DNA from: Actinokineospora diospyrosa
GTDB lineage: Bacteria > Actinomycetota > Actinomycetes > Mycobacteriales > Pseudonocardiaceae
Assembly (NCBI RefSeq): GCF_024171925.1
Contig: NZ_JAMTCO010000009.1
Location: 214,705-278,704, forward strand
Direction: 5' to 3'
Length of the DNA stretch: 64,000 nucleotides
Shown here: in pieces, positions 1 through 64,000 of the stretch
How the letters are laid out: the number at the start of each line of letters is the position of its first letter
Numbering within the stretch: the stretch's first letter is position 1
Program-made: the position numbers and the translations under genes
Notes under the pieces: generated by a model
Databases searched by the model: none
What the model saw: only the letters and a program-made list of their open reading frames with translations
What the model was told of the DNA's origin: nothing

Positions 1-2
1 CG

Positions 3-176
3 GTGGAGCAGGTGCTGCTCGACAACGTGGCGGTCACCGGGCACAGCTTCGCCGCGGACCCGTTCCTCAACTACCGCACCGCCCTGGACCGGGGGCGGTT
101 GCGGCCGGGGGACCGGTACCTGGTCGGCGCCGCCGGGTTGGGCGCGACGTTCTCCGCGATGGTCTTCGAGCACTAG
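3..176 (+). CDS. 3-oxoacyl-ACP synthase III family protein, C-terminal end (5' partial)
   Basis: An open frame enters from the left edge and stops with TAG at 174-176, giving the last 57 residues. The stretch contains NVAVTGHSF followed by a loop and a Gly-rich end (VGAAGLGATFSAMVFEH). This matches the terminal strands of KAS III/chalcone-synthase-fold enzymes, where the Gly-rich loop closes the active site. The family condenses an acyl primer with a carrier-bound extender. The catalytic Cys and His lie outside the window, so activity cannot be judged. It is followed 17 bases later by a carrier protein gene, which would be its natural partner. It could also be an acyltransferase of the same fold. 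Confidence 0.7.
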   Translation: MEQVLLDNVAVTGHSFAADPFLNYRTALDRGRLRPGDRYLVGAAGLGATFSAMVFEH

Positions 177-193
177 CGTGATGGGAGGGCCCC

Positions 194-529
194 GTGGGGT
201 CTGTTGAGGTTGCTGAAGTTGAGGCTGTTGGTGCTGCTGACGCCGGGGCGGTCGGCGCCGGAGTGGACACCGAGTTGCTCGGGCGGGTCACCGACAGCAT
301 GGCGGAGCTGCTGCCGCGGGTGCTCAAGCGCGAGGTCACCGGGCTGAGCGCGGACACCAAGCTGTTCACCGAGCTGGGGTTGAGCTCGGCGAGCACGCTG
401 GAGCTGCTGCTGGAGCTCGAGGACGAGCTGGAGATCCAGATCGACGTCGAGGAGATCGACCAGAACGACCTGGAGACCGTCGGCACCCTCGCGGCCTACA
501 TCGCCGCCCACACCGTCGCGGACGAGTGA
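194..529 (+). CDS. Acyl/peptidyl carrier protein
   Basis: The 111-residue protein has a variable Ala/Val-rich N-terminus and then a typical four-helix carrier domain. The phosphopantetheine site reads LGLSSAS in place of the common LGxDS, so the second Ser is the likely attachment residue; it is followed by an acidic helix II (LELLLELEDELE). The GTG start at 194 has a good GGGAGGG ribosome site at 183-189. A GTG at 263 would give a more usual 88-residue carrier. The stop overlaps the next start (TGATG). A PPTase and an amino acid:carrier-protein ligase downstream suggest that it carries an aminoacyl or acyl group made by its neighbours. Confidence 0.85.
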   Translation: MGSVEVAEVEAVGAADAGAVGAGVDTELLGRVTDSMAELLPRVLKREVTGLSADTKLFTELGLSSASTLELLLELEDELEIQIDVEEIDQNDLETVGTLAAYIAAHTVADE

Positions 530-1371
530 TGTTCACCTCCGGCGCCCCCGGCGCGGCCACCGGGCCGGCCCGGCTGGTCGCCGCGCACGCCAGGGTGTTC
601 GCCGAGACCTCGCCCACCGCGCTGGACCCGGCGTTGCGCCCGTTCCTGGCCGACCTGGTCCGCCCGTACGGCAACGCTCTGCGCGAGGACCTGCTCGAGG
701 AGGGCGTCGGGCACTCGTTCGGTGAGATGGCCGAGGCGATGCTGCCCTCGATCGTCGGACCGGACGAACCGGTCGACCTGCTGGTGCTCGCCTTCGCCAT
801 GCACGACCTGCGCCTGGGGCGGGCCACGGCCTGCTACCTGAGCGACCGGTGCTCGGGCAGGCCCATGGCGTTCGCGGTGTGCGACCAGGGCAGCGGCGCG
901 GCGTTCACCGCGCTCCGGCTCACCGAGGCGTACTTGGGTTCAGGGGAGTGTTCGCGGGCGCTGGTGTTCATCGTCGAGCAGTCCGCGTTGCACTACGAAC
1001 TCCAAGAGCCCGCACCGGTTCCCGATCGCCACACCGCCGTCGCCCTGCGGTTGGAGCAGGAGGGTCGCCGGCTCGGCCTGCGCCAGCACACCGGCGTCGA
1101 CGCGCAGCGCGTCCCCGGCCTGCTGCGCTCGTCCCTGGCCGGGAACGACGCCCCGGTGATCGCGTCCGCGCGGTTGGCCGAGGTGGCCCCCGGCGTGGCG
1201 ACCGTGGTGGCCGACGCGGGGCAGCCCTACACCGGGATCTGGTGGGAGCTGGCGCAAGGCGGCCACGAGGGCCCGGTGGTCCTCGCCGACTACGAACCCG
1301 CACACGGTCTACTGTGTATATCCACTGTGGATCAACTCACCCTGGCGCGACCGGCACCGGCGGTGGCATGA
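529..1371 (+). CDS. Thiolase-fold (KAS III-like) protein lacking the usual catalytic Cys
   Basis: This 281-residue protein resembles the N-terminal half of KAS III-type condensing enzymes: FAVCDQGSGAAFTAL, then an alternating strand/helix segment with a sexual-dimer-like SGECSRALVFIVEQS run. In KAS III the same segment has the nucleophile as CSG. Here the aligned triplet is GSG (about residues 121-123), with a Cys only three residues earlier at 118. It is shorter than the usual 330 residues and no clear His/Asn pair is seen. It may be a non-catalytic partner of the upstream KAS III, or a decarboxylase or acyltransferase of the same fold. Its start overlaps the carrier protein stop, and its own stop overlaps the PPTase start, so it is translated as part of this operon. 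Confidence 0.6.
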   Translation: MFTSGAPGAATGPARLVAAHARVFAETSPTALDPALRPFLADLVRPYGNALREDLLEEGVGHSFGEMAEAMLPSIVGPDEPVDLLVLAFAMHDLRLGRATACYLSDRCSGRPMAFAVCDQGSGAAFTALRLTEAYLGSGECSRALVFIVEQSALHYELQEPAPVPDRHTAVALRLEQEGRRLGLRQHTGVDAQRVPGLLRSSLAGNDAPVIASARLAEVAPGVATVVADAGQPYTGIWWELAQGGHEGPVVLADYEPAHGLLCISTVDQLTLARPAPAVA

Positions 1372-2015
1372 TGGACACGGTCAGCGTCTGGCTCGTCGAT
1401 TCGGTTCTCCCGCAAGGGTTCCTCGACGAGCTGCACGGCTACCTCGACGCCCGCGAGCGGGAGCGGGCCGGGGAGCTGGACCCGCCGCGGCGGCGCGAGT
1501 ACGTCGCGGCGCACGGCGCGGCCCGGGTGCTCACCGGGCGGGCGCTCGGGATCAGCCCCGACCGGGTGCGCTTCACGATCGGGCGGCACGGCAAACCCGA
1601 GGTCGACGGCCTGCGGATGAGCCTGTCCAAGTCCGAGGGGTTGGCGATGGTCGCCTGCACCGCCGAGCGGGCGGTGGGGGTCGACCTGCAGCGCGTCGAC
1701 GCGGGCATGGACGCGGCGCGCACCGCGCGCAGGTTCTACCCGGGCGAGGAGGCCGAGCACGTGGCCGACTGCCCGGTCCGGTTCACCGATCTGCTCGCGC
1801 GCAAAGAGGCGTGCGTGAAGGCGGCGGGCGGACGGCTGTTCCCCGGTTTGCGGTTGCCGGTGCACGGGCGCCGCGTGGTCCGCCAGGCCGACGGGCCCTA
1901 CCGGGTGCGGGACCTGCCCGCGCCGAGCGGCTACGCGGCGGCGGTGGCGCTGGCGGGCGAGGACGACTACCAGGTGCGCGAGCACCTCTGGCCAGGACAG
2001 GGAGTGGCGCCATGA
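1368..2015 (+). CDS. 4'-phosphopantetheinyl transferase (Sfp-type)
   Basis: This 215-residue enzyme would transfer phosphopantetheine from CoA to the Ser of carrier proteins, converting the apo carriers of this cluster to the holo form. Visible family motifs are GVDLQRVDAG, which corresponds to the Mg-binding GVDIE motif with Gln in place of Glu, and ARKEACVKAAGG, which corresponds to the WxxKEAxxK motif. The tandem ATGs at 1368 and 1371 overlap the previous stop. The stop overlaps the next ATG (ATGA), so it is translationally coupled on both sides. A dedicated PPTase inside the operon supports real use of the carrier proteins. Confidence 0.88.
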   Translation: MMDTVSVWLVDSVLPQGFLDELHGYLDARERERAGELDPPRRREYVAAHGAARVLTGRALGISPDRVRFTIGRHGKPEVDGLRMSLSKSEGLAMVACTAERAVGVDLQRVDAGMDAARTARRFYPGEEAEHVADCPVRFTDLLARKEACVKAAGGRLFPGLRLPVHGRRVVRQADGPYRVRDLPAPSGYAAAVALAGEDDYQVREHLWPGQGVAP

Positions 2016-2899
2016 GTTCGGGACTGGGTGCGGGTCTGCCGCTGGAGACGGGCGTCCCCGGCGTGTTCCTGTCGCCACCGGGGTTCGAGCGGGTCATCGG
2101 GCTGCTGCGCGACGGGGTTGCCGCGCTCGCCGCGGACGAGCCCTTCCACCGCTTGGTCATCCCACCGGTGATCTCCCGCAAGACCATCGAACGCGCCGGT
2201 TACGTCGCCGCGTTCCCCAACCTGCTCGGCACCGTTCACGGCTACGGCGGCACTCCCAGCGGCTGGGCCAGGCTCAAGCCGCTGGTCGAAGAGGGCGGTG
2301 AATGGCATGCGCAGCAACAGATCGGCGACCTGGTGCTGCTGCCCGCCGCCTGCTACCCCGTGTACGCGGCGCTTGAGGGAAGCGCGCTCGACGAGCCCGC
2401 CAAGGTGACCGTCGAGGCGTCCTGCTTCCGCCAAGAGGCCACCAGTGAGCCCGGGCGGATGCGGTCGTTCCGGATGCTGGAGCTGGTCACCGTCGCCACC
2501 GACGAGCACTGCCTGAAGTGGCGGGCGGCTCGGCTCGAACAGGTCGAGGGCTGGTTCACCGACCTGGGGCTGGCGGTATCGGTGGAGGTCGCCGACGACC
2601 CGTTCTTCGGCCCGGGGCGCAAGCTCTACCAGGCCGCGCAACGGATGCAGGAACTCAAGTGGGAGCTCAAGGTCCCGGTCGCCGACGGCACTGTGCAGGC
2701 GGTCGCTTCGGCGAACTACCACAAGGAGCACTTCGGCGAGACCTTCGGCATCACCGCGGGCGGCGAACCCGCCAACACCTCGTGTGTCGCGTTTGGACTT
2801 GAGCGGTTGGCGTTGGCGCTGATCACCCGCCATGGCGAGGATTCCACGCGGTGGCCCGCCGAGGTGCTGGCCGCGTTGGGCGGTGGTCACCGTGGCTGA
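2012..2899 (+). CDS. Seryl-tRNA-synthetase-like amino acid:carrier-protein ligase
   Basis: The 295-residue protein is a class II synthetase core with no tRNA-binding arm. Recognisable elements are a motif-2-like FRQEATSEPGRMRSFRM, where the Arg/Glu would contact ATP and the amino acid, and a motif-3-like segment with FGLERLALAL. Cys in AACYPVY, Glu in the motif-2 loop and Cys in NTSCVAFG match the Cys-Glu-Cys zinc site of atypical SerRS-derived ligases. Established members activate small amino acids such as glycine or alanine and load them onto carrier proteins instead of tRNA. The adjacent carrier protein and PPTase fit this role. The amino acid chosen cannot be read from the sequence. The ATG at 2012 overlaps the PPTase stop. 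Confidence 0.82.
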   Translation: MSSGLGAGLPLETGVPGVFLSPPGFERVIGLLRDGVAALAADEPFHRLVIPPVISRKTIERAGYVAAFPNLLGTVHGYGGTPSGWARLKPLVEEGGEWHAQQQIGDLVLLPAACYPVYAALEGSALDEPAKVTVEASCFRQEATSEPGRMRSFRMLELVTVATDEHCLKWRAARLEQVEGWFTDLGLAVSVEVADDPFFGPGRKLYQAAQRMQELKWELKVPVADGTVQAVASANYHKEHFGETFGITAGGEPANTSCVAFGLERLALALITRHGEDSTRWPAEVLAALGGGHRG

Positions 2900-3959
2900 C
2901 AACGTGGCGAATCCCGCTGTCGCGGACGGCCTCGCCGTCGCCGGTGTCACCGCGGTCCCGGCCACTGCGGCCGTGCCCGCTGGCCCGACCGTCCCCAGCA
3001 GTCTCGAGTTGTACCGGACCATGCGGTTCATCCGCCGGTTCGAGGAACGCGCCATCGACCTGGTCCGCGCCGGGGAGATCTTCAGCGGCATCCACCCGTG
3101 CATCGGGCAGGAGGCGGTCGCGGCGGGGGCTTGCGCGGCGCTGGCCCCCGATGACATCGTGCTCTCCAGCCACCGCGGCCACGGGCACCTGCTGGCCAAG
3201 GGCAGCGACCCGGGGCGGGTGATGGCCGAGATGGCGGGCCGGGTCACCGGCATCGACAAGGGGCGCGGCGGGTCCTTCCACCCCTCCGACTTCACCGCGG
3301 GCGTCTACAACGCGACCGGCACCGTCGGTCACGGCGCGGGCATCGCGGCCGGGATCGCCTGGGCGGCGGCGAAGGCGGGCGAGCCCAAGGTCGTGCTGAG
3401 CTTCTTCGGCGACGGCGCGGTCACCCAGGGCGCGTTGCTCGAAGGCTTCAACCTGGCCGGTTTGTGGCAGCTCCCTGTGGTATACATTTGTGAGAACAAC
3501 CGTTACGCCACAACGCTTCCGGTGGAGACGGCGGTCGCCGGGACGATCACCGGCCGCGGCGAGGCGTTCGGCATCCCGTCCTCCGTTGTGGACGGACAGG
3601 ACGCCGAGGTGGTGCACGAGGCGGTCGCCGAGGCGGTCGCCCGGGCCCGCTCCGGCGGCGGTCCGTCGCTGCTGGAGATGCGGACCTACCGCTACCACGG
3701 TCACCACACCTTCGAGATGTTGGTCCGCCTGCGCTACCGCGACCAGGCCGAGGTCAACGCCTGGAAGGAGCGCGACCCGCTCGACATCCAGGCGGCCAGG
3801 ATCGACGCCGCCGCGAAGGACCGGGTCGACGCCGAGGTCGAGCTCGAACTCGACGAGGTCGTCCGGTTCGCCGTGGACAGCCCGCGGCCGGACCCGGCCG
3901 ACGCCATGGACCACTACTACGCCGATGGTTTCCGACCGAGACCAGGCGTGTCGCTCTGA
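2892..3959 (+). CDS. ThDP-dependent 2-oxoacid dehydrogenase E1, alpha subunit
   Basis: With a GTG start at 2892 this is a 355-residue E1 alpha of the pyruvate/acetoin/branched-chain family. The ThDP/Mg motif is clear: GDGAVTQGALLEGF through to CENN. The HRGHGH segment and the phosphorylation-loop-like YRYHGHH are also present. The family decarboxylates a 2-oxo acid and holds the acyl or hydroxyacyl fragment on ThDP with the beta subunit. No E2 or E3 gene is visible nearby. In naphthyridinomycin- and quinocarcin-type clusters similar E1 pairs pass a two-carbon unit directly to a carrier protein, so carrier-protein loading is a reasonable guess here. The start lies inside the previous gene (8-base overlap). 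Confidence 0.88.
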   Translation: MADNVANPAVADGLAVAGVTAVPATAAVPAGPTVPSSLELYRTMRFIRRFEERAIDLVRAGEIFSGIHPCIGQEAVAAGACAALAPDDIVLSSHRGHGHLLAKGSDPGRVMAEMAGRVTGIDKGRGGSFHPSDFTAGVYNATGTVGHGAGIAAGIAWAAAKAGEPKVVLSFFGDGAVTQGALLEGFNLAGLWQLPVVYICENNRYATTLPVETAVAGTITGRGEAFGIPSSVVDGQDAEVVHEAVAEAVARARSGGGPSLLEMRTYRYHGHHTFEMLVRLRYRDQAEVNAWKERDPLDIQAARIDAAAKDRVDAEVELELDEVVRFAVDSPRPDPADAMDHYYADGFRPRPGVSL

Positions 3960-3977
3960 CCGGGAAGGAGGTGTGCC

Positions 3978-4955
3978 GTGCCCAAGTTGTCCTACCTCAA
4001 GGCCCTCAACCGCGCGCTCGGTGACGAGATGGACCGCGACGAGTCGGTCTTCGTCCTCGGCGAGGACGTCAACTTCGCGCTGACCAACGTCACCGCCGGG
4101 TTCCTCAAGCGCTTCGGCCCGGACCGGGTGGTGGAGGTCCCGCTGACCGAGCAGGGCTTCACCAACTTCGCCACCGGCGCGGCGATGGCCGGGCGCAGGC
4201 CGGTGATCGAGTTCCAGATCCCGTTCCTGCTGCTGCTGGTGTTCGAGCAGATCACCAACCAGGCCAACAAGTTCCTGATGATGAGCGGCGGCCAGCGCAG
4301 CGTCCCGGTCACCTACCTGATGCCCGCGGCGGGGTGGCGGGCCGGGTGGGGCGCGCAACACTCCGACCAGCCCTACAGCATGTTCGCGCACATGGGCGTC
4401 AAGACCGTGCTGCCCGCGACGCCGACCGACGCCTACGGCCTGCTCACGACCGCGATCCGCGACGACGACCCGGTGGTGTTCTTCGGCCCCCTCGCCTCGC
4501 TGAGCGTGCGCGAGATCGTCGACTACGCCGACCTGGCACCGATCCCGCTGGGCAGCGGCCGGGTCCACCGCCCGGGCACCGACGTCACCGTTGTCGCTTT
4601 GGGGCACTTGGTGCACGAGGCGCTCGCGGTGGCCGAGGAGCTGGCCGACGAGGCGTCGGTCGAGGTGTGGGACCCGCGTTCGGTGTACCCGTTCGACTGG
4701 GCCGGGTTGGCCGAGTCGGTGGCCAAGACCGGGCGGCTGGTGGTGTTCGACGACTCGAACCGCTCGTGCGGGATGGGCGCGGAGATCCTCGCGACCGCCG
4801 CGGAGGAGATGCGGCTGGTGGCCCCGCCCAAGCGGGTGACCAGGCCGGACGGCGCGATCGTCGGCGCGGTCCCGGAACTGGACGAGGTGCTGCAGCCGAC
4901 CAGGCCGCAGTTGGCCGAGGCGGTCCGCTCGGTGCTCAAGAGCCCGGGTTGGTGA
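3978..4955 (+). CDS. ThDP-dependent 2-oxoacid dehydrogenase E1, beta subunit
   Basis: This 325-residue protein has the transketolase pyrimidine-binding domain (VFVLGEDV at the start, TEQGFTNFATGAAMAGRRP) and the C-terminal transketolase domain (VTVVALGHLVHEAL, EVWDPRSVYPFDW). It is full length for the family and completes the alpha2beta2 E1 with the gene just upstream. The GTG start at 3978 has a very strong GGAAGGAGG site. The Glu in GEDV near residue 29 is in the place expected for the ThDP-activating Glu region. Substrate choice among pyruvate, branched 2-oxo acids and ketose-derived units is not visible. Confidence 0.88.
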   Translation: MPKLSYLKALNRALGDEMDRDESVFVLGEDVNFALTNVTAGFLKRFGPDRVVEVPLTEQGFTNFATGAAMAGRRPVIEFQIPFLLLLVFEQITNQANKFLMMSGGQRSVPVTYLMPAAGWRAGWGAQHSDQPYSMFAHMGVKTVLPATPTDAYGLLTTAIRDDDPVVFFGPLASLSVREIVDYADLAPIPLGSGRVHRPGTDVTVVALGHLVHEALAVAEELADEASVEVWDPRSVYPFDWAGLAESVAKTGRLVVFDDSNRSCGMGAEILATAAEEMRLVAPPKRVTRPDGAIVGAVPELDEVLQPTRPQLAEAVRSVLKSPGW

Positions 4956-4957
4956 TC

Positions 4958-6358
4958 ATGGAGCTGGAGCGCGTCCCCGTTCCGTTCCAGGGAGATGGCA
5001 GTGGCGAGGCCGGGCTGACCTGGGGTCAGATCGGCATCTGGCAGGCCATCGCCCGCTCGGGCGAGTCACGGACCATGGGTGGTGCGATCGCGCTGCCACC
5101 GGGGGTCACGGTGGAACAGGTCGTCGCCACGTTGCGCTCGGCCGTGGGCAGGCACCAGGCGTTGCGCACCCGGCTGGTGTTCACCGACGGCAGGCCCCGG
5201 CAGAGCCTGGTGTCCTCCGGCGAGGTCGTGCTGGAGGTCGTCGACGCGACCGGGTCGGACCCGGCCGCGGTGGCCGACGCGGTGCAGGAGCGCTACGCGA
5301 GCGTGCCGTTCGACTACGAGCACGAGTTCCCGGTGCGGATGGCGGTCGTGCGCTCCGGCGGGGCGCTCACGCACATGGTCGCGGTGTACCTGCACCTGGC
5401 GATGGACGCGGGCGGGCTGGAGGTGCTGATCGGCGAGCTGGGCAGCGACCCGGCCACGTTGCCGCCGGTCACCGCCGTGCAGCCGCTGGCGCAAGCGCTG
5501 GCCCAGCGGGAGCCCGCGGCGTTGCGCCAGTCCGCGGCGTCGTTGCGCTACCTCGAGCACGTGTTGCGAACGGTGTCGCCGTTGCGCTTCGGTGAGCCCC
5601 GCGAGCTGGGCGATCCGACGTTCCGGATGGTCCGCTACCGCTCCCCGGCGACCAGGCTGGCGGTGGACGCCGTGGCGCGCCGAGCCGGGATCAGCACCTC
5701 GCCGGTGCTGCTGGCCTGCTTCGCGGTCGCGTTGGCCAAGGCCGGGGCGAGCAACCCGGTGATGGCGATGCTGATGGTCAGCAACCGGTTCCGGCCGGGC
5801 TTCGCCGACTCGGTGAGCACGATCGTGCAGATCAGCCCCTACCTGATCGACGTAGCCGATATCACCCTCGGTGAAGCGGTCGCCCGGGCGGCCCGCAGCA
5901 CGATGAACGCCTACAAGCACGCCTACTACGACCCGGACGCCCAGGACGAGGTGGTCGACAAGGTCGTCGCCGAGCGCGGCGAGGCCATCGACTTCTCCTG
6001 CTTCTTCAACGACCGCCGCAAATCCGACCGCGCCCCCGCCGGCGGCGCGGACCCGGACGCGGAGTCGCTCACGGCCGCGCTGGCGCGCTCGTCGGTGCAC
6101 TGGGAGGACGAACCGGGCATGCCCCGGCAGAAGCTGTACCTGCACGTCGACGATCCCGCCGACGCGATCGAGTTCACCATGTCGGTGGACACCCGCTACT
6201 TCACCGCGACCGAGACCGAGGCCGTCGTGCGCGGCATCGAGTCGGTCGCCGTGCGCACCGCCCTCGACCCGGACACGCCGACCGGCGTGCGGGGCGAGAC
6301 CAGGCTCCCGGCCACCGCCGGTGCCGGGGCGGACACTGCAGAGGGAGGTGCCCGATGA
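4958..6358 (+). CDS. Stand-alone condensation-domain protein
   Basis: The protein has 466 residues, the size of one NRPS condensation domain with no adenylation or carrier domain attached. The active-site motif appears as HLAMDAGG (around residue 147), keeping the second catalytic His, the Asp and the Gly of HHxxxDG but with Leu in place of the first His. The opening TWGQIGIW resembles the C1 motif of condensation domains. Such free-standing enzymes join a carrier-bound acyl or aminoacyl group to an amine or alcohol. A second protein of the same type is encoded at 19664-21373. It starts three bases after the E1 beta stop, so it belongs to the same transcript. Confidence 0.78.
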   Translation: MELERVPVPFQGDGSGEAGLTWGQIGIWQAIARSGESRTMGGAIALPPGVTVEQVVATLRSAVGRHQALRTRLVFTDGRPRQSLVSSGEVVLEVVDATGSDPAAVADAVQERYASVPFDYEHEFPVRMAVVRSGGALTHMVAVYLHLAMDAGGLEVLIGELGSDPATLPPVTAVQPLAQALAQREPAALRQSAASLRYLEHVLRTVSPLRFGEPRELGDPTFRMVRYRSPATRLAVDAVARRAGISTSPVLLACFAVALAKAGASNPVMAMLMVSNRFRPGFADSVSTIVQISPYLIDVADITLGEAVARAARSTMNAYKHAYYDPDAQDEVVDKVVAERGEAIDFSCFFNDRRKSDRAPAGGADPDAESLTAALARSSVHWEDEPGMPRQKLYLHVDDPADAIEFTMSVDTRYFTATETEAVVRGIESVAVRTALDPDTPTGVRGETRLPATAGAGADTAEGGAR

Positions 6359-6372
6359 TCGAGATCAAGTGA
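6355..6372 (+). other. Five-codon mini-ORF (MIEIK) coupled to the condensation gene
   Basis: An ATG overlaps the condensation-gene stop (ATGA) and has a strong GGAGG site six bases upstream, exactly like the real gene junctions of this operon. The frame ends after five codons. It may be the stub of a deleted downstream gene or a leader-like minicistron before the terminators. Translation is inferred only from the start context. Confidence 0.35.
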
Positions 6373-6382
6373 ATCGCGCGGT

Positions 6383-6454
6383 AGCGCGGAGACCCTTCCG
6401 CGCTCGCTGAACAAGTTGGCTGCGGGGGTGGGCCGTTGGTGGACCCACCCCCGC
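6383..6454 (+). terminator. Two tandem hairpins between operon segments
   Basis: The first hairpin pairs 6383-6390 with 6397-6404 (8 bp, AGCGCGGA/TCCGCGCT). The second pairs 6422-6432 with 6444-6454 (11 bp perfect, 11-base loop). Neither has a clear U-run, which is common for actinomycete terminators. They separate the carrier-protein assembly genes from the nitrite genes, though partial read-through remains possible. Confidence 0.6.
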
Positions 6455-6458
6455 ACCC

Positions 6459-8300
6459 ATGTCCACCCGGGAAGCACGCATGCACAGGTTTGGTCGAGCC
6501 GTTTGTGTCGTCGGCGCGGGTCCGCGCGGGCTCAGCGTCCTGGAGCGCCTGTGCGCCGGTGCCGAGGGTCCGGTGGTGGTGCACCTGGTCGACCCGTTCG
6601 CCGGGCGCGGTGGGCGGGTGTGGTCGACGAGCCAGCCCGCGTCGCTGCTGATGAACACCATCGCCTGCCAGGTCTCGATGTTCACCGACGTGACCGTCGA
6701 CTGTGCTGGACCTATCCGACCCGGTCCGTCCCTCTATGACTGGGCTGCCGCGGGGTTGGCACCCGCTGTTGTCGCTGCCGAGGCCGCGGCGTTGACTCCG
6801 GACTCTTACCCCACGCGGGCGTTCTATGGTCACTACCTGGACTGGTTCCTCGATCACGTGCGGCAGGCAGCGCCGCCTTCGGTGGAAGTTCGGGTACATC
6901 GTCTTACCGCTGTCGCGCTCGATGACCTCCCCGACGGGCAGTGCGTGACGCTGTCCGACGGCCAGGTTCTTACCGGGCTGTCGGCCGTCGTGTTGGCGCA
7001 AGGCCACGTGGACATGCCTCTAGGGGCTATGGAGTCACGGTTGGCCGGTTTCGCTGACTCACGCGGACTGGGCTACCTCCCGCCGGGCAACCCGTCCGAG
7101 GTGGACCTGTCGGGGATCATGCCCGGCGAGGTCATCGCGGTTCGGGGGATGGGGCTGGCGTTCTTCGACTACCTCGCGCTTCTTACCGGCGATAGGGGAG
7201 GGCGGTTCAAAGAGCGCGCGGACGGGTCGTTGGCCTACGTTCCCTCGGGCCAGGAACCCGTGATTGTCACCGGTTCTCGGCGCGGGCTGCCCTACCACGC
7301 GCGCGGGGAGAACGAGAAGGGCGCGTTCGGGCGCCACGAGCCGGTGTTCCTGACGCTGGACGTGATCGCCGAGCTGCGCTCTCGCGCCGCGGTGTCGTTC
7401 CGCGAGGACATCTGGCCGCTGGTCGCGCGTGAGGTCGAACTCGTCTACTACCGGACCCTGCTGGGCGATGAGTTCGCCAGCCGGTTCATCGCGGGGGAGC
7501 CGGGGCTGGTCGAGTCGTCCGGCGTGCAGCCGTGGGACTGGGGGCTGATCGCGCACCCGGACGGTGGGCGCCGGTTCGGGTCGCCCGCAGAGTTCGACGC
7601 CTGGTTGATAGAGCTGCTGCGGGCCGACGTACCGGGCGGGAACGTGACCGACCCGGTGAAGGCCGCCTTGGATGTTCTCCGGGACATGCGCAACGAGATC
7701 CGCTTGGCGGTAGACCACGGCGGCATCACCGGCACCTCTTACCGCAACGACCTCGACGGTTGGTACACCCCGCTTAATGCGTACCTGTCCATCGGTCCGC
7801 CCGCTCGGCGCGTGGCTGAGTTGGTGGCTCTTATCGAGGCTGAGGTCGTGCGGGTGGTCGGCCCGGGGATGCGGGTGGATCTAGCCGATAGAGGCTTCCT
7901 GGTGAGCTCGCCCCGGGTCGGTGGGTCCGGGGTCCTGTGCACGACGCTGGTCGAGGCGCGGCTACCGGAGGTCGACATCCGGCAGACCACGGACCCGCTT
8001 ATAGCGTCCATGCTCGAACGAGGCGACTGCGTCCCCTACCACATCCCGGATCCTGAAGGGGCGGTCGAGACAGGTGGGCTTGCCGTCACCCCACGGCCCT
8101 ACCGGCTGTTGCGCGCGGACGGCACACCCCACCCCACCCGGTTCGGATACGGTGTCCCTACCGAGTCGGTGCACTGGGTCACCGCGGCGGGCATTCGCCC
8201 TGGGGTGAACTCGGTGATCCTGGCCGACGCGGACGCCATCGCCCGGGCGGCGCTGGCGGTGACCAGCAGCGCGCGGCCCCCGGTCGCGCGACCGGCGTGA
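6459..8300 (+). CDS. CreE-like FAD-dependent L-aspartate N-oxygenase (nitrosuccinate-forming)
   Basis: The 613-residue protein opens with a Rossmann dinucleotide site (VCVVGAGPRGLSVLERL, about residues 16-32). Later it has the NAD(P)H-oxidase-like elements LAQGHVD and AVRGMGLAFFDYLALL. Length, domain type and tight pairing with a fumarase-family lyase match CreE, FzmM and related enzymes, which oxidise the aspartate amino group stepwise to nitrosuccinate using FAD, NADPH and oxygen. The identification rests on this pairing and on the FAD/NAD(P)-binding family. An ATG at 6480 with GGGAAG upstream is an alternative start, because the 6459 ATG lies against a terminator stem. Confidence 0.75.
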   Translation: MSTREARMHRFGRAVCVVGAGPRGLSVLERLCAGAEGPVVVHLVDPFAGRGGRVWSTSQPASLLMNTIACQVSMFTDVTVDCAGPIRPGPSLYDWAAAGLAPAVVAAEAAALTPDSYPTRAFYGHYLDWFLDHVRQAAPPSVEVRVHRLTAVALDDLPDGQCVTLSDGQVLTGLSAVVLAQGHVDMPLGAMESRLAGFADSRGLGYLPPGNPSEVDLSGIMPGEVIAVRGMGLAFFDYLALLTGDRGGRFKERADGSLAYVPSGQEPVIVTGSRRGLPYHARGENEKGAFGRHEPVFLTLDVIAELRSRAAVSFREDIWPLVAREVELVYYRTLLGDEFASRFIAGEPGLVESSGVQPWDWGLIAHPDGGRRFGSPAEFDAWLIELLRADVPGGNVTDPVKAALDVLRDMRNEIRLAVDHGGITGTSYRNDLDGWYTPLNAYLSIGPPARRVAELVALIEAEVVRVVGPGMRVDLADRGFLVSSPRVGGSGVLCTTLVEARLPEVDIRQTTDPLIASMLERGDCVPYHIPDPEGAVETGGLAVTPRPYRLLRADGTPHPTRFGYGVPTESVHWVTAAGIRPGVNSVILADADAIARAALAVTSSARPPVARPA

Positions 8301-8308
8301 GGAGCCGC

Positions 8309-9634
8309 GTGACCGGTACCGACAGTGGCCTGCTCGCCCCGGTGTGGGCGGGCGCCGAGGCGGCCGACCTGGTGACCGACGAGGCGTGGGTGGCCGCGAT
8401 GGTCGAGGTCGAGGTGGCCCTGGCCCGCGCGCAGGCCAAGCTGGGGGTCATCCCGGCCGCCGCCGCGGCGGCCATCGCCGACACCGTCGCCGACATCGAC
8501 GTGGTCGACCTGGCCGTGCGCTCACGCGGTGGCGCCAACCCCATCGTGGCGTTTGTCACCGCCTTCACCGCCTGCGTGCCCGAAGACGCCCGCGAGTACG
8601 TCCACCGCGGCAGCACCAGCCAGGACATCCTCGACACCGCCGCCATGCTCATCACCCGCCGGGTCTTCGACGTGGTGTCGCGCGACCTGCTGCGAGTTGC
8701 CGCTGCCTTGGCGAGGTTGGCCGAGGAACACCGGGACTCGGTGATGGCTGGGCGCACTCTTACCCAGCACGCGGTGCCGGTGACTTTCGGTCTTAAAGCC
8801 GCCGGGTGGCTGACCTCGGTGCTGGACGGGCTTACCCGTGTGCGTGGAGTGGTTCTGCCCGCGCAGCTCGGTGGCGCTGCCGGGACCCTGGCGTCCTATG
8901 TGGAGTACGCGGGGGATCCTTCGCACGGCCCCTTGCTGTCGGCGGAGTTTTCAGCCGTGTTGGGCTTGCCGGAAGCCGTAGTGCCCTGGCACGCCCTTCG
9001 CGCCCCTTACGTCGACATCGGTTCTGCGGCCTCTATTGTCACCGGTGCGTTGGGGAAGTTCGCGCTAGACGTCCAAGGCATGTCCCGCACCGAGGTGGCC
9101 GAGGTAGTCGAGCCCTCCGCCGAAGGCCGCGGCGTTTCGTCCGCGATGCCGCAAAAGCGCAACCCGGTCCTGGCCACCCTCATCATGGCCGCCGCCCGCC
9201 AGGTCCCCCTCTATGCGACAGTCCTGGCCCAGTCGATGCTCGCCGAAGACGAACGAGCCCCCGGCGCCTGGCACGCCGAATGGCAGCCCCTGCGTGAGTT
9301 GCTGCGCTCCCTCGGCGGGGCTGCCGCCACCGCCGCCGAGCTAGCCGAAGGCCTGGAGGTCTTCCCCGACCGCCTCCGCGCGAACCTATCGCTGACCGGC
9401 GGCACCATCGTCTCCGAGCGCTTGAACGTCGCTCTAGCGCCTGTCTTGGGCAAGGTAGAGGCCAAGAAGCTCCTAGCCAGCCTCTCCCGCTCCGAAAACT
9501 TCGCCGACGCTCTGCGAGCCGCTCCCGAGCTCGCTTCCGTGGACGTGAACGCGTTGTTGGATCCCGCTGAGTACCTGGGCTCCACCGGCGCCCTCATCGA
9601 CCGCGCCCTCGCCCACTACCGCAACCTCCCATGA
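8309..9634 (+). CDS. CreD-like nitrosuccinate lyase (fumarase/adenylosuccinate lyase superfamily)
   Basis: The 441-residue enzyme carries the superfamily signature SSAMPQKRNP (about residue 278) with the catalytic Ser loop, plus the GSTSQDI substrate region and the TLTQHAVPVTFG histidine region. General annotation would read 3-carboxymuconate cycloisomerase-like lyase. Next to a CreE-like monooxygenase, the specific role is elimination of nitrous acid from nitrosuccinate, leaving fumarate. The GTG at 8309 has GAGGAG at the right distance and lies just past the previous stop; a GTG at 8297 overlaps that stop. The nitrite would feed N-N bond or diazo formation by a cluster enzyme not seen in this window. 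Confidence 0.78.
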   Translation: MTGTDSGLLAPVWAGAEAADLVTDEAWVAAMVEVEVALARAQAKLGVIPAAAAAAIADTVADIDVVDLAVRSRGGANPIVAFVTAFTACVPEDAREYVHRGSTSQDILDTAAMLITRRVFDVVSRDLLRVAAALARLAEEHRDSVMAGRTLTQHAVPVTFGLKAAGWLTSVLDGLTRVRGVVLPAQLGGAAGTLASYVEYAGDPSHGPLLSAEFSAVLGLPEAVVPWHALRAPYVDIGSAASIVTGALGKFALDVQGMSRTEVAEVVEPSAEGRGVSSAMPQKRNPVLATLIMAAARQVPLYATVLAQSMLAEDERAPGAWHAEWQPLRELLRSLGGAAATAAELAEGLEVFPDRLRANLSLTGGTIVSERLNVALAPVLGKVEAKKLLASLSRSENFADALRAAPELASVDVNALLDPAEYLGSTGALIDRALAHYRNLP

Positions 9635-10107
9635 CCCGCCGCAAACCCCCCGGCGTCTCCATGGAGTCCTGGGTCGAGTCCCAGATCCGAGAAGCGGCCA
9701 ACCGCGGCGACTTCGACGACCTCCCGGGAGCGGGCAAGCCGCTCCCCAACCTCCACGACCCCAACGCCTGGCTAGCCGCCTACCTCAAACGCGAAGGCGT
9801 CGAGACGGAGGCGCTGCTCCCCGAGCCTCTGCGTCTGCGCAAGGAGATCGAGCGGCTGCCGGAGGTGGTACGGGGTGCCCCGACGGAGCGCCTGGTGCGA
9901 GAGCTGGTGGCGGACCTGAACGACCGCATCAAACTCTGGATGCGCAACGGCCAGGACACCCACTTCATGGTGCCCCTGGTGGACGAGGACGAGATCGTCT
10001 CCGGCTGGCGCGAGACCCGCCCCGTGCCCGAGCCACCGCCCGCTATTCCTCCTCCTCAACCGAAGCGCCGTTGGTGGAATCGCCGTGGAGCTTCGCGTAC
10101 TCAGTAA
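9631..10107 (+). CDS. DUF1992 (DnaJ-C28-like conserved domain) protein
   Basis: The 158-residue protein matches the DUF1992 family: ESWVESQIREAANRG, then DDLPGAGKPL, followed by a helical middle. The C-terminus is proline-rich and ends in a basic patch with RRWW. The family is widespread and has no firmly assigned role. Its ATG overlaps the lyase stop (ATGA), so it is co-transcribed, but it is probably a chromosomal neighbour and not a pathway enzyme. Its last 65 bases overlap the end of the convergent NACHT gene. Confidence 0.85.
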   Translation: MTRRKPPGVSMESWVESQIREAANRGDFDDLPGAGKPLPNLHDPNAWLAAYLKREGVETEALLPEPLRLRKEIERLPEVVRGAPTERLVRELVADLNDRIKLWMRNGQDTHFMVPLVDEDEIVSGWRETRPVPEPPPAIPPPQPKRRWWNRRGASRTQ

Positions 10108-12733
10108 CGATCTCCTCGAAATCGACTGTAGACATATTTCTTGTGCGAAAGGAGATGGTGATCATCTCCGAAATTGCCGCGAGTGCGCGCGCAAGAAGTG
10201 TATCTCCCGCTAGTTGCGCGACGAACCCTTCGGGAAAGATTCCGCTGTACTGTCCTGAATCATAGAGTAGTGCGACGGCTGGTATCCAACCATTCTTGGG
10301 CAGGGTTTGCCAAAGGTGGATAGTCGAGCTCCATGAATGGTGTTTAGTGAGTGACTTGAACTCCTCTTTGCTGGTGTCGATCACGTAGGTGATAGTGATC
10401 AGGTTGGCCGAGTATGCTGCTAGTTGGCGCACCAGATCTACCGGTGTGGGCCGATATGCATCGTATTGGCTTGACCTGGTGCGGCTGCGATAGTTCCCGA
10501 TCGCCGTCAATAGTATCGCGACGACGATATCTTCGTCGTCGGTCTTGAGTATCTCTCGAATGGTGGCGAGAATGTTGTATTGTTCGGCCAGGGCCCGGTG
10601 AGAGAGTAGCGCGAACAGTATTGCGTCGTTGGGGCCATCCCGGTTGAACTTGGCCCCGTGTGCCATGTTGATCAGTTCCTTGGTGATGTAACGAGCCACC
10701 AAGAACTCGCCGAAGGTGGCGTGGAGGAACTCGTACGAGCGCTGCTTCTGGAGGGTCAGCGCTTCTGGTGAGTGGATGAAGAAGAACTCGGCCAGCAGTC
10801 GCTTCCCGCCGTCGGGCTCGTGCCCGAGTAGAGCGGTCAAGTCCGCCGAGAGTTCAGCTTCGCTGATGTACTGGGCGCCTCGGTTGAACATCCCGAGTGC
10901 GGCGATGGACAGCCGCTCTATCTGCGCCGCGACGGCGGCGTCGAGGTTCACCGACGTGGTGGTCTTCGCGGCTTCCCGGCGGGCGAAGCTGTCGAAGATG
11001 CGCTCGTAGAGCGCGGTCGTGGACATGTCCTCGCTCAGGCCGGGTGAGGTCGGATCGGCCGCGTACAGCGCCAACATCAGCAACAGCAGCGGTTGCCGCG
11101 CCAGGTCTTCGTGCTTGGCGAGGTCTGCGGGCCGCAGGTCGCGGATTGTTCCCTCGTCGATGGCGCGGTGGTTCGCCGCTCGCCACCGATCGGTCCACGC
11201 TTCGATCCGCGGATCGTCGAACTCCACCAGCTTGACGATCGTCGCGCCTTCGGGAACGTGCACCCGGTCGGCGACCAGTGTCCGCGACGTCACGATCACC
11301 ACGACCGGGAGCTCCTGGTCGTGCTCCACCGCCTGGAACTCCATCGCCTCGCGGAGGTAGCCGCTGCGGTCGATCTGCGACGCCTGCAGCAGCTCATCCA
11401 GACCGTCGAGGAGCACCACACGGACCGTCTGCGCGGTCTGTGCTGCCAACCGCGGCCAGGAAACGCGGTCGTTCGTCGCCTGGTCCAACGCCTGGCGGAT
11501 CTGGTCCTTGACCGGTGCGCTCGCCTCCACCGACCGCAGCGGCACCCGGACCACGGTGTACCCCGAGGTCGGCAACCGGGCAGCGATCACCTTCGTGAGT
11601 AGCGACTTGCCCGCGCCGGGGTGGCCCAAGAGCAGCAGCGGCACCCGAGTCGCGTTAGGCGAGGTGAAGTGCGCGGCCAACATCAGGTCGAGGTCGTCGT
11701 GCGCGGGCAGCCCGGCCCACCACTGCTCACTCGCGATCTGCCCACCGGTCGAAGTGATCTTGTACTGAGGGGTGACGAACCCGTCCCCAACGGTCGGGAA
11801 CCGGACGTCGACCCCGTACCGCTCCGCGTCCGCCGCGATCACCGGCTGGCTGAGCACTCCGCGGTTGGCCCGGTGCAGGGCCTCTTGGTCCCCGCCCAGG
11901 TCAGGGCCGACCGGGGTGAGGGACAGCAGGCCCTCCAGCCGCTGCAATGCGGCGGACTGCGCGTCGAGGACGGCGCGCACCTCGTCAGACAGCCCGGTGA
12001 TGGCCTGCCGGGTGGCGGCGTGTTCGCCGAGGCTGGACCAGAAGAGGAACTCGGGGACGTCCGCCGCGAGGGCGAGGTAGCGGGACTCGTAGCGGGCCAG
12101 GACCTTCCCGATGAACTTGGGGTTGGCCAGGGTGATGTGGCCCGACCAGGCGTCCAGGCCCTTGAGGAAGTCGTCGGTGCGGCCCGCCGCGATGCCGATC
12201 CAGGAGCGGATGCCGGGCAGGGTCTCCTGGAAGCCGCGCGACGGGCACGGGGCCGGGATCGCCGCGAGGTAGAGGGCGTCGAGCGCGGATTGGTTCTGCT
12301 TGGCGATCGCGCCGGTTGCCACGTACCCGCGCTCGGCGTCGGTGATGGCCAGCTTCTTCATCGCCTTGGGGCCGACGGTCTCGGTCAGCACGTCCAAGAA
12401 CGACGACGCGACGAGCAGGCTGTGGGCGGCCTCGATCAGCTCCCGGCGCTCACGGCCGCGCTTGTCCCGGAACCGCGCGGGCTTGAGCAGTGACCGCAGC
12501 AGGGAGATGGCCTCGTTCTTCTGGTCCACCCAACCCCACACCGTGGCGAACAGGACCAGCGGTGCCAACGGAGTCCCCAGCGTGGCGACTCCGGCGACCA
12601 GGCCAGCACCCAAGATCACCCCGCCGAGCGCCTTGTCCAGCTTGTCGACGAACCCCGGTTGGTCCCGGTCCAGGACGCGCAGTGCTTCGGCGAAGGTCAG
12701 GTCCGGCTGTCGTCGCACGCGGTAACGGTACAA
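10043..12733 (-). CDS. NACHT-domain STAND NTPase
   Basis: The 896-residue protein has an N-terminal region with a hydrophobic, probably membrane-associated segment near residues 37-66, then a NACHT ATPase. Walker A is GHPGAGKS (about residue 369) and Walker B is VVLLDGLDELL (about residue 440), with a WRAANHR sensor-type segment further on. The C-terminal third is helical and resembles the sensing region of bacterial NLR-like proteins. Bacterial NACHT proteins are often anti-phage sensors, so a defence role is likely but not shown. The last 600 bases or so are visibly richer in A/T than the ATPase part, which suggests separate ancestry of the sensing end. It overlaps the convergent gene by 65 bases. 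Confidence 0.8.
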   Translation of the reverse strand: MYRYRVRRQPDLTFAEALRVLDRDQPGFVDKLDKALGGVILGAGLVAGVATLGTPLAPLVLFATVWGWVDQKNEAISLLRSLLKPARFRDKRGRERRELIEAAHSLLVASSFLDVLTETVGPKAMKKLAITDAERGYVATGAIAKQNQSALDALYLAAIPAPCPSRGFQETLPGIRSWIGIAAGRTDDFLKGLDAWSGHITLANPKFIGKVLARYESRYLALAADVPEFLFWSSLGEHAATRQAITGLSDEVRAVLDAQSAALQRLEGLLSLTPVGPDLGGDQEALHRANRGVLSQPVIAADAERYGVDVRFPTVGDGFVTPQYKITSTGGQIASEQWWAGLPAHDDLDLMLAAHFTSPNATRVPLLLLGHPGAGKSLLTKVIAARLPTSGYTVVRVPLRSVEASAPVKDQIRQALDQATNDRVSWPRLAAQTAQTVRVVLLDGLDELLQASQIDRSGYLREAMEFQAVEHDQELPVVVIVTSRTLVADRVHVPEGATIVKLVEFDDPRIEAWTDRWRAANHRAIDEGTIRDLRPADLAKHEDLARQPLLLLMLALYAADPTSPGLSEDMSTTALYERIFDSFARREAAKTTTSVNLDAAVAAQIERLSIAALGMFNRGAQYISEAELSADLTALLGHEPDGGKRLLAEFFFIHSPEALTLQKQRSYEFLHATFGEFLVARYITKELINMAHGAKFNRDGPNDAILFALLSHRALAEQYNILATIREILKTDDEDIVVAILLTAIGNYRSRTRSSQYDAYRPTPVDLVRQLAAYSANLITITYVIDTSKEEFKSLTKHHSWSSTIHLWQTLPKNGWIPAVALLYDSGQYSGIFPEGFVAQLAGDTLLARALAAISEMITISFRTRNMSTVDFEEIVTEYAKLHGDSTNGASVEEEE

Positions 12734-12740
12734 CGCACGG

Positions 12741-13670
12741 TTAGCCGCGGAGTTCTCGGTACATCGCGGCCGCGGCCGGGTGGAGTGGGGCTGGGGCGGT
12801 GTCGATGAGGGAGCGGACGTCCAGGTACTGGGTGCCCAGGGCCTGTTGGGGGACCAGGTTGGTGGCGCGTTCCACGAGGACGCGGACGGTGGCGGCGATG
12901 GTGGGGGACGACAGGCTGGGGGAGGGGATGAGGAGGTTGGGGACGCCGACGGTTGTCACGGGGGTGGGGGCTTGGTAGGTGCCGCCGGGGATGGTGACCT
13001 GGTCGTAGACCGGGCCGTAGCGGTCGCGGAGCGCGGGGATGTAAGAGGTGAGGTCAAGGAGCCGGATGCCTATCGCGTTGTCCAGCTCCGACAAGGCGGG
13101 AGTGGGGAGGCCGCCGGACCAGAGGAGTGCTTGGACGCGGGTATCGCGTAAAGCGGCTACGGCGTCGGCAAGGGGGTGGTGGTCGATGATGACCCGGACG
13201 TCCGCTGTGTCGATCAGTCGACCGCCGAAGAGGGCCGCGCCAGAGCCGGAGGCACCAAGAGACACGTGCTGCCCCGTTAGATCTGCCAACGTGCGGATAG
13301 GGCTATCGGCGCGGACGACGAGTTGCATGTAGTTCTCGTAGACCCGTCCAAGCGCGGTGAGATCTATAGGCGCGGTGAACGGTTCGGTGCCGGATCGCGC
13401 TGCGGCCAAGGCATCCGCCAGCGTTAAGCCAAGTTCAGCCTCGCCGGCCGCTACCCGGGAGAGGTTCATGACGCTGCCCAACGTCGCCACCACCTCGACT
13501 CGCCACTCAGGCTCAACAGCCCGCATCTCCCCGGCCAGCAACCGCGCGAACTCGACATAGAACCCGCCCGGCTCCCCGGCAGCGATCCTTACCCGGCCGG
13601 TCGGACTGCTGTAAGAGCACCCAGCAACCGCCAACGCGCCGACCAGGAAACTTCGCCGCGACAGCGCCAT
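12741..13670 (-). CDS. TAXI-family TRAP transporter solute-binding lipoprotein
   Basis: The 309-residue protein has an N-terminal RR-type export signal (SRRSFLVG) followed by a lipobox (AVAGCSY), so it is probably a Tat-exported lipoprotein. The body matches the TAXI family: RIAAGEPGGFYVEF near the start, then the GAAGSG-like ligand loop (SLGASGSGAALFG). The family binds small carboxylates. No TRAP membrane subunits lie nearby. The ATG at 13670 overlaps the histidine-kinase stop, so it is co-expressed with the two-component system and may act as its sensory ligand-binding component. Confidence 0.82.
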   Translation of the reverse strand: MALSRRSFLVGALAVAGCSYSSPTGRVRIAAGEPGGFYVEFARLLAGEMRAVEPEWRVEVVATLGSVMNLSRVAAGEAELGLTLADALAAARSGTEPFTAPIDLTALGRVYENYMQLVVRADSPIRTLADLTGQHVSLGASGSGAALFGGRLIDTADVRVIIDHHPLADAVAALRDTRVQALLWSGGLPTPALSELDNAIGIRLLDLTSYIPALRDRYGPVYDQVTIPGGTYQAPTPVTTVGVPNLLIPSPSLSSPTIAATVRVLVERATNLVPQQALGTQYLDVRSLIDTAPAPLHPAAAAMYRELRG

Positions 13671-15013
13671 CACGCACCCCCGGGCAGCGACACGGTCACC
13701 GCCAACCCGTGAGGCTCCGCAAGGGCGATCCGCAACTCACCGCCATACGCGGTCACCAGGCGGTCCGCGATGGCCAGTCCAAGGCCCGACCCCGGGGCCG
13801 AACCGGAAGCACGCCAGAACCGGTCGGTCAGCTTCGGCAAGTCCTCCACGCGAACCCCCGGACCATCGTCGGTAACGGCAACTATCCCCGGTAGCTCAAC
13901 CGACACGCGGACAGTCCCGCCTGGCGCGTACTTGATTGCGTTGTCCAGCAGCACATCCAACACCTGCGCCAGATCCGACTCCGAGCAGCCCACCGGAACC
14001 GATGCGATGTCCTCCACCACCTTCACCCCAGCCCGGTCGGCGGCAGGCACCCACGAATCGATTCGCTCACGAGCGACCACCCCGGCGTCGCAGCGCGCGT
14101 CCGACCCCACAGCCAACTCTGTGGCAGCCGTGTCCGCTGACGCCAGCAGCAGCATCGAGTCCAGCAGCGACTCCAACCGGTCCAGCTCGGCGACCATCGA
14201 CGAGTACGCCGGTTCAGCCGATGGCGACACCCGGCCAGCGAGCGAGTCCATCCGCAGCCGCAACGCCGCCAGCGGGTTGCGCAGCTGGTGGGACGTGTCG
14301 GCCACCAACGCGCGCTGCCGGTGCGCGGACTCCGCCACCGCGTCCGACATGCGGTTGAACGACCCGGCCAACCCGCGCAGCTCCGGCGGCCCCAGCACCG
14401 GCGACACGTGCGCCCCCGGCGACCCGCCGCCCACCGCGCGCACCCCCCGCTCCAGCTCCGCCACCGGCCGCAGCACCCACCTGGCCAGCAGCAACGCCAG
14501 CGCCACGAACGCCAGCGCCGCGCTCAGCACCCCGCTCAGCACGATCCCCCAGCTGGCCCCGACATCCGCGGCCGCCCGGTCCACAGTGGAGCGCAACGCG
14601 ACCGCGCCGGTGACCCGGGTGCCGCTGCCGATCGGCCTGGCGAACAGCACCGCGCCCGAGGACCACGGCAGCACGTCCGGCGCGGTGGCGGCGGGCTGGT
14701 TGCGCAGCGCCGCGTCCAACGCCGCCCGGACCAGCGGGTCGTCCGCGCGCATGCCGGTCTCCAGCACCGGTGTGCGGCGCGCGTCGATCACCACGACGGC
14801 GTCGCCGTAGAGCTCGACGTGCGCGCGGACCTCGGCGAGCAGCCGGTCACCGCCGACCGAGGCCAGCTCGGCGAACCGGTCCAGGTCGGCGGTGCGGCTG
14901 AGCGCGAACCGCTGGGTCCGCTCGGCGGAGGTGCTGTGCAGCAGCGGCCCGGCGAACCCGGCGAGCGCGGCCAGCGACAAGCCCAACAGCACCAGCAGCA
15001 GGCGCCTGCGCAC
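13670..15013 (-). CDS. Sensor histidine kinase
   Basis: The 447-residue kinase has one N-terminal membrane helix, an extracytoplasmic sensor of about 115 residues, a second helix near 158-180, a HAMP linker, and catalytic boxes. The H-box is DTSHQLRNPLAAL (phospho-His), the N-box DNAIKYA, G1 DDGPGV and G2 GSGLGLAI. It is a class I kinase similar to the CseC/PrrB type. It starts two bases from the response regulator stop and overlaps the TAXI protein gene, forming a three-gene sensing unit. Confidence 0.92.
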   Translation of the reverse strand: MRRRLLLVLLGLSLAALAGFAGPLLHSTSAERTQRFALSRTADLDRFAELASVGGDRLLAEVRAHVELYGDAVVVIDARRTPVLETGMRADDPLVRAALDAALRNQPAATAPDVLPWSSGAVLFARPIGSGTRVTGAVALRSTVDRAAADVGASWGIVLSGVLSAALAFVALALLLARWVLRPVAELERGVRAVGGGSPGAHVSPVLGPPELRGLAGSFNRMSDAVAESAHRQRALVADTSHQLRNPLAALRLRMDSLAGRVSPSAEPAYSSMVAELDRLESLLDSMLLLASADTAATELAVGSDARCDAGVVARERIDSWVPAADRAGVKVVEDIASVPVGCSESDLAQVLDVLLDNAIKYAPGGTVRVSVELPGIVAVTDDGPGVRVEDLPKLTDRFWRASGSAPGSGLGLAIADRLVTAYGGELRIALAEPHGLAVTVSLPGGA

Positions 15014-15014
15014 G

Positions 15015-15674
15015 TCAGTCGCCCAGGCGGTAGCCGAAGCCGCGGATCGTGCGCACCAGGTCCGGCCGCCCCAGCTTCGCCCGCAGCGCCGCCAGGTGCA
15101 CGTCCAACGACCGCGACACCGCCAGGTACGCGTCGCCCCACACCTCGTCGAGCAGTTGCTGCCTGCTCACCGCGGTCCCGGCGTGCCTGGCCAGCGCGGC
15201 CAGCACCTCGAACTCCAGGTTGGTCAGGCCGACGACCGCCCCGGCCACCGACACCCGCCGCGCGTTCAGGTCCACCGCGACGTCGTCGACCTCCACCACT
15301 GCGGGCCGGACCCCTTCCGCCGACAGGGCCCGCCGGGTCACTGCCTCGATCCTGGCCAGCAGCTCGATCAGCCGCACCGGCTTGACCAGGTAGTCGTCAG
15401 CACCCAGCCGGAGGCCGCGGACCACGGTGCGCTCATCGCCGTGCGCGGTCATCACCACCACCGGCGTCGAGGAGAGCTTGCGCAGCTTGCGGAGCACTTC
15501 TAGGCCGTGGATGTCCGGTAGGCCGAGGTCGAGCAGCACCACGTCGGCGTCGCGGTGGCGGATGAGCGCGTCGGCGCCCCGGGTGACCCACTCCACGGGG
15601 TGCCCGTGCGTGGTCAGCACGTCGTTGACCGCCGCGGCCACCCCGTCGTCGTCCTCGACCAGCAGCACACGCAT
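15015..15674 (-). CDS. OmpR/PhoB-family response regulator
   Basis: The protein has 219 residues. The receiver domain has the acidic pocket (VEDDDG), the phospho-acceptor Asp in VLLDLGLPD, the Thr in MTAHG and the Lys in LVKPVR. The winged-helix DNA-binding domain ends with VRTIRGFGYRLGD, a classic OmpR-family C-terminus. The ATG at 15674 begins the conserved MRVLLVED; longer upstream frames are not supported. It pairs with the kinase directly downstream. Confidence 0.93.
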   Translation of the reverse strand: MRVLLVEDDDGVAAAVNDVLTTHGHPVEWVTRGADALIRHRDADVVLLDLGLPDIHGLEVLRKLRKLSSTPVVVMTAHGDERTVVRGLRLGADDYLVKPVRLIELLARIEAVTRRALSAEGVRPAVVEVDDVAVDLNARRVSVAGAVVGLTNLEFEVLAALARHAGTAVSRQQLLDEVWGDAYLAVSRSLDVHLAALRAKLGRPDLVRTIRGFGYRLGD

Positions 15675-15676
15675 CG

Positions 15677-16963
15677 TCAGTCCCGATCCTCGAGCGGCGA
15701 GTCGGTGGACGTTTCCCCCATCACCGCGTAGACCACCAGGGAAACCAACACACATCCCGCCACATAGTAGAAGAACACCGACTCGTGCCCGGCTTGCTTG
15801 AGCCACAGGGCGATGTATTCAGCCGTTCCGCCGAATATCGCTACTGTGAGCGCGTAGGGCAGTCCCACGCCCAGGGCACGGACCCTCGTTGGGAACAGCT
15901 CCGCCTTCACCACCGCGTTGATGGAGGTGTAGCCGGTGACGATGACAAGAGCGCCCACCATCAAGAAGAACGCCGGTACGGCCTCGTTGGTCCCCGCGAG
16001 TGCCGTCAACAGCGGCACCGTCAACAGCGTCCCCAGCACACCGAAGCCCAGCAGCAGTGGCCTGCGCCCGATCCGGTCTGACAACGCCCCCGCGAGTGGC
16101 TGCAACGCCACGAACACCACCAACGCCAGGAAGTTGATCCACGCGACCGTGCCCTTGTCGATGTGGCTGGTGTTCACCATGAACTTCTGCAGGTAGGTCG
16201 TGTAGGTGTAGAAGGCGACGGTGCCGCCGAGCGTCAGGCCTACCACCAACAGGAGTGACCTGGGGTGGCGCAGCAGGGCCTTAAGCGTCCCCCGGCTCTC
16301 GTTGGTCTGCTCGGCCTCGAAGCTGGGCGATTCGTCCATCGTGCGCCGCAGGTACATGACGACCAGAGCGCCGAGCGCCCCGACTGCGAACGCGATGCGC
16401 CAACCCCACGAGTCCATCTGCGTAGGCGTCAACACGTTCTGCAGCACGATCTGCAACCCCAGCGCGGTCAGCTGCCCAGCCGTGAGCGTGACGTACTGGA
16501 AGCTGGAGAAGAACCCGCGCCGCCCGCTCGCCGCCATCTCCGACAGGTAGGTCGCCGAGGTCGCGTACTCGCCACCCACGGACAGCCCTTGAAGCAACCG
16601 CGCCAACACCAGTACCACCGGCGCCGCCACGCCTATAGTCGCGTAGCCCGGGGTCAGCGCGATCATCAGCGACCCCAAGGCCATCAACGTCACCGATAGC
16701 GTCAACGCCCTCCGGCGGCCGAACCGGTCGGCGAACCGCCCCAGCAGCCACCCCCCGATCGGCCGCATCAAGAACCCCACCGCGAACACCGCCGCCGTGT
16801 TCAACCACTGCGCGGTCTGATCGCCCTTGGGGAAGAACGTCGCCGCGAAGTAGATGGAGAACGCCGTGTAGGCGTACCAGTCGTACCACTCGATCAGGTT
16901 GCCGATCGACCCCTTGGCGATGTTGGACACTACCCGCCGATCGGCCCGCTCCTTGACTGACAT
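15677..16963 (-). CDS. MFS metabolite:H+ symporter (ProP/KgtP/shikimate permease type)
   Basis: The 428-residue permease has about 12 membrane segments. The family signature after helix 2 is FADRFGRRRAL and the repeat is found again as LSDRIGRRPLLLG; the N-terminal GNLIEWYDWYAY is typical of the metabolite:H+ symporter family that imports dicarboxylates, proline/betaine or shikimate. The ATG at 16963 has a strong GGGAGG site, better than the upstream in-frame ATG at 16996. It ends two bases before the response regulator gene, so it may be the target or first gene of the two-component operon. Confidence 0.88.
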   Translation of the reverse strand: MSVKERADRRVVSNIAKGSIGNLIEWYDWYAYTAFSIYFAATFFPKGDQTAQWLNTAAVFAVGFLMRPIGGWLLGRFADRFGRRRALTLSVTLMALGSLMIALTPGYATIGVAAPVVLVLARLLQGLSVGGEYATSATYLSEMAASGRRGFFSSFQYVTLTAGQLTALGLQIVLQNVLTPTQMDSWGWRIAFAVGALGALVVMYLRRTMDESPSFEAEQTNESRGTLKALLRHPRSLLLVVGLTLGGTVAFYTYTTYLQKFMVNTSHIDKGTVAWINFLALVVFVALQPLAGALSDRIGRRPLLLGFGVLGTLLTVPLLTALAGTNEAVPAFFLMVGALVIVTGYTSINAVVKAELFPTRVRALGVGLPYALTVAIFGGTAEYIALWLKQAGHESVFFYYVAGCVLVSLVVYAVMGETSTDSPLEDRD

Positions 16964-17082
16964 GGTCCCTCCCGTGGATCCCGTGATCGGGACCACAGTG
17001 CGGGGTGTAGTCGGGCATCGACAAGGAGTTGCCCGGGAACCTTACAGTCCCTTAGGGGAACGGGTCCTATAGGAGAACGCCA

Positions 17083-19593
17083 CTAGGACGAGCGGGCGGC
17101 TAGACGTTGCGCGACTCCCATGCGCGACTTCACGCCCAGCTTGGTGAACACGCGCGCGAGGTGTCCCTCGACGGTCTTGCGGCTGAGGAACAGCCGGGTC
17201 GCTACCTCTCGATTGGTCAACCCGGACGCCACGAGCTCGGCGATCTCCAACTCTCTGCCGGACAACGCTTCTACCGTCCCGTGTGGACGACGTGGACGAG
17301 GTGCGCGGGCGCCCAACCGCGTCTCGGTAAGCCTGACTCGAGCCGATAGCCATGTCGCGCCGCAGGCGAGGTAACCCTCCTTCGCCCGACTCAACTCGAC
17401 CCGCGCCGCGGTGAGGTCGCCTTCGGCCGCGAGGTGCTCGGCCAACAACTCCCTGGCACGCGCTTGCCGCACCGGGCCGCCGGTGATGGCACGGGCAGCG
17501 TCATCCCGGGCGGCGGTCGATCGGCCCAGCGCGGCCAACACGTACGACCGGGCGAAATGCCCGATCACGCTCGATCGCGCCACCGCCTCCTCGGCGAATC
17601 CGGCGGCCTCCTCGGTCCTGCCCAGGCCGACCAAGGCGATCGCGAGATGTCCCGCCCACGTTCCCCGGTCCCGCCCGCTTGCCCGGGACAGGTCAGCGCC
17701 AACCGACGCCGTGATGTGGCTTAAGCACCCGGCGAAGTTGCCCATCGCGAGGTAGGACTCAGCTGCCGACAACCCCGCGATCTCTGCCCACCACGACGAC
17801 TTCGGTAGCACTACCGCTGCCAAAGCCTCTTCCGGGCCGTTCTGCCACAAAACCGCCAATTGCTCCACGGCCGACGCCAGTGCCGCTAGCTCCGGGCTGC
17901 CCATGGCTGTGGCAACGGCGTGCGCTTCCCGACAACCCGTACGAACCCGGTCAAGGCGTCCCGAGTGCAGCGCCAATGCCGCGTCCACCGCCAGGAGCTC
18001 CGGCAGACTCGACCGACGGCCGGTAGTCCTAGCGATGTCCAAACCGCGCTGCACGTGCCTAGTCGCTTCAGCGGTCCGATCCAGTGATAGCTCTACCCAG
18101 GCCAACCCAGCTAAATGGTCGCCGACAGCAGCGTCCGGCAACCCGTCCACCAGGCGAACCGCGGGCCACGTGCCATACGCGTTCGCCTCACCCGCGCGGA
18201 CCGAACCGAGGGCGAGCAACACATGCCCCGCCACCTCATCGCCCTCCGCGATCGCGTGCCTGGCATGCCCCATGCACCCACTCGGGTCGCCCAGCAGTAC
18301 AGCCACCGCAGCCCGCTCCGCCGCCACGCCAGGTGTTCTCGCGCGGGCTAGAAGCGCCTCAGCCTCGGTATAACGCCCCAGCAGGCGCTCGGTTCGCGCG
18401 CACGCCCGCACGACCTCCGGCCCTGGCGTCTCATCGGCCAGTGCTTGGTGCAGCACGTCCCTGGCGCGGACGAGGTTGCCGCCGAGCCCTAGCGCGCGCC
18501 CCAGCAGCGGCGTCAACCGGTGCCCTGTGCCGTGGGGGAGGAGTTGGATGGCGCGGTCCACCCACGCTGCCGCGGTCGCCGGCGCCGAGTCGAGCACCAC
18601 CTCCGCCGCGCTCGCCAACGTCCGCGCCGCCTCGGCGTCGCCATAGGTGGCCGCGCGGGCCGCGTGGAAAGCCTGGAGCGGCAACGGCCCACCCTTGAGC
18701 CGGAGATACTCACCCGCCCGCCGGTGGGCTCCTGTCCGCCACGTGACGCCTGCCGACTGGTAAGCGGCCGCCCGGACCAACGGGTGCCGGAACGCGATCC
18801 GCGACCCGTGCGCGCGTACCAGCCCGATGGTCACAAGCTCGTCGAGCGCCCGAAGCACCGCGGTCTCAGGTAGACCTGCCGCCCGAACCACCACGTCCAC
18901 GTCAGCCGGCGCGCCAGAGGCTGCCACCGCGTACGCGACCTCTCGCTGTACCTCGTCCAACGCGAGCACCTCACTGGCAGCGACCGCGAGCACACCATCC
19001 GGCAAAGGCGTCTCCCCAAGCCCCCGCGGATCAATCGCCGATAGCACTACTTCAGGCGAGAGCCCCGCCATCGCGGACAGATAGAGCGGGTTACCGCCAC
19101 TGGCAGCGACCAGCTGCGCACACACGTGCCTAGGCGTACCGGGCAGCAGCGCGGCCACGGCTGAGGCGTCCAGTGGACCGGGGGACAACCGGGTCACCTG
19201 CCACGGCGACCGCGCCAGCGCCGCGGGCAGCCACTGGCACCCGTCCCGGTAGGCCAACGCGACCAACACCGGCCCCGGTGACGGCACCCGGAGCAGCGGC
19301 TCCAGCCAGTGCGCCCATTCCACCGCGTGCGCGTCATCAATCACCAGCACCGACGGACAATGCTCGGAGATCCGTTCGTTCGGCGGTCGAGGCACCGCCG
19401 CGAATCGCACGTCGACACCGAGGGAATCGGCCTGGTGGGCGAGTTCGGCGAGCAGTCGGGTTTTCCCGGTGCCCGGCTCACCGTGCACCGCGACCACCAC
19501 CGCCTGGCCCGCGACCAGCGCGTCCAGTGACCGCCGGAGTGCGGAAAGTTCCTGCTCGCGACCAACGAGGGGCTCGCGGGCGGGTCTTCCCAT
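17083..19593 (-). CDS. LAL-type LuxR-family transcriptional regulator
   Basis: The 836-residue regulator has an N-terminal AAA-type ATPase (Walker A GEPGTGKTRLL near residue 41, Walker B SVLVIDDAHAVEW near 100), a long helical TPR-like middle, and a C-terminal LuxR helix-turn-helix (ELEIAELVASGLTNREVATRLF, then SRKTVEGH). Large ATP-binding LuxR regulators are typical pathway-specific activators in actinomycete natural-product clusters. It lies just downstream of a condensation-domain gene on the same strand, so it is a good candidate regulator of the biosynthetic genes here. Confidence 0.9.
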   Translation of the reverse strand: MGRPAREPLVGREQELSALRRSLDALVAGQAVVVAVHGEPGTGKTRLLAELAHQADSLGVDVRFAAVPRPPNERISEHCPSVLVIDDAHAVEWAHWLEPLLRVPSPGPVLVALAYRDGCQWLPAALARSPWQVTRLSPGPLDASAVAALLPGTPRHVCAQLVAASGGNPLYLSAMAGLSPEVVLSAIDPRGLGETPLPDGVLAVAASEVLALDEVQREVAYAVAASGAPADVDVVVRAAGLPETAVLRALDELVTIGLVRAHGSRIAFRHPLVRAAAYQSAGVTWRTGAHRRAGEYLRLKGGPLPLQAFHAARAATYGDAEAARTLASAAEVVLDSAPATAAAWVDRAIQLLPHGTGHRLTPLLGRALGLGGNLVRARDVLHQALADETPGPEVVRACARTERLLGRYTEAEALLARARTPGVAAERAAVAVLLGDPSGCMGHARHAIAEGDEVAGHVLLALGSVRAGEANAYGTWPAVRLVDGLPDAAVGDHLAGLAWVELSLDRTAEATRHVQRGLDIARTTGRRSSLPELLAVDAALALHSGRLDRVRTGCREAHAVATAMGSPELAALASAVEQLAVLWQNGPEEALAAVVLPKSSWWAEIAGLSAAESYLAMGNFAGCLSHITASVGADLSRASGRDRGTWAGHLAIALVGLGRTEEAAGFAEEAVARSSVIGHFARSYVLAALGRSTAARDDAARAITGGPVRQARARELLAEHLAAEGDLTAARVELSRAKEGYLACGATWLSARVRLTETRLGARAPRPRRPHGTVEALSGRELEIAELVASGLTNREVATRLFLSRKTVEGHLARVFTKLGVKSRMGVAQRLAARSS

Positions 19594-19663
19594 CCGCCAC
19601 CCCCAGAATCGCTAATCGAAAGGCGGAATCGCCGGTGTCGATTGTCGATCTTAGGTTACCCGG

Positions 19664-21373
19664 TTAATCGGCAGAAGCGGTCGGACGGCCCGAACCGGAG
19701 TCCAGAACGGTCCCCTGGATGTCATGGATCACATAGTGGTGCGGGGCCATCGCCCCGGGCCTGCCCGGCAGCGCGGCCAACACCGCGGTGTGCAGCTCCC
19801 GCGGGCCAGGCGCCGGAGCCGCCACGTGCGCGGTGATCCGCCCGTCCTCGGCGGTGACCCGAACCGCGCCACCGCCCACCGCGTCGCTCACCGCCGCGTG
19901 CACCTCGTCCAAGTCCACCCAGGACGAGTCCAGCAGCCGCCAGGACTCCTCGCGCCGCACCGGTGACACCCCGGTCGCCGCGCCGATGTCGCGCACCCGG
20001 ACCTCACCAGTCGCCGCCGTCACCAAGAGGCGCTCTAGCGCCAACAACACCGTGTCGACCTCGGCCGCGGGGAACCGCGCCGTGTCCACATGCAGGCGGA
20101 TGTCTGCGTCGGTGTCGCTGACACCGCCGAGAGTGAGCAGGAACGCCGTAGGCAACGTCCGGTCCGGCATCGGCTCCAGACGTGTGTCCGCTAAAGCCGC
20201 CACCGGGTCATCCGGGGCGTTGGTCGCTGCGGCCGCCGTTGTGGCACCGAGGTCGTTGAAGACAGCGTCGCGGTGGAAGTAGGTGCCGCGCTCACGGCCA
20301 ACGTTGTCGATGACCTCCCACAGCTCGATCGAGTCGAACTGCGCGTAGCGATAGGCGTTGATGGTGGTCGCTTGCACCTGCCGCACGACGTCATCGAAGG
20401 TCGCGTCGTCATCGAGCGTGTAAGGCACCAAGGCGTCTTGCGCCAACGGCCCCACGTACTCCCGCCAAGCAGAGCGGAAGCGGTTGCCGCAGATGGACAC
20501 GATGACCCCGTCCGGCGTCGCGGTCCGCACGCTGAGCAGCGCCGCCGCAGCCGCCAAGACCACGGTGGAGTAACTGGCGCCGGTACGTTCGACGATCACC
20601 CGCAGTGCCGACGCGGCCGCGGTCGACACCATCCGCCGCTCCAGGTAGCCCGGGGTGCCGTCCGGGTGCGGCGGCATCGCGCACATCGCCTGCGGGACCT
20701 GCCGCAGCCGGGTGTCCCAGTACTTCAGCGCCGACCGGGTCCGCCGTCTGCCGACCTCCGACTGCTCCCACTCCGCCTGGTCCAACGGCTGGTGCCCGCG
20801 CTCCTCGGCCAGGTCGTCGCGCCCGGCCAGCAGCGCCCGCAGTTGCTCGCCCACGATCGCCGCCCCCGCCGCGTCCACCGCGACGTGGCAGAACAGCAGC
20901 ACCGCCACGATCGGCGCGCCACCGTCGGTGATCACCAGCACCCGCAGCGGCAACCCGTCGACCACGTCGAACGGCACCCCCAGCTGCTGCCACACCAGCT
21001 GCCCGATGAACGCCAGCGGGTCGTCGCCGGTCAGCTCGTGCAGCTGCAGCGCGACCTCGCCCTCGACGAGCACCCGCTGGGTGGGTCCCTCGGGGGAGTC
21101 GAGCACGAACGTCGTGCGCAGCGCCTCGTGCCGGGCGACCAGCACCCCCAGCGCCCCGACGAGCTCCGACACGGTGTGCCCGGGGGACAGCTCCACGAAC
21201 ACCGGCAGCACGTCCGAGCGGTCACCGTCGGTGCCCAACCACCGCAGCACGTTGCGCTGCCCCAGCGTCACCGGGCCGGTCCCACCCCGGACACCGCGGA
21301 ACCGAACGGACAAGACGGGCACGGTAGGGCCATCGGTACTGGGCTTGGGCGCTGTCGACTGCGGCACCGTCAT
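19664..21373 (-). CDS. Second stand-alone condensation-domain protein
   Basis: The 569-residue protein is a single condensation domain with a C-terminal extension of about 110 residues. The motif is CHVAVDAAG, again keeping the second His, Asp and Gly but with Cys in place of the first His, like the one at 4958. TLGQRNVLRWLG near the start is a C1-type motif. The ATG at 21373 has AGGAG eight bases upstream, better than the in-frame start at 21382. The terminal extension contains a Val-Ala-rich fold of unknown role. It suggests that this gene and the adjacent LAL regulator belong with the biosynthetic genes at 1-9.6 kb, despite 10 kb of unrelated genes between. Confidence 0.75.
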   Translation of the reverse strand: MTVPQSTAPKPSTDGPTVPVLSVRFRGVRGGTGPVTLGQRNVLRWLGTDGDRSDVLPVFVELSPGHTVSELVGALGVLVARHEALRTTFVLDSPEGPTQRVLVEGEVALQLHELTGDDPLAFIGQLVWQQLGVPFDVVDGLPLRVLVITDGGAPIVAVLLFCHVAVDAAGAAIVGEQLRALLAGRDDLAEERGHQPLDQAEWEQSEVGRRRTRSALKYWDTRLRQVPQAMCAMPPHPDGTPGYLERRMVSTAAASALRVIVERTGASYSTVVLAAAAALLSVRTATPDGVIVSICGNRFRSAWREYVGPLAQDALVPYTLDDDATFDDVVRQVQATTINAYRYAQFDSIELWEVIDNVGRERGTYFHRDAVFNDLGATTAAAATNAPDDPVAALADTRLEPMPDRTLPTAFLLTLGGVSDTDADIRLHVDTARFPAAEVDTVLLALERLLVTAATGEVRVRDIGAATGVSPVRREESWRLLDSSWVDLDEVHAAVSDAVGGGAVRVTAEDGRITAHVAAPAPGPRELHTAVLAALPGRPGAMAPHHYVIHDIQGTVLDSGSGRPTASAD

Positions 21374-21503
21374 GGCGAACACTCCTCATGTCCCGGCGGC
21401 GAACACAGCAGGACCCTAGGCAGCCCGCCTGCGCCGAGCATGGGGGAAATCCCCTATCTTGACCGATCCCACCCGCCGGAACGCGGCTCGATGCCAAGCT
21501 CGG

Positions 21504-24500
21504 TTACTCCCGCCGGGGCAACTGACCGGTCGGGCCAGCGGTGACCGTGAAGCGGCCCGGTCCGAAGGTGACCTGACCGGTCGGGCCGGGCGAGATCGGC
21601 CCGGTCCCGGCCTGCAGGTCGGCCTCGAACCCCGGCAGCTTGAGCTTGATCAGCGACGGCAGCAGCACCGCGATGGTGAACAGACCAACTAGCACCGGCG
21701 TGGTCGTCGTCAGCATCACCGCGGTGACCTTGTCGCTGGTGAAGAAGGTGACCCATAGCGTGCCGAGCAGCGCGATAGACACCAACGCGACGGCATAGCC
21801 ACCCCAGATCGCGGGTGCCACCGCCTTCAGTTCGCGTTCCAGCAGGTGCAGGTTGCGCTGGGCGTCGGCGTGCCCGGAGTCCCGCTTAAGACACTCCCGC
21901 AGGTGCGCCATGGCCCGTTGGCGGTACAAGAGCCGCCCGCGCGTGTCTCCGGCAAGAGAGCCCATGCGGTGGTGGGCTACTCCGGCGACGAAGTGCGGGT
22001 CGGCCTCGCTGTCTGGAGCGGACGAGATGGCTCCTTGCGCGTGGGCGTAGGCCTCGGCGTGCAGGTCAGCGTTCTGCTGCTTGTCGCCACGTTGGACTAA
22101 GAGCCGGGCCAAAGCCAGATTGGTACGCCACCGCGCCGGTCCATCTTGGCGCAAGAGCGCCGCCCGCAGAGTGGACTCCGCCTCGGCCTCATCACCGGCC
22201 TTGGCGAGCGCTTGAGCGGTTCCGATGGCAGCAGCGGCAGAGGCAGGATCAACGGCGAGCGCTTGCCGGAACTCCCGCTCAGCCTCAGGCAACCGATCGG
22301 TCCGCAGCAGCAGCGCCCCCAACTCCACATGCGCCGCCGCGTCGTACCAATCCCGACTGATCGCCTTGGCCAGCTCTGCCTCGGCCTCTTCATAGCGTCC
22401 CATTTGGACGTACAAGGCACCCAGGTCGGCATGGCTACCGTGGTACGGATCGATCTCCAGCGCCCGCTTGAAGTGGTACTCCGCCGACGCCAGTTGCTCC
22501 TGCCGGAACGCGGCAACCCCCAGACAGATGTGTGCGGACGGGTCGTCCCGCCGCTTGAGGAGCTCGGCAGCGATGACTTCCCCCTCTTGCCACCGACTCA
22601 CCCCCTCTTGCCTGATCAATGCCCAAGCCAGCGCCAACCGCTGGTCGAAGTCGTTGGTGGGCAACGCCCTGAACTCACTCTCCGCGACCGCGAACCTGCC
22701 CTCGCTGAACGCCACCCACCCCAGTCCATACCGAGACGCCCGACGCTCCCGGTCGTTAACCGAGCCATCGAGCAACTCTTGGAACACCCGCCGCGCATCG
22801 GGCAACCGGCCGTCGTCGTGGTGAATCCACCCCAACTCGGCACGCAGGCTCCGCAGATGCGGATGCACCTTGATCAGCCTCGCGATCAGTCGCTCCGCCT
22901 CCCCATACCGGCGCAGCGACCGCAGGGTGGTCGAAAGAGCAACCCCATAGTCCGGGTCGTTCGGCACATCACGCATGGCCTCGGCTGTGCAGCGCGCAGC
23001 AGCGTCGAACGCGAGCCGGTACTCGTGCACCCGCGACAGCGCCAGCCGCAGCCAGACATTGGTCGGATGCCACTCCAGCCCGGCGCGGACCACCCGTTCG
23101 GCCTGATCGATCCGGTGCAGCCGGAACAACGCCTGGATCTTGTGGTCCATCGCGTCCACGTCGCGCGGTGCGATCTCCAACGCGCGGTCGGCGGCGGCCA
23201 GTGCTCCCTCCGCGTCGTCCAGTTCTAGTCGCAACCAGGCCGTCGAGGTGTGCACATCGGGATGCCCCGGCAGGAGTGCGACAGCCTCCGCCGCGGCCGC
23301 TTGGGCCTCGTCGAGCCGCTCTGCTCGCCGAAGCACCTGAGCGTGCGCGGTCAGCGCCCAAGGGGAGGTCGGCATGACAGCCAGAGCCCGCTTGCACCAT
23401 GCGATAGCGGTGTCGTCGTCTCCGAGATCGGAGTTGAGCCATGCGCAGGCCAGGTACGCAGTGGCGTTGGCGCTGTCGTCTGCGAGTTCCGCTGCGGTCA
23501 TGGCCTCCTCGAACCGCCGCGCGTAGCTGAGGAAGTAAATGAGGTTCTGCCGCGCCCACGCGTAACCAGGGGCGAGTGCCACAGCGCGCTGCGCCAGTTC
23601 AACCGCGGCGTTCTCGTCGTTGAGGTGGCTATGGAGCCATGCGGCCCCCAGCAGCATGCTCACGTTCTCCGGGTACTCGGCGACTGCCCGCTCCGCTTCC
23701 GCTAGAGCTTCGGGAAACCGATGTGCCTTCCGCAGGAAGTCGATCTTCCGGCGCAGCGCCCACAGGTAGCCGGGGTTGGCGGACCACACCTCGGTGGCGA
23801 TGGCGATCGCGCTGTCGAACCGCCCCTCGGTCTGGAACACCTCCGCCTTCGCCATGCGCACCCGCACGTCCTCGGTGTTCGCGGCACTATCAGCTGCTTC
23901 ATGCGCGTCGTGGTATCGACCCAGCTGGCGCAGGCATCCGATTCGTGCGATCAGTGCGGCCCTGTTGGCAGGCTCCTCCTCCAAGACCTTTTCGGCCTCG
24001 ATCAACGCCTTGTCGAACCGGTGGAGGTCGATGTAGGCGTTAGCCGCCGCCATACGAACCTTGGTTGAACTCGGTCGAAGGGCCAAGGCGTGCGCCCCTG
24101 CCTCACACGCTTCGGCGTAGCGGCAAAGGTCACGCAGGTAGTCGATACGAAAGGCGAGTGCCTCCGCGTACTGGGGGTAGACGCTCAACGCGCGCTCGAC
24201 CAGCTCTAACGCGCGGGTGTCTTCATCCAGCGTGCTGAAGTGCCGTGCGGCGGAGAGGTTGATCGCCGGGTCGTTCGGGCACCGTGAGAGCGCCGTGGCC
24301 ACGGCGTCCGCGAGGTTCTCGGTGCTTTGGGCGTACGAGATCCGCGCGTTCAGCGATACGCGGTCAAGCGGGTGTGCCGCGATCGTGTCGTTAAGCACCG
24401 CCGCAGAGCGGTCGTCAAGGCCAGCCTGGTGGAAGGTGTAGGCGGCGACCCGGCTGATCGCCGGGTGTGTGTGGCGCACCCGCAGTGCGTTGTCCGCCGC

Positions 24501-25568
24501 TTGAACAGCGTCCTCTGTGGCGCCAGTGGATCGCAAGATCTGGATCAGTGTGGCCGTTGCGCGGCTGGCTCTGGGGTTGATGTCCAATGCCCGGCGCACG
24601 CATGCGATGGCCGCGTCCGGGTCATTGCGTTGCTTCTCTGTCCATGCGGCGGTGACGTGCGCATCCACGTCCCGAGGCCGTGCGGCGATCGCCTGGTCGA
24701 TCACTGCTCGGGCCCGGTCCGGCTGCTTGCGGGCGTTCTCGATGGCGGCCAAGCTGCGCAACGCCCACGAGTGGCGCGGGTCCAGATCGATGGCGCGTTC
24801 GGCCAACGCGGCGGCCTCATCGAGCCGATCTACTGCATGCAGGGTCCATGCTGCTGTCACCAGCAGGTGGGCGGCGCCTGGGAACTGCTCGATCGCTTTA
24901 GCCTCCCACTCCTGGGCTTCCGCGTACCGCCACATCTGCCTCAGTGCTGTAGCCCGGTTTGAATAGGCGCTGGACAGATTGGGGTCGACTTCGATCGCGG
25001 CGTCGAAGTGGGGGAGTGACTCTTCGAGCGCGCCTCGCTCAAGATGGACACGCCCCAGCGTGACGTGGCACTTGCCTATAGAAGGGTGTGCGGCGACCAG
25101 ACGCTCGGCGGCGGCCTGGGCCTCTGACCACCGGTACAGCTCAGCCAACCCGTCGGCGTACCAGCGCGCAGGGCGCCAGTCGGTGGGGGATAGGGCCACT
25201 GCCGCGTTGTACTGCTCCAGGGCCTCTTCGTGTAGATCGAAGTTAGCGTAGGCACGCCCGAGTGCTACCCGCAGCAGTGCATGCTCAGGGAAGCGCTCGA
25301 GCGACTCAAGCCCGAACGTGATCGCGTCCTCGTACGCACAAGACTCTGCCAACGCCACGAGGTGCCAGGTGGTGACGGCGGGGTCTTCTAGTTGTCGGGA
25401 GGTGAGTTCGGCGGCCTCGTCTTCTCGGCTCATCGCCAGCAGGACCCGGGCGTGTGCGACCACCACCTGCGGATCGTGCGGGGACGCGGCCAGCGCCTGT
25501 TCGCTGGCGGCCAGGGCGGCCGGGAGCTCCCAGCGGCGGCGGAGGAGGTCGATGTCGGTGGTGCTCAC
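21504..25568 (-). CDS. Giant tetratricopeptide-repeat protein with C-terminal membrane anchor
   Basis: The 1354-residue protein is built almost entirely of TPR units of about 34 residues, with repeated A-x-x-x-P and LxxAxxALERAxxLxP patterns through residues 10-1220. Two hydrophobic helices follow near 1240-1310 and then a Gly/Pro-rich tail (TGPISPGPTGQVTFGPG). The layout suggests a membrane-attached protein-interaction scaffold. No catalytic domain is seen. It starts divergently from the pentapeptide protein. A link to the NACHT protein or to the biosynthetic genes cannot be shown. Confidence 0.85.
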   Translation of the reverse strand: MSTTDIDLLRRRWELPAALAASEQALAASPHDPQVVVAHARVLLAMSREDEAAELTSRQLEDPAVTTWHLVALAESCAYEDAITFGLESLERFPEHALLRVALGRAYANFDLHEEALEQYNAAVALSPTDWRPARWYADGLAELYRWSEAQAAAERLVAAHPSIGKCHVTLGRVHLERGALEESLPHFDAAIEVDPNLSSAYSNRATALRQMWRYAEAQEWEAKAIEQFPGAAHLLVTAAWTLHAVDRLDEAAALAERAIDLDPRHSWALRSLAAIENARKQPDRARAVIDQAIAARPRDVDAHVTAAWTEKQRNDPDAAIACVRRALDINPRASRATATLIQILRSTGATEDAVQAADNALRVRHTHPAISRVAAYTFHQAGLDDRSAAVLNDTIAAHPLDRVSLNARISYAQSTENLADAVATALSRCPNDPAINLSAARHFSTLDEDTRALELVERALSVYPQYAEALAFRIDYLRDLCRYAEACEAGAHALALRPSSTKVRMAAANAYIDLHRFDKALIEAEKVLEEEPANRAALIARIGCLRQLGRYHDAHEAADSAANTEDVRVRMAKAEVFQTEGRFDSAIAIATEVWSANPGYLWALRRKIDFLRKAHRFPEALAEAERAVAEYPENVSMLLGAAWLHSHLNDENAAVELAQRAVALAPGYAWARQNLIYFLSYARRFEEAMTAAELADDSANATAYLACAWLNSDLGDDDTAIAWCKRALAVMPTSPWALTAHAQVLRRAERLDEAQAAAAEAVALLPGHPDVHTSTAWLRLELDDAEGALAAADRALEIAPRDVDAMDHKIQALFRLHRIDQAERVVRAGLEWHPTNVWLRLALSRVHEYRLAFDAAARCTAEAMRDVPNDPDYGVALSTTLRSLRRYGEAERLIARLIKVHPHLRSLRAELGWIHHDDGRLPDARRVFQELLDGSVNDRERRASRYGLGWVAFSEGRFAVAESEFRALPTNDFDQRLALAWALIRQEGVSRWQEGEVIAAELLKRRDDPSAHICLGVAAFRQEQLASAEYHFKRALEIDPYHGSHADLGALYVQMGRYEEAEAELAKAISRDWYDAAAHVELGALLLRTDRLPEAEREFRQALAVDPASAAAAIGTAQALAKAGDEAEAESTLRAALLRQDGPARWRTNLALARLLVQRGDKQQNADLHAEAYAHAQGAISSAPDSEADPHFVAGVAHHRMGSLAGDTRGRLLYRQRAMAHLRECLKRDSGHADAQRNLHLLERELKAVAPAIWGGYAVALVSIALLGTLWVTFFTSDKVTAVMLTTTTPVLVGLFTIAVLLPSLIKLKLPGFEADLQAGTGPISPGPTGQVTFGPGRFTVTAGPTGQLPRRE

Positions 25569-25638
25569 AGCTCCCCTTACGCTCGTTCTCCCACCGTGGT
25601 CGTGACACTCTCACGTTCCGTTACCGCTCGGGAGCACC

Positions 25639-26409
25639 GTGCCAGATCCGTTTGTGGCGTTGCGGGCCGATTGCGCCAACTGCCACGCACTGTGCTGCCG
25701 TGTCCCCGCCTTCGCGGCCTCGGCCGACTTCGCCATCACCAAGCCCGCCGGTCGCGCCTGTCCGAACCTGCTCGCCGACCACCGGTGCGGCATCCACGAC
25801 CACCTGCGCACCAAGGGCTTCACCGGCTGCACCGTCTACGACTGCTTCGGCGCTGGCCAGAAGGTCACCCGCACCGCCCCCGAGGCGGCCCAAGACGTGT
25901 TCCCGGTCGTGCGTGACCTGCACGAGCTGCTCTGGTACCTCACAGAGGCCCGGGAGGTCGCGGCGCCACTGCGCGCTGACCTTGACCGCATGCTGGCCGA
26001 GACCGAGGACCTCACCAACGCGGATGTCGCCGCCCTGCGGTCCCTTGACGTCCACTCCCACCGGCACCGGGTCAACACGCTGCTGCTCAAAGCAAGCGAG
26101 CACGTCCGTGCCGGAACCAGAGGGAAGGACCACCGGGGCGCCAACCTGATGGGTGCCCGGTTGCGTCGCGCGGACCTGCGCGGAGCCAGCCTAAGAGGGG
26201 CCTACCTGATCGGGGCAGACCTAAGAGGCGCCGATCTGCGCAAAGCCGACGTGATCGGCGCGGACATGCGGGGCGCTGACCTAAGAGGGGCTGACTTCAC
26301 CGGCGCGCTGTTCCTGATCCAGTCCCAACTGGACTCCGCGCGCGGCGACAGCACCACCAAGCTGCCTGCGAGCTTGGCGCATCCGGCCCACTGGTCGACT
26401 AAGGCATGA
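25639..26409 (+). CDS. Pentapeptide-repeat protein with YkgJ-like Cys cluster
   Basis: The 256-residue protein has an N-terminal metal-binding-type Cys set (CANCHALCC, then ACPNL, RCGIHDH and GCTVYDC) as in YkgJ-family zinc/iron-chelating domains. From about residue 165 it has some 14 pentapeptide repeats of the A(D/N)LxG type (GADLRGADLRKAD and so on), which fold as a right-handed beta helix. The GTG at 25639 has GGAG just upstream. The function is unknown; pentapeptide helices can mimic DNA, while the N-terminal domain may bind metal. It overlaps the convergent membrane protein gene by 11 bases. Confidence 0.85.
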   Translation: MPDPFVALRADCANCHALCCRVPAFAASADFAITKPAGRACPNLLADHRCGIHDHLRTKGFTGCTVYDCFGAGQKVTRTAPEAAQDVFPVVRDLHELLWYLTEAREVAAPLRADLDRMLAETEDLTNADVAALRSLDVHSHRHRVNTLLLKASEHVRAGTRGKDHRGANLMGARLRRADLRGASLRGAYLIGADLRGADLRKADVIGADMRGADLRGADFTGALFLIQSQLDSARGDSTTKLPASLAHPAHWSTKA

Positions 26410-27271
26410 ACTTCTTCGGGCCGATGAGTGCGGCGGCGCCGATCAGGACGTAGCCGACCACCGGGCCGAATGAGCCGACGCTGAGGTTGTCGAAGCCGTC
26501 GGCGAAGTCGGCGACGGCGGCCACGTGGACGCCGGACAGTGCCAACAGGATCAGGCCAGCGACCCGGCGGAACATGCTCACCGCGGTTTTCAGCACGAAG
26601 ATGACCACCACAGCGACACCCACAGCGGCCACCGCCACGACCACGTCACGGGTGCTGAAGTCCTGCTGGACGCCGAACAGCCCGGTCATCGGGCCGACCC
26701 CGTAGCGCAAGAGCAGGTAGCCGACGCCGAGTAGGACAAGACCCGCCCACACGGCTTTCATCGCCACGGACTCGAGCACCGCCGAGAACGACAACAGCAC
26801 GCCCAGCACGACCAGCGGGTAGCTGAAGATCACGACGTACCAGTCACCGAAGCCGTGGGCTTGGCCGTCGGACAGGTCACCTACCAAGCTCGCCAGCGAC
26901 TTGGGGTCACCGCCGTGCGCCACCCACGGCAGCAGCGTCAGGCTCAACAGCTGCACCAGCGACCCGACGATCGCCAGCACCAACCCGACACCGGGGATCC
27001 GGCGCGGACCCGACGACGACCGCGACGGCTGCGTGGGCCGGGGTGCCGCGGGCCGCTGGGGTGACTGCGCGGCCGGTCGCTGGGACGACTGGGCAGGCGG
27101 GCCCGCCTGGCGCTGGGGCTCCTGCCGGTACCCGCCCTGCGGCTGACCCTGGCGGGGCTGCTGCGGGTAGGGCTGCTGCTGGGGGTTGGGCCGGTAAGGG
27201 CCACCTCCCACGGGCGGACCGTAGCCGCCCTGGCTGGGGTACCGGGGGTCGTGCGGCGGCGGTTGCGACAT
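26399..27271 (-). CDS. Membrane protein with Pro/Gln-rich cytoplasmic N-terminus
   Basis: The 290-residue protein starts with about 95 residues of low-complexity sequence rich in Pro, Gln, Gly and Tyr, then has five or so hydrophobic helices (for example VGLVLAIVGSLVQLLSLTLLPW, WYVVIFSYPLVVLGVLL, VVVAVAAVGVAVVVIFVL). Such disordered-head membrane proteins are common in Pseudonocardiales and have no assigned role. The ATG is preceded by a spacer from the divergent DGPF gene. Confidence 0.75.
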   Translation of the reverse strand: MSQPPPHDPRYPSQGGYGPPVGGGPYRPNPQQQPYPQQPRQGQPQGGYRQEPQRQAGPPAQSSQRPAAQSPQRPAAPRPTQPSRSSSGPRRIPGVGLVLAIVGSLVQLLSLTLLPWVAHGGDPKSLASLVGDLSDGQAHGFGDWYVVIFSYPLVVLGVLLSFSAVLESVAMKAVWAGLVLLGVGYLLLRYGVGPMTGLFGVQQDFSTRDVVVAVAAVGVAVVVIFVLKTAVSMFRRVAGLILLALSGVHVAAVADFADGFDNLSVGSFGPVVGYVLIGAAALIGPKKFMP

Positions 27272-27401
27272 GAGCGAACCGTACAGTCAGGACCGGTCGA
27301 AAACAGCCCGTCGCCGAGGTGTCGATTCGCGAGGCAGCCATTCGTGTAGGAGGTGCGGGCAGCCGGACCGCCCGCCGACCCGGACGACAAGAGGAGACGA
27401 C

Positions 27402-27752
27402 ATGGCCCAGTACCTGCTCAGCATCCAGCAGCCCGACGGCGACCCGCCGCCGCCCGAGGTGCTCGACCCCATCATGCGCGACCTCGCCGCCCTCAACGAG
27501 GAGATCCGGGCAGCGGGCGCTTGGGTGTTCAACGCGGGCCTGCACCCGGCGCACACCGCGACCGTGCTGCGCCCGAAGGGCGACGACGTGCTGGTGACCG
27601 ACGGGCCCTACGCCGAGGGCCGCGAGCACGTCGGCGGCTTCTGGGTGATCGAGGCACCCGACCTCGACGCCGCGTTGGCCTGGGGCCGCAAAGCGGCGCT
27701 GGCGATCACCCTGCCGATAGAGGTGCGGCCCATCGGCGGTCACTGCGAGTGA
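27402..27752 (+). CDS. YCII-related DGPF-domain protein
   Basis: The 116-residue protein carries the hallmark [14 protein letters not shown] of the DGPF/YCII family and the repeated beta-alpha-beta fold of EVRPIGG at the end. The ATG at 27402 has GAGGAG upstream. These proteins are consistently encoded beside ECF42-type sigma factors, as here, where the stop overlaps the sigma start (GTGA). They probably act in the same regulatory circuit or as its target. Confidence 0.92.
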
Positions 27753-28915
27753 ATCTGGACGACGTGTTCGCCCGGGAGTACGGGCGGGCCGTGGCGGTGC
27801 TGACCCGCGTCTTCGGCGACATCGACATCGCCGAGGACGCGGTCCAGGACGCTTTCACCCAGGCGCTGCGCACCTGGCCCGAGCGCGGGGTGCCGCCGAG
27901 CCCGGCGGGCTGGATCATCACCACCGCCCGCAACCGGGCCATCGACCGGCTGCGTCGCGAGGCCGACCGCGACGACCGGCACGCCCAAGCCGCGCTGCTG
28001 CACGCAGCGTCGGAACCACCCGAGGAGGGCCCCGTGGGTGACGACCGGCTGCGAATGGTCTTCACCTGTTGCCATCCGGCGCTCGGCAGACCTGCCCAGG
28101 TCGCGTTGACGCTAAGGCTGCTCGGTGGTCTCACCACCGCGGAGATCGCCCACGCGTTCCTCGTGCCTGAACCGACCATGGCGCAGCGGTTGGTCCGGGC
28201 CAAGGCGAAGATCCGCGCCGCTCGCATCCCCTACCGCGTCCCCAGCGACGCCGACCTGCCTGAGCGGCTGAGGTCGGTGCTGGCGGTGGTGTACCTGGTG
28301 TTCACCGAGGGGCACGCCCGCCGCCGCCGCGACCTGTGCGCCGAGGCCATCCGCCTCGCCCGGCTGCTGGTGGAGCTGATGCCGGACGAGCCGGAGGCCC
28401 TGGGCTTGCTGGCGCTCGTGCTGCTCACCGACGCTCGCCGCGATGCCCGGGTCGATAGTGAGGGCGCGTTCGTGCCGTTGACCCGTCAGGACCACGCCCG
28501 CTGGGACCACGCGATGATCACTGAGGGCCACGACCTGGTCCGCCGGTGCCTGCGCCGGGGCGCGCCCGGTCCGTACCAGATCCAGGCCGCGATCAACGCC
28601 GTCCACACGGACCCACCCACGGACTGGACGCAGGTCCTCGCCCTCTATGACCAACTGATCGCGGTAGCGCCAACTCCAGTCGCACGTCTCAACCGCGCCG
28701 TCGCGGTCGCCGAGGTCTCTGGGCCTGCCCTGGCCTTAGCCCTAGTCGAGGAGTTGGACCTCGATGGCTATGCCGTCTTCCACGCTGTGAAGGCCGATCT
28801 ACTCCGGCGACTGGATCGCGTCGGAGACGCCGGGCCGGAGTACACGCGCGCGATAGAGCTGAGCCCGGACCCCGTCGAGCAGGACCACCTGCGCCGTGTA
28901 CGAGATGCCCTGTGA
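27749..28915 (+). CDS. ECF42-type RNA polymerase sigma factor with TPR-like extension
   Basis: The 388-residue protein has a sigma-2 region ([19 protein letters not shown]), sigma-4 ([19 protein letters not shown], then [10 protein letters not shown]) and a long C-terminal helical extension with TPR-like repeats ([14 protein letters not shown]). This architecture is that of the ECF42 group, whose extension is needed for function and which has no anti-sigma factor. The GTG at 27749 overlaps the DGPF gene stop. Confidence 0.9.
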
Positions 28916-28949
28916 CGCGACCACGGGGAGTGCACGGCATGATTCGGGA

Positions 28950-29729
28950 GTGCCATCGCCCCTGCGTGCCGTTTCCGCCACTCGGTATGTGACCCCGTTG
29001 CGGGAAGGCGGGTCGTTGCCCGGGCTGGTGGAGGCGGACGACCTCGGGATGTACGTGCTCAAGTTCCGCGGCGCGGGCCAGGGCCTCAAGGCGTTGGTGG
29101 CCGAGGTGGTGGTGGGGGAGTTGGCGCGGGCGTTGGGCCTACCTGTGCCGGAGATCGTGTTGGTCGACCTGGACCCGGAACTCGGTAGAGCGGAACCGGA
29201 CGAAGAGGTCCAAGAGCTTCTTCGTGCAAGTGGCGGCCGTAACCTCGGGTTGGACTACCTGCCCGGCTCGTTCGATTTCACCCCGCTAGTCCGCGATCCA
29301 GGGCCGGAGTTGGCCGCGCAGGTGCTGTGGCTGGACGCCCTGGTCCTCAACGTGGACCGCAGTTGGCGCAACCCGAACCTCTTGCTCTGGCACCGCGATG
29401 TGTGGCTCATCGACCACGGCGCCTCTTTGTACTTCCACCACCGGTTCGCGCAGGGCTGGCAGCCCGCGCAGACCTACCGGTTCGACGCCTCCGACCACGT
29501 GATGCTGCCGGTGGCAGGCTCCGTCACCGAGGTTGACGTGGCGCTCACGCCCAAGGTGCTCCCGGTGCTCGATGGCGTGCTCGACCTGGTGCCGGACGAG
29601 TGGCTGGACGACGTGTTCGGCACGCCCGACCAGGCCAGAGCGGCCTACCGGGCGTACTTCGAAGCGCGACTGGCCGACGCGCCGCGCTGGGTCGGGGAGT
29701 TGGAGGCGGCTCGTGTCGCACGTGTTTGA
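28950..29729 (+). CDS. HipA-like kinase-fold protein
   Basis: The protein has 259 residues from the GTG at 28950; a GTG at 28896 that overlaps the sigma gene is another option. It has HipA-type catalytic elements: LNVDRSWRNPNLL, which corresponds to the catalytic loop NxDRHxxN, and LIDHGASL, which corresponds to the metal-binding DxG. ALVAEVVVGELARALGLPVPE is the helix that follows the lysine strand YVLKF. It is shorter than classic HipA and has no HipB partner; instead it is coupled to a DUF3037 gene. This pair recurs in bacteria. A Ser/Thr kinase role is inferred. Confidence 0.78.
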   Translation: MPSPLRAVSATRYVTPLREGGSLPGLVEADDLGMYVLKFRGAGQGLKALVAEVVVGELARALGLPVPEIVLVDLDPELGRAEPDEEVQELLRASGGRNLGLDYLPGSFDFTPLVRDPGPELAAQVLWLDALVLNVDRSWRNPNLLLWHRDVWLIDHGASLYFHHRFAQGWQPAQTYRFDASDHVMLPVAGSVTEVDVALTPKVLPVLDGVLDLVPDEWLDDVFGTPDQARAAYRAYFEARLADAPRWVGELEAARVARV

Positions 29730-30102
29730 GTACGCGCTGCTGAGGGCCGTACCCCGCCAGGACCGCGGCGAGATCATGAACGTCGGCGTCCTGCTCTATT
29801 GCGCCAGCCTGGACTACCTGCGCTGCCGCACCCATGTCGACCCGGATCGGCTGCGCGCCCTAGACCCGGATCTCGACGTCGATACCCTCGCCTCCGCGTT
29901 GACGCTGTTGTGCGGCGCTTGCGATGGCACCGACCTTCGAGCACCGGTTACGGGAATCTCCCTAGGGCAGCGCTTCCGCTGGCTGACAGCGCCACGCAGC
30001 ACCCTTGTGCAGACATCACCCACCCACCCCGGCCTCACCAACGACCCGGACGCGGACCTAGAGCGACTGTTCCAGCGTCTTGTCCTACCGGTAGGCGCCT
30101 AA
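29713..30102 (+). CDS. DUF3037 protein, partner of the HipA-like gene
   Basis: The 129-residue protein matches DUF3037: YALLRAVPRQDRGEIMNVGVLLYC near the start and RFRWLTAPRSTLVQTSPTHPG later. It starts inside the HipA-like gene (17-base overlap), which signals coupled expression and often a physical complex. The function is unknown; analogy with HipA modules makes an antitoxin or adaptor role possible but unproven. Confidence 0.85.
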   Translation: MSHVFEYALLRAVPRQDRGEIMNVGVLLYCASLDYLRCRTHVDPDRLRALDPDLDVDTLASALTLLCGACDGTDLRAPVTGISLGQRFRWLTAPRSTLVQTSPTHPGLTNDPDADLERLFQRLVLPVGA

Positions 30103-30106
30103 GCGC

Positions 30107-31324
30107 TTAGGCGCGCCCGAACGGGAGAGTCGCGTCGATGAAGCCGCGCTCGTCCCCGCGCGGCCACTCCGACCGCGGCGTGCCCCTCGTGGCCATCGCC
30201 CACAGCACGTCCTCCGCGCACGAGGCGTCCACATCGTCATCGGTGAACACGATCAGCCTGCCGAACGGGTGCCGGTCGAACGCCCGACGCGCCACGTCCG
30301 CGAGCCGGTGATCGTCGGCGTGCGACCGCTTGCGCACCGAGACCACCAAGAGCAGCATCCCGCCACCCGCCGGGCTGTGGTGGACATCGGTGACCAGTTC
30401 GTCGTCGACCGCCCGCGCCACCGACAGCGCACCGGCCAGGCCCAAGACGACCGACTGCTCCCGCCCCTCTTCCAGCATGCTTTGGTAGAGCGGCTCCGGT
30501 CGCGCGGTCACCCCAGTCACCGTGAGCACCGGGCGCCCGTCCGACATGGTCTCGTCGAGGTAGCCCTCCAGAACAATCTCGGAGTCCGCCAGCACGGTGG
30601 TCTTAGCGCCGACAGTTAGCGCTACCGGCGCACCAGCCAAGGCACCGGCAAGAGCCAACTTGTCCACCGGCCACAGCTGAGACGTCAACGCGGACGCCAC
30701 CGTCGCCGCGGGAGGCGCGCCGATGTTCACCGACACCGGTAGCCGCTCCCCGGTAGCCAGTGCCTCGGCACGTAGGTTCGCTAGCGCCTCATCCGGACCC
30801 ATGCACACGGCCAACCGAGACTGGTCTAACACCAGCATCCGATGCGCCGACAACACGACCGCATCGCCACGGTTGGCATAGGCAACGCCCAGGGTGAGAT
30901 AGCGCTCGGCATCCCGGCGAGTCAGCATCGGCAGCCTGTACAAATCCACATGGGGCCACCGGTCCCGGGCCCGCATCACATGCACAGGCGGGATCGCCGC
31001 GTCGATCAGCGTGTTCACCGTCTCTTGGTTCGCACGCCGGGGGAGCCCAGGTAGGAGTGCCCTAACACGGTTGATGTCGCCGTAAACCCCGAGCAGCAGC
31101 GGGATGCCGGTATCCGGCACCTGGTACTGCACCACCATCTCCGAGCGCGGCGCCGACGGTAGACCGGTGAACCGTTCGACGAAATCCGCTGCCACCGCGT
31201 CCCGCCTGAACAAACGACTCATAGGGCCGTGCTCGCCCGGCGGGATCCGACGCAACGCCGCGCGCAGCGACAACGCCGTGGGCTCCTCCACCATGGGGGA
31301 GCGCGGAGTCGGGATGGCGGTCAT
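30107..31324 (-). CDS. UbiD-family decarboxylase, short form
   Basis: The 405-residue protein matches the UbiD family: LLLGVYGDINRV near residue 78, ERYLTLGVAYANRGD, VDKLALAGALAGAP, SEIVLEGYLDE and VFTDDDVDASCAEDVLWA, ending with GFIDATLPFG. The family performs reversible decarboxylation of aromatic or unsaturated acids with prenylated FMN. The region after EIVLEG is shortened where other members have the GPFGEP segment, and the protein is about 80 residues under the usual length. No UbiX (prenyl-FMN synthase) is in the window. It overlaps the trpC-like stop (ATGA) and is the last gene of the operon, so a decarboxylation late in the pathway is likely. Confidence 0.8.
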   Translation of the reverse strand: MTAIPTPRSPMVEEPTALSLRAALRRIPPGEHGPMSRLFRRDAVAADFVERFTGLPSAPRSEMVVQYQVPDTGIPLLLGVYGDINRVRALLPGLPRRANQETVNTLIDAAIPPVHVMRARDRWPHVDLYRLPMLTRRDAERYLTLGVAYANRGDAVVLSAHRMLVLDQSRLAVCMGPDEALANLRAEALATGERLPVSVNIGAPPAATVASALTSQLWPVDKLALAGALAGAPVALTVGAKTTVLADSEIVLEGYLDETMSDGRPVLTVTGVTARPEPLYQSMLEEGREQSVVLGLAGALSVARAVDDELVTDVHHSPAGGGMLLLVVSVRKRSHADDHRLADVARRAFDRHPFGRLIVFTDDDVDASCAEDVLWAMATRGTPRSEWPRGDERGFIDATLPFGRA

Positions 31325-32007
31325 CTAGGCACTCCAGCGCGATAGGACAACCAGGCTGCCGCGTTGGGTGCCCGCAGCAGAGCCGTACCGACCAGCACCG
31401 CGGTGTATCCGGCGTCCACCAGTCTCCTGACCTGTTCCGGGCGCTCGATGCCGCTGGCGCTCACGGGGGCGCGACAACCCGCCGCCCGCAGCACCGGGAG
31501 CAGCCGCTCGCTGCGGCCCAGGTCGGCCGGACCGCGTTCCCGCAGCCGGATGTCCTTGTTGTTCACCGCGAGCACGCACTCGGCCGCGTGCGGCACCGCG
31601 GCGATCTCGGCCTCGGACACCACCTCGACGAACGGCGTCAGCCCCAACAGCAGCGCCTTGTCGACCAGCGACGCCAGCACCCGCCCCGGCAGCAGGGCGG
31701 CGGTCAGCAACACCGCGGCCGCCCCGACCTCCTTGGCGTGGATCAGTTGCGATTCCCTGGTCAGGAAGTCCTTCTGCAGCACAGGCAGTTCGCAGCGCGC
31801 GGTGATGTCGGCGAGCAGCCGCAGATCCCCACCGAACCACCTGCCCGTCACCACCGACAAGCACCCGGCCCCGGCGCTTTGGTACGCCGCCGCGATCGCC
31901 ACCGGCGACCGGTTGCCCAGCAGGGACAGCCCGTCAGCACCCTGCATCTTGACCTCGGGGATCACCGGGATGGACGCTCCGAGCACCGCCTCGATGAACC
32001 CACTCAC
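31321..32007 (-). CDS. TrpC-like indole-3-glycerol-phosphate synthase homologue with altered active site
   Basis: The 228-residue TIM barrel, from the GTG at 32007 that overlaps the trpF-like stop, is shorter than the roughly 260 residues of real TrpC. Kept residues by position are Glu18 and Lys20 (PEVK), Lys79 (LQKDF), Glu128 (FVEVVSE) and Asn149 (AVNNKD). Altered positions are the AEYKRKSPS loop, replaced by a longer unrelated loop (MQGADGLSLLGNRSP), the LTE segment, now VTG, and the essential Glu of the AESGI loop, now Ala184 in SASGI. TrpC makes indole glycerol phosphate by decarboxylative ring closure. The changes suggest a different anthranilate-like substrate or outcome. The function is inferred. 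Confidence 0.78.
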   Translation of the reverse strand: MSGFIEAVLGASIPVIPEVKMQGADGLSLLGNRSPVAIAAAYQSAGAGCLSVVTGRWFGGDLRLLADITARCELPVLQKDFLTRESQLIHAKEVGAAAVLLTAALLPGRVLASLVDKALLLGLTPFVEVVSEAEIAAVPHAAECVLAVNNKDIRLRERGPADLGRSERLLPVLRAAGCRAPVSASGIERPEQVRRLVDAGYTAVLVGTALLRAPNAAAWLSYRAGVPR

Positions 32008-32642
32008 AGCCGCCACCCCGCCAGCAGCGCGCTTACCCTGCCGGGGTCGATCTGCCCATCGCCGCCTCTACAACCGGTATCCACATCCACTCCCGCGAAC
32101 CGGGGATGCCGCCGGACGCTTGCGAACTCGGCAGCGTTGTTAGGGGTAACTCCGCCCGACAGCAGAAACGGTCGGTTCAAGTAGTTGGCGATCTCGAGCA
32201 CTACTGCTTCCGCGAGAGGCCGCCCGGTGCTGCCTAGCGCCCCGTCCGGTCCCACACAGTCGAGTACGAACATGTCCACGCCCGCCCGCTCATAAGCGCC
32301 CACGAGTGATCCCTCCACGCAAACCCCGTCCCTGACGTGCAGCGCTTTCACGACCGTCAGGCCTGCCGCCTTGAGCACCCTGACCACCCTCGGTGGTTGA
32401 AACCCGTGGAGTTGGACCCACCGGACCCCGGCTGTCTTCGCGAGCCAGGCAATGTCGTCGGCGAAGGTGACCATCACCGGCTCAGGGCCACCACCGGAGG
32501 CCAACTCCGCGAAGGTCGACGGCGACAGGTTCGCGTGGCCGCCCCGCACACCACACCACAAGCCCACCAAGTCCACGCCGCCCAATGCGGCGAGGTCCGT
32601 GGCGCGTGTAGCGCCGCAGACCTTCACCATCGGCTCAGACAT
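32004..32642 (-). CDS. TrpF-like phosphoribosylanthranilate isomerase homologue
   Basis: The 212-residue barrel keeps the catalytic Cys (VKVCGATRATD, residue 8) and Asp (MFVLDCVG). It has WVQLHGFQPP in the place of the QLHG motif, LLSGGVTPNN for the phosphate-binding LaGGLxxxN, and GVDVDTGCRGGDG where TrpF has GVDVSSGVE. The family isomerises a phosphoribosyl amine by Amadori rearrangement. A separate TrpF is unusual in actinobacteria, which normally use the dual HisA/TrpF enzyme PriA, so its presence argues for a dedicated pathway. The ATG lies 8 bases inside the trpB-like gene. Confidence 0.82.
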   Translation of the reverse strand: MSEPMVKVCGATRATDLAALGGVDLVGLWCGVRGGHANLSPSTFAELASGGGPEPVMVTFADDIAWLAKTAGVRWVQLHGFQPPRVVRVLKAAGLTVVKALHVRDGVCVEGSLVGAYERAGVDMFVLDCVGPDGALGSTGRPLAEAVVLEIANYLNRPFLLSGGVTPNNAAEFASVRRHPRFAGVDVDTGCRGGDGQIDPGRVSALLAGWRL

Positions 32643-33990
32643 CCGGCAACCCCGCCAGGGCCGCATACATCCCGCCGACATCGAACTCCTCGTCCTGCAA
32701 CGTCCCCGAGAAGTACTCCCCGTAGGCGGACAGGTCGAAGTGGCCGTGCCCGGACAGACCGAAGAGGACCGTTCGGCCGACCCCCTCCTCCTTGCTGCGC
32801 AACGCCTCCCGAATGGCGGTCTCAACCGCGTGACACGACTCAGGTGCAGGCACGATCCCCTCTGCTCGAGCGAACCGCACACCCGCCGCGAAACACGCTG
32901 ATTGCGCTACCGCCACGGGCTCGATCAACCCCTGTGCGACGGCCTCACTCACCAGGGGTGCCATGCCGTGGTAGCGCAATCCGCCAGCGTGCAACGGCGG
33001 TGGGATGAACCCATGCCCGAGGGTGTGCATTCGCAGCAGCGGCGTGAACCCGGCAGTGTCACCGAAGTCGTAGGCCAACGTTCCCCGCGTCATCGACGGA
33101 CACGACGCAGGCTCGGCCGCTATCACGCGGACAGACCTACCGCCCCGCAGTTGCTCACCCAAGAACGGGAACGACAACCCGCCCAAGTTGCTGCCGCCGC
33201 CCGCGCACCCGATCACCACATCCGGGTAGTCGTCGGCCAACGCGAACTGGGCGATGGCCTCTTGGCCGATCACGGTCTGGTGCAACAACACGTGGTTAAG
33301 CACACTGCCGCAGGCGTAGTTCGTCGACGGGTCCTGCGCTGCGATCTCCACGGCCTCCGAAGAGGCGATACCCAGGCTGCCGGGAGAGTCCGGGTCTCGC
33401 GCCAAGATGGACCTACCGGTCTCGGTCTCGCTGCTCGGACTTGGCACACAACGAGCGCCGTAGGTCTGCATCAACAGTTGGCGGTAAGGCTTCTGGTCGA
33501 AGCTCACCCGCACCATGTAGACGCTGACGTCTAGGCCGAACAGCGCACCCGCCAGTGCCAGCGACGATCCCCACTGCCCGGCCCCCGTCTCCGTGGCGAG
33601 CTTGGTGATCCCTGCCTGCTTGTTGTAGTAGGCCTGCGCGATGGCGGTGTTCGGCTTGTGGCTGCCGGTAGGACTAACGCCTTCGTACTTGTAGTAGATC
33701 CGCGCGGGCGTGTCCAAGGCACGTTCCAACCCGCGCGCCCGCACCAACGGCGAGGGACGCCATCGCGCATAGATCCGCCGGACCGGCTCCGGGATCTCCA
33801 CCTCCCGGTCCAGTGTCAACTCCTGCCTGGCCAGCTCGGCGGGCACGATCGGCAGCAGGTCGTCAACGGTGATCGCCCGACCGGTCGCCGGGTGCCGGGG
33901 CGCGGCGAGGTCGGGCAGGTCGGCGGCGAGGTTGTACCAAGCGCGCGGGATGTCCTGCGCGCTGAGCGGGAACTGCACACGCTCGTTCAT
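32635..33990 (-). CDS. TrpB2-type PLP-dependent tryptophan synthase beta homologue
   Basis: The 451-residue enzyme is the stand-alone TrpB2 form. The PLP lysine lies in GSHKPNTA (residue about 117), the catalytic Glu is in TETGAGQWGS and the phosphate loop is GCAGGGSNLGG. TrpB2 proteins join indole and serine without a TrpA partner, and no trpA is found here. In this operon it probably couples serine, or another amino acid able to form aminoacrylate, to the heteroaromatic product of the trpDFC-like steps. The ATG overlaps the stop of a 45-codon ORF and has GGAG upstream. Confidence 0.88.
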   Translation of the reverse strand: MNERVQFPLSAQDIPRAWYNLAADLPDLAAPRHPATGRAITVDDLLPIVPAELARQELTLDREVEIPEPVRRIYARWRPSPLVRARGLERALDTPARIYYKYEGVSPTGSHKPNTAIAQAYYNKQAGITKLATETGAGQWGSSLALAGALFGLDVSVYMVRVSFDQKPYRQLLMQTYGARCVPSPSSETETGRSILARDPDSPGSLGIASSEAVEIAAQDPSTNYACGSVLNHVLLHQTVIGQEAIAQFALADDYPDVVIGCAGGGSNLGGLSFPFLGEQLRGGRSVRVIAAEPASCPSMTRGTLAYDFGDTAGFTPLLRMHTLGHGFIPPPLHAGGLRYHGMAPLVSEAVAQGLIEPVAVAQSACFAAGVRFARAEGIVPAPESCHAVETAIREALRSKEEGVGRTVLFGLSGHGHFDLSAYGEYFSGTLQDEEFDVGGMYAALAGLPDV

Positions 33991-34124
33991 CGGCGGGCTC
34001 CAAGGTGTCGGTCGCTTCCGGTCAGCTTGCGCGCCGACAAGCCCGAGTACAGGCCCTCGACCAGGTCATCTCCGGCCGGCCGGGGATCGCTGTGGGTGGC
34101 TGTCGCGGCCGCTCGCTCACCCAT
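33987..34124 (-). CDS. 45-residue peptide gene between trpD-like and trpB-like genes
   Basis: This short frame begins with ATG at 34124, eight bases inside the trpD-like stop, and ends with TGA at 33987-33989 overlapping the trpB-like ATG. It fills the only gap in an operon in which almost all genes overlap. The peptide is MGERAAATATHSDPRPAG followed by DDLVEGLYSGLSARKLTG and a basic tail (SDRHLGARR). It has an acidic-to-helical middle and no Cys or Trp, so it is neither a trp leader nor a lanthipeptide-like precursor. It might be a small subunit, a carrier-like helper or a substrate peptide. I do not recognise a family. Gene reality is inferred from the coupling on both sides. Confidence 0.55.
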   Translation of the reverse strand: MGERAAATATHSDPRPAGDDLVEGLYSGLSARKLTGSDRHLGARR

Positions 34125-35106
34125 GGCGACCCATCCGGGTCAACAACGCCACCGCCGCGCCACCGCGCACGGCCTCGACCGCGTCCGCCTCGGCCCGCGT
34201 CCAGTCCGACCGCGCTCCGGACAGGACGGCCAACGCCGCCGCGTTCAGGCACACCGTCCGCACCGCCGTGGCGGGCGCGGTGCCCGACAGCAGCGCGCGC
34301 AGATCCGCCACCGCGTCCACACCGGGTGCCAAGTCGAGCACCGTGCCCGGTCCGGACGGCTCAAGCCACCAACCCCGCCCGGTCGCTCCCTCGTGCACCC
34401 AGTTGGCGGCGAAGGACACCAGCTCGTCGACCCCGGCGTCGTTGTGGCACAGCCAGGTCCGCTGATCCGACCGCCGAGCCGCCAGCACGCGCAACGCGGG
34501 CAGGTCTTCCGGGCGCGACACCCCGGTCAGCTGCGCCGCCACCGACACCTGGGCCAGGAACGGCCCCACGGTGTTGACGAACCGTCCCACTGTCCGCAAG
34601 TCCAAAGGCACGATCTCGGCGGCTAATAGCGAGATCTCCACCGGATACACGAAGACCCCGGCGAACCCCACCCCGAACCGGTCCACCATGTCCATCAACT
34701 CGGTATGCGAACCGGCGACAGGTATGCCTGCCGCGCCAAGCACGTCCAAAGAGCCCGCCCGGCTCGAGTACCCGCGAGACCCTGTCTTGACTACCCGCAC
34801 TCCCATCGTCGCAGCCACTACCGCTGCCGCGGTGGAGATGTTCACCGTGAGAGGCCCACCGCCGGTGCCAACGATGTTCACCGCCCCCGGGTAAGCGACC
34901 GTCTCACCGCCGCCACGCTCCTGCGCGGCATCGAACAACGCGGTCAGCGACCCGGGGTCCGGCATGGCCGTCGACAGTGACGCCAGCACTGCCGCCGCCT
35001 CACCCCTGGCCAGCCGCCCCCGCGTCAGCCGATCCAGGAAACACCCCCACTCCGCCACCCCCACCGGGTCGACCCGCCTGGTCAACCCGGCAAGCAGCCC
35101 CGACAC
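34117..35106 (-). CDS. TrpD-like anthranilate phosphoribosyltransferase homologue
   Basis: The 329-residue protein has the family fold and the PRPP-binding GTGG (residues 80-83), but GTGGDG is changed to GTGGGP. NISTAAAVVAA and KTGSRGYSSRAGSLDVL match NISTxAA and KHGNRxxSSxxGSADVL, with His replaced by Thr. The Mg-binding DE pair is kept (AGVDELV). The anthranilate-site GPLLNPA motif is replaced by GPFLAQV. PRPP chemistry therefore looks intact while the acceptor pocket differs, so the amine acceptor is probably not plain anthranilate. The GTG at 35106 lies one base past the carrier-protein stop. Confidence 0.8.
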   Translation of the reverse strand: MSGLLAGLTRRVDPVGVAEWGCFLDRLTRGRLARGEAAAVLASLSTAMPDPGSLTALFDAAQERGGGETVAYPGAVNIVGTGGGPLTVNISTAAAVVAATMGVRVVKTGSRGYSSRAGSLDVLGAAGIPVAGSHTELMDMVDRFGVGFAGVFVYPVEISLLAAEIVPLDLRTVGRFVNTVGPFLAQVSVAAQLTGVSRPEDLPALRVLAARRSDQRTWLCHNDAGVDELVSFAANWVHEGATGRGWWLEPSGPGTVLDLAPGVDAVADLRALLSGTAPATAVRTVCLNAAALAVLSGARSDWTRAEADAVEAVRGGAAVALLTRMGRHG

Positions 35107-35107
35107 C

Positions 35108-35356
35108 TCAACCCGCCCGCACCGGCGCCGCGGCGAGTCCCGCCACCGCGCGCACCGACCGCAGGTCAGCCGGGTCCACGTCGTCCGCGGGCACGTCGAA
35201 GGTGTCCTGCAGCCAGGCCAACACGCGCAGCACACCGAGGCTGTCGAGCACCCCGGCCGCCACTAGGTCCAGATCCGGGTCCAACTCATCGGCGCGCACA
35301 TCGGGTAAGAACTCCTCGACGACGAACCGCGTAACGGCGCCCAGCACTTCGCTCAC
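35108..35356 (-). CDS. Acyl carrier protein heading the trp-like operon
   Basis: The 82-residue carrier has the phosphopantetheine Ser in GVLDSLGVL (about residue 39) and typical acidic loops (VRADELDPDLDL, VPADDVDPADL). It is the first gene of the minus-strand operon, divergent from a TetR regulator. The ATG has AGGT-type sequence in the leader. A carrier protein is not part of tryptophan synthesis. Its placement suggests that an acyl group, perhaps the amino acid analogue of anthranilate or its precursor, is handled as a thioester before or after the trp-like steps. Confidence 0.85.
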   Translation of the reverse strand: MSEVLGAVTRFVVEEFLPDVRADELDPDLDLVAAGVLDSLGVLRVLAWLQDTFDVPADDVDPADLRSVRAVAGLAAAPVRAG

Positions 35357-35756
35357 GGAAACCTCTCCCCCTCACCGCGCGGACCCCGGGCACGGTCTCC
35401 ACAGTGGACATCCCGGTAGCCTTACCACCACCGGGTTGCCTAAGTTAAGGCCGGTAGGGGGGTCGGACATGGGTGTCCGCTACCCACATTCCGGGCCGCG
35501 AGCGCCCGTGTTCGCGCAGGCCACGGCGCGGTACCCCCATCAGGGGGTCCTCAAGCTGGGGTGGAGCGCCGAAAGGGCGTGGTTTCCACCCATGGGTATG
35601 CTGGGGTGCTCACCCCAAGGCTCCTAAGAGGACAAATCGGGTGGGGTTCCCGTAGGTCAACCGGGGTGGCCTACCCCTATCGGGGTGCCACCCCGTGGTA
35701 GGCCCGCTACGATGCGGGGGACAACCCCGCTCACCACCGCGCGACGGAGGACCCCA
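35357..35756. promoter_or_regulatory. Divergent control region between the carrier protein and TetR genes
   Basis: The 400-base gap has several short G/C palindromes and no convincing gene; short frames here are scattered and lack ribosome sites. The strongest is at 35662-35695: outer arms 35662-35670 and 35687-35695 (perfect 9 bp) and inner ACCCC/GGGGT arms at 35673-35677 and 35682-35686. It lies 62 bases upstream of the TetR start and could be a TetR operator for both transcripts. A TAAGTTAAGG segment near 35440 is the only A/T-rich stretch, a possible promoter site. Confidence 0.5.
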
Positions 35757-36347
35757 GTGGCGTCCAAGCCAGCCCCGCAGCCCACCCCGGCCGAGGAACC
35801 CGCGCCCGAGAAGGGGATGCGCGCGCACGCCAAGCGCAACCACGAGAAGCTGCGCGTCGCGGCCAACATCGTCGTCGCCGAACAGGGCGCCGACGCCTCG
35901 CTCGAGGAGATCTCCCGCCGCGCGGGCCTCGGCTCGGCCACCCTCTACCGGCACTACCCGACCCGGCTGATCCTGCTCGACATCGTCTTCCACGACCGCG
36001 TCGAGGCGCTCAACGCCGAGACCGCGCCGCTGCTGACCGCTGCTGATCCTGGAGCCGCCCTGGTCACCTGGGTGCGCACGTTGGCCGAGCACTTCACGGC
36101 GAACCTGGGTCTTGCGAAGTTCCTCATGCTCGCTGAGGGGGCTAAGGAGCTGACCAGCGCGCATGCGCAGGTTCGGGAAACGGGTAAGAAGGTGCTCGGG
36201 CGTGCGCAGAAGGCCAAGGCTGCTACGGCTGATGCCAGCATTGCTGACCTGCTTGACCTGGTGAACTCGATCGTGCTGGCGAATGAGCGGGATGCGGCGC
36301 GGGTGCGGCGGCTGCTTGATCTCGCTGTGGGGGGTATTCGGCGCTGA
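35757..36347 (+). CDS. TetR/AcrR-family transcriptional regulator
   Basis: The 196-residue regulator has the N-terminal helix-turn-helix (ASLEEISRRAGLGSATLYRHYPTR, residues about 46-69) after a basic, proline-rich head. The GTG at 35757 has a GGAGG site seven bases upstream, better than the longer frame from 35685 that would begin inside the palindrome. The C-terminal ligand domain (about residues 80-196) is of the common TetR_C_33-like kind. It is divergent from the carrier/trp-like operon and is its most likely repressor. Confidence 0.9.
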   Translation: MASKPAPQPTPAEEPAPEKGMRAHAKRNHEKLRVAANIVVAEQGADASLEEISRRAGLGSATLYRHYPTRLILLDIVFHDRVEALNAETAPLLTAADPGAALVTWVRTLAEHFTANLGLAKFLMLAEGAKELTSAHAQVRETGKKVLGRAQKAKAATADASIADLLDLVNSIVLANERDAARVRRLLDLAVGGIRR

Positions 36348-36375
36348 TACGGGGGGCTCGTCTGCGGGCGGCCTG

Positions 36376-36742
36376 CCTCGTCGCCTGGCGGCGACCTTGG
36401 GGCCGGATCACTGCCTCGTCGCCTGGCGGCGAGCTCGGCGACCCGGATCGGACGGCCTCGTTGCCTAGCGGCAACCTCGGCGTCCGATCCGCGGCAATGC
36501 GGAGAGCTCGATGGGGCGAACTTGTTTTGCGTGGGGCCCCTACGACACCCGTGGCAGAACCGCAAAGCAGGGGCCCAAAAGCAGGCCCTGCCGCGTGAAC
36601 AACGCTACGGGTGCCGTCCCCCCACGCAAAACAAGTCCGCCCCATCGAGCCGGCTTGGCACCAGCGGGTCCGACTGTTCAGGCGCTGAGCAGGCGGGCTG
36701 AGGCGGACCTGACGGGAACCGGTCTGGCACCAGCGGCTTCCG
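36376..36742. repeat. Composite structured repeat, copy A
   Basis: Three parts lie in order. First, three 16-base hairpins at 36380-36395, 36418-36433 and 36460-36475 (GTCGCC-TGGC-GGCGAC type, the third GTTGCC-TAGC-GGCAAC), spaced about 40 bases. Second, a 145-bp imperfect palindrome, 36506-36650, whose 31-base arms (36506-36536 and 36620-36650) start with GCTCGATGGGG and contain CTTGTTTTGC/GCAAAACAAG, with a nested ACACCCGT/ACGGGT pair and a GCAGGG/CCCTGC hairpin. Third, two direct repeats starting GGCACCAGCG (36657 and 36726). The same three-part order recurs at 59954-60420. No protein is seen. Confidence 0.8.
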
Positions 36743-36764
36743 CCGTGGTCGACGAAGCGGCACG

Positions 36765-36947
36765 GTTGCCACCTCCAACCCCGCCTCAACCCCCGCGGGC
36801 TGGACCGGCGGCTCCCTCTCCACCCCCAAGGGCGCCATCTGCGCCGTCGCCAAATCAGGCACAGCCGTCGTCGTGAGCACCAACCAAGAACAAACCATCA
36901 AAGCCCGTCGCATCACCGAAGCCGTCATCACCAACCTCGGCCTCTAG
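36765..36947 (+). pseudogene. 3' remnant of a secreted/lipoprotein-type gene
   Basis: A protein-like frame of 60 residues ends with TAG at 36945. It reads VATSNPASTPAGWTGG, then GAICAVAKSGTAVVVSTNQE, and ends in an amphipathic helix (ARRITEAVITNLGL). It has protein-like composition but no start codon or ribosome site, and its 5' side runs directly into the repeat at 36742. It is probably the end of a lost gene cut by the repeat or by a deletion. The family is not recognised with confidence. Confidence 0.45.
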
Positions 36948-37221
36948 CCCCCGTCGCCCTCCCCGCGCGCGCACGCGACCGAGTGGCGCCCAGCCCCCAC
37001 CCTCTCCGGGGGGCGTCCCCGATGCCAATCTACCGGGTGTCAACCCTGCGGAGGGGGCTGGCGGAAATCTGTGGATGGCCGGGTGGGTTGTGGATAACTC
37101 GCGACCTGGGGAAACGGCAGCGGAGGGCTGAGCTTCACCTGGTTGAGGCGTTGATCGTGGCCGACCTGGCCGCTCCTGGAGCGAAGTGGTGCCATTCCGA
37201 GCTGGCGGGTTCGGACGGGGG
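36948..37221. other. Intergenic stretch with DnaA-box-like sites
   Basis: No convincing gene is seen. TGTGGATGG at 37070-37078 and TGTGGATAA at 37089-37097 resemble DnaA boxes; the second is the exact reverse complement of TTATCCACA. There is no dnaA or dnaN nearby, so an origin is unlikely. Confidence 0.35.
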
Positions 37222-38697
37222 CTAGATCACGGGGGTTGTTTCGGTGACTGGGCCGTGGCGTTGGAGGTCGGCCCAGGCGCGGGCTAGGCGGCGGACCAGT
37301 TCGGTGATGACGTCGTGGGGGAAGGTGAATGGCACTCGGATGTGGTTGTCGTGGGCGCCGGTGGGGTCGGTTGCTGATCCTGGTACCGCTTCTACGCCGT
37401 GGCGGAGTGCGACTTGGGCGAAGATCTGCGCGCTGGTGTCCGGCAGCGCCACCCACAGAGCCGAGCCGCCGTCTGGGGTTTGCCAGCGCCAGGTGGGGAG
37501 CTGTTCGGCCAGCAGGGTTTGCATGTGGTCCAGCCGCGATCGCATTGTTGCGGCGCGGATGGCGGTGATCTCGTCCAGTCTGGGCAGCAGTCGGGCGGTC
37601 AACGCCTGGTCGAGGACTGGGCTGCCGAGGTCCGCGCGGACTTTGTAGCGGGCGAGGCGTTCCACGATGGCGGCTGGGCCCCGGACCCAGCCGATGCGCA
37701 GCCCGCCCCATACCGACTTCGCGACTGAGCCGACGCTGAGGATCTCGGCATTTCCCCTGGCGAACGCTCCTATAGGGGGCGGTGTGGCGCCGGTGCGGCT
37801 GTGGAACCCGCTATAGGCGTTGTCCTCCAGCACCGGCACGTTGAACCGGGCGGCCAGTTCGGCTACCCGTCTTCGCCGGATCGTGGACATCATCCGGCCG
37901 GTCGGGTTGTGGAACGTGGGCATCAGGTAGGCCAAGACGGGGCGTTCCTCGGCGAACACGGCCGCCAAACGGTCCGGGAGGATGCCTTCATCATCGAGCG
38001 GTACGCCTACCAGGCGTGCACCGGCCGCCCGGAAGACGTCCAGACAACCCGGCCAGCTCGGCGACTCCACCACGACAGTGCTACCTGGCCGCAGGTACAT
38101 CTGCGCGACCAAGCCGATGACCTGCTGAGCGCCCGTGGTGATGAGTACTTGGTCGGCATCGGTCGGTAGGCCTACCCCGGTGTAGTGAGAGGCGACGGCT
38201 TCGCGCAGCGGGGGATAGCCCCTGGGGTGGTAGCCGACATCCGCCATCAGGTCGTTGAGCTCGCCGTCGGCCAGTTCGCGATAGACCTCGGCGAGCTCTG
38301 GCGCGGCGGGCTCGATTGCCATCGCCAGGGAGATGATCGGCCCGGGGCCGTCCACCAACCGCTGGAAGATGGAGGTGGCTCGCCCACCCGGGATGCGCCC
38401 ATGTGAGCCGTTGACCCTAGGTCGCGCGCTGACCCGGGTACCGCTACCGCGCACGCTGTCGACAAGACCCTTGCCGCGCAGTTCGTCATAGGCAGCGACA
38501 ACGGTGGCGCGGCTGACCGTGAGCAGTTTGGCCAAGTCGCGCTCAGAGGGGAGGCGTTCCCCCGCGGGCAGATCGCCCACCTCGATGCTTTTCGCTACCG
38601 CGCCCGCGAGTTTCCGGTAGAGCGGACCGCCCGCGGTGGTCCAATCACCGAGCAACTCCACCAGGCTGTTCGCGTCGGAGAGGCGGTCCATGATCAT
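37222..38697 (-). CDS. MocR-family regulator (GntR helix-turn-helix plus aminotransferase-like domain)
   Basis: The 491-residue protein has a GntR winged helix (GERLPSERDLAKLLTVSRAT, about residues 43-62) joined to a class I aminotransferase-fold domain. PLP-site landmarks are ITTGAQQVIGL, YLMPTFHNPTGRMMS, VLEDNAYSGF and the Lys in LSVGSVAKSVWGGLRIGWVR. MocR proteins use PLP or a PLP-amino acid adduct to control vitamin B6, GABA or other amine genes. The ATG at 38697 lacks a clear ribosome site, so the transcript may be leaderless. It is divergent from the proline-rich gene across about 470 bases. Confidence 0.9.
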   Translation of the reverse strand: MIMDRLSDANSLVELLGDWTTAGGPLYRKLAGAVAKSIEVGDLPAGERLPSERDLAKLLTVSRATVVAAYDELRGKGLVDSVRGSGTRVSARPRVNGSHGRIPGGRATSIFQRLVDGPGPIISLAMAIEPAAPELAEVYRELADGELNDLMADVGYHPRGYPPLREAVASHYTGVGLPTDADQVLITTGAQQVIGLVAQMYLRPGSTVVVESPSWPGCLDVFRAAGARLVGVPLDDEGILPDRLAAVFAEERPVLAYLMPTFHNPTGRMMSTIRRRRVAELAARFNVPVLEDNAYSGFHSRTGATPPPIGAFARGNAEILSVGSVAKSVWGGLRIGWVRGPAAIVERLARYKVRADLGSPVLDQALTARLLPRLDEITAIRAATMRSRLDHMQTLLAEQLPTWRWQTPDGGSALWVALPDTSAQIFAQVALRHGVEAVPGSATDPTGAHDNHIRVPFTFPHDVITELVRRLARAWADLQRHGPVTETTPVI

Positions 38698-39170
38698 TAA
38701 GGTACCGGTCCGGGCCACTGGGAAACCGGTCCACTTCCGCCGTGATTGGACTGGACTGGGCCCGCGCATGCCGGTATGCGGCCCGAAAGGGGCCTCGACG
38801 GCCATCGCGGCGGAGTTCGGACCGGTGCCCGCGCCGTCGACCCGGGGTGCGGGAAATGCGGTATTGGTCACATTGTCGTCGTTTAGCGCGACCTGGGAAT
38901 CAGCGTTCGGGAATCCGCTCGACCGGCTCGGTGAACGCCATTCAAGGGGATCGTCCCGGTTATCCGAATATTTCTTCGACACCTCGCCCGCGGCCGGGGC
39001 GCCACCGCGCACTTCGCCCGCTCAGGTCCCTGGGCTGCGGGAACCGGCGGCGGTGGGGTCGGTTCCGGTAGGTCCGAGAATCGCCATTGCCCGGTCGGGC
39101 GCCGACAATTCCGACGGTCGAACCGACCCCCACCTGGCGACCGGGTGGCCGGGCTGACAAGATCGACGCC
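38698..39170. other. Divergent intergenic region, MocR to proline-rich gene
   Basis: About 470 bases hold no convincing gene; the frames present are unsupported. A relatively A/T-rich stretch around 38870-38980 is the likely promoter zone for the MocR gene or the plus-strand gene. No clear inverted operator was found. Confidence 0.4.
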
Positions 39171-39983
39171 GTGCCGAACCCGACCCCGAGTCCCGCACCC
39201 AGCCAGACGTCCGTCCAGCGCGCCGTGACCGTCCGGTTCACCCGCGTCCCCGACCAGCCGGTGATCCCCGCTCAAGCCGTGCCGGTGAAGGCGCCGCGCG
39301 CCCAGGAGCCCCCGGTCGACCTGTTCGCCCCCTTCCGGCCGGTCGAGCCCGAGGCCCCCGCCCCGCCCGCGCTCACCGACGCGGCGGCTGCTCAGGCCTT
39401 CGCGCCGGTGGAGCAGCCCCCGCGGCCCGCCGCTGTGCAGCCCCCCGCCGCTGTGCAACCCATGGCCGCTGTGCAGCCCATGGCCCCGCCGCCCGCGCCT
39501 GTGCGGCCCGTGGCCCCGCAGCCTGCCCCCGTGTCGCCGCAGCCAAGGCCGGTCGCGTCTACGCAGGTAGTTCCACCCGCGCCGTCTCCGTTCGCCCCGC
39601 CCGCGGCTCCCGAGGCCCCGGAGTCGCTATCGTCGAGGCTGAACCCCGCGCACCTCGCACCCACCGCGCCGGTGGGCCCGCGGTCCACCGGGCTGGAGTC
39701 GCTGTCGGCCCGGATGTCTCCGGTTGCGCCATCAGTGGCAGATGCGCCTGCCGCGCCCACAATGCCTTCACCCGCTGCGCCTTCACCCGCTGCCCGCAGC
39801 GCCGAAGCCGTCGTCGCACCAGTCGCGCCTATCGCGCCGAGCCCGGTGGCCCCGGCGCCGCTCCCGCCACAGGCTCCTTCGCCCGCTCCGGCTCCAGTGG
39901 CTAAGAAGCCCGAGCAGAAGCCTCTTGTGCGGCGGGTGGTGCGGCGGATTATCGGGCCGAGCCTGCTGCAGCGCCGCGACTGA
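39171..39983 (+). CDS. Proline/alanine-rich, probably disordered protein with basic C-terminus
   Basis: From the GTG at 39171 the protein has 270 residues and is mostly Pro, Ala and Val with repeated AVQPMA, APVRPVAPQ and PSPAAPS segments. The C-terminal 30 residues are strongly basic (KKPEQKPLVRRVVRRIIG, then LLQRRD). There is no signal peptide or catalytic motif. A basic end on a disordered arm could bind nucleic acid or a membrane. The start codon is uncertain. Third-position GC bias supports coding. Confidence 0.6.
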   Translation: MPNPTPSPAPSQTSVQRAVTVRFTRVPDQPVIPAQAVPVKAPRAQEPPVDLFAPFRPVEPEAPAPPALTDAAAAQAFAPVEQPPRPAAVQPPAAVQPMAAVQPMAPPPAPVRPVAPQPAPVSPQPRPVASTQVVPPAPSPFAPPAAPEAPESLSSRLNPAHLAPTAPVGPRSTGLESLSARMSPVAPSVADAPAAPTMPSPAAPSPAARSAEAVVAPVAPIAPSPVAPAPLPPQAPSPAPAPVAKKPEQKPLVRRVVRRIIGPSLLQRRD

Positions 39984-40168
39984 TCCCGCCGGACGGCGTG
40001 AGGTCCTCACCGGAGTGAAGAACGCCTGGTTGGTGGGCTGTTCACCGCCACAGACGGTGGATGCACGCTGGCTGAACGTTGCCCGAACAGGCCTATCGCG
40101 GGGTCGTTCGGCGATCTAGTTTCAGCCGGCAGTGTTGGGCAGGGTTGTGTGGATGAAGGGGAGTTGAC

Positions 40169-43100
40169 GTGCGCTCACGTCCGCGACGTCTCCTCGGTGG
40201 ATTGGTGGTGACCACTCTCGCGGCGTCCGTCGTCGCGGTGGTCTCCGGCCAGTCCGCCGCGGCTGTCGGGTTCGCGCCAGGGAACATCGTGGTGGCCAGG
40301 GTGGGGACCGGTGACGCCGCGCTGAGCAGCGCGGCCACGGCGGTCTTCCTCGACGAGTACACGCCTGCGGGCACGCTGGTGCAATCGGTGCCGCTGCCCA
40401 CCGCCGCGGGCGCGGGCAAGCGCCTGACGCTGAGCGGGTCGGCGACCTCGGAAGGGGCTCTTGCCCGCTCCGCCGACGGCCGCTACCTGACCTTGGCCGG
40501 CTACGACGCCGACCCGGGCTTGGCAAGCGTCGCCAGCACCAACTCCGCCGCGGTCAACCGCGTGGTCGGCAGGGTCGACGGCTCCGGCACGGTCGACACC
40601 ACCACTACGGTCACCGACACCTTCAGTGCCAACAACGTGCGTGGTGCGGCTACCGACGACGGCAGCCGGTTCTGGGTTGTTGGCGCTAACGGTGGCGTTC
40701 GCCTCGCGGCCCTCGGCTCGACAGGTACCTCTACCCAGATCAACTCCGCCAACCCGACGAACCTGCGTGCCGCGGTTGTTGCGGGCGGGCAGCTCTACGT
40801 CAGCACCGGTAGCGGCACCACCGGCGTCTACACCGTCGGCGCTGGTCTGCCGACCACCGGCGGACAGACTCCCGCCTTGACCGTCCCCGTCGCGAGCCCT
40901 TACGCCGTCGCGGCGCTCGATCGCGATCCGGCTGTTCCCGGCGTCGACACCCTCTATGTCGCTGATGACTCTGCCGCGGGCGGCATCTTTAAGTTCTCCT
41001 CCGACGGCACTGCTTGGACCGCGCGCGGCTCGTTCCGCCCGTCCAACAGCGCTGTCCGTGGTCTCACCGGCGAGGTCACCGGGTCCGGCGTGACCCTCTT
41101 CGCCACGACCACCAACAACGTGCTGGTCAAGGTCGACGACACCGCAGCTTCCGCGGCTCCTATCGCCGCTGCCTCGACCGTGCTGCGCACCGCGGCCACC
41201 AACACCGTGTTCCGCGGTGTCGCGCTCGCCCCGGCGTCGTCCACCACCGCGCCCTCGATCACCGCGGAACCCCAGGACACCGCCGTCGCTTCCGGCGCCA
41301 CCGCGACCCTTAGTGTCACCGCGTCCGGCACCGGCCCGCTGACCTACCAGTGGTACAGCGGCACCTCGGGCAACACGGCCAACCCGGTCAGCGGCGCCAC
41401 CAGCGCGTCGTTCACCACCCCGGCGCTGACCGAGTCCGCCAGCTACTGGGTCCGCGTCTCGGGCCCCGGCGGGCAGGTCGACAGCCGCACCGTCGCGATC
41501 AGCATCTCGGGCAACACGAACACAGCGCCGACCATCTCCGCCACGCAGGAACTGGCGCTGACCGTCGCGGACCCGGACAACCCACCCGCGGTGCGCACTG
41601 TGACCGTTGGCGATGCCGAGACCCCGGCCAGCGGGCTGACCGTCACCGTCACCAGCAGCGCCCCGGCGATCGTGACCGGCGGCGCTACCGGCACCGGCGA
41701 CGTCCGCACCCTCACCTTCACCCCCGCCGCGGTTGGCCGCGCGACGCTGACCATCACTGTGTCTGACGGTGTGCTCACCGCCTCGACGACACTGCCTGTC
41801 GCTGTTTCCGCTGCCTTGCCCGCGGGCCAGCGCAGCTACTACGGCGCCAGTGACGCCAGCACCGCGATCGACCTCGGTGGTGGCGCGATGGTCGTGTCCG
41901 ACGACGAGACCAACGTGCTGCGCGTCTACGACCGCGAGCACTCGCGTTACCCCGCGCAGTCCTTCGACGTCCGCGCCGCCGGGCTCGCGCTGCGCGACAC
42001 CGACGTGACCCGCGAGATCGACATCGAAGCCGCAGCTCGCACCGGCGACACGATCTTCTGGATCGGCTCGCACGGCCAGAACTCTTCGGCCAAGACCCGT
42101 CTCAATCGTCAAGAGCTGTTCACCACCAAAGTGACCGGTACGGGCACTGGTGCGTCTTTCGCGCTCGGCGGCAGCTACCAGACCTTGCGCGACGACCTCA
42201 TCGCGTGGGACCACGCCAATGGTGACACCCTCGGCATCGCCGCCGCCGCGACTCGCGCCCCCGAGGGCGACGGCGCCGGTGGCGCTACCGGCGTGAACAT
42301 CGAGGGTGCCGAGTTCGCCCCCGATGGCACGACCCTGCTGCTGGCTTTCCGCGGCCCGCTCACCGGCGACGGCAAGGCCATCGTCATCCCGGTGACCAAC
42401 GCCGCCGCGCTCGTCACCGCCAACCCGACCACCGGCGTCACCGCCTCGTTCGGCACCGCTCTGCGGTGGGACCTCGGCGGCCGCGGCGTTCGCGAGATCC
42501 GGCGCAACGCCGCCAACCAGTACCTGATCATCGCGGGCCCGTCGAGCGCGGGCACCGGCGCCGCGGGCGAGTACGCCTTCTACAGCTGGGACGGCGACGC
42601 CACCCACCAGCCGCTGCCGCGCTCGGGCTCGCTCGACGCGTTCAGCCAGGTCGGCAAGCCCGAGGCCATCGTGGACGTGCCGAACCCGCTGACCGACACC
42701 GCCACCGTCCAGGTCCTCACCGACGACGGCGACACCGTCTTCTACGGTGACGGCACCATCGCCAAGGAACTCCCGCAGTGGCAGCGCAAGGCTGTTGGCG
42801 CCACCGTCGCTGTTGGCGCCGCCCCGGCATGCACCTCGCCGGTAGGCACTATCGGCTCTGTTCAGGGCACCGGAGACATCACGCCTAAGAACGGTCAGAC
42901 CGTGACCATTCGCGGCACGGTCGTCGGCGACTACGAGGGTGCTCAGCCCGCGTTGCGCGGCTTCTACCTGCAGGACGGAGGCGACGGCGACCCCGCCACC
43001 TCCGACGGCGTCTTCGTGTTCGACAACGGCGCCAACCTGGTCTCCAATGGCGATGTCGTCCAGGTGACCGGCACCGCGTCGGAGTTCCAGGGCCAGACCC

Positions 43101-45982
43101 AGATCACCGCGACCGCTACCGGTGTTCAGCCGTGTGGCACGCAAGCCGTGGTCACCCCGACCTCGGTGACCCTGCCGCTGCCTAACGCCACCGACCTGGA
43201 GCGGGTCGAGGGCATGCTGGTGAAGGTCGCGCAGACTCTTACCGTTACCGAGCACTTCCAGCTCGGCCGCTTCGGCCAGGTCGTGGTGTCTTCCGGTGGC
43301 AGGCTGCAGCAGCCGACCTCGGTCATCCGGGCGACCGACCAGGCGGCCGTGCAGGCCAAGCAGGCGGCGAACAACCTCAACCGGCTGATCATCGACGACG
43401 CCACCAACGGCCAGAACCCCGACCCGATCGTCTTCGGCCGGGCAGGCCAGCCGTTGTCCGCGCAGAACACGCTGCGCGGCGGCGACACCGTCACCGCGCC
43501 GGTCGGTGTGCTCACCTACACCTGGGCGGGCAACGCGGCCAGCGGTAACGCCTACCGGCTGCGTCCCATCGGCGCGCTCGGCGGCACCGCCGTGTTCGAC
43601 GCGGTCAACCAGCGGCCGACAGCACGTCCGGACACCGGCAACGCCACCGTCCACGTCGCGGGCGCGAACCTGCTGAACTTCTTCAACACCTACACCGGCT
43701 GCAAGCTGGGCACCCAGGGCGCGGTAACCGACTGCCGCGGCGCGGGCGACGACACCGAGTACCAGCGCCAGCTGGCCAAGGAGGTCGCTGCGATCCGCTC
43801 GCTGGACGCCGACGTCACCGGTGTCATGGAGCTGGAGAACGACGGCTACGGCCCGGGCAGCGCCATCCAGGCCCTGGTGGCCGCGCTGAACGCCGCCGAG
43901 GGCTCGACCGTGTGGTCCTTCGTGGACGCCGACGCCGCCACCGGCGTGGTCGACGTGGCCGGGACCGACGCGATCAAGGTGGCCGTGCTCTACCGCGCCG
44001 ACCGGGTCACCCCGGTCGCGGGCGCCACCTTCGTCGACCAGAACCCGGTCTTCGAGCGGCGGCCGGTCGCGCAGACCTTCGCCACCGCCGACGGGTCCCG
44101 GTTCACCGTGACCGCCAACCACCTCAAGTCCAAGGGCTCCTGCCCGACCAGCGGTCCCGACACCGACCAGGGCGACGGGCAGAGCTGCTGGAACGTCCGC
44201 CGCACCGCGCAGGCGACCGAGTTGGCCCGCTGGCTGCGCGAGATCGTGGTGCCCGCCGCGGGCGACGAGGACGTGCTGATCGTCGGCGACCTCAACTCTT
44301 ACGCGGGTGAGGACCCGATCGCGGTGCTGGAGGCCGCGGGCTACGTCAACCTGCCCAAGGCCTTCGGCGGCGCCGAGGCGTACTCGTACGTCTTCGACGG
44401 CCAGTGGGGCTACCTCGACCACGCCCTCGCGTCGCGGTCGCTCGCCCCGCAGGTGACCGGTGCGGGCGAGGCCCACACCAACGCCGACGAGCCGTCGGTG
44501 CTCGACTACAACACCGACTTCAAGACTCCGGGACAGGTCCAGTCGCTCTACGCGCCGGACCGCTTCCGCACCAGCGACCACGACCCCGTGCTGGTCGGTA
44601 TCCGCCCCGGTAGCCCTGCCGCGATCTCCGGCACCCCGACCCCGGCGACTGTCGGCGAGGCGTACTCCTTCGCCTTCGGTCTGAGCTCCCCGGCGGCCGT
44701 AACGCTCGCTGCGGGCACATTGCCCGCGGGGCTGTTCTTGAGCGAAGAGGGCGTCATCAGCGGTACGCCTACCGAGGCTGGTGACCGGACCTTCACGGTT
44801 CGCGCCACCAACGCCTATGGTTCGTCGGACGCCGTCGCCACCATCCGCGTCGCCAAGGGCTCAAGCTCGACGACGTTGACAGCGACCCCCAACCCGATCG
44901 CCGCAGGCGCCGAGTTGACCCTGTCCGCGCGCGTTGACTCTGCCGTCGGTGCTGCGGGCGTGGTGACCTTCCGGGACGGAACCACTGTCCTGGGTCAGGC
45001 GTCGTTGGCTGACCGCGTAGCCACTCTGCGCACCACGCTGGCGGCTGGCTCCCACGTGATCACCGCTTCTTACGCGGGTTCGGCCGCGCTTGAGCCGTCT
45101 GAGTCCTCGCCGGTCACTGTGTCGGCTTTGGCGCCGGTCACGATCGACGGCACCTTGCCAGACGGTCGGGTTGGCTCGCCCTACACGGGCGCATTGACCA
45201 TCACCGGCTCGCCGCAGACCGTTAGCGCTACCGGTCTTCCGCCGGGTCTGTCGATCGGGCAGAACGGCCGAGTGACAGGCGTGCCTACCGCCGCTGGCAC
45301 GTTCGCTGTGACGGTTACCGCCACCAATGCGGTGTCCACGGTGACTAAGCAGTTCCAGCTGCGCATCACCGCGGCCACCACCAGCACCACGGTCGTCGGC
45401 GACCCCAGCCCGTCCACCATCGGTGGCGCTGTCCGCTTCACGGCCCGCGTCTCCGGCCCGGCGGGCACGACCCCCGACGGCACCATCCAGTTCGTTGTGG
45501 ATGGTCGCCCGCTCGGTGCCCGTGTCGCGCTCGTCGGCGGTTCCGCCACCAGCCAGCCGGTCGCGAACCTGACCATCGGCCAACACCAGGTCCGAGCCGA
45601 CTACAGCGGCTCCGCCTCGTTCGCCGCCAGCGCCGCGACCAGCACCCACCAGGTCCAGTTGGGCGTCAAGTTCCTGGCCCCGACGGGCCCGGTCCGCGCC
45701 GGTGACCTGGTGCCGGTCCGCTTCCAGCTGACCGACGCCAACGGCACCCCGATCCCGCAGCTGGCCTCGGCTCTGCTGCTGCTCAGCGGCCGCGTCTCCG
45801 TCTCCATCGACGGGGTCCAGCAGTTGCGCGCCACAACCCCGCTCTACGACCCCTTCAGCGACAGCTTCGTGCTGCTGTGGAAGACCGCCAAGCGCCCCAC
45901 CGGCCAGTCCACCATCACGGTGTCCATCACCTACCCGGACGCCCCGACCCAGCGCACTCCGCTGCGCGTCACGTTGAGCTGA
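40169..45982 (+). CDS. ExeM/NucH-type extracellular endonuclease with Ig-like repeats
   Basis: The 1937-residue protein begins with a signal peptide (basic head, hydrophobic core, AAA near residue 35). In order it has a propeller-like region (about 35-355), an Ig-like domain (EPQDTAVASGATATL, about 365-450), a DUF3616-like region (about 545-880), an OB-like ExeM domain (TIRGTVVGDYEGAQ, about 895-985), an EEP nuclease domain (NLLNFFNTYTG, VMELENDGYG, TANHLKSKGS, IVGDLNSYAGED and TSDHDPVLVG, about 1155-1475), then putative-Ig/He_PIG and Big_3-type repeats and a C-terminal PxKF-type domain. All EEP catalytic motifs are present. It should be a secreted nuclease, perhaps for phosphate or nucleotide scavenging. 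GTG start with AAGGGGAG upstream. Confidence 0.88.
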   Translation: MRSRPRRLLGGLVVTTLAASVVAVVSGQSAAAVGFAPGNIVVARVGTGDAALSSAATAVFLDEYTPAGTLVQSVPLPTAAGAGKRLTLSGSATSEGALARSADGRYLTLAGYDADPGLASVASTNSAAVNRVVGRVDGSGTVDTTTTVTDTFSANNVRGAATDDGSRFWVVGANGGVRLAALGSTGTSTQINSANPTNLRAAVVAGGQLYVSTGSGTTGVYTVGAGLPTTGGQTPALTVPVASPYAVAALDRDPAVPGVDTLYVADDSAAGGIFKFSSDGTAWTARGSFRPSNSAVRGLTGEVTGSGVTLFATTTNNVLVKVDDTAASAAPIAAASTVLRTAATNTVFRGVALAPASSTTAPSITAEPQDTAVASGATATLSVTASGTGPLTYQWYSGTSGNTANPVSGATSASFTTPALTESASYWVRVSGPGGQVDSRTVAISISGNTNTAPTISATQELALTVADPDNPPAVRTVTVGDAETPASGLTVTVTSSAPAIVTGGATGTGDVRTLTFTPAAVGRATLTITVSDGVLTASTTLPVAVSAALPAGQRSYYGASDASTAIDLGGGAMVVSDDETNVLRVYDREHSRYPAQSFDVRAAGLALRDTDVTREIDIEAAARTGDTIFWIGSHGQNSSAKTRLNRQELFTTKVTGTGTGASFALGGSYQTLRDDLIAWDHANGDTLGIAAAATRAPEGDGAGGATGVNIEGAEFAPDGTTLLLAFRGPLTGDGKAIVIPVTNAAALVTANPTTGVTASFGTALRWDLGGRGVREIRRNAANQYLIIAGPSSAGTGAAGEYAFYSWDGDATHQPLPRSGSLDAFSQVGKPEAIVDVPNPLTDTATVQVLTDDGDTVFYGDGTIAKELPQWQRKAVGATVAVGAAPACTSPVGTIGSVQGTGDITPKNGQTVTIRGTVVGDYEGAQPALRGFYLQDGGDGDPATSDGVFVFDNGANLVSNGDVVQVTGTASEFQGQTQITATATGVQPCGTQAVVTPTSVTLPLPNATDLERVEGMLVKVAQTLTVTEHFQLGRFGQVVVSSGGRLQQPTSVIRATDQAAVQAKQAANNLNRLIIDDATNGQNPDPIVFGRAGQPLSAQNTLRGGDTVTAPVGVLTYTWAGNAASGNAYRLRPIGALGGTAVFDAVNQRPTARPDTGNATVHVAGANLLNFFNTYTGCKLGTQGAVTDCRGAGDDTEYQRQLAKEVAAIRSLDADVTGVMELENDGYGPGSAIQALVAALNAAEGSTVWSFVDADAATGVVDVAGTDAIKVAVLYRADRVTPVAGATFVDQNPVFERRPVAQTFATADGSRFTVTANHLKSKGSCPTSGPDTDQGDGQSCWNVRRTAQATELARWLREIVVPAAGDEDVLIVGDLNSYAGEDPIAVLEAAGYVNLPKAFGGAEAYSYVFDGQWGYLDHALASRSLAPQVTGAGEAHTNADEPSVLDYNTDFKTPGQVQSLYAPDRFRTSDHDPVLVGIRPGSPAAISGTPTPATVGEAYSFAFGLSSPAAVTLAAGTLPAGLFLSEEGVISGTPTEAGDRTFTVRATNAYGSSDAVATIRVAKGSSSTTLTATPNPIAAGAELTLSARVDSAVGAAGVVTFRDGTTVLGQASLADRVATLRTTLAAGSHVITASYAGSAALEPSESSPVTVSALAPVTIDGTLPDGRVGSPYTGALTITGSPQTVSATGLPPGLSIGQNGRVTGVPTAAGTFAVTVTATNAVSTVTKQFQLRITAATTSTTVVGDPSPSTIGGAVRFTARVSGPAGTTPDGTIQFVVDGRPLGARVALVGGSATSQPVANLTIGQHQVRADYSGSASFAASAATSTHQVQLGVKFLAPTGPVRAGDLVPVRFQLTDANGTPIPQLASALLLLSGRVSVSIDGVQQLRATTPLYDPFSDSFVLLWKTAKRPTGQSTITVSITYPDAPTQRTPLRVTLS

Positions 45983-45994
45983 TCCACCAGCAGT

Positions 45995-46032
45995 CCGATG
46001 GGGCGCACCCGGCGCGGGGTGCGCCCCATCGG
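45995..46032 (+). terminator. Strong hairpin after the nuclease gene
   Basis: A perfect 16-bp stem pairs 45995-46010 with 46017-46032 around a 6-base loop, 13 bases after the nuclease stop. There is no U-run, as usual for actinomycete terminators. Confidence 0.8.
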
Positions 46033-46141
46033 CGTTTCCGGACGCCGACGGCGTGCGCTTCGACCTCGACTTGGTCGAGCAGCGTGCGTTCGGCAGTGGA
46101 CTGAACTACGCGCGTTATCAGACCCAGTGAGGCGTGGTGTT

Positions 46142-46181
46142 CAGCCGCCTCGGCCCTCCACTGGCGGAGCCGAGGCGGCTG
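46142..46181 (-). terminator. Hairpin at the end of the secreted repeat-protein gene
   Basis: A 13-bp perfect stem pairs 46142-46154 with 46169-46181. It lies seven bases past the stop of the minus-strand gene at 46188 and also faces the plus-strand nuclease transcript, so it may work in both directions. Confidence 0.7.
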
Positions 46182-46187
46182 ATCGTT

Positions 46188-47393
46188 CTACCAGACTGAG
46201 TTGATGAGTCCTGTCCCAAGCCGGATCTGGTCGAAACCGTTGCCGTCGTTGTCGTCGGTGTAGGCGAGGATGATCTGCCCGAACGGACTCACTGCCACCG
46301 CCGGCTCCGTTTGGCTCCCGGTCACAACTGTGTGGACCTTGATGCGCGGGAGGCGGCCGGTAGTACTGCCGTTGGGGTTCAGGCCCTGGGCAAAGATGTC
46401 AGTGGCTTCAGCCCAGTTCACGACCACTGCGAGCTGGTCGTCGATGCCCACCTGCGGGTCCGTTCCAGGCAGGAGCGTGTCGGTGGTGGCCCGCGCAGCG
46501 CCCGCCGCGGTGAACGAGCGCACCCCCACCTGGGCGTCCGACTCCCACGCGATCGCGAAGTCGCCATTGAAGTTGGCGGCCACGGAGGGATGGCGCTGCT
46601 GGCCCGCAGTGGTCACGTTGGCGACGCCTTGGGCGAGTTTGACCGCTCCTGCGGGGGTCACGATCTTGCGGCCGACGTTGAACGAGCCGTTGGCGTCGCC
46701 GTCCTCGGTCCAGGCGACGATGGCGTTCCCGGGGGCACCCATAGCCACGTCCGGGGTTTGGTGCGTGCCGCCTGCGTTGTTGACCTGAACCTCGTAGGTC
46801 TTGGACGTGATGGAGGCGAAGCCGGAGAGGCGAACAGTGGGAGCGGCGGTGCCTTGCTGGTCTTCGAAGGCCACAGCGAATCCGGCGCCGTCCGGGTCCG
46901 CCGCTACAGACGGGTTGAGTTGCTGTCCGTCAGCGCTGGCGTTCGCGGTAGTGCTACCTGTCACAGTTCCCGCTGCGTTCACTGCGCGCACGGCGATGTT
47001 GTAGTACCCGTTGGCATCAGGGTCTTCTGACCACACCACGACGGCGCTGCCGTCCTCGTGCAGGGCAACGTCTGGCTGGACGTGACGCCAGTTTCCTGTG
47101 CCGCCAGCGGAAAGCTTCTTCTCGTACAAGGAAGCACCGTCCCTATAGAGACGGAGGTAGACCTCACTGTGGATTGGGTCCCCGGGGTTGGTGGCGTCGC
47201 GATCGTCCTCCCACACAACAGCGGTGTAGCCGGTGCGGACGGTGGCGATGGCGGAGTTGTCTTGGTCGCCGGTGGAGGCTGAGTTGGCGGTTACCCAAGT
47301 GATGTCAGCGGGGGTAGTGCCATCTGCCAAGGCTTGGCCCGCGAACAGAACGGAACAAACGGCGGTAGCGCCCGCCACGACTAGTGCACGCAT
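46188..47393 (-). CDS. Secreted repeat protein, probably beta-propeller-like
   Basis: The 401-residue protein has a signal peptide (MRALVVAGATAVCSVLFAG, cleavage after QALA). The mature part has about six repeats of the pattern PDVAxxxxGxxVVxWxEDxDANG followed by FNVxxR or YNIAVR, for instance VVVWSEDPDANGYYNI and IVAWTEDGDANGSFNV, which suggests propeller blades. No catalytic residues are seen. The ATG at 47393 has AGGAG upstream and follows the phoD stop by 11 bases, so it was the second gene of a phoD operon before phoD was split. Confidence 0.75.
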   Translation of the reverse strand: MRALVVAGATAVCSVLFAGQALADGTTPADITWVTANSASTGDQDNSAIATVRTGYTAVVWEDDRDATNPGDPIHSEVYLRLYRDGASLYEKKLSAGGTGNWRHVQPDVALHEDGSAVVVWSEDPDANGYYNIAVRAVNAAGTVTGSTTANASADGQQLNPSVAADPDGAGFAVAFEDQQGTAAPTVRLSGFASITSKTYEVQVNNAGGTHQTPDVAMGAPGNAIVAWTEDGDANGSFNVGRKIVTPAGAVKLAQGVANVTTAGQQRHPSVAANFNGDFAIAWESDAQVGVRSFTAAGAARATTDTLLPGTDPQVGIDDQLAVVVNWAEATDIFAQGLNPNGSTTGRLPRIKVHTVVTGSQTEPAVAVSPFGQIILAYTDDNDGNGFDQIRLGTGLINSVW

Positions 47394-47404
47394 GGTTCTC
47401 CTGT

Positions 47405-48211
47405 TCACGGTGCCTGAAGTCCGGGGTTGCCTGCCTGGATGACGTAGCTCTGCACGGTCTTGATCGGGTAGTCCCGCACAGTCACCTTGTCTAGCACGCG
47501 GAAGTCGACGTTCATCTGCGTCGGGGTGGTTACCGTTCGCACGTAACCGCGCTGGTTCTTGTGGAACTTCACGTGCGGGTTGAGGCTGGACGTGCCGGTG
47601 TCGGCAGCGTTGCCGTCGCCGCCCGAGGTGATCGACGTGGTGACCAGTTCGGTGCCGATCACCTTGTTCTGGGTGGCGTAGTTGTCCATGATGTTCGACG
47701 CCCAATGCCGGTGGACATCGCCAGTTAGCACTACCGGAGTATTGCCACGCGCTTGCCAGCCCGCCTGAATCCGACCCCGGTTGGCGGTGTAGCCGTCCCA
47801 CGAATCCATGCTCTTAGACCCGTCGGCGGCCGCCAGCTTCTGCGCGAAGAACACCTGCTGACCAATCAGGTCCCATGTCCCCAACCGCTGGCCAAGACCG
47901 TCGAGCAACCACGACTCTTGCCCTGCCCCGGTCAGCGTGCGCCCAGGGTCATCCGCCGCCGGGCAGACCTTGGTGCCATCACCGCAAGCCTGGTCATCGC
48001 GGTACTGACGGGTGTCGAGCATGTGCAGCGTGGCAAGGCTGCCCCACCGCAAACGCCGGTAGAGCTGAAGGTTCGCCCCGGACGGGGCCTGCGCCGAACG
48101 CAACGGCATGTGCTCGTAGTAGGCCTTGTACGCCGCCGCGCGCCGCGCTGCGAAGTCGCCAGCGGGGGAGCTGTCAGCGCGGATCAGGTTGGCGTAGTTA
48201 TTTTCAACTTC
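47405..48211 (-). pseudogene. phoD: 3' fragment of phoD-type phosphatase (cut by the integrative element)
   Basis: The fragment codes for the last 268 residues of a PhoD-family alkaline phosphatase/phosphodiesterase: EVENNYAN at the broken end, LHMLDTRQYRDDQ, TWDLIGQQVFFAQ and the metal-site LTGDVHRHWAS. It has no start of its own; an internal ATG at 48109 exists but would drop the core. The missing 233 N-terminal residues are at 58881-59579. Joining through the GTGGTC core restores VVWDDH followed by EVENN in frame, giving about 501 residues, a normal PhoD length. Confidence 0.9.
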
Positions 48212-48234
48212 GTGGTCGCGCGACGTGAGTCAGC
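48212..48234. repeat. Left attachment site (core plus inner arm)
   Basis: The core GTGGTC is at 48212-48217, next to the phoD fragment. Just inside the element GAGTCAGC at 48227-48234 is the reverse complement of GCTGACTC at the right end. The att role follows from the split gene and the nearby integrase gene. Confidence 0.8.
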
Positions 48235-48275
48235 GAACTACAGTTGACGTGGCGTCTACCAGCGAGGATACGACC

Positions 48276-49901
48276 ATGAGCGCACCGACACCCCGGAAGC
48301 GGCGCAGGTTCAAGAAGCAGGACAGCGAGCGGCCAGAGGTGGTTCCGTTCATCCCGGATGGGGATGCCGCGCTGTGTTACGTCCGGCAGTCGCATTTCAC
48401 GGATGAGAGCACGTCAGGTGCTACTCAGGCGAGGGACACGCACCGGTGGGCGAACGCGTACGGGGTGCCGATCGTGGCCACTGTCGAGGACCTTCATGTG
48501 TCCGGTGATCTGGAGCCGGAGAAGCGTGGAGGGCTTAAGGCGTGGCTATCGGATGCACCTCCGAAGCCGTGGAAGACGTTGATTGTCTCCAAGTTGGATC
48601 GGCTCGTGCGGAATGTCGTGGATGCCCTGAGGTTGCTTGAATGGGTGCGGGCGCGCGGTAAGCGCCTGATTTGTATCGCTGAGGGTATCGACTCCAGTAA
48701 CTCCATGGCCGAGTTCTTGATCACGTTGATCGCGGCATTTGCTCGCATGGAACGTGAGCGGATGCGGGAGCGCTTCATTGACGCCAAAGCGCGTCTCAAG
48801 GAAGCGGGTCGCTGGGGTGGAGAGGGGCACGTCTACGGCACGATGCCGGTCGAACTTCCAGGTGGCGGCTGGATTCTGGGGCTGGACCAGTACGCGGTCA
48901 AGGTCCTGCACTCCCTGTCCAAGATGGCAAGGGAGGGAAAGATGCTCACTGAGATGCGCGATTGGCTCACGGATAACAAGGTCCTGGCGCCACGAAACCG
49001 CCAGATGGTGTTGGCCGCGCAGCGGAGAGGGGAAGACGTAGCAAAGGTCCAGCTTAAGGAGCATGGCTGGAGCGTTACTGTAATTCGTCGCGTTCTGGCG
49101 AACCCCGATCTGGTCGAGTTCGGGATCTTGGAGCCCGCCGAACAAGCGGAGATCATCGCTCGACTTGATGAGCGGGCGATGCGGAAGAAGCGTGGAAGTA
49201 ACAAGCCGTACGGGTTCTCTGGTGTGCTCGTATGCCCTGAATGTCTTGAACCGTTGTGGCATCGGATCGCGCATCACGATCGAACTCTCTCGGATGGGCG
49301 CGCAGTCGAGTATCAGTACAACTACTGGCAGTGCCCGTCAAAGAAGCACGGCCCGGCCATGCATGCTGAACAGATCGAGCCTGTAGCGGAGCAAGCCTTC
49401 TACAGGATCTTCGCGATGGTCCCTGTTCGGGAGCGGGTGATCCTGCCTCCCACCACTCATGCGAATGAGATTGCGAAGCTGGAACGTGAGTATGGAAAGA
49501 TCATGTCGGGGGTTGCGCGGGCCAAGTCGGCGACCGACCGTGGCCGCATCATGAAGGATGGCGAGAAGATTCTCGCCGATATTGACACGCTGAGGGCGCT
49601 TCCGATCGACCCGGGCGGGGTGCAGTGGGTTCCGACGGATCGGACGTGGCAAGAGGAACTCGCGGGACTGTCGTCGGAGGATCGGCGGCTACGATGGCTG
49701 GAACTTGGCTTCACTTTCGCCGTGCAGAAGCGCTATGACGGGTCATGGTCGGCGGGGTGGCGCTTGCCGGACGGGTGGCAGGAGTCGATGCCGGAATTGG
49801 CCAAGTGGTACGACCGCAACACCGGCGCCACCGTGGATGTCGCCGACCTACTGATTCAGCCTCCCGCCGAACAGGAACAACTGAAACCCCACCAGGACTG
49901 A
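48276..49901 (+). CDS. Large serine recombinase (integrase)
   Basis: The 541-residue enzyme has an N-terminal resolvase domain with the nucleophile in CYVRQS (about residue 36) and ISKLDR-like VSKLDRLVRN, then the recombinase domain, a zinc ribbon (VCPECLEPLWH, later WQCPSKKHG) and a C-terminal coiled part. It cuts and rejoins attP and attB through a Ser-DNA bond. The ATG at 48276 has a GAGGA site; a GTG at 48225 in the same frame lies inside the attachment arm and is less likely. It sits 42 bases from the arm, the usual place next to attP, and ends at a strong terminator. Confidence 0.95.
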   Translation: MSAPTPRKRRRFKKQDSERPEVVPFIPDGDAALCYVRQSHFTDESTSGATQARDTHRWANAYGVPIVATVEDLHVSGDLEPEKRGGLKAWLSDAPPKPWKTLIVSKLDRLVRNVVDALRLLEWVRARGKRLICIAEGIDSSNSMAEFLITLIAAFARMERERMRERFIDAKARLKEAGRWGGEGHVYGTMPVELPGGGWILGLDQYAVKVLHSLSKMAREGKMLTEMRDWLTDNKVLAPRNRQMVLAAQRRGEDVAKVQLKEHGWSVTVIRRVLANPDLVEFGILEPAEQAEIIARLDERAMRKKRGSNKPYGFSGVLVCPECLEPLWHRIAHHDRTLSDGRAVEYQYNYWQCPSKKHGPAMHAEQIEPVAEQAFYRIFAMVPVRERVILPPTTHANEIAKLEREYGKIMSGVARAKSATDRGRIMKDGEKILADIDTLRALPIDPGGVQWVPTDRTWQEELAGLSSEDRRLRWLELGFTFAVQKRYDGSWSAGWRLPDGWQESMPELAKWYDRNTGATVDVADLLIQPPAEQEQLKPHQD

Positions 49902-49918
49902 CCACCGCTGGCCTCCAT

Positions 49919-49957
49919 AAAGAACCCCTCTCGTCCGGGCGACGAGAGGGGTTCTTT
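49919..49957 (+). terminator. Rho-independent terminator after the integrase
   Basis: A perfect 17-bp stem pairs 49919-49935 with 49941-49957 around a 5-base loop, ending in a short T-run (TTCTTT). It lies between convergent genes (integrase and the small gene ending at 49963) and can serve both strands because the left arm begins with AAAGAA. Confidence 0.9.
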
Positions 49958-49962
49958 GCGTT

Positions 49963-50151
49963 TCAGGGCGTCTGCCACTTCTGGTGTCCAAGTATCTCGT
50001 ATGCCGTTTCCATGGTGGATATCAAGTGTTCGATGTCGGCGCCTTCAATGGAGACCCACAGCGCGCCATCGGTACCCGCCGTGATGGCGATAGTGGCGTT
50101 GTCCTCGGCGCCGGATGCCGTCCGACCGGATGAGGCGGGTCGTGACTCAAT
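49963..50151 (-). CDS. Small gene after the translocase, possible ATT start
   Basis: A protein-like frame ends at 49963: NATIAITAGTDGALWVSIEG, then ADIEHLISTMETAYEILGHQ. It has no ATG, GTG or TTG before this conserved-looking body. The only start-like codon at a suitable place is ATT at 50151, which overlaps the translocase stop as ATTGA and follows a GGGGAGGGG site. From there the protein has 62 residues. It may rely on coupled translation from the upstream gene. The function is unknown. Confidence 0.5.
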   Translation of the reverse strand: MESRPASSGRTASGAEDNATIAITAGTDGALWVSIEGADIEHLISTMETAYEILGHQKWQTP

Positions 50152-52435
50152 CGTCGTGGCGGCCCCTCCCCTCGTCGTGGGGAAGGGAGGCGGGGTGCCT
50201 GGTCGTGGCGCCTGGTTCCGGGCGGGTTGTGGGGGTATTGCGGGTGTGGTTGTGGCGGGTCCCTGGCGCCTGTTTATGCTGGTCAGGGCAGGGAGTGCGG
50301 TGCGGGGAGGGGGCAGGGAAAGGTCCCTGGTTCCCGGTGTCGTCCCTGGCGTGTTCCCTGTGGGTGATGGCGGTGTTGATATCGTCGGTTCGGATGACCA
50401 TGTGGCCGTCGGACTTGCGGGGTGGGATGCCGTGTTCGTCGAGTACGGCGCGGAGGTGGCGGGCGGTCCAGGGTTCGTAGACGTCAGGGTTGAGCGCGGC
50501 GAGTCGCGCCAGGACGGTCTGTGTGCGTACGCGGGTCTCTTGGTTGAGGACGTGGTGGATGTCGGCCAGCGGGTCGGGTGGTGCCTCGATTTCCAGGGGT
50601 GTGTGGCCAGTGGTGAGGGTGTGGGGGTGTTGGGCGCGTAGTGCCATGGCGCGGTGGATGACGGGGGTGACCATGTCGTTGCCGTCGTCAAAGGGAACGT
50701 AGAAGGTGCGGACCAGTTCAAAGGTGTTGTCGGTGACGCCGACCGCGACGCAGGTGCCCCGGTCGGTTTTCATGCGGAGTTCGGTCGCTCGGATACCGGC
50801 GCGGTATTTGCCGGAGCCGAGTAGTCCGTCGTTGGCGATGTGGTCGGCGACGGCGAACGCGACACCGCAGGAAATGTTACGGGTGATTTCCTTGGGGATG
50901 CTGTCCTTGGTGGGAGATTGGGTGGCAAGTAGCAGGATGATCCCGTACTTGCGGCCGCGCTTGATGAGCCGGACGGCCAACTCCTGCGCTTGTTTGCCGT
51001 AGCGGGGGTGCTGGAATAGTTCGTGGCATTCGTCGATGGCCATGACGAGTGGGTGCAGGCCAAGGCGGGGGTTGTCGGCGAGTCTGCGGGAGACCTTGGG
51101 GGGCCGTCCGGGTTGCTCACCGAGGACCTTGCCGCGCCGTTCCATCTCGCCCAGGAGGTCTTCGAGGGCTTGCACGGCGTCGGCGGCCACCGTGTCGTCC
51201 ATCCCGACGCGGTAGCGGCTCAGGCGGGGTGCCAGGGGCTCGAAATCGGGGCTCTCGCCCATGACGTAGGCCCACAGTTCGGCGGTGGGGTCCAGGGCTG
51301 CCCCGAGGAGCAGCACCCGCAGAACGTTGGTCTTGCCTTGGCCGGGGCGACCGCCTGCGAGCCAGTTGGTTTCGATGAGGGGTGCGTTGATCACGGTGCC
51401 GCGTTGGGACAGGCCGAACGGGACGCCGTCGAACAGGTCCACGGTGCCCTCGTGTAGCAGGGGCCAGTCACCGGCACCGCCGGACAGGGTGCCCTTGTCG
51501 GCCACCCACAGGTCCAGCACCCCGTCTTCCTCACCGGTGGTGGGCCAGGTCTCCAGGGCGGCCCGCCCGAGGTTGGCGGCCAGGACCTTGCGGCGGTCGG
51601 TGACCATCTCGGCGGTCACCCCGAGAGGGAGCCGGACCTGTGTGTGGGTTCCGTCGCCGTCCTTGCGGGCGGGCACGCTGTAGAGGAGTTCTCCGCCGTT
51701 CTTGAAGAACGCTGCCAGTGGCGCGATTCCCAGGTGTGCCAACGCTTTTGAGATCATCCTTTCGTCCACCCAGGAGTCCGAATCGGTGCGGTCGGGGTGG
51801 GTGAGCCACCCGGCCCCCGGGGTGCGGTCACGGCCCTCCCACACGGCCGCGCCGAGAGCCCCGAGGGTGGCCAGCCACGGCAGCCACGACCACGCCACCG
51901 CCGCCGCGTCGGTGACCGCGTCCCGCAGGTCGTAGAGCCCCCGCAGCCACCCGGGCATGCCCTCCCGGCCGACCAGGGCATCCAACAACGCCAGGAGCAC
52001 GACCAGGGCGGTCACCACAGAGGCGGTGACCAGCACGCGACGCACCGCCCCGCCGACCTTGGCCCATCGGGCACGAGCGTCCGACCGGATGAGGTCCTGC
52101 GCGGTACGCCGCGCCTGCGGGTCACCGGCGACCCGGGCCGCGCGGGCATCGGCCCGCAAGTCCGCGTAGGAGGCCCAACGCCACCCCCGGGACACCCACC
52201 GCCCCGCGCCCCGCACCAGGAACCACGCCAGCCGCCCCAGGTCACGGGGCGCCTTCCGGACCCGGTACGACACCACCGGCCGCACCCGAGCGAACATGTC
52301 CTGACCTGCGAAAACAGCCCGTATCCCCGCGGTGACCCCACTCCGCGGATTCCACCTTTTCCGTTGCGGTGTAACAGTTTCGTCGTCGACAATCTCCGCA
52401 TCGAACACCTTGCGGGTGAGTTCACTGTCCGGCAT
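50147..52435 (-). CDS. FtsK/SpoIIIE-type DNA translocase (TraB-like)
   Basis: The 762-residue protein has an N-terminal membrane part with two or three hydrophobic helices (about residues 110-180) and a C-terminal FtsK-type motor: Walker A GRPGQGKTN (about residue 380), Walker B LVMAIDECHELF, and later ATQSPTKDSIPKEITRN. In actinomycete elements such proteins (TraB, TraSA) pump double-stranded DNA between mycelia. The ATG at 52435 (MPDSELTRK) is preferred over the longer frame from 52498. It overlaps the upstream gene by 14 bases. Confidence 0.88.
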   Translation of the reverse strand: MPDSELTRKVFDAEIVDDETVTPQRKRWNPRSGVTAGIRAVFAGQDMFARVRPVVSYRVRKAPRDLGRLAWFLVRGAGRWVSRGWRWASYADLRADARAARVAGDPQARRTAQDLIRSDARARWAKVGGAVRRVLVTASVVTALVVLLALLDALVGREGMPGWLRGLYDLRDAVTDAAAVAWSWLPWLATLGALGAAVWEGRDRTPGAGWLTHPDRTDSDSWVDERMISKALAHLGIAPLAAFFKNGGELLYSVPARKDGDGTHTQVRLPLGVTAEMVTDRRKVLAANLGRAALETWPTTGEEDGVLDLWVADKGTLSGGAGDWPLLHEGTVDLFDGVPFGLSQRGTVINAPLIETNWLAGGRPGQGKTNVLRVLLLGAALDPTAELWAYVMGESPDFEPLAPRLSRYRVGMDDTVAADAVQALEDLLGEMERRGKVLGEQPGRPPKVSRRLADNPRLGLHPLVMAIDECHELFQHPRYGKQAQELAVRLIKRGRKYGIILLLATQSPTKDSIPKEITRNISCGVAFAVADHIANDGLLGSGKYRAGIRATELRMKTDRGTCVAVGVTDNTFELVRTFYVPFDDGNDMVTPVIHRAMALRAQHPHTLTTGHTPLEIEAPPDPLADIHHVLNQETRVRTQTVLARLAALNPDVYEPWTARHLRAVLDEHGIPPRKSDGHMVIRTDDINTAITHREHARDDTGNQGPFPAPSPHRTPCPDQHKQAPGTRHNHTRNTPTTRPEPGATTRHPASLPHDEGRGRHDD

Positions 52436-53306
52436 CGACGCCACCGCCCCGATTCCGGCGCACAGTGATGTCCACTGTGGCGGTCCCATCGTGGTCACCG
52501 TCAGCGGTGATACCGGCGTTCACTTCGGCCGCGACCCGCGAGGACAGGCCCCGTGAACACCCGGTCACCGACCGGGCCCACGCTGGCGTCACGCTCACCC
52601 CCGGGGACCACTTCGCCCGCGCGTCGGCGACGTAGTCGGCCAGTAACTTCCGAGGACGCGGGCCCGGGCCGTCGGGCTGTTCATGAACCGGCGCCGCGTT
52701 CATGACCGGGTCGGGAACGTTCATGGCGCCGTCGGTGTGGTCGACGACCGGTTCGGGGTGCGCGGTCCGGTGTAGGTGGGAGGCGTGGGCGAACGCGGCG
52801 GTGACCGTCTCGGTGAGCTTGTCCCGTAGGTCGGTGATCGCCTCTGCGGCCACGAACACGACCATGACCGGCACCGAGTGCAGGACCACCCCCGACACCG
52901 ACCCGGCCGCGTACGACGCCCACGTGTTCATCACGTAGGTGGCCGCCAGGGTGGCCCACTTGGCACGGTGCACCCACGGCCCGGTCCGCACCCGATACCG
53001 GGCGGTGACCTGTTCCGCCCGCAGGATCGCCAGCAGCACGAGCGACACCGTGGGGTCGAGCAACCATGCGGCGAGCCACACCACTGTCCACGGCGGGGCG
53101 CCGCCTGCGGCGAACTGTTGGACGTTGGTCATCGTGAAGGCCAGCCCCAGCCCGATCCCGGCCCAACACAGCCGGTCCACCTGGGTACGGACTTGCTCCA
53201 CCCGCAGCGCCACTACGTCCGGGTGCGTCTGATAGGCCCGCGCCTGCGCCGCTGCGGCCGCGTCCTGGACCAGGCGCCGCGCTCGATCCTCGGTGGGCGT
53301 GCTCAT
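52422..53306 (-). CDS. DUF2637/Spd-like membrane protein
   Basis: The 294-residue protein has four hydrophobic helices between residues 45 and 165 (for example LCWAGIGLGLAFTMTNVQQF and VVLHSVPVMVVFVAAEA), the pattern of DUF2637 proteins encoded beside tra genes. Its C-terminal part (residues about 235-290) looks like a DNA-binding helical domain (WARSVTGCSRGLSSRVAAEV). Spd proteins spread elements through the mycelium. It overlaps both neighbouring genes. Confidence 0.8.
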   Translation of the reverse strand: MSTPTEDRARRLVQDAAAAAQARAYQTHPDVVALRVEQVRTQVDRLCWAGIGLGLAFTMTNVQQFAAGGAPPWTVVWLAAWLLDPTVSLVLLAILRAEQVTARYRVRTGPWVHRAKWATLAATYVMNTWASYAAGSVSGVVLHSVPVMVVFVAAEAITDLRDKLTETVTAAFAHASHLHRTAHPEPVVDHTDGAMNVPDPVMNAAPVHEQPDGPGPRPRKLLADYVADARAKWSPGVSVTPAWARSVTGCSRGLSSRVAAEVNAGITADGDHDGTATVDITVRRNRGGGVDAGQ

Positions 53307-53647
53307 CGGCGCCCCCGACGCTGCCGGCGTTCATGAACGCCGCCCCCGCTCACGGCCCGCACCAACGACCACGACGCGAACAACGCGGGCACCCCCAACG
53401 CCGCCACCCTCGCCCACCCCGTCGCGGCGGGGTGGGTCAACACCAGCCACTGAACACCGGCGATCACCAGCGCCCCGACCACCGTCCGCCCCACCAGCGA
53501 CACCGGACCGCCGACCACCTCCGCCCGCAGAGCAGCCTCACGCGCCCGCCGCGCCGACGCACGCCAGCCCCACACCAGCAACGCCACCGCGACCACCGCG
53601 ACCACGCCCACCACCACGGCAGGCGCCGCACTCGATCCCGCCGTCAC
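53303..53647 (-). CDS. Small membrane protein of the transfer operon
   Basis: The 114-residue protein has an N-terminal membrane helix (VVVGVVAVVAVALLVWGW), a basic stretch (RASARRAREA), a second hydrophobic region and a basic tail (HERRQRRGRR). It overlaps genes on both sides by four bases. This is a typical Spd-like transfer helper by position; no family is recognised. Confidence 0.7.
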   Translation of the reverse strand: MTAGSSAAPAVVVGVVAVVAVALLVWGWRASARRAREAALRAEVVGGPVSLVGRTVVGALVIAGVQWLVLTHPAATGWARVAALGVPALFASWSLVRAVSGGGVHERRQRRGRR

Positions 53648-53994
53648 AGCGCACCACCGACCCCACCGGCCGCGTCATCACGCCGCTGCGACCACACCGG
53701 GAACACCGCCCGCCGCTCATCCTCGGCAAGTGGCCCCCACACCCCACCCGACGCGTAGCCGTGGACCCGCAAGTCCCACTCCAGGCACTCACGCTGCACA
53801 GGACACGCCCCGCAGATCGGCACGACCAACTCCCGATCCGCCCGGTCATCCCCCGTCCACTCCGGCGTCTGCCCCGTCGTGGCCAACCAGCCGCACGTGC
53901 CATCGCGCCGCACCACGTCCACCAGCTGGCCCCCCGACAAGGCCGCAACCCCGTCCAGGTCGGCCGCAACCCTCTTCGCGATCTCCCGCCTCAC
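53644..53994 (-). CDS. WhiB-family iron-sulfur regulator
   Basis: The 116-residue protein has the four Cys pattern of WhiB: DGTCGW, then PICGACPVQRECLEW (C-x2-C-x5-C), and the G(V/I)WGG-type turn as GGVWGPLAEDERR. The missing second Gly in that turn is a small deviation. The Cys bind a [4Fe-4S] cluster. Its GTG overlaps the HTH gene stop (GTGA). It probably controls element genes. Confidence 0.9.
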   Translation of the reverse strand: MRREIAKRVAADLDGVAALSGGQLVDVVRRDGTCGWLATTGQTPEWTGDDRADRELVVPICGACPVQRECLEWDLRVHGYASGGVWGPLAEDERRAVFPVWSQRRDDAAGGVGGAL

Positions 53995-54182
53995 AGGGCC
54001 TCACCCCCAACCGGGGCACCCGACAAGTGCGCCACCACGCACACCGGAACCCGCAGCCCACCCCGAGTCCGCACCACCGGCAGCACACCCACCCGCACCG
54101 CACGACACACACCAGCCCGGCTAACGCCCAGAAGCCAAGCCACTTGACCAACAGAAACACGATCAGAACGTGTGAATCTCAT
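53991..54182 (-). CDS. Excisionase-like helix-turn-helix protein
   Basis: The 63-residue protein is one MerR/Xis-like helix-turn-helix (VSVGQVAWLLGVSRAGVCRA) with a small wing (VRTRGGLRVP). In elements of this type such small proteins control excision direction or transfer genes. It is first in the minus-strand operon. A clear ribosome site is not seen, so it may be leaderless or start slightly later. Confidence 0.7.
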   Translation of the reverse strand: MRFTRSDRVSVGQVAWLLGVSRAGVCRAVRVGVLPVVRTRGGLRVPVCVVAHLSGAPVGGEAL

Positions 54183-54621
54183 TGATATCGAATCCCTTGC
54201 TCGGCTGACCCGACCCCGATCGGAGTCGCTGCAACCCAGTAAGCCGCCCAGGGGAAACCTCTACTATGCCCACGCGGGAATGGGAGGATTCTCGTGTGGA
54301 ATACTCCCAGGTCAAGCCTGTATGCGGCTAGGGATTATTCCGGGAAAGAATATCTGGGAGCCGATATTCTCTGGCGGAATAGTCGATCTCATTGTCACCG
54401 CGGAGTGTTAGCGCGAACGGGTGAACATCGGTCTCCCTAGCGCGGGTTTCGCGATCTCGAAACAGCCTCTGACCAGGCATTATGTCGTTGCTGGAATATC
54501 GTATTCTCGCGCTGATATAGACGGTCTTGAGAGGCCGTGCTTACTTAGCTTGCCCGTCCACCGGGGACGGGCGTATGTCCGCAATGAGGGAGCGCACGGC
54601 GATGGACGACAGTGGCCACCC
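54183..54621. promoter_or_regulatory. Divergent control region of the element with inverted motifs
   Basis: About 440 bases between the HTH gene and the Imm1-like gene. It is A/T-richer than its surroundings and holds GGAATACTCCCAG, GGATTATTCCGGG, GAATATCTGGGAG and GATATTCTCTGG in 54298-54380, where CTCCCAG and CTGGGAG form inverted arms. These could be operator repeats for one of the regulators or part of a transfer locus. No gene is supported here; an in-frame extension of the Imm1-like ORF to 54421 looks non-coding. Confidence 0.45.
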
Positions 54622-55089
54622 ATGATCGTCACCGCCACACTCAGCACGGGCATATCCCGCGTGACCAACGGGCTGTCGGAGTCGGTCAGCCTCATCGAGG
54701 ACGTGTTGAATATCGAGCACGTGGACTGGGAAACGATCCTTCTGGTCGGCGACCACGAGTTCTATACGACCCCTGAGGGCCCTGTACCCAACAGCCAGTT
54801 TCGGGTCAGCGTCCGCCCATCCCTCGGCATTGCTGCACTCAACCACACCGACCACGACCGTGCCGATCTGCCGAACGTCAACTCCTACAACCCGATCCAT
54901 CTCGGAAGACCAGCGGAACTAATCTTCAGTGGCACTACCGGGATGGTCTTTCCTCCCGGTAGTGCCATCACCATCGAGTCTGCGTATGTCGCGCTGATTG
55001 AATGGCTACAAACTTTTCAGCGCCCGGCCTGTGTCCAGTGGCGCCCTTCCAGCCCGAACTACCCAAGATGGCCAACCCGGGACTCGTAA
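54622..55089 (+). CDS. Imm1-family immunity-type protein
   Basis: The 155-residue protein has the Imm1-like end: FSGTTGMVFPPGSAITIESA, then ALIEWLQTFQRPACVQW, and an acidic middle (VNSYNPIHLG). Imm1 proteins normally neutralise a cognate nuclease-type toxin, but no toxin gene is beside it. In actinomycete elements orphan Imm1-like genes are common and may act in self/non-self recognition. The ATG at 54622 fits the family length. Confidence 0.6.
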   Translation: MIVTATLSTGISRVTNGLSESVSLIEDVLNIEHVDWETILLVGDHEFYTTPEGPVPNSQFRVSVRPSLGIAALNHTDHDRADLPNVNSYNPIHLGRPAELIFSGTTGMVFPPGSAITIESAYVALIEWLQTFQRPACVQWRPSSPNYPRWPTRDS

Positions 55090-55109
55090 CAGACTAAGGA
55101 GGGCTGAAC

Positions 55110-55622
55110 ATGAGTGGCATCATCATCGGAAATGTAACAGTCCACACGCTATCCGGGGCGCACGCTGAACTGGTTGCCATTCGACCGACTCCAACGGCTT
55201 CCGAGGCTGAATGGAGATCGTACTATCGACGTAGCGCGACCGTGTATCGCAACCTGGTCGACGTAGACACGGGCCACAAGTTCGAACTGATGTACTGGTT
55301 CGAGAGGGAGGCAGAGAAGGCCAATCGACCGGACACCGAAGTTCCAAAGGATCAAGTAGACGTATTCCCATACAACAAGAGAATCCTGCGGCTCCGGACG
55401 CTGTCATCGTTGTTGCGTGATGTCCAGTCGTGTAGTCCGGGAGTAGGCGCGACGATATCCGAACGGTCCCGATATTTCGTGGTATGCGCGCGACTTTCTG
55501 AAGTAGTTGCGGAGCTAGATCGAAGGAATCACCACTTGGCTAGGGCGTACGCGTCAGGGTTCCGGGAAGCTGTCAAGAAACTCGAAAGCGGTGCAACGAT
55601 GGCGTCCGCCCAGTCTGAGTAG
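55110..55622 (+). CDS. Unrecognised element-borne protein
   Basis: The 170-residue protein starts 20 bases after the Imm1-like stop with a good AAGGAGG site. It has a beta-rich N-terminus (GIIIGNVTVHTLSGAHAEL), a charged middle (YWFEREAEKANRP) and a helical C-terminus. I do not recognise a family. The tight spacing suggests a functional link to the Imm1-like protein. Confidence 0.65.
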   Translation: MSGIIIGNVTVHTLSGAHAELVAIRPTPTASEAEWRSYYRRSATVYRNLVDVDTGHKFELMYWFEREAEKANRPDTEVPKDQVDVFPYNKRILRLRTLSSLLRDVQSCSPGVGATISERSRYFVVCARLSEVVAELDRRNHHLARAYASGFREAVKKLESGATMASAQSE

Positions 55623-55676
55623 GTCGAAATGGAACGAAGGTAGAGTTCAAAGACTCCGACACACAGAAATGGATCA

Positions 55677-56429
55677 ATGGTTTACTCGACCCCGGGAGCG
55701 CGGGCGCTAGTGCTGGGCACTCTGATGCGAGATGCCCTGGATAACCTTCCTGATCCACATAAAGCTGTCGCCGAGCGTTGCGAGATGCACAGGTCTGATT
55801 TGTCACGCTTCCTGGCCGGAAAGCGGACAATCTCCGACGCCGATCTTGCTGTGCTCGCCGATATATGTGGATTCAGGTCACGGAAAGAACGAAACATTCT
55901 CTTAGAGCTCAATCGAAATCGTAGGCAGCCTGAATGGTGGCTGGGGCCATCCGGGCAAGAAGTTCACGACAAGGCGGAGACGATCCTCGAAAGCTTGAGC
56001 CGCGATGTCACCGTTTTTGCGCCTTTCGAGATTCCACGGGAACTCCACACGGAATCTCGTCCGCAACCCCGGTTTGAACGCGAACTCGGTAACGGAGTTT
56101 GCCGAACCTACTACATTGGCCTACCTGCATTGCAGCGGCTTAAACTGTCTACAAAGGCTGCGCAGGAACAGGCGCGACTTCTCTTCTGGCTTACTTCGGT
56201 CCTGACCATTCGACTGGTGATCGCCCCGGAGATCGGTTCGCCATTCCGAGTATTAGACCTCGTTGAATCCAGGACGATTGTCAAATTGGGCAATCGTGGC
56301 ATAGGGGAACTGTACTTGGAGTCGCCGAGTGATGTTAGGTATTACAAGCGACTTATGGGTGGAATTAGTACCATGGCGGACAATGAAGACGAATCGCGTG
56401 TCCGTCTCGCTCAGATTGCTGACCCATGA
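55677..56429 (+). CDS. XRE-type regulator with DUF5753-like C-terminal domain
   Basis: The 250-residue protein has an N-terminal helix-turn-helix (AVAERCEMHRSDLSRFLAGK, about residues 29-48) and a C-terminal domain with PFEIPREL and VRLVIAPEIG-like strands. This order resembles the DUF5753 regulators that are abundant in actinomycetes, often paired with small DUF397-type proteins; none is seen here. Local GC is low, consistent with transfer. Confidence 0.75.
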   Translation: MVYSTPGARALVLGTLMRDALDNLPDPHKAVAERCEMHRSDLSRFLAGKRTISDADLAVLADICGFRSRKERNILLELNRNRRQPEWWLGPSGQEVHDKAETILESLSRDVTVFAPFEIPRELHTESRPQPRFERELGNGVCRTYYIGLPALQRLKLSTKAAQEQARLLFWLTSVLTIRLVIAPEIGSPFRVLDLVESRTIVKLGNRGIGELYLESPSDVRYYKRLMGGISTMADNEDESRVRLAQIADP

Positions 56430-56463
56430 TGTCCGGAACTCTCGGAGGGTAGATAGTTGGAGC

Positions 56464-56496
56464 CTGTGAGGCCAGTCCGGCGGGCTGGCCTCACAG
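56464..56496. terminator. Hairpin between convergent genes
   Basis: A perfect 12-bp stem pairs 56464-56475 with 56485-56496 around a 9-base loop, midway between the XRE gene stop and the end of the minus-strand GNAT gene. It probably ends both transcripts. Confidence 0.8.
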
Positions 56497-56549
56497 CTAT
56501 CGTTCAAATTGATTGCTGTTCACGGGCTCGGTCTGAGTAAACAGTGATG

Positions 56550-57017
56550 TCACACTTCAACTCGATAGAAGAGCTTCCCCGTGTTTACGGTCGCCCCTAG
56601 CTTGTCATAAAACTTCTGGGCCCCACCGTTGCTTCTATCGGTTGTCCATTCGACCCGAGAGTAACCTTGTTCTGTGGCGATCTTAAGCAAGTGTTGCACG
56701 AGTGCTTTGCCAGCGCCTAACGTTCGGTGATTCTCCCGCACGTACAGTTCTTTGAGATACAGCGAACTGCTTGAGCCCGCAGCGGGCCACAGGGCTGAGA
56801 ATGAAGCAAACCCGATCGCATCATTCGACATGTTGAAGGCGATGAGTATGCGAGCGCTTTTAAACTCGCTTCCTGACAGAATCTCCCGCGTTTGGCGCTC
56901 ACGTTCTTCCGGAGACTCTGTCATCTCGTCACCGTAGTACTTGTCGATCTCGCCTAGCAGGTCGAGGATGTCCTTCAGGTCGCCCTCGGTGGCGAGGCGA
57001 ATATCAACGTTGGACAT
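56550..57017 (-). CDS. GNAT-family N-acetyltransferase
   Basis: The 155-residue protein has the GNAT core: IRLATEGDLKDILDLL at the start, LYLKELYVRENHRTLGAGKALV (acetyl-CoA site R-x-x-G-x-G/A) and EWTTDRSNGGAQKFYDKLG near the end. The ATG at 57017 has AGGAGA four bases upstream; an ATG at 57020 is directly adjacent to that site. It overlaps the upstream regulator gene by 14 bases. The substrate is unknown. Confidence 0.88.
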   Translation of the reverse strand: MSNVDIRLATEGDLKDILDLLGEIDKYYGDEMTESPEERERQTREILSGSEFKSARILIAFNMSNDAIGFASFSALWPAAGSSSSLYLKELYVRENHRTLGAGKALVQHLLKIATEQGYSRVEWTTDRSNGGAQKFYDKLGATVNTGKLFYRVEV

Positions 57018-58536
57018 CATTCTCCTGTCGATTAAGGTCGGCAACTGCGTCTCTTAGATCAAGTGCGGGTGAGCTCGAAAGGACGTCGCGCCGCAACGTA
57101 TGCAACACCTCATTTGCACGTCCAGCGATCAGCCCTAGCGCCTGCGATCTACTAAGCGTTGTGATTACGTTTACGGCAAGCTCGGCCGCCGATCCGTCTT
57201 CGCCATCGTGGATCATGCACAGGGCTCGATCCAGATTCACCAACGCACGGTCCATGTAGTCGTCTTCTGGGTAAAGCTCAAGCGCCTGATCTAGAGCAAC
57301 ATGTGCGCTTGCAGTGGCCTTTAGGTGTGTCAGAGCGTTTCCTTGGTGAAACCGCAACTGGGCCAGATCATAGCCAAAGGCGGACGGGACTAGCAGTCCG
57401 GAATCAAGCCTTTCCAGTATCGTTTCAGCCCGGTTAACTGCTTCCACTGTCTCGTCTGCCCGGCCAAGAAGTCCATGAGCGCGCGCTTCTACCGCTGCGG
57501 CAAGGATTCCGCCGACGCTGACCTGCGCGGTGTGCTGTGCACGCTGCGCGGCCTCAATAGTGGCCTTTAGGTCTCCGGCATAGAAGTGGTAATACGCTTC
57601 CTGGGCATAGGTCCACGATTGAAGACTGCTATCGTTGGCCTCCGCCGCAACTAACTCGGCGGTCCTAACCCAATCCCGGGCGCCGGCCATGTTATTCAAC
57701 TTGAGCAAGGTCAAGCTCATAAGCCCGGAAAGTTGAGCCAGAATTCGAGCATATCGTGTTCGCCGCTCGCTGCTTCCCGCGCTCAACATCAGGCCCCGCA
57801 TCTCGCTAACCCTGGCTATGAGGTCGTCAAGTAGCACACCTGGGGAGCGGTAACGAGTTGCTTCTCCCAGTCGCGCTATATGGAGGTCCCACTCATCAAT
57901 GCTTGCTTCTCGCATGAATCCCGCTGCGAGCGCGCCCGCAAGGTCGCCATGCAGGCGTGCTGCGCGCGATAGAAGTCCGCTGCTGCTCTCTACGCTTGAC
58001 CGCTCACCGGATATGGGGTACGAGTCGTCCCATATTGAACGGGTGACTGCACCTTCGGCAAGGTAGTTCGCTGACAGAGGTACGGGCGTGGTGATTGCTC
58101 TCGTTTGCCCGGGAAAGTCGAACCAGAGCAAGTTGGGCGGCAGCTTTAGGATCTTTGCGTAGGTTCGCAGCGTGTCGAGGTTCTGTTCGGGCTTACCGTT
58201 CTCAAGCTTGCTAACCTGTGACTGAGTTAGGTCGAACCATCGGCCCACTAGATCTTGATTTAGCGCCTTTCCGAACAGGCGTACGTGGCTCGGGTGATAA
58301 CGGTACGCCCTGACTACCTTTCCGATGTGCTGGGCGGCAAATGCAGCCCGAAAGTCGTCTGTTTCGAAGAAGTCGGGCTTGTGCGTGGCCGGAGTTCGAA
58401 GTTGATCGCGTTGATCCCGATGGCACCTAACGCACAAGCGTGCAGTGTTGTCGCTGGCAAGCGGCGAACGGCAGCCTGCACACCGGCGGCCCTCGGGGGC
58501 GCCTGGTGCGCTGTGCGAAGTATTAGACGGGCGCAA
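57004..58536 (-). CDS. Zinc-ribbon, helix-turn-helix and TPR regulator
   Basis: The 510-residue protein has a zinc ribbon (RRCAGCRSPL, then RLCVRCHRDQ), an XRE helix-turn-helix (DLVGRWFDLTQSQVSKLENG) and a long TPR-like helical region to the end. This is the layout of peptide-sensing or SARP-like streptomycete regulators. A TTG at 58536 has AGAGGA upstream and begins just before the zinc ribbon; a longer frame from 58629 is possible. It is coupled to the GNAT gene and may regulate it. Confidence 0.75.
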   Translation of the reverse strand: MRPSNTSHSAPGAPEGRRCAGCRSPLASDNTARLCVRCHRDQRDQLRTPATHKPDFFETDDFRAAFAAQHIGKVVRAYRYHPSHVRLFGKALNQDLVGRWFDLTQSQVSKLENGKPEQNLDTLRTYAKILKLPPNLLWFDFPGQTRAITTPVPLSANYLAEGAVTRSIWDDSYPISGERSSVESSSGLLSRAARLHGDLAGALAAGFMREASIDEWDLHIARLGEATRYRSPGVLLDDLIARVSEMRGLMLSAGSSERRTRYARILAQLSGLMSLTLLKLNNMAGARDWVRTAELVAAEANDSSLQSWTYAQEAYYHFYAGDLKATIEAAQRAQHTAQVSVGGILAAAVEARAHGLLGRADETVEAVNRAETILERLDSGLLVPSAFGYDLAQLRFHQGNALTHLKATASAHVALDQALELYPEDDYMDRALVNLDRALCMIHDGEDGSAAELAVNVITTLSRSQALGLIAGRANEVLHTLRRDVLSSSPALDLRDAVADLNRQENDVQR

Positions 58537-58853
58537 ACCTATTCCTCTACCTCGTTCCTGGCGGTAGCCAGGTTGGAGGTGGTGGCTTGGCCGTGGCAGG
58601 TCATCGGGTAGACCTCGCCGAGTTCGCAAGGCGCGTGGCCACCAGTGCCGTCCTACTGCGGCTAGAGGTCACCTGACTCCCCAGAGGTTGGTGTGGACTA
58701 CCTCTGACCAGCGTACATGCACGTCGTGTGCCCACGTCGTGTCTCGCAGTGAATGGGCGCGTTGCGCTCACGCTGGGGTGACAGGGGGCGTACCGACTGG
58801 ACGGCAGTTTGCAGGTAGCCCGCCTAGAGCAATAGTCGCAGGTAGGTGCGGTG

Positions 58854-59579
58854 CTACGCTGTTGCTAGCTGACTCGTGTGGTGGTCATCCCATACGACCA
58901 GCCATGGCGCGACCGCGTGCGCGGCCTGCAAGTCCACATCCCGCTTATAGAGCGCGTGCCGCACCCGGTAGTTCGCGAGCCCGGTGATCTCCCCGGACGG
59001 CTGGTGGGTGCGCACCCCGGACGAGCCTGCGCCGCCCTCGTAGATGTAGTCGCCCAAGTGCAGGATCAGGTCCGGGCTCTCCTCAGCCATCCGCCGGTAA
59101 GCCGTGAAGTACCCCGCCTCGTAGTGCGAACACGACGCGAACAGCATCGTCAGCGCGGGGCTTGACCCGGTCGCGGGCGCAGTACGGGTCCTGCCTACCT
59201 GCGAGATGTGGCCGAGTGCGCGGAAGCGGTACCAGTACTCGCGCCCCGGGGCGAGGCCGGTCACCTCGATGTGCACGCTGTGCGCCCACGTCTGGGTCGC
59301 GGTGAACGTGCCGGACGCAGCCAACTGCGTGAAGTACTGATCAGTGGCCACCTGCCACTCGACCGCCGCGTTCGCGCTGCCCATCCCACCAAGCCCGTCG
59401 GCGTTGAGGGGGCTGGGCGCGAGACGGGTCCAGAGCACGAACCCGTCAGCACTGGGCTCACCTGACGCCACGCCAAGGGTGAAGGGATAGGCGACGGCGT
59501 TGGCGATGGAGGAACCCGCCAGTGCGACCCCAGCGCTGGCTAGACCGCCGATGAGGAAGGTCCTTCGATGCAGAGTCAT
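58854..59579 (-). pseudogene. phoD: 5' fragment of phoD-type phosphatase (cut by the integrative element)
   Basis: The fragment has the Tat signal (HRRTFLIGG) and the N-terminal half of PhoD: LGVASGEPSADGFVLWTRL, the Tat-phosphatase sandwich domain, and the metal-site residues FASCSHYEAG, LHLGDYIYEGG and VVWDDH. After that His the frame continues eight codons (HTSQLATA) into element DNA and stops. The rest of the gene lies at 47405-48211. This truncated product lacks GDVH and other metal ligands and should be inactive. Confidence 0.9.
58868..58886. repeat. Right attachment site (inner arm plus core)
   Basis: GCTGACTC at 58868-58875 is followed after five bases by the core GTGGTC at 58881-58886. 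Joined to the left end, the two arms form an inverted repeat around the core, as in serine-integrase attP sites. Confidence 0.8.
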
Positions 59580-60646
59580 GCATCTGTTCCTACGACGGTG
59601 GGTGGGAGGGGGCTAGGGCATGCGCCTGATGTTCATGTGATGGCTGGTTGGGGGTGGGGTTGGGGTACGGGGGGTTAGGGGGTGTTGATCGGGGTTGTTC
59701 GCGCTGTGGTTGCTGGTGCTGGATTGTTGGTGGGCTGTGCTGGGGGGCTTGTGGGTGCGTTGTGCGATGGCTGGTTGTCCACAACGGTTCTGGTTGTCCA
59801 CAGGGTGTTGGTCGGTGCTGCCGTTGGGTCGGTGCTTCTCGGTAGGCTGTGTATTTGGGGGCTTTCGATCAGGTTGATCTTGACGCATGCCCGAGCTGGG
59901 GGTGCGGGGCAAGAACTTCGGGGCCTCCGCCTTCGGCTCCGGTGGACGGCCTCGTCGCCTGGCGGCGACCTCGGCCACCGGGATCGGACGCCTCGTTGCC
60001 TGGCGGCAACATCGGGCCCGATCCGCGACAATGCGAAAAGCTCGATGCGGTGGACCTGTTTTGCGCGGGGCCCCTACGACACCCGTGGCAGGACCGCAAA
60101 GCAGGGGCCGAAAAGCATGGCCCTGCTGCGAACGACGCTACGGGTGCCGTCCCCCCACGCAAAACAGGTCCACCCCATCGAGCAGTTGGCACCAGCGAGT
60201 CCGACTGTCCAGGCGCTGGGTTGGCAGGGCAGCCGAGAGCGGGCTGGGATGGCACCGGCCGTTCCGAGTGTCCAGGCGCTGGGTAGGTGGGTTGGGGCTG
60301 ACCTGACGGGGGGCGGGTTGGCACCGCTGGGTCCGAGTGTCCAGGGGCTGAGCGGGTGGGTTGGGGCGGATCTGTTGGGGGTTGGGGTGGCGCCGCTGGG
60401 TCTGGGGGTTCAGGGCTGGGTTGGTGGGCTGGCTCGGAGGCTAGGTGGCAGCAGCGAGTTAGTTGGTCGTTGATGCCAGGACGCCCCACCTAGTTGGCCA
60501 GCCAGCTGTAGGAGCTGTTCAGTGGCTGCCTAAGTGGGATCGGACCGTGTGGCCATCTAGGTGGGGGATCGCCTATAGGTGGCGGGAGATCAGGCAACTG
60601 ACTGGGGCGCGCCCCGCGCCGGGTGCGCCCCAGTCGGGTGCCTGCG
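59580..60646. other. Long non-coding stretch
   Basis: About 1.07 kb holds no supported gene. It contains two TTGTCCACA sites (59775-59783 and 59794-59802, same direction, 19 bases apart), which equal the preferred streptomycete DnaA box, then copy B of the composite repeat and G/T-rich low-complexity flanks. No dnaA/dnaN gene is near, so an origin is not proposed. Confidence 0.6.
59954..60420. repeat. Composite structured repeat, copy B
   Basis: The same order as copy A: two 16-base hairpins (59954-59969 and 59995-60010, spaced 41), a 144-bp imperfect palindrome at 60040-60183 (arms beginning GCTCGATG and ending CATCGAGC, containing CCTGTTTTGC/GCAAAACAGG), then four imperfect direct repeats beginning GGCACC or GGCGCC at 60188, 60251, 60320 and 60389. 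Differences from copy A in the stems come in matching pairs. Confidence 0.8.
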
Positions 60647-61825
60647 TTAGCAGGACTTGATGGTCGCGAACAGTGCTACGAAGGTGTCTTCGGAGATGAT
60701 GGGGATTCCGAGCTTCCTTGCCTTCGCGGCCTTGCCGGACATGCTGTCGGGGTCGGCGGCGATGAGGAGGCGGGTTTTCTTCGAGACGGAGGCGCCTACC
60801 TGGAGGCCCGCTGTTGTGGCGCGGGCTTCCCAGGTCTGGCGGGGTTCTCGGGTTTGGCCGGTGAAGACCACGGCGTCGCCGGGGGTTAGGTGGAAGAGGG
60901 CTTTGGCGAGGTCGTCTGGGGTTAGGGCTAAGAGGGAGGCGACCAGTTCGAGGTCTGCGGCTTCCTCCTGGGTGATCACTCGGTCGGACCAGGCGGCGTT
61001 GGCCAGGTCGGTCAGGTAGGTGCGGTGCAGGGCCAGGACGTCCGGTGGTTCTAGGCCGAGGGTCTGAGCGGTCTCCAGCAACTCCTGCTGCTCGTCCACC
61101 GACACGACCCGGTCTTGGAGTGCGCGGTCGAGGACCGCCAGGTACTCGTCGGCGTGTGGGGGGTGGCTGACGCGGGGGAGGTGGTCGACCAGTCTTGACA
61201 GGAAGGAGTGCTGGTCCTGGTGTGCGTGTCCGCGGGTTACCGGCTGGGCGGTGGTGCGGGGCAGGTCGGGCCACGGTCGGGTCTTGGCTTCGCGGAGGGC
61301 GTCTGACCACGGGGCGGGGGTGCCCGCGTGGGTCAGGTAGCTCGCCAGGAGTGCCGCGGTGGCTCGGGCGTCGTGTAGTGCCGAGTGGGCCTGGGACATC
61401 TCGACCCCGGCCGCGGTGCAGCAGGCGGAGAGGGTGCGGGCGGTGGTGGTGAGGAACTGGTCGGCCAGGCGCATGGTGCAGAGGGTGGGCATCGTGGGGA
61501 AGCCCGGGTCCACGCCGAGGCGGGTGTACTCGGCTTGCAGGAACCGGGCGTCGAAGGACACGTTGTGCCCGACGAGCACGCGGCCCGCGAGCAGGTCGGC
61601 CAGGGTGCCCGCGATGTCGTCGAAGAGGGGTGCCAGCCGGGCGTCCGCGGCGCGGATGCCGTGGATGTGCCCCGGTCCGAGGTCGCGGCGCGGGTTGACC
61701 AGCGTGCACCACTCGTCGGTCACCCGGCCGCGGTCGTCGAGCTGGACGATCGCCACCTCCACGACCCGGTGGTGCCTGCCGGGGGCGAGCCCGGTCGTCT
61801 CCACGTCGACCACGGCGTATCCCAT
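60647..61825 (-). CDS. DEDDh 3'-5' exonuclease with TerB-like middle and BRCT domain
   Basis: The 392-residue protein opens with the exonuclease domain: VVDVETTGL (Asp/Glu), GHNVSFDARFL (Asp) and HSALHDARAT (His, Asp). The middle (about residues 200-290) is helical and TerB-like (DEYLAVLDRAL, ITQEEAADLEL). The C-terminus is a BRCT domain (AVVFTGQTREPRQTWEARA, SKKTRLLIAADPDSMSGKA). It resembles actinomycete PolC-epsilon-like repair exonucleases. The ATG at 61825 has GGAGG four to five bases upstream. Confidence 0.9.
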   Translation of the reverse strand: MGYAVVDVETTGLAPGRHHRVVEVAIVQLDDRGRVTDEWCTLVNPRRDLGPGHIHGIRAADARLAPLFDDIAGTLADLLAGRVLVGHNVSFDARFLQAEYTRLGVDPGFPTMPTLCTMRLADQFLTTTARTLSACCTAAGVEMSQAHSALHDARATAALLASYLTHAGTPAPWSDALREAKTRPWPDLPRTTAQPVTRGHAHQDQHSFLSRLVDHLPRVSHPPHADEYLAVLDRALQDRVVSVDEQQELLETAQTLGLEPPDVLALHRTYLTDLANAAWSDRVITQEEAADLELVASLLALTPDDLAKALFHLTPGDAVVFTGQTREPRQTWEARATTAGLQVGASVSKKTRLLIAADPDSMSGKAAKARKLGIPIISEDTFVALFATIKSC

Positions 61826-61945
61826 TCGACCTCCATACGACCTGCGTTGCACTTGGGAGGCGTTTCGCGGCTGGGGGCCAGGCGTGTCACCGGTAGCGCG
61901 ATGATCACCCAAATGGGCTAGCGCGCTGGCTGGCAAGATCGAATC

Positions 61946-63157
61946 ATGGGTATCGGGGGCGTGTTCCGCGACCGCAACGCGTCGGTCTACCTGGGGGCGG
62001 TGGTCGTATCCAGCTTCGGTAGCGGAGCCATGTCGCTAGCGGCGGGCGTGTGGGTGATGACGCTGACCGACAACAGTTCGTTGGCGGCGTTGGTCATGGT
62101 GCTGTTGTGGGCGCCTACGCTGGCAGGGCCGTTCATCGGTGCGGCCATCGACCGGATCGGGCGTCACCGGGCTGTGCTGGTGGGGACCATGGCCGGCACC
62201 GGGGCGCTCATGTTGACGCTGGTGGCCGTTCGCTCTGCGGCGTGGTTGTGGTTGCTGTTCACGGTCATGTTCATCTACGGCATCGCCTATGTGGCCATCT
62301 TCGCCGCTGAGTCCGCCTTGCTTCCTCTGGTGGTACCGCCAACTCTGCTCGGCGACGTCAACGGGCTGCGGATGTCAGCGGCAGAGAGCACCAAGTTGAT
62401 AGCGCCGCTGGTGGGCGCGGGCTTGTTCACCGCTTGGGGCGGGGGAGCGGTGGCACTGCTTGACGCTGTCAGTTTCGGTATCGCGGCCCTCTTGTGTCTC
62501 CTCATGAAGCCGGTAAGAGCGGCGCCGGTGAAGCGGGAGCGGATCCGGGTGCGAGACGGTCTGCGCTACCTGGCTGAGATGGTCCACCTACGCCGGGTCG
62601 TCGTCTCGGCTGGAGTTGCGCTTGTCTTGGCGGGCTTCGCGAGCACGATGACCTTCGCGCTTATCGACGAAGGGTTGGGGTTAGCGCCTGCGTTCGTTGG
62701 TGTCTTGGCGGCGGTGCAGGGCACGGGGTCTGTGGTGTCCGGGCTCGTGGCTGGCGCTGTGTTGCGCCGACTCAGCCCGCTCGGGTTCGCTGCCATTGGG
62801 CTTGCCTTGTTCGCCATTGGGGTCTTGCTGCGAATGACCAGCCTGTTGCCGCTCGTGCTTATAGGTTCTGTCGTGGGCGGGTTGGGGCTGCCCGCGCCGT
62901 TGGTAGCCGCGACCACCACGATGCAGCTGGATAGCCCGCCCGAGCTCTTGGCGCGGATCACCGGCTCCGTGCAGTTGGTCATGTACGCCCCCAACGCGCT
63001 TGCTCAAGCGCTTGGCGCTGTCGTGGTCGGGTTCGTCGACTTCCGGGTTTCCCTTGCCGTTGTCGGTGTCGTGGGGCTGGTGGCGGCGGGTTGGGCGGCG
63101 TGGACCGTCCTGGGGAGCCGGGAAGACCGTTCGCGCGCGCCAGTGGTGAGTTCGTAG
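61946..63157 (+). CDS. MFS transporter, probable drug/siderophore exporter type
   Basis: The 403-residue protein has about 12 membrane helices. ASVYLGAVVVSSFGSGAMSLA at the start and IDRIGRHRAVLVGTMAG (loop after helix 2) match MFS_3-type exporters. A central charged loop (VKRERIRVRDGLRYLAEMV) separates the two halves. The substrate is unknown; the gene stands alone between the exonuclease and the FG-GAP gene. Confidence 0.85.
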   Translation: MGIGGVFRDRNASVYLGAVVVSSFGSGAMSLAAGVWVMTLTDNSSLAALVMVLLWAPTLAGPFIGAAIDRIGRHRAVLVGTMAGTGALMLTLVAVRSAAWLWLLFTVMFIYGIAYVAIFAAESALLPLVVPPTLLGDVNGLRMSAAESTKLIAPLVGAGLFTAWGGGAVALLDAVSFGIAALLCLLMKPVRAAPVKRERIRVRDGLRYLAEMVHLRRVVVSAGVALVLAGFASTMTFALIDEGLGLAPAFVGVLAAVQGTGSVVSGLVAGAVLRRLSPLGFAAIGLALFAIGVLLRMTSLLPLVLIGSVVGGLGLPAPLVAATTTMQLDSPPELLARITGSVQLVMYAPNALAQALGAVVVGFVDFRVSLAVVGVVGLVAAGWAAWTVLGSREDRSRAPVVSS

Positions 63158-63262
63158 CCCGGGTGGCCGAACTCCGCCAATGACGCTCAACGTGTGGGGC
63201 GGCGTAAGCGATCTTGGCGGTGGGACGACCGCGCCCGCGGTCGCCGACACGATGGGGAGACC

Positions 63263-64000
63263 ATGCGCAAGCTCAGATTTGCTGCCTTAGCCGCCCTCAC
63301 CGCGCTTACCCTGCCGGTCGCCCTTGCCGGTGTCGCGGCAGCGGGGACCACGGCCGCGGGAACCATCCGCGGTGACGTCAACGGGGATCGGATCGCTGAC
63401 CTGGTGACGCTTGGCCCTAACGGCAGTACCTCCGCCTGCACCATCAAGGTCGCCTACGGGCGCGCCAACGGGACCTTTGGCACGCCTGTCGAGTCCCGCT
63501 ACACCTCGCCGCAGGTGTCGGCGCCGTACTGTCCCGACCTGGCCGTGATCGTCGACCTGGGTGGCGACGGCACCAAGGAGATCGTCACCACCGGCTTCAG
63601 CTGGGGTGACGCGAGCAAGGCATTCTTGGTGCTGCGTAAGAACGCCAACAACAACACGATCCGCATAGTCACCACCTACCCCGGTTTGGCCTACCCGAGC
63701 ACCATCCGCACGGCCGACTTCACCGGCGACGGTCGCCAGGACATCTGGGTGTCTTCCGACCAGAGCGTGCGGCTTCGCTCGTTCACCAACACCGCCTCGG
63801 GTGGCATCGAGCCCGGTTCCATCGACGTGTGCTCCCGGCGCCCCATTCCGCAGCACGTGATCGCGGACTTCGACGGTGACGGTGGCCAGGACATCCTGCT
63901 GTCGCGCCAGTGCGGCTTCGCCTACACCACTGCCGAGTTGAACTTCGGCAACGGTAGGCCTGCCGTCACCTTCGCCCGTGACGACGAAGGCATCGCCCAG
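63263..64000 (+). CDS. Secreted FG-GAP/VCBS repeat protein (3' partial)
   Basis: A frame starts with ATG at 63263 (GGGGAGA upstream) and runs off the window after 246 codons. It has a signal peptide (MRKLRFAALAALTALTLP, cleavage near AAAG) and FG-GAP repeats with Ca-binding loops: GDVNGDRIADLV, DLGGDGTKEIV, DFTGDGRQDIWV and DFDGDGGQDILL. These form a beta-propeller, often fused to an enzyme domain that would lie beyond the window. Confidence 0.85.
   Translation, partial: MRKLRFAALAALTALTLPVALAGVAAAGTTAAGTIRGDVNGDRIADLVTLGPNGSTSACTIKVAYGRANGTFGTPVESRYTSPQVSAPYCPDLAVIVDLGGDGTKEIVTTGFSWGDASKAFLVLRKNANNNTIRIVTTYPGLAYPSTIRTADFTGDGRQDIWVSSDQSVRLRSFTNTASGGIEPGSIDVCSRRPIPQHVIADFDGDGGQDILLSRQCGFAYTTAELNFGNGRPAVTFARDDEGIAQ

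Follow-up and report, generated by a model that had tools for sequence, protein, structure and literature searches.

The window, a 64,000-nucleotide stretch of the Actinokineospora diospyrosa genome, contains an operon of six genes on the minus strand between positions 35356 and 30107. All six reading frames are open and lie where an earlier note on this DNA had placed them (Table 1). Three of the five junctions within the operon overlap; the carrier protein and TrpD-like genes are 1 base apart, and 126 bases separate the TrpD-like and TrpB2 genes, whereas the latter two overlap in the relative G398. As the note had also observed, the operon contains no trpE, trpG or trpA. No remnants of ligase, TrpA, acyl-CoA-dehydrogenase-like (ACAD), ectoine-synthase-like (EctC) or transglutaminase genes are found between positions 29001 and 39000 (best E 0.008), and a ketosynthase query has no match in the window. 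The second arm of the inverted repeat listed in Table 1 extends into the divergent regulator gene; it is only a guess that these repeats form an operator.

Table 1. Features of the operon and its upstream region (domain scores from Pfam and NCBIfam profiles)
Feature	Position	Strand	Evidence
ACP/PCP-like carrier protein; serine of the DSL motif conserved (GVLDSLGVL)	35108..35356	-	PP-binding 31.7 bits
TrpD-like phosphoribosyltransferase; DE pair intact, GTGGD motif and anthranilate motifs altered	34117..35106	-	Glycos_transf_3 113 bits
TrpB2, stand-alone tryptophan-synthase beta type	32635..33990	-	PRK12391 690 bits
TrpF-like isomerase; both catalytic residues (Cys, Asp) conserved	32004..32642	-	PRAI 48 bits; tree
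TrpC/IGPS-like ring-closing enzyme, N-terminus shortened	31321..32016	-	IGPS 133 bits
UbiD-like protein without catalytic-Glu loop and without C-terminal loop	30107..31324	-	UbiD 95 bits
Intergenic region; its short inverted repeats include one with arms at 35662-35670 and 35687-35695	35357..35684		
Divergent TetR-family regulator	35685..36347	+	Same position in G398, G401 and G403

The operon stands apart from the primary tryptophan genes, which are found elsewhere in the same genome (trpC, trpB, trpA and priA on contig C14, trpD on contig C3); another trpC, trpB and trpD are thus present, as the parallel route proposed in the earlier note presupposes. The operon proteins do not reach the equivalog cut-offs for trpD (118 of 199 bits), trpF (55 of 215) or trpC (134 of 260). 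Quick trees, computed with no bootstrap, place the window TrpC and TrpD each in a group of 35 module rows and TrpF in one of 34; in every tree a branch with SH-aLRT 100 separates the group from the canonical rows, 31 for TrpC, 31 for TrpD and 33 for TrpF. Canonical rows are a random 30 of 46 for TrpC and 30 of 61 for TrpD, each with the genome's own primary enzyme added, and all 33 for TrpF; L063 was excluded because it comes from the same genome as L035, and any stop within an aligned piece was treated as X. Three of the four trp-like proteins are therefore placed by tree outside the primary clades. When a phylum sample was scanned with the TrpD alignment, scoring up to five candidates per genome, 45 of the 396 genomes gave a match better than E 1e-40; A. 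diospyrosa scores 449 bits against at most 164 for the other 44, which are assumed to be canonical trpD.

Judged by sequence, the window TrpD, TrpF and TrpC are members of the known kosinostatin pyrrolopyrrole module, which the earlier note did not name. Their tree groups contain Streptomyces spiroverticillatus JCM 4609 (L059) and Nocardiopsis alkaliphila (L068), both published as carriers of kosinostatin clusters, and they are 51, 44 and 56% identical, respectively, to the L059 counterparts. In the kosinostatin/quinocycline pathway of Micromonospora sp. TP-A0468 and Streptomyces, kstB and kstC are assigned to nicotinic acid loading and PRPP joining (PMC7918784, Table 5), and deletion of ksnC3, a phosphoribosylanthranilate-isomerase (TrpF-like) gene, abolishes kosinostatin production (PMC13099267). 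The window operon shares with this module a dedicated, stand-alone carrier protein beside TrpD. It differs in having TrpB2 and a UbiD-like protein that lacks the catalytic loop, no ketosynthase found beside it, in contrast to the type II polyketide synthase of kosinostatin biosynthesis proper. The ligase, EctC-like and ACAD relatives are not in the same cluster; they occur, together with a transglutaminase relative, on a separate contig, C21. No module TrpA is found in the genome, where the best hits reach only 32% and 27%.

The enzymes retain the folds and catalytic residues of the primary pathway (TrpD, PriA/TrpF, TrpC, TrpA/TrpB), and differ from it in their acceptor sites. The variant TrpD and TrpC residues listed by the earlier note are present, the TrpC sites becoming Ala187 and Gly58 on re-numbering. 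They are not chance substitutions, because they recur across the family: TrpC E210, a Glu in 46 of 46 canonical rows, is Ala in 35 of 35 cluster-type rows; the acidic residue of the LTE motif is Gly in all 35; and the His of the TrpD KHGNR motif, conserved in 61 of 61 canonical rows, is Thr (27) or Ser (8) in the 35 cluster rows. The HPAM and NPA motifs of TrpD are likewise altered family-wide. At these sites the primary TrpC and TrpD of the genome itself have the usual residues. Within the module TrpC rows, E51, K53, K110 and E159 are kept in 35 of 35 and N180 in 33, whereas R182, which contacts the substrate carboxylate, is kept in none. The window TrpC follows this pattern, retaining the first five residues with R182 replaced by Lys and E210 by Ala. 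Its family also has a shorter N-terminus, with 16-24 residues ahead of E51 compared with 50 in the genome's primary TrpC. The window TrpD, TrpF and TrpC have kept their catalytic residues and lost the sites for anthranilate recognition.

What is new is the context, namely a TrpD/TrpF/TrpC module found in Actinokineospora with TrpB2 and UbiD and with no ketosynthase nearby. The window TrpB2 exceeds the cut-offs of both PRK12391 (690 bits; cut-off 366) and TIGR01415 (604 bits; cut-off 519), and is 35-36% identical to two TrpB-like genes on contigs C14 and C1. A tree of TrpB2 does not unite the operon-type rows in one clade (two changes, weak branches). Linkage of TrpB2 to the TrpD/TrpF/TrpC-type route is seen in seven Actinokineospora genomes, including G403, which has no TrpD or TrpF. 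Together with the trees and the altered substrate sites, this linkage supports the earlier proposal that a trp-type route involving a carrier protein runs in parallel with the primary one. Full operons with TrpB2 and UbiD occur in three genomes (G192, G397 and G402), in the order ligase-ACP-TrpD-TrpA-ACAD-transglutaminase-TrpB2-TrpF-TrpC-UbiD. All three have the ligase, ACAD and module TrpA, EctC-like genes are present only in G397 and G402, and the ketosynthase query finds no match in the three 19-kb stretches around them. The operon of the window's genome and two relatives is a shortened form without ligase, TrpA and ACAD. More widely, ligase, ACP and ACAD accompany the module in 17 of 19 scanned relatives. 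L062 and L072 have only ACP-TrpD-EctC within the stretch examined. Transglutaminase-like matches occur in 27 genomes, in 17 of them at no more than 45% identity; stretches from seven further genomes, all above that level, were examined. A TrpC-like match is present in 29 plasmid records, four of which were also taken up.

The earlier note also proposed a decarboxylation. The UbiD-like protein of G192 matches AroY (5ny5, E 3.7e-47), one of the UbiD decarboxylases, which also include HudA, acting on pyrrole-2-carboxylate, and AnInD, acting on indole-3-carboxylate. The loop bearing Glu289 of AroY (LPEFLGYDG in relatives) is present in L032, L148, L149, L058, L064 and L071, and absent from the window protein and its two closest relatives (L146 and L147), as is a second, C-terminal loop. 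The window protein consequently does not have the complete Glu-Arg-Glu/Asp triad, and AroY itself becomes inactive when its Glu289 is replaced by Ala. Because this loop is missing, decarboxylation is not supported in this genome, and the window UbiD-like protein is probably not an active decarboxylase.

These losses could mean that a full kosinostatin-like operon first shed its ligase, TrpA, ACAD and transglutaminase genes, then the UbiD active site, and that the remainder is disappearing. The operon shares DUF3037/HipA-like flanking genes with G192 and has four genes fewer, the UbiD loops are absent in three species, and G403 retains only UbiD-TrpC-TrpB2, having additionally lost ACP, TrpD and TrpF. 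The window UbiD deviates at 62 of 193 positions common to three distant relatives (29 of 193 for G192), the ACP at 3 of 16 invariant positions, the highest among 29 rows, TrpD at 3 of 44 and TrpF at 2 of 33; the G401 TrpD is the sole cluster row with Pro replacing the Arg of KHGNR. However, the six genes of the shortened operons contain no stops across three species, and dN/dS is 0.08-0.39 (0.08 for TrpB2), gene by gene below the 0.34-0.78 between full operons, which points to purifying selection. TrpC deviates at 0 of 43 invariant positions, and the catalytic residues of TrpD, TrpF and TrpC are retained. We regard decay as unlikely.

The ligase-ACP-EctC-ACAD-transglutaminase-TrpB2-exporter locus on contig C21 is found in all four genomes with a shortened operon. 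It is also present in four genomes that gave no TrpD-like match (G400, G132, G403 and G404), so the locus has a function of its own. The shortened operon occurs in 4 of 8 genomes with the locus and 0 of 8 without it (Fisher p 0.077), counts that are not independent because all lie within one clade. The first of these observations speaks for the pathway proposed below, in which C21 would supply the window enzymes, and the others speak against it.

We give about even chances to the window operon being a shortened, ketosynthase-free kosinostatin-type module that makes a tryptophan-like amino acid. An amino- or nicotinate-derived acid would be loaded on a carrier protein and converted to an enamine or amidine thioester, probably by the C21 ligase, ACP, EctC-like protein and ACAD-like oxidase. 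The substrate would pass between the two loci and remain tethered while TrpD adds PRPP, TrpF carries out the rearrangement and TrpC closes the pyrrole ring; TrpB2 would then join the ring to serine. Which TrpA, if any, might remove glycerol phosphate is left unexplained by this scheme, since the genome has no module-type TrpA. The reduced gene set of G403, the operon-type TrpB2 rows that do not form one clade and the Asp at the amino-binding position of the ligases also weigh against it. A more specific and rather doubtful version is that Actinokineospora uses the kosinostatin double-ring chemistry, with no polyketide involved, to produce a tryptophan isostere in free form, in which a basic, amidine-bearing pyrrole or pyrrolopyrrole replaces indole and serine is added by TrpB2. 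In the window's clade this pathway would be split over two unlinked loci, and the C21 half alone would also yield a simpler, exported cyclic-amidine amino acid.

In its strict form, the earlier proposal starts from a free anthranilate-like amino acid, which would undergo ribosylation, rearrangement and ring closure before serine is added and a carboxyl group lost, with no carrier-bound chemistry of the kosinostatin type. The TrpD-TrpF-TrpC-TrpB2 order and chemistry fit such a scheme, as does the lack of a ligase in the operon itself. The family-wide changes in the TrpD motifs and at TrpC Arg182, the ligase, ACP and ACAD of the relatives and full operons, and the UbiD without its catalytic Glu all argue against it, and we consider it improbable. 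A spare tryptophan-supply operon has only homology in its favor; it was rejected on the distinct tree groups, and with the sub-cut-off scores, absent trpE/G/A and primary genes elsewhere it is scarcely credible.

Tryptophan-type ring building emerges as a portable module, combined with type II polyketide synthases in kosinostatin, with AONS/KS genes in several Streptomyces and others, and with TrpB2 here. A polyketide-free, TrpB2-linked version would lead to a new tryptophan analogue in few steps, and its simplicity would help in working out pyrrolopyrrole chemistry. With its N-terminal region gone and the carboxylate-touching Arg replaced, the shortened TrpC would be a case provided by nature in which to test whether indole-type closure can do without a free carboxylate.

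As for the substrate, the ligases have an Asp at the amino-binding position (mapped by hand), which we take to be a poor fit to plain nicotinate. Beta-alanine, leading to a pyrrole-3-carbonyl, and simple alpha-amino acids, leading to a pyrrole-2-carbonyl, are further candidates. Proline, suggested by the kinship of the ligase and ACAD with prolyl enzymes, was discarded as the substrate for ring closure: a ring closed onto a five-membered-ring enamine would share three atoms with it, and the ligase pocket residues differ from the proline code. TrpD, TrpF, TrpC and TrpA are not known from the pyrrole route on prolyl carrier proteins, which uses a RedW/PigA/AnaB-type ACAD and a prolyl ligase. The G192 ACAD nonetheless resembles the enzymes of that route, giving its top scores against the 4irn, RedW and PigA models, all under the NCBIfam cut-offs.

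The window operon is real and does not belong to primary tryptophan synthesis. The six genes that the earlier note had recognised (ACP, TrpD-, TrpB2-, TrpF-, TrpC- and UbiD-like) are borne out in position, minus-strand orientation and family, and all of their reading frames are open. The TrpD-, TrpF- and TrpC-like proteins score well below the equivalog cut-offs for trp. The genome (8.1 Mb, 29 contigs) carries its primary trp genes and priA elsewhere (Table), and Actinomycetota regularly lack trpF (PMC13055916, in excerpt). In trees built by a quick method without bootstrap, cluster and canonical sequences separate with a branch SH-aLRT of 100 for TrpC (35 vs 31 rows), TrpD (35 vs 31) and TrpF (34 vs 33).

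Table. Loci in the window and elsewhere in the A. diospyrosa genome (G000; C, contig)
Feature	Position	Strand	Content or score
Second specialised cluster	window 526-9634	+	PPTase-like, E1 dehydrogenase alpha/beta pair, condensation domain, FAD-NAD(P)-binding protein (NAD_binding_9)
C21 locus (L054)	C21:89006-82014	minus	ligase, ACP, EctC-like, ACAD, transglutaminase-like, TrpB2, EamA exporter, arylmalonate-decarboxylase-family gene
Primary trpC, trpB, trpA	C14:220030-222844		
Primary trpD	C3:540232-541218		361 bits
Primary priA	C14:206892-207608		397 bits
Second, distant TrpF-like gene (L038)	G000:C1:448961-449500		30-35% identity; adenylation-type gene close by

The catalytic Cys and Asp of the TrpF-like proteins are conserved in 34/34 cluster rows, as are E49 and D60 in 30/30 TrpA rows from the fuller loci. 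TrpD retains the DE pair in all 35 rows; the His and Asn of KHGNR, the His of HPAM and the Asn of NPA are not kept, and the aligned cluster proteins are one residue shorter at GTGGD. For TrpC (Sulfolobus numbering), E51, K53, K110 and E159 are present in 35/35 cluster rows and N180 in 33/35; K53, K110, E159 and N180 are reported to be essential (PMC7681013, in excerpt). R182 is replaced by Lys in 33 cluster rows, Gly in one and Ala in one, and E210 by Ala in all 35, while canonical TrpC keeps both in 46/46 rows. Cluster TrpC has 16-24 residues before E51, counted from the nearest plausible starts, compared with 50 in the primary TrpC of the same genome. Of the five canonical rows examined, four have 53-58 such residues, and L102, where the alignment is probably truncated, has 11. 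The AF2 model aligns from residue 39 of P. aeruginosa IGPS, and its starts against PDB rows lie mostly at 27-39 (21 for the best-ranked row, 6bma). Because of this short N-terminus and the alignment starts of the model, the helix that helps to close the P. aeruginosa active site (PMC7681013, in excerpt) seems to be absent, a loss that would fit a carrier-bound substrate. According to the same excerpt, the P. aeruginosa enzyme closes the ring without the carboxylate at 41,000-fold lower efficiency.

The TrpF-like query matched 19 of 397 genomes of the order: seven, counting the genome itself, with identities of at least 46%, and the remaining 12 with 36% or less. A scan of genome contigs with nine TrpD-like rows gave at least 80 loci; among the matches listed, 19 fall at 45-51% identity before a drop to 36% or less, and four Streptomyces plasmid loci were added to the set. 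Within about 10 kb either side of these 19 listed TrpD-like loci, ACP and EctC-like genes occur in 19/19, ligase (at least 47%), TrpA-, ACAD-, TrpF- and TrpC-like genes in 17/19 each, AONS beside KS and MaoC in eight, transglutaminase-like genes in six, UbiD in three and TrpB2 in none. From these counts we take the module core to be ligase-ACP-TrpD-TrpA-EctC-ACAD-TrpF-TrpC.

Fourteen loci (L028, L030, L031, L033, L061, L065, L066, L067, L069, L070, L073, L074, L150 and L151) place the module beside AONS, KS and MaoC, some with KAS III and SDR; the hosts include three Streptomyces plasmids, Actinoplanes and Arthrobacter, and we know of no product for this cluster type. On a contig of the proteobacterium Azospirillum griseum (L071), the module is accompanied by UbiD and a KS; it may have moved between phyla. 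In Streptomyces albogriseolus JCM 4616 (L062) and Streptomyces sp. SW4 (L072) it is reduced to ACP-TrpD-EctC in the stretch read.

This family is the pyrrolopyrrole module of kosinostatin, reportedly described by Ma et al. in 2013, a link made through species and gene content. L059 (S. spiroverticillatus JCM 4609) and L068 (Nocardiopsis alkaliphila) come from two species named in print as carriers; L064 has a SnoaL/DnrD cyclase, and L058, L059 and L064 have tandem ketosynthases. In Table 5 of PMC7918784 (in excerpt), kstB loads nicotinic acid and converts it to a pyrrole, which kstC joins to PRPP to give the pyrrolopyrrole; the same source rates N. alkaliphila as a nearly complete carrier and A. 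bangkokensis as a possible carrier. Nicotinic acid and ribose are also stated as precursors in PMC5321127 (in excerpt), and disruption of ksnC3, a putative phosphoribosylanthranilate-isomerase gene, abolished both kosinostatin and isoquinocycline B (PMC13099267, in excerpt). In the literature searched, from which subscription papers are largely absent, neither a TrpB2-linked nor a PKS-free form came up. The window operon is best described as a variant of the known kosinostatin-type module, for which we infer product and mechanism.

TrpD-like matches at E 1e-20 occur in 8/16 Actinokineospora genomes. Full TrpB2-bearing operons are found in G192 (without EctC-like), G397 and G402, the latter two with additional AONS-type copies; G014 has KAS3, SDR and MaoC without AONS in the stretch read, and G399 is of the tandem-KS type. 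The shortened operon, without ligase, TrpA and ACAD, is shared by the window, G398 and G401, with common flanks (TetR, MocR; DUF3037, HipA-like). Between these flanks, L171 (G403:C19) retains only UbiD-TrpC-TrpB2, with ACP, TrpD and TrpF gone. Compared pair by pair, the three shortened operons give dN/dS values of 0.21-0.39 for ACP, 0.20-0.30 for TrpD, 0.08 for TrpB2, 0.15-0.20 for TrpF, 0.16-0.17 for TrpC and 0.20-0.34 for UbiD; two full-operon pairs give 0.34-0.78, higher for each gene, though with simple Nei-Gojobori estimates and differing divergences the comparison is indicative only. These low values and the absence of stop codons from the genes of all three indicate that the shortened operon is maintained. 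Against this, where the other rows are invariant, the window proteins differ more often than most rows do (ACP 3/16, TrpD 3/44, TrpF 2/33), though never in TrpC (0/43), and TrpD of G401 has Pro for the Arg of KHGNR. In the TrpB2 tree (17 rows), four shortened-operon rows form one clade and eight C21 rows another (100/100 each); operon-type TrpB2 overall is not one clade, on weak branches.

The decarboxylation that the earlier note assigned to UbiD is not supported. Two segments that six relatives have, the loop LPEFLGYDG and a stretch of about 20 residues close to the C-terminus, are missing from all three shortened-operon UbiDs. The Glu of this loop lines up with Glu289 of AroY, the counterpart of Fdc1 Glu282; replacing Glu289 by Ala abolishes AroY activity (PMC5656893, in excerpt); the family uses an E(D)-R-E network (PMC8988006, in excerpt). 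Since the loop with this Glu is missing, decarboxylation by the window UbiD is unlikely, even though the gene is conserved.

The C21 gene set, whose TrpB2 is 61% identical to that of the window, occurs in 8/16 Actinokineospora genomes. Four of these eight (G400, G132, G403 and G404) gave no TrpD-like match, so the locus has its own product. C21 is present in all four genomes whose operon is shortened, G403 with its more reduced version included (Fisher p 0.077; one clade). Among seven additional stretches, five (G367, G185, G338, G290 and G196) have a C21-like set without TrpB2 or TrpD/F/C/A, and G264 and G047 have transglutaminase and UbiD about 25-40 kb from their module. Ligase-ACP-EctC-ACAD-transglutaminase-AMDase-like sets also appear in Pseudonocardiales (L206, L207, L208, L209 and L212), where the regions examined hold neither TrpD/F/C/A nor TrpB2. 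For the EctC-like protein, ectoine synthase 5ono is a match (E 1.2e-23). Enzymes of this kind form a cyclic amidine by ring closure, a reaction that would suit the bicyclic amidine present in kosinostatin.

In the order we propose, the C21 locus would load an acid, followed by oxidation/cyclisation; the window would then contribute PRPP transfer, Amadori shift and ring closure, and TrpB2 would couple the ring to serine. This scheme is weakest at the absent TrpA, the putative exchange between the two loci and the identity of the acid. All 10 aligned ligases, mapped by hand via the LgrA alignment, carry Asp at the presumed position for binding the amino group, together with Asp-Ser at 330/331. 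This Asp would argue for an amino acid as the loaded acid rather than nicotinate itself.

The second cluster in the window additionally encodes an amino acid-carrier-protein ligase-like protein (278 bits; cut-off 357) and a nitrosuccinate-lyase-like protein (548 bits; cut-off 650), and may represent a nitrite-forming (diazo/N-N bond) pathway.
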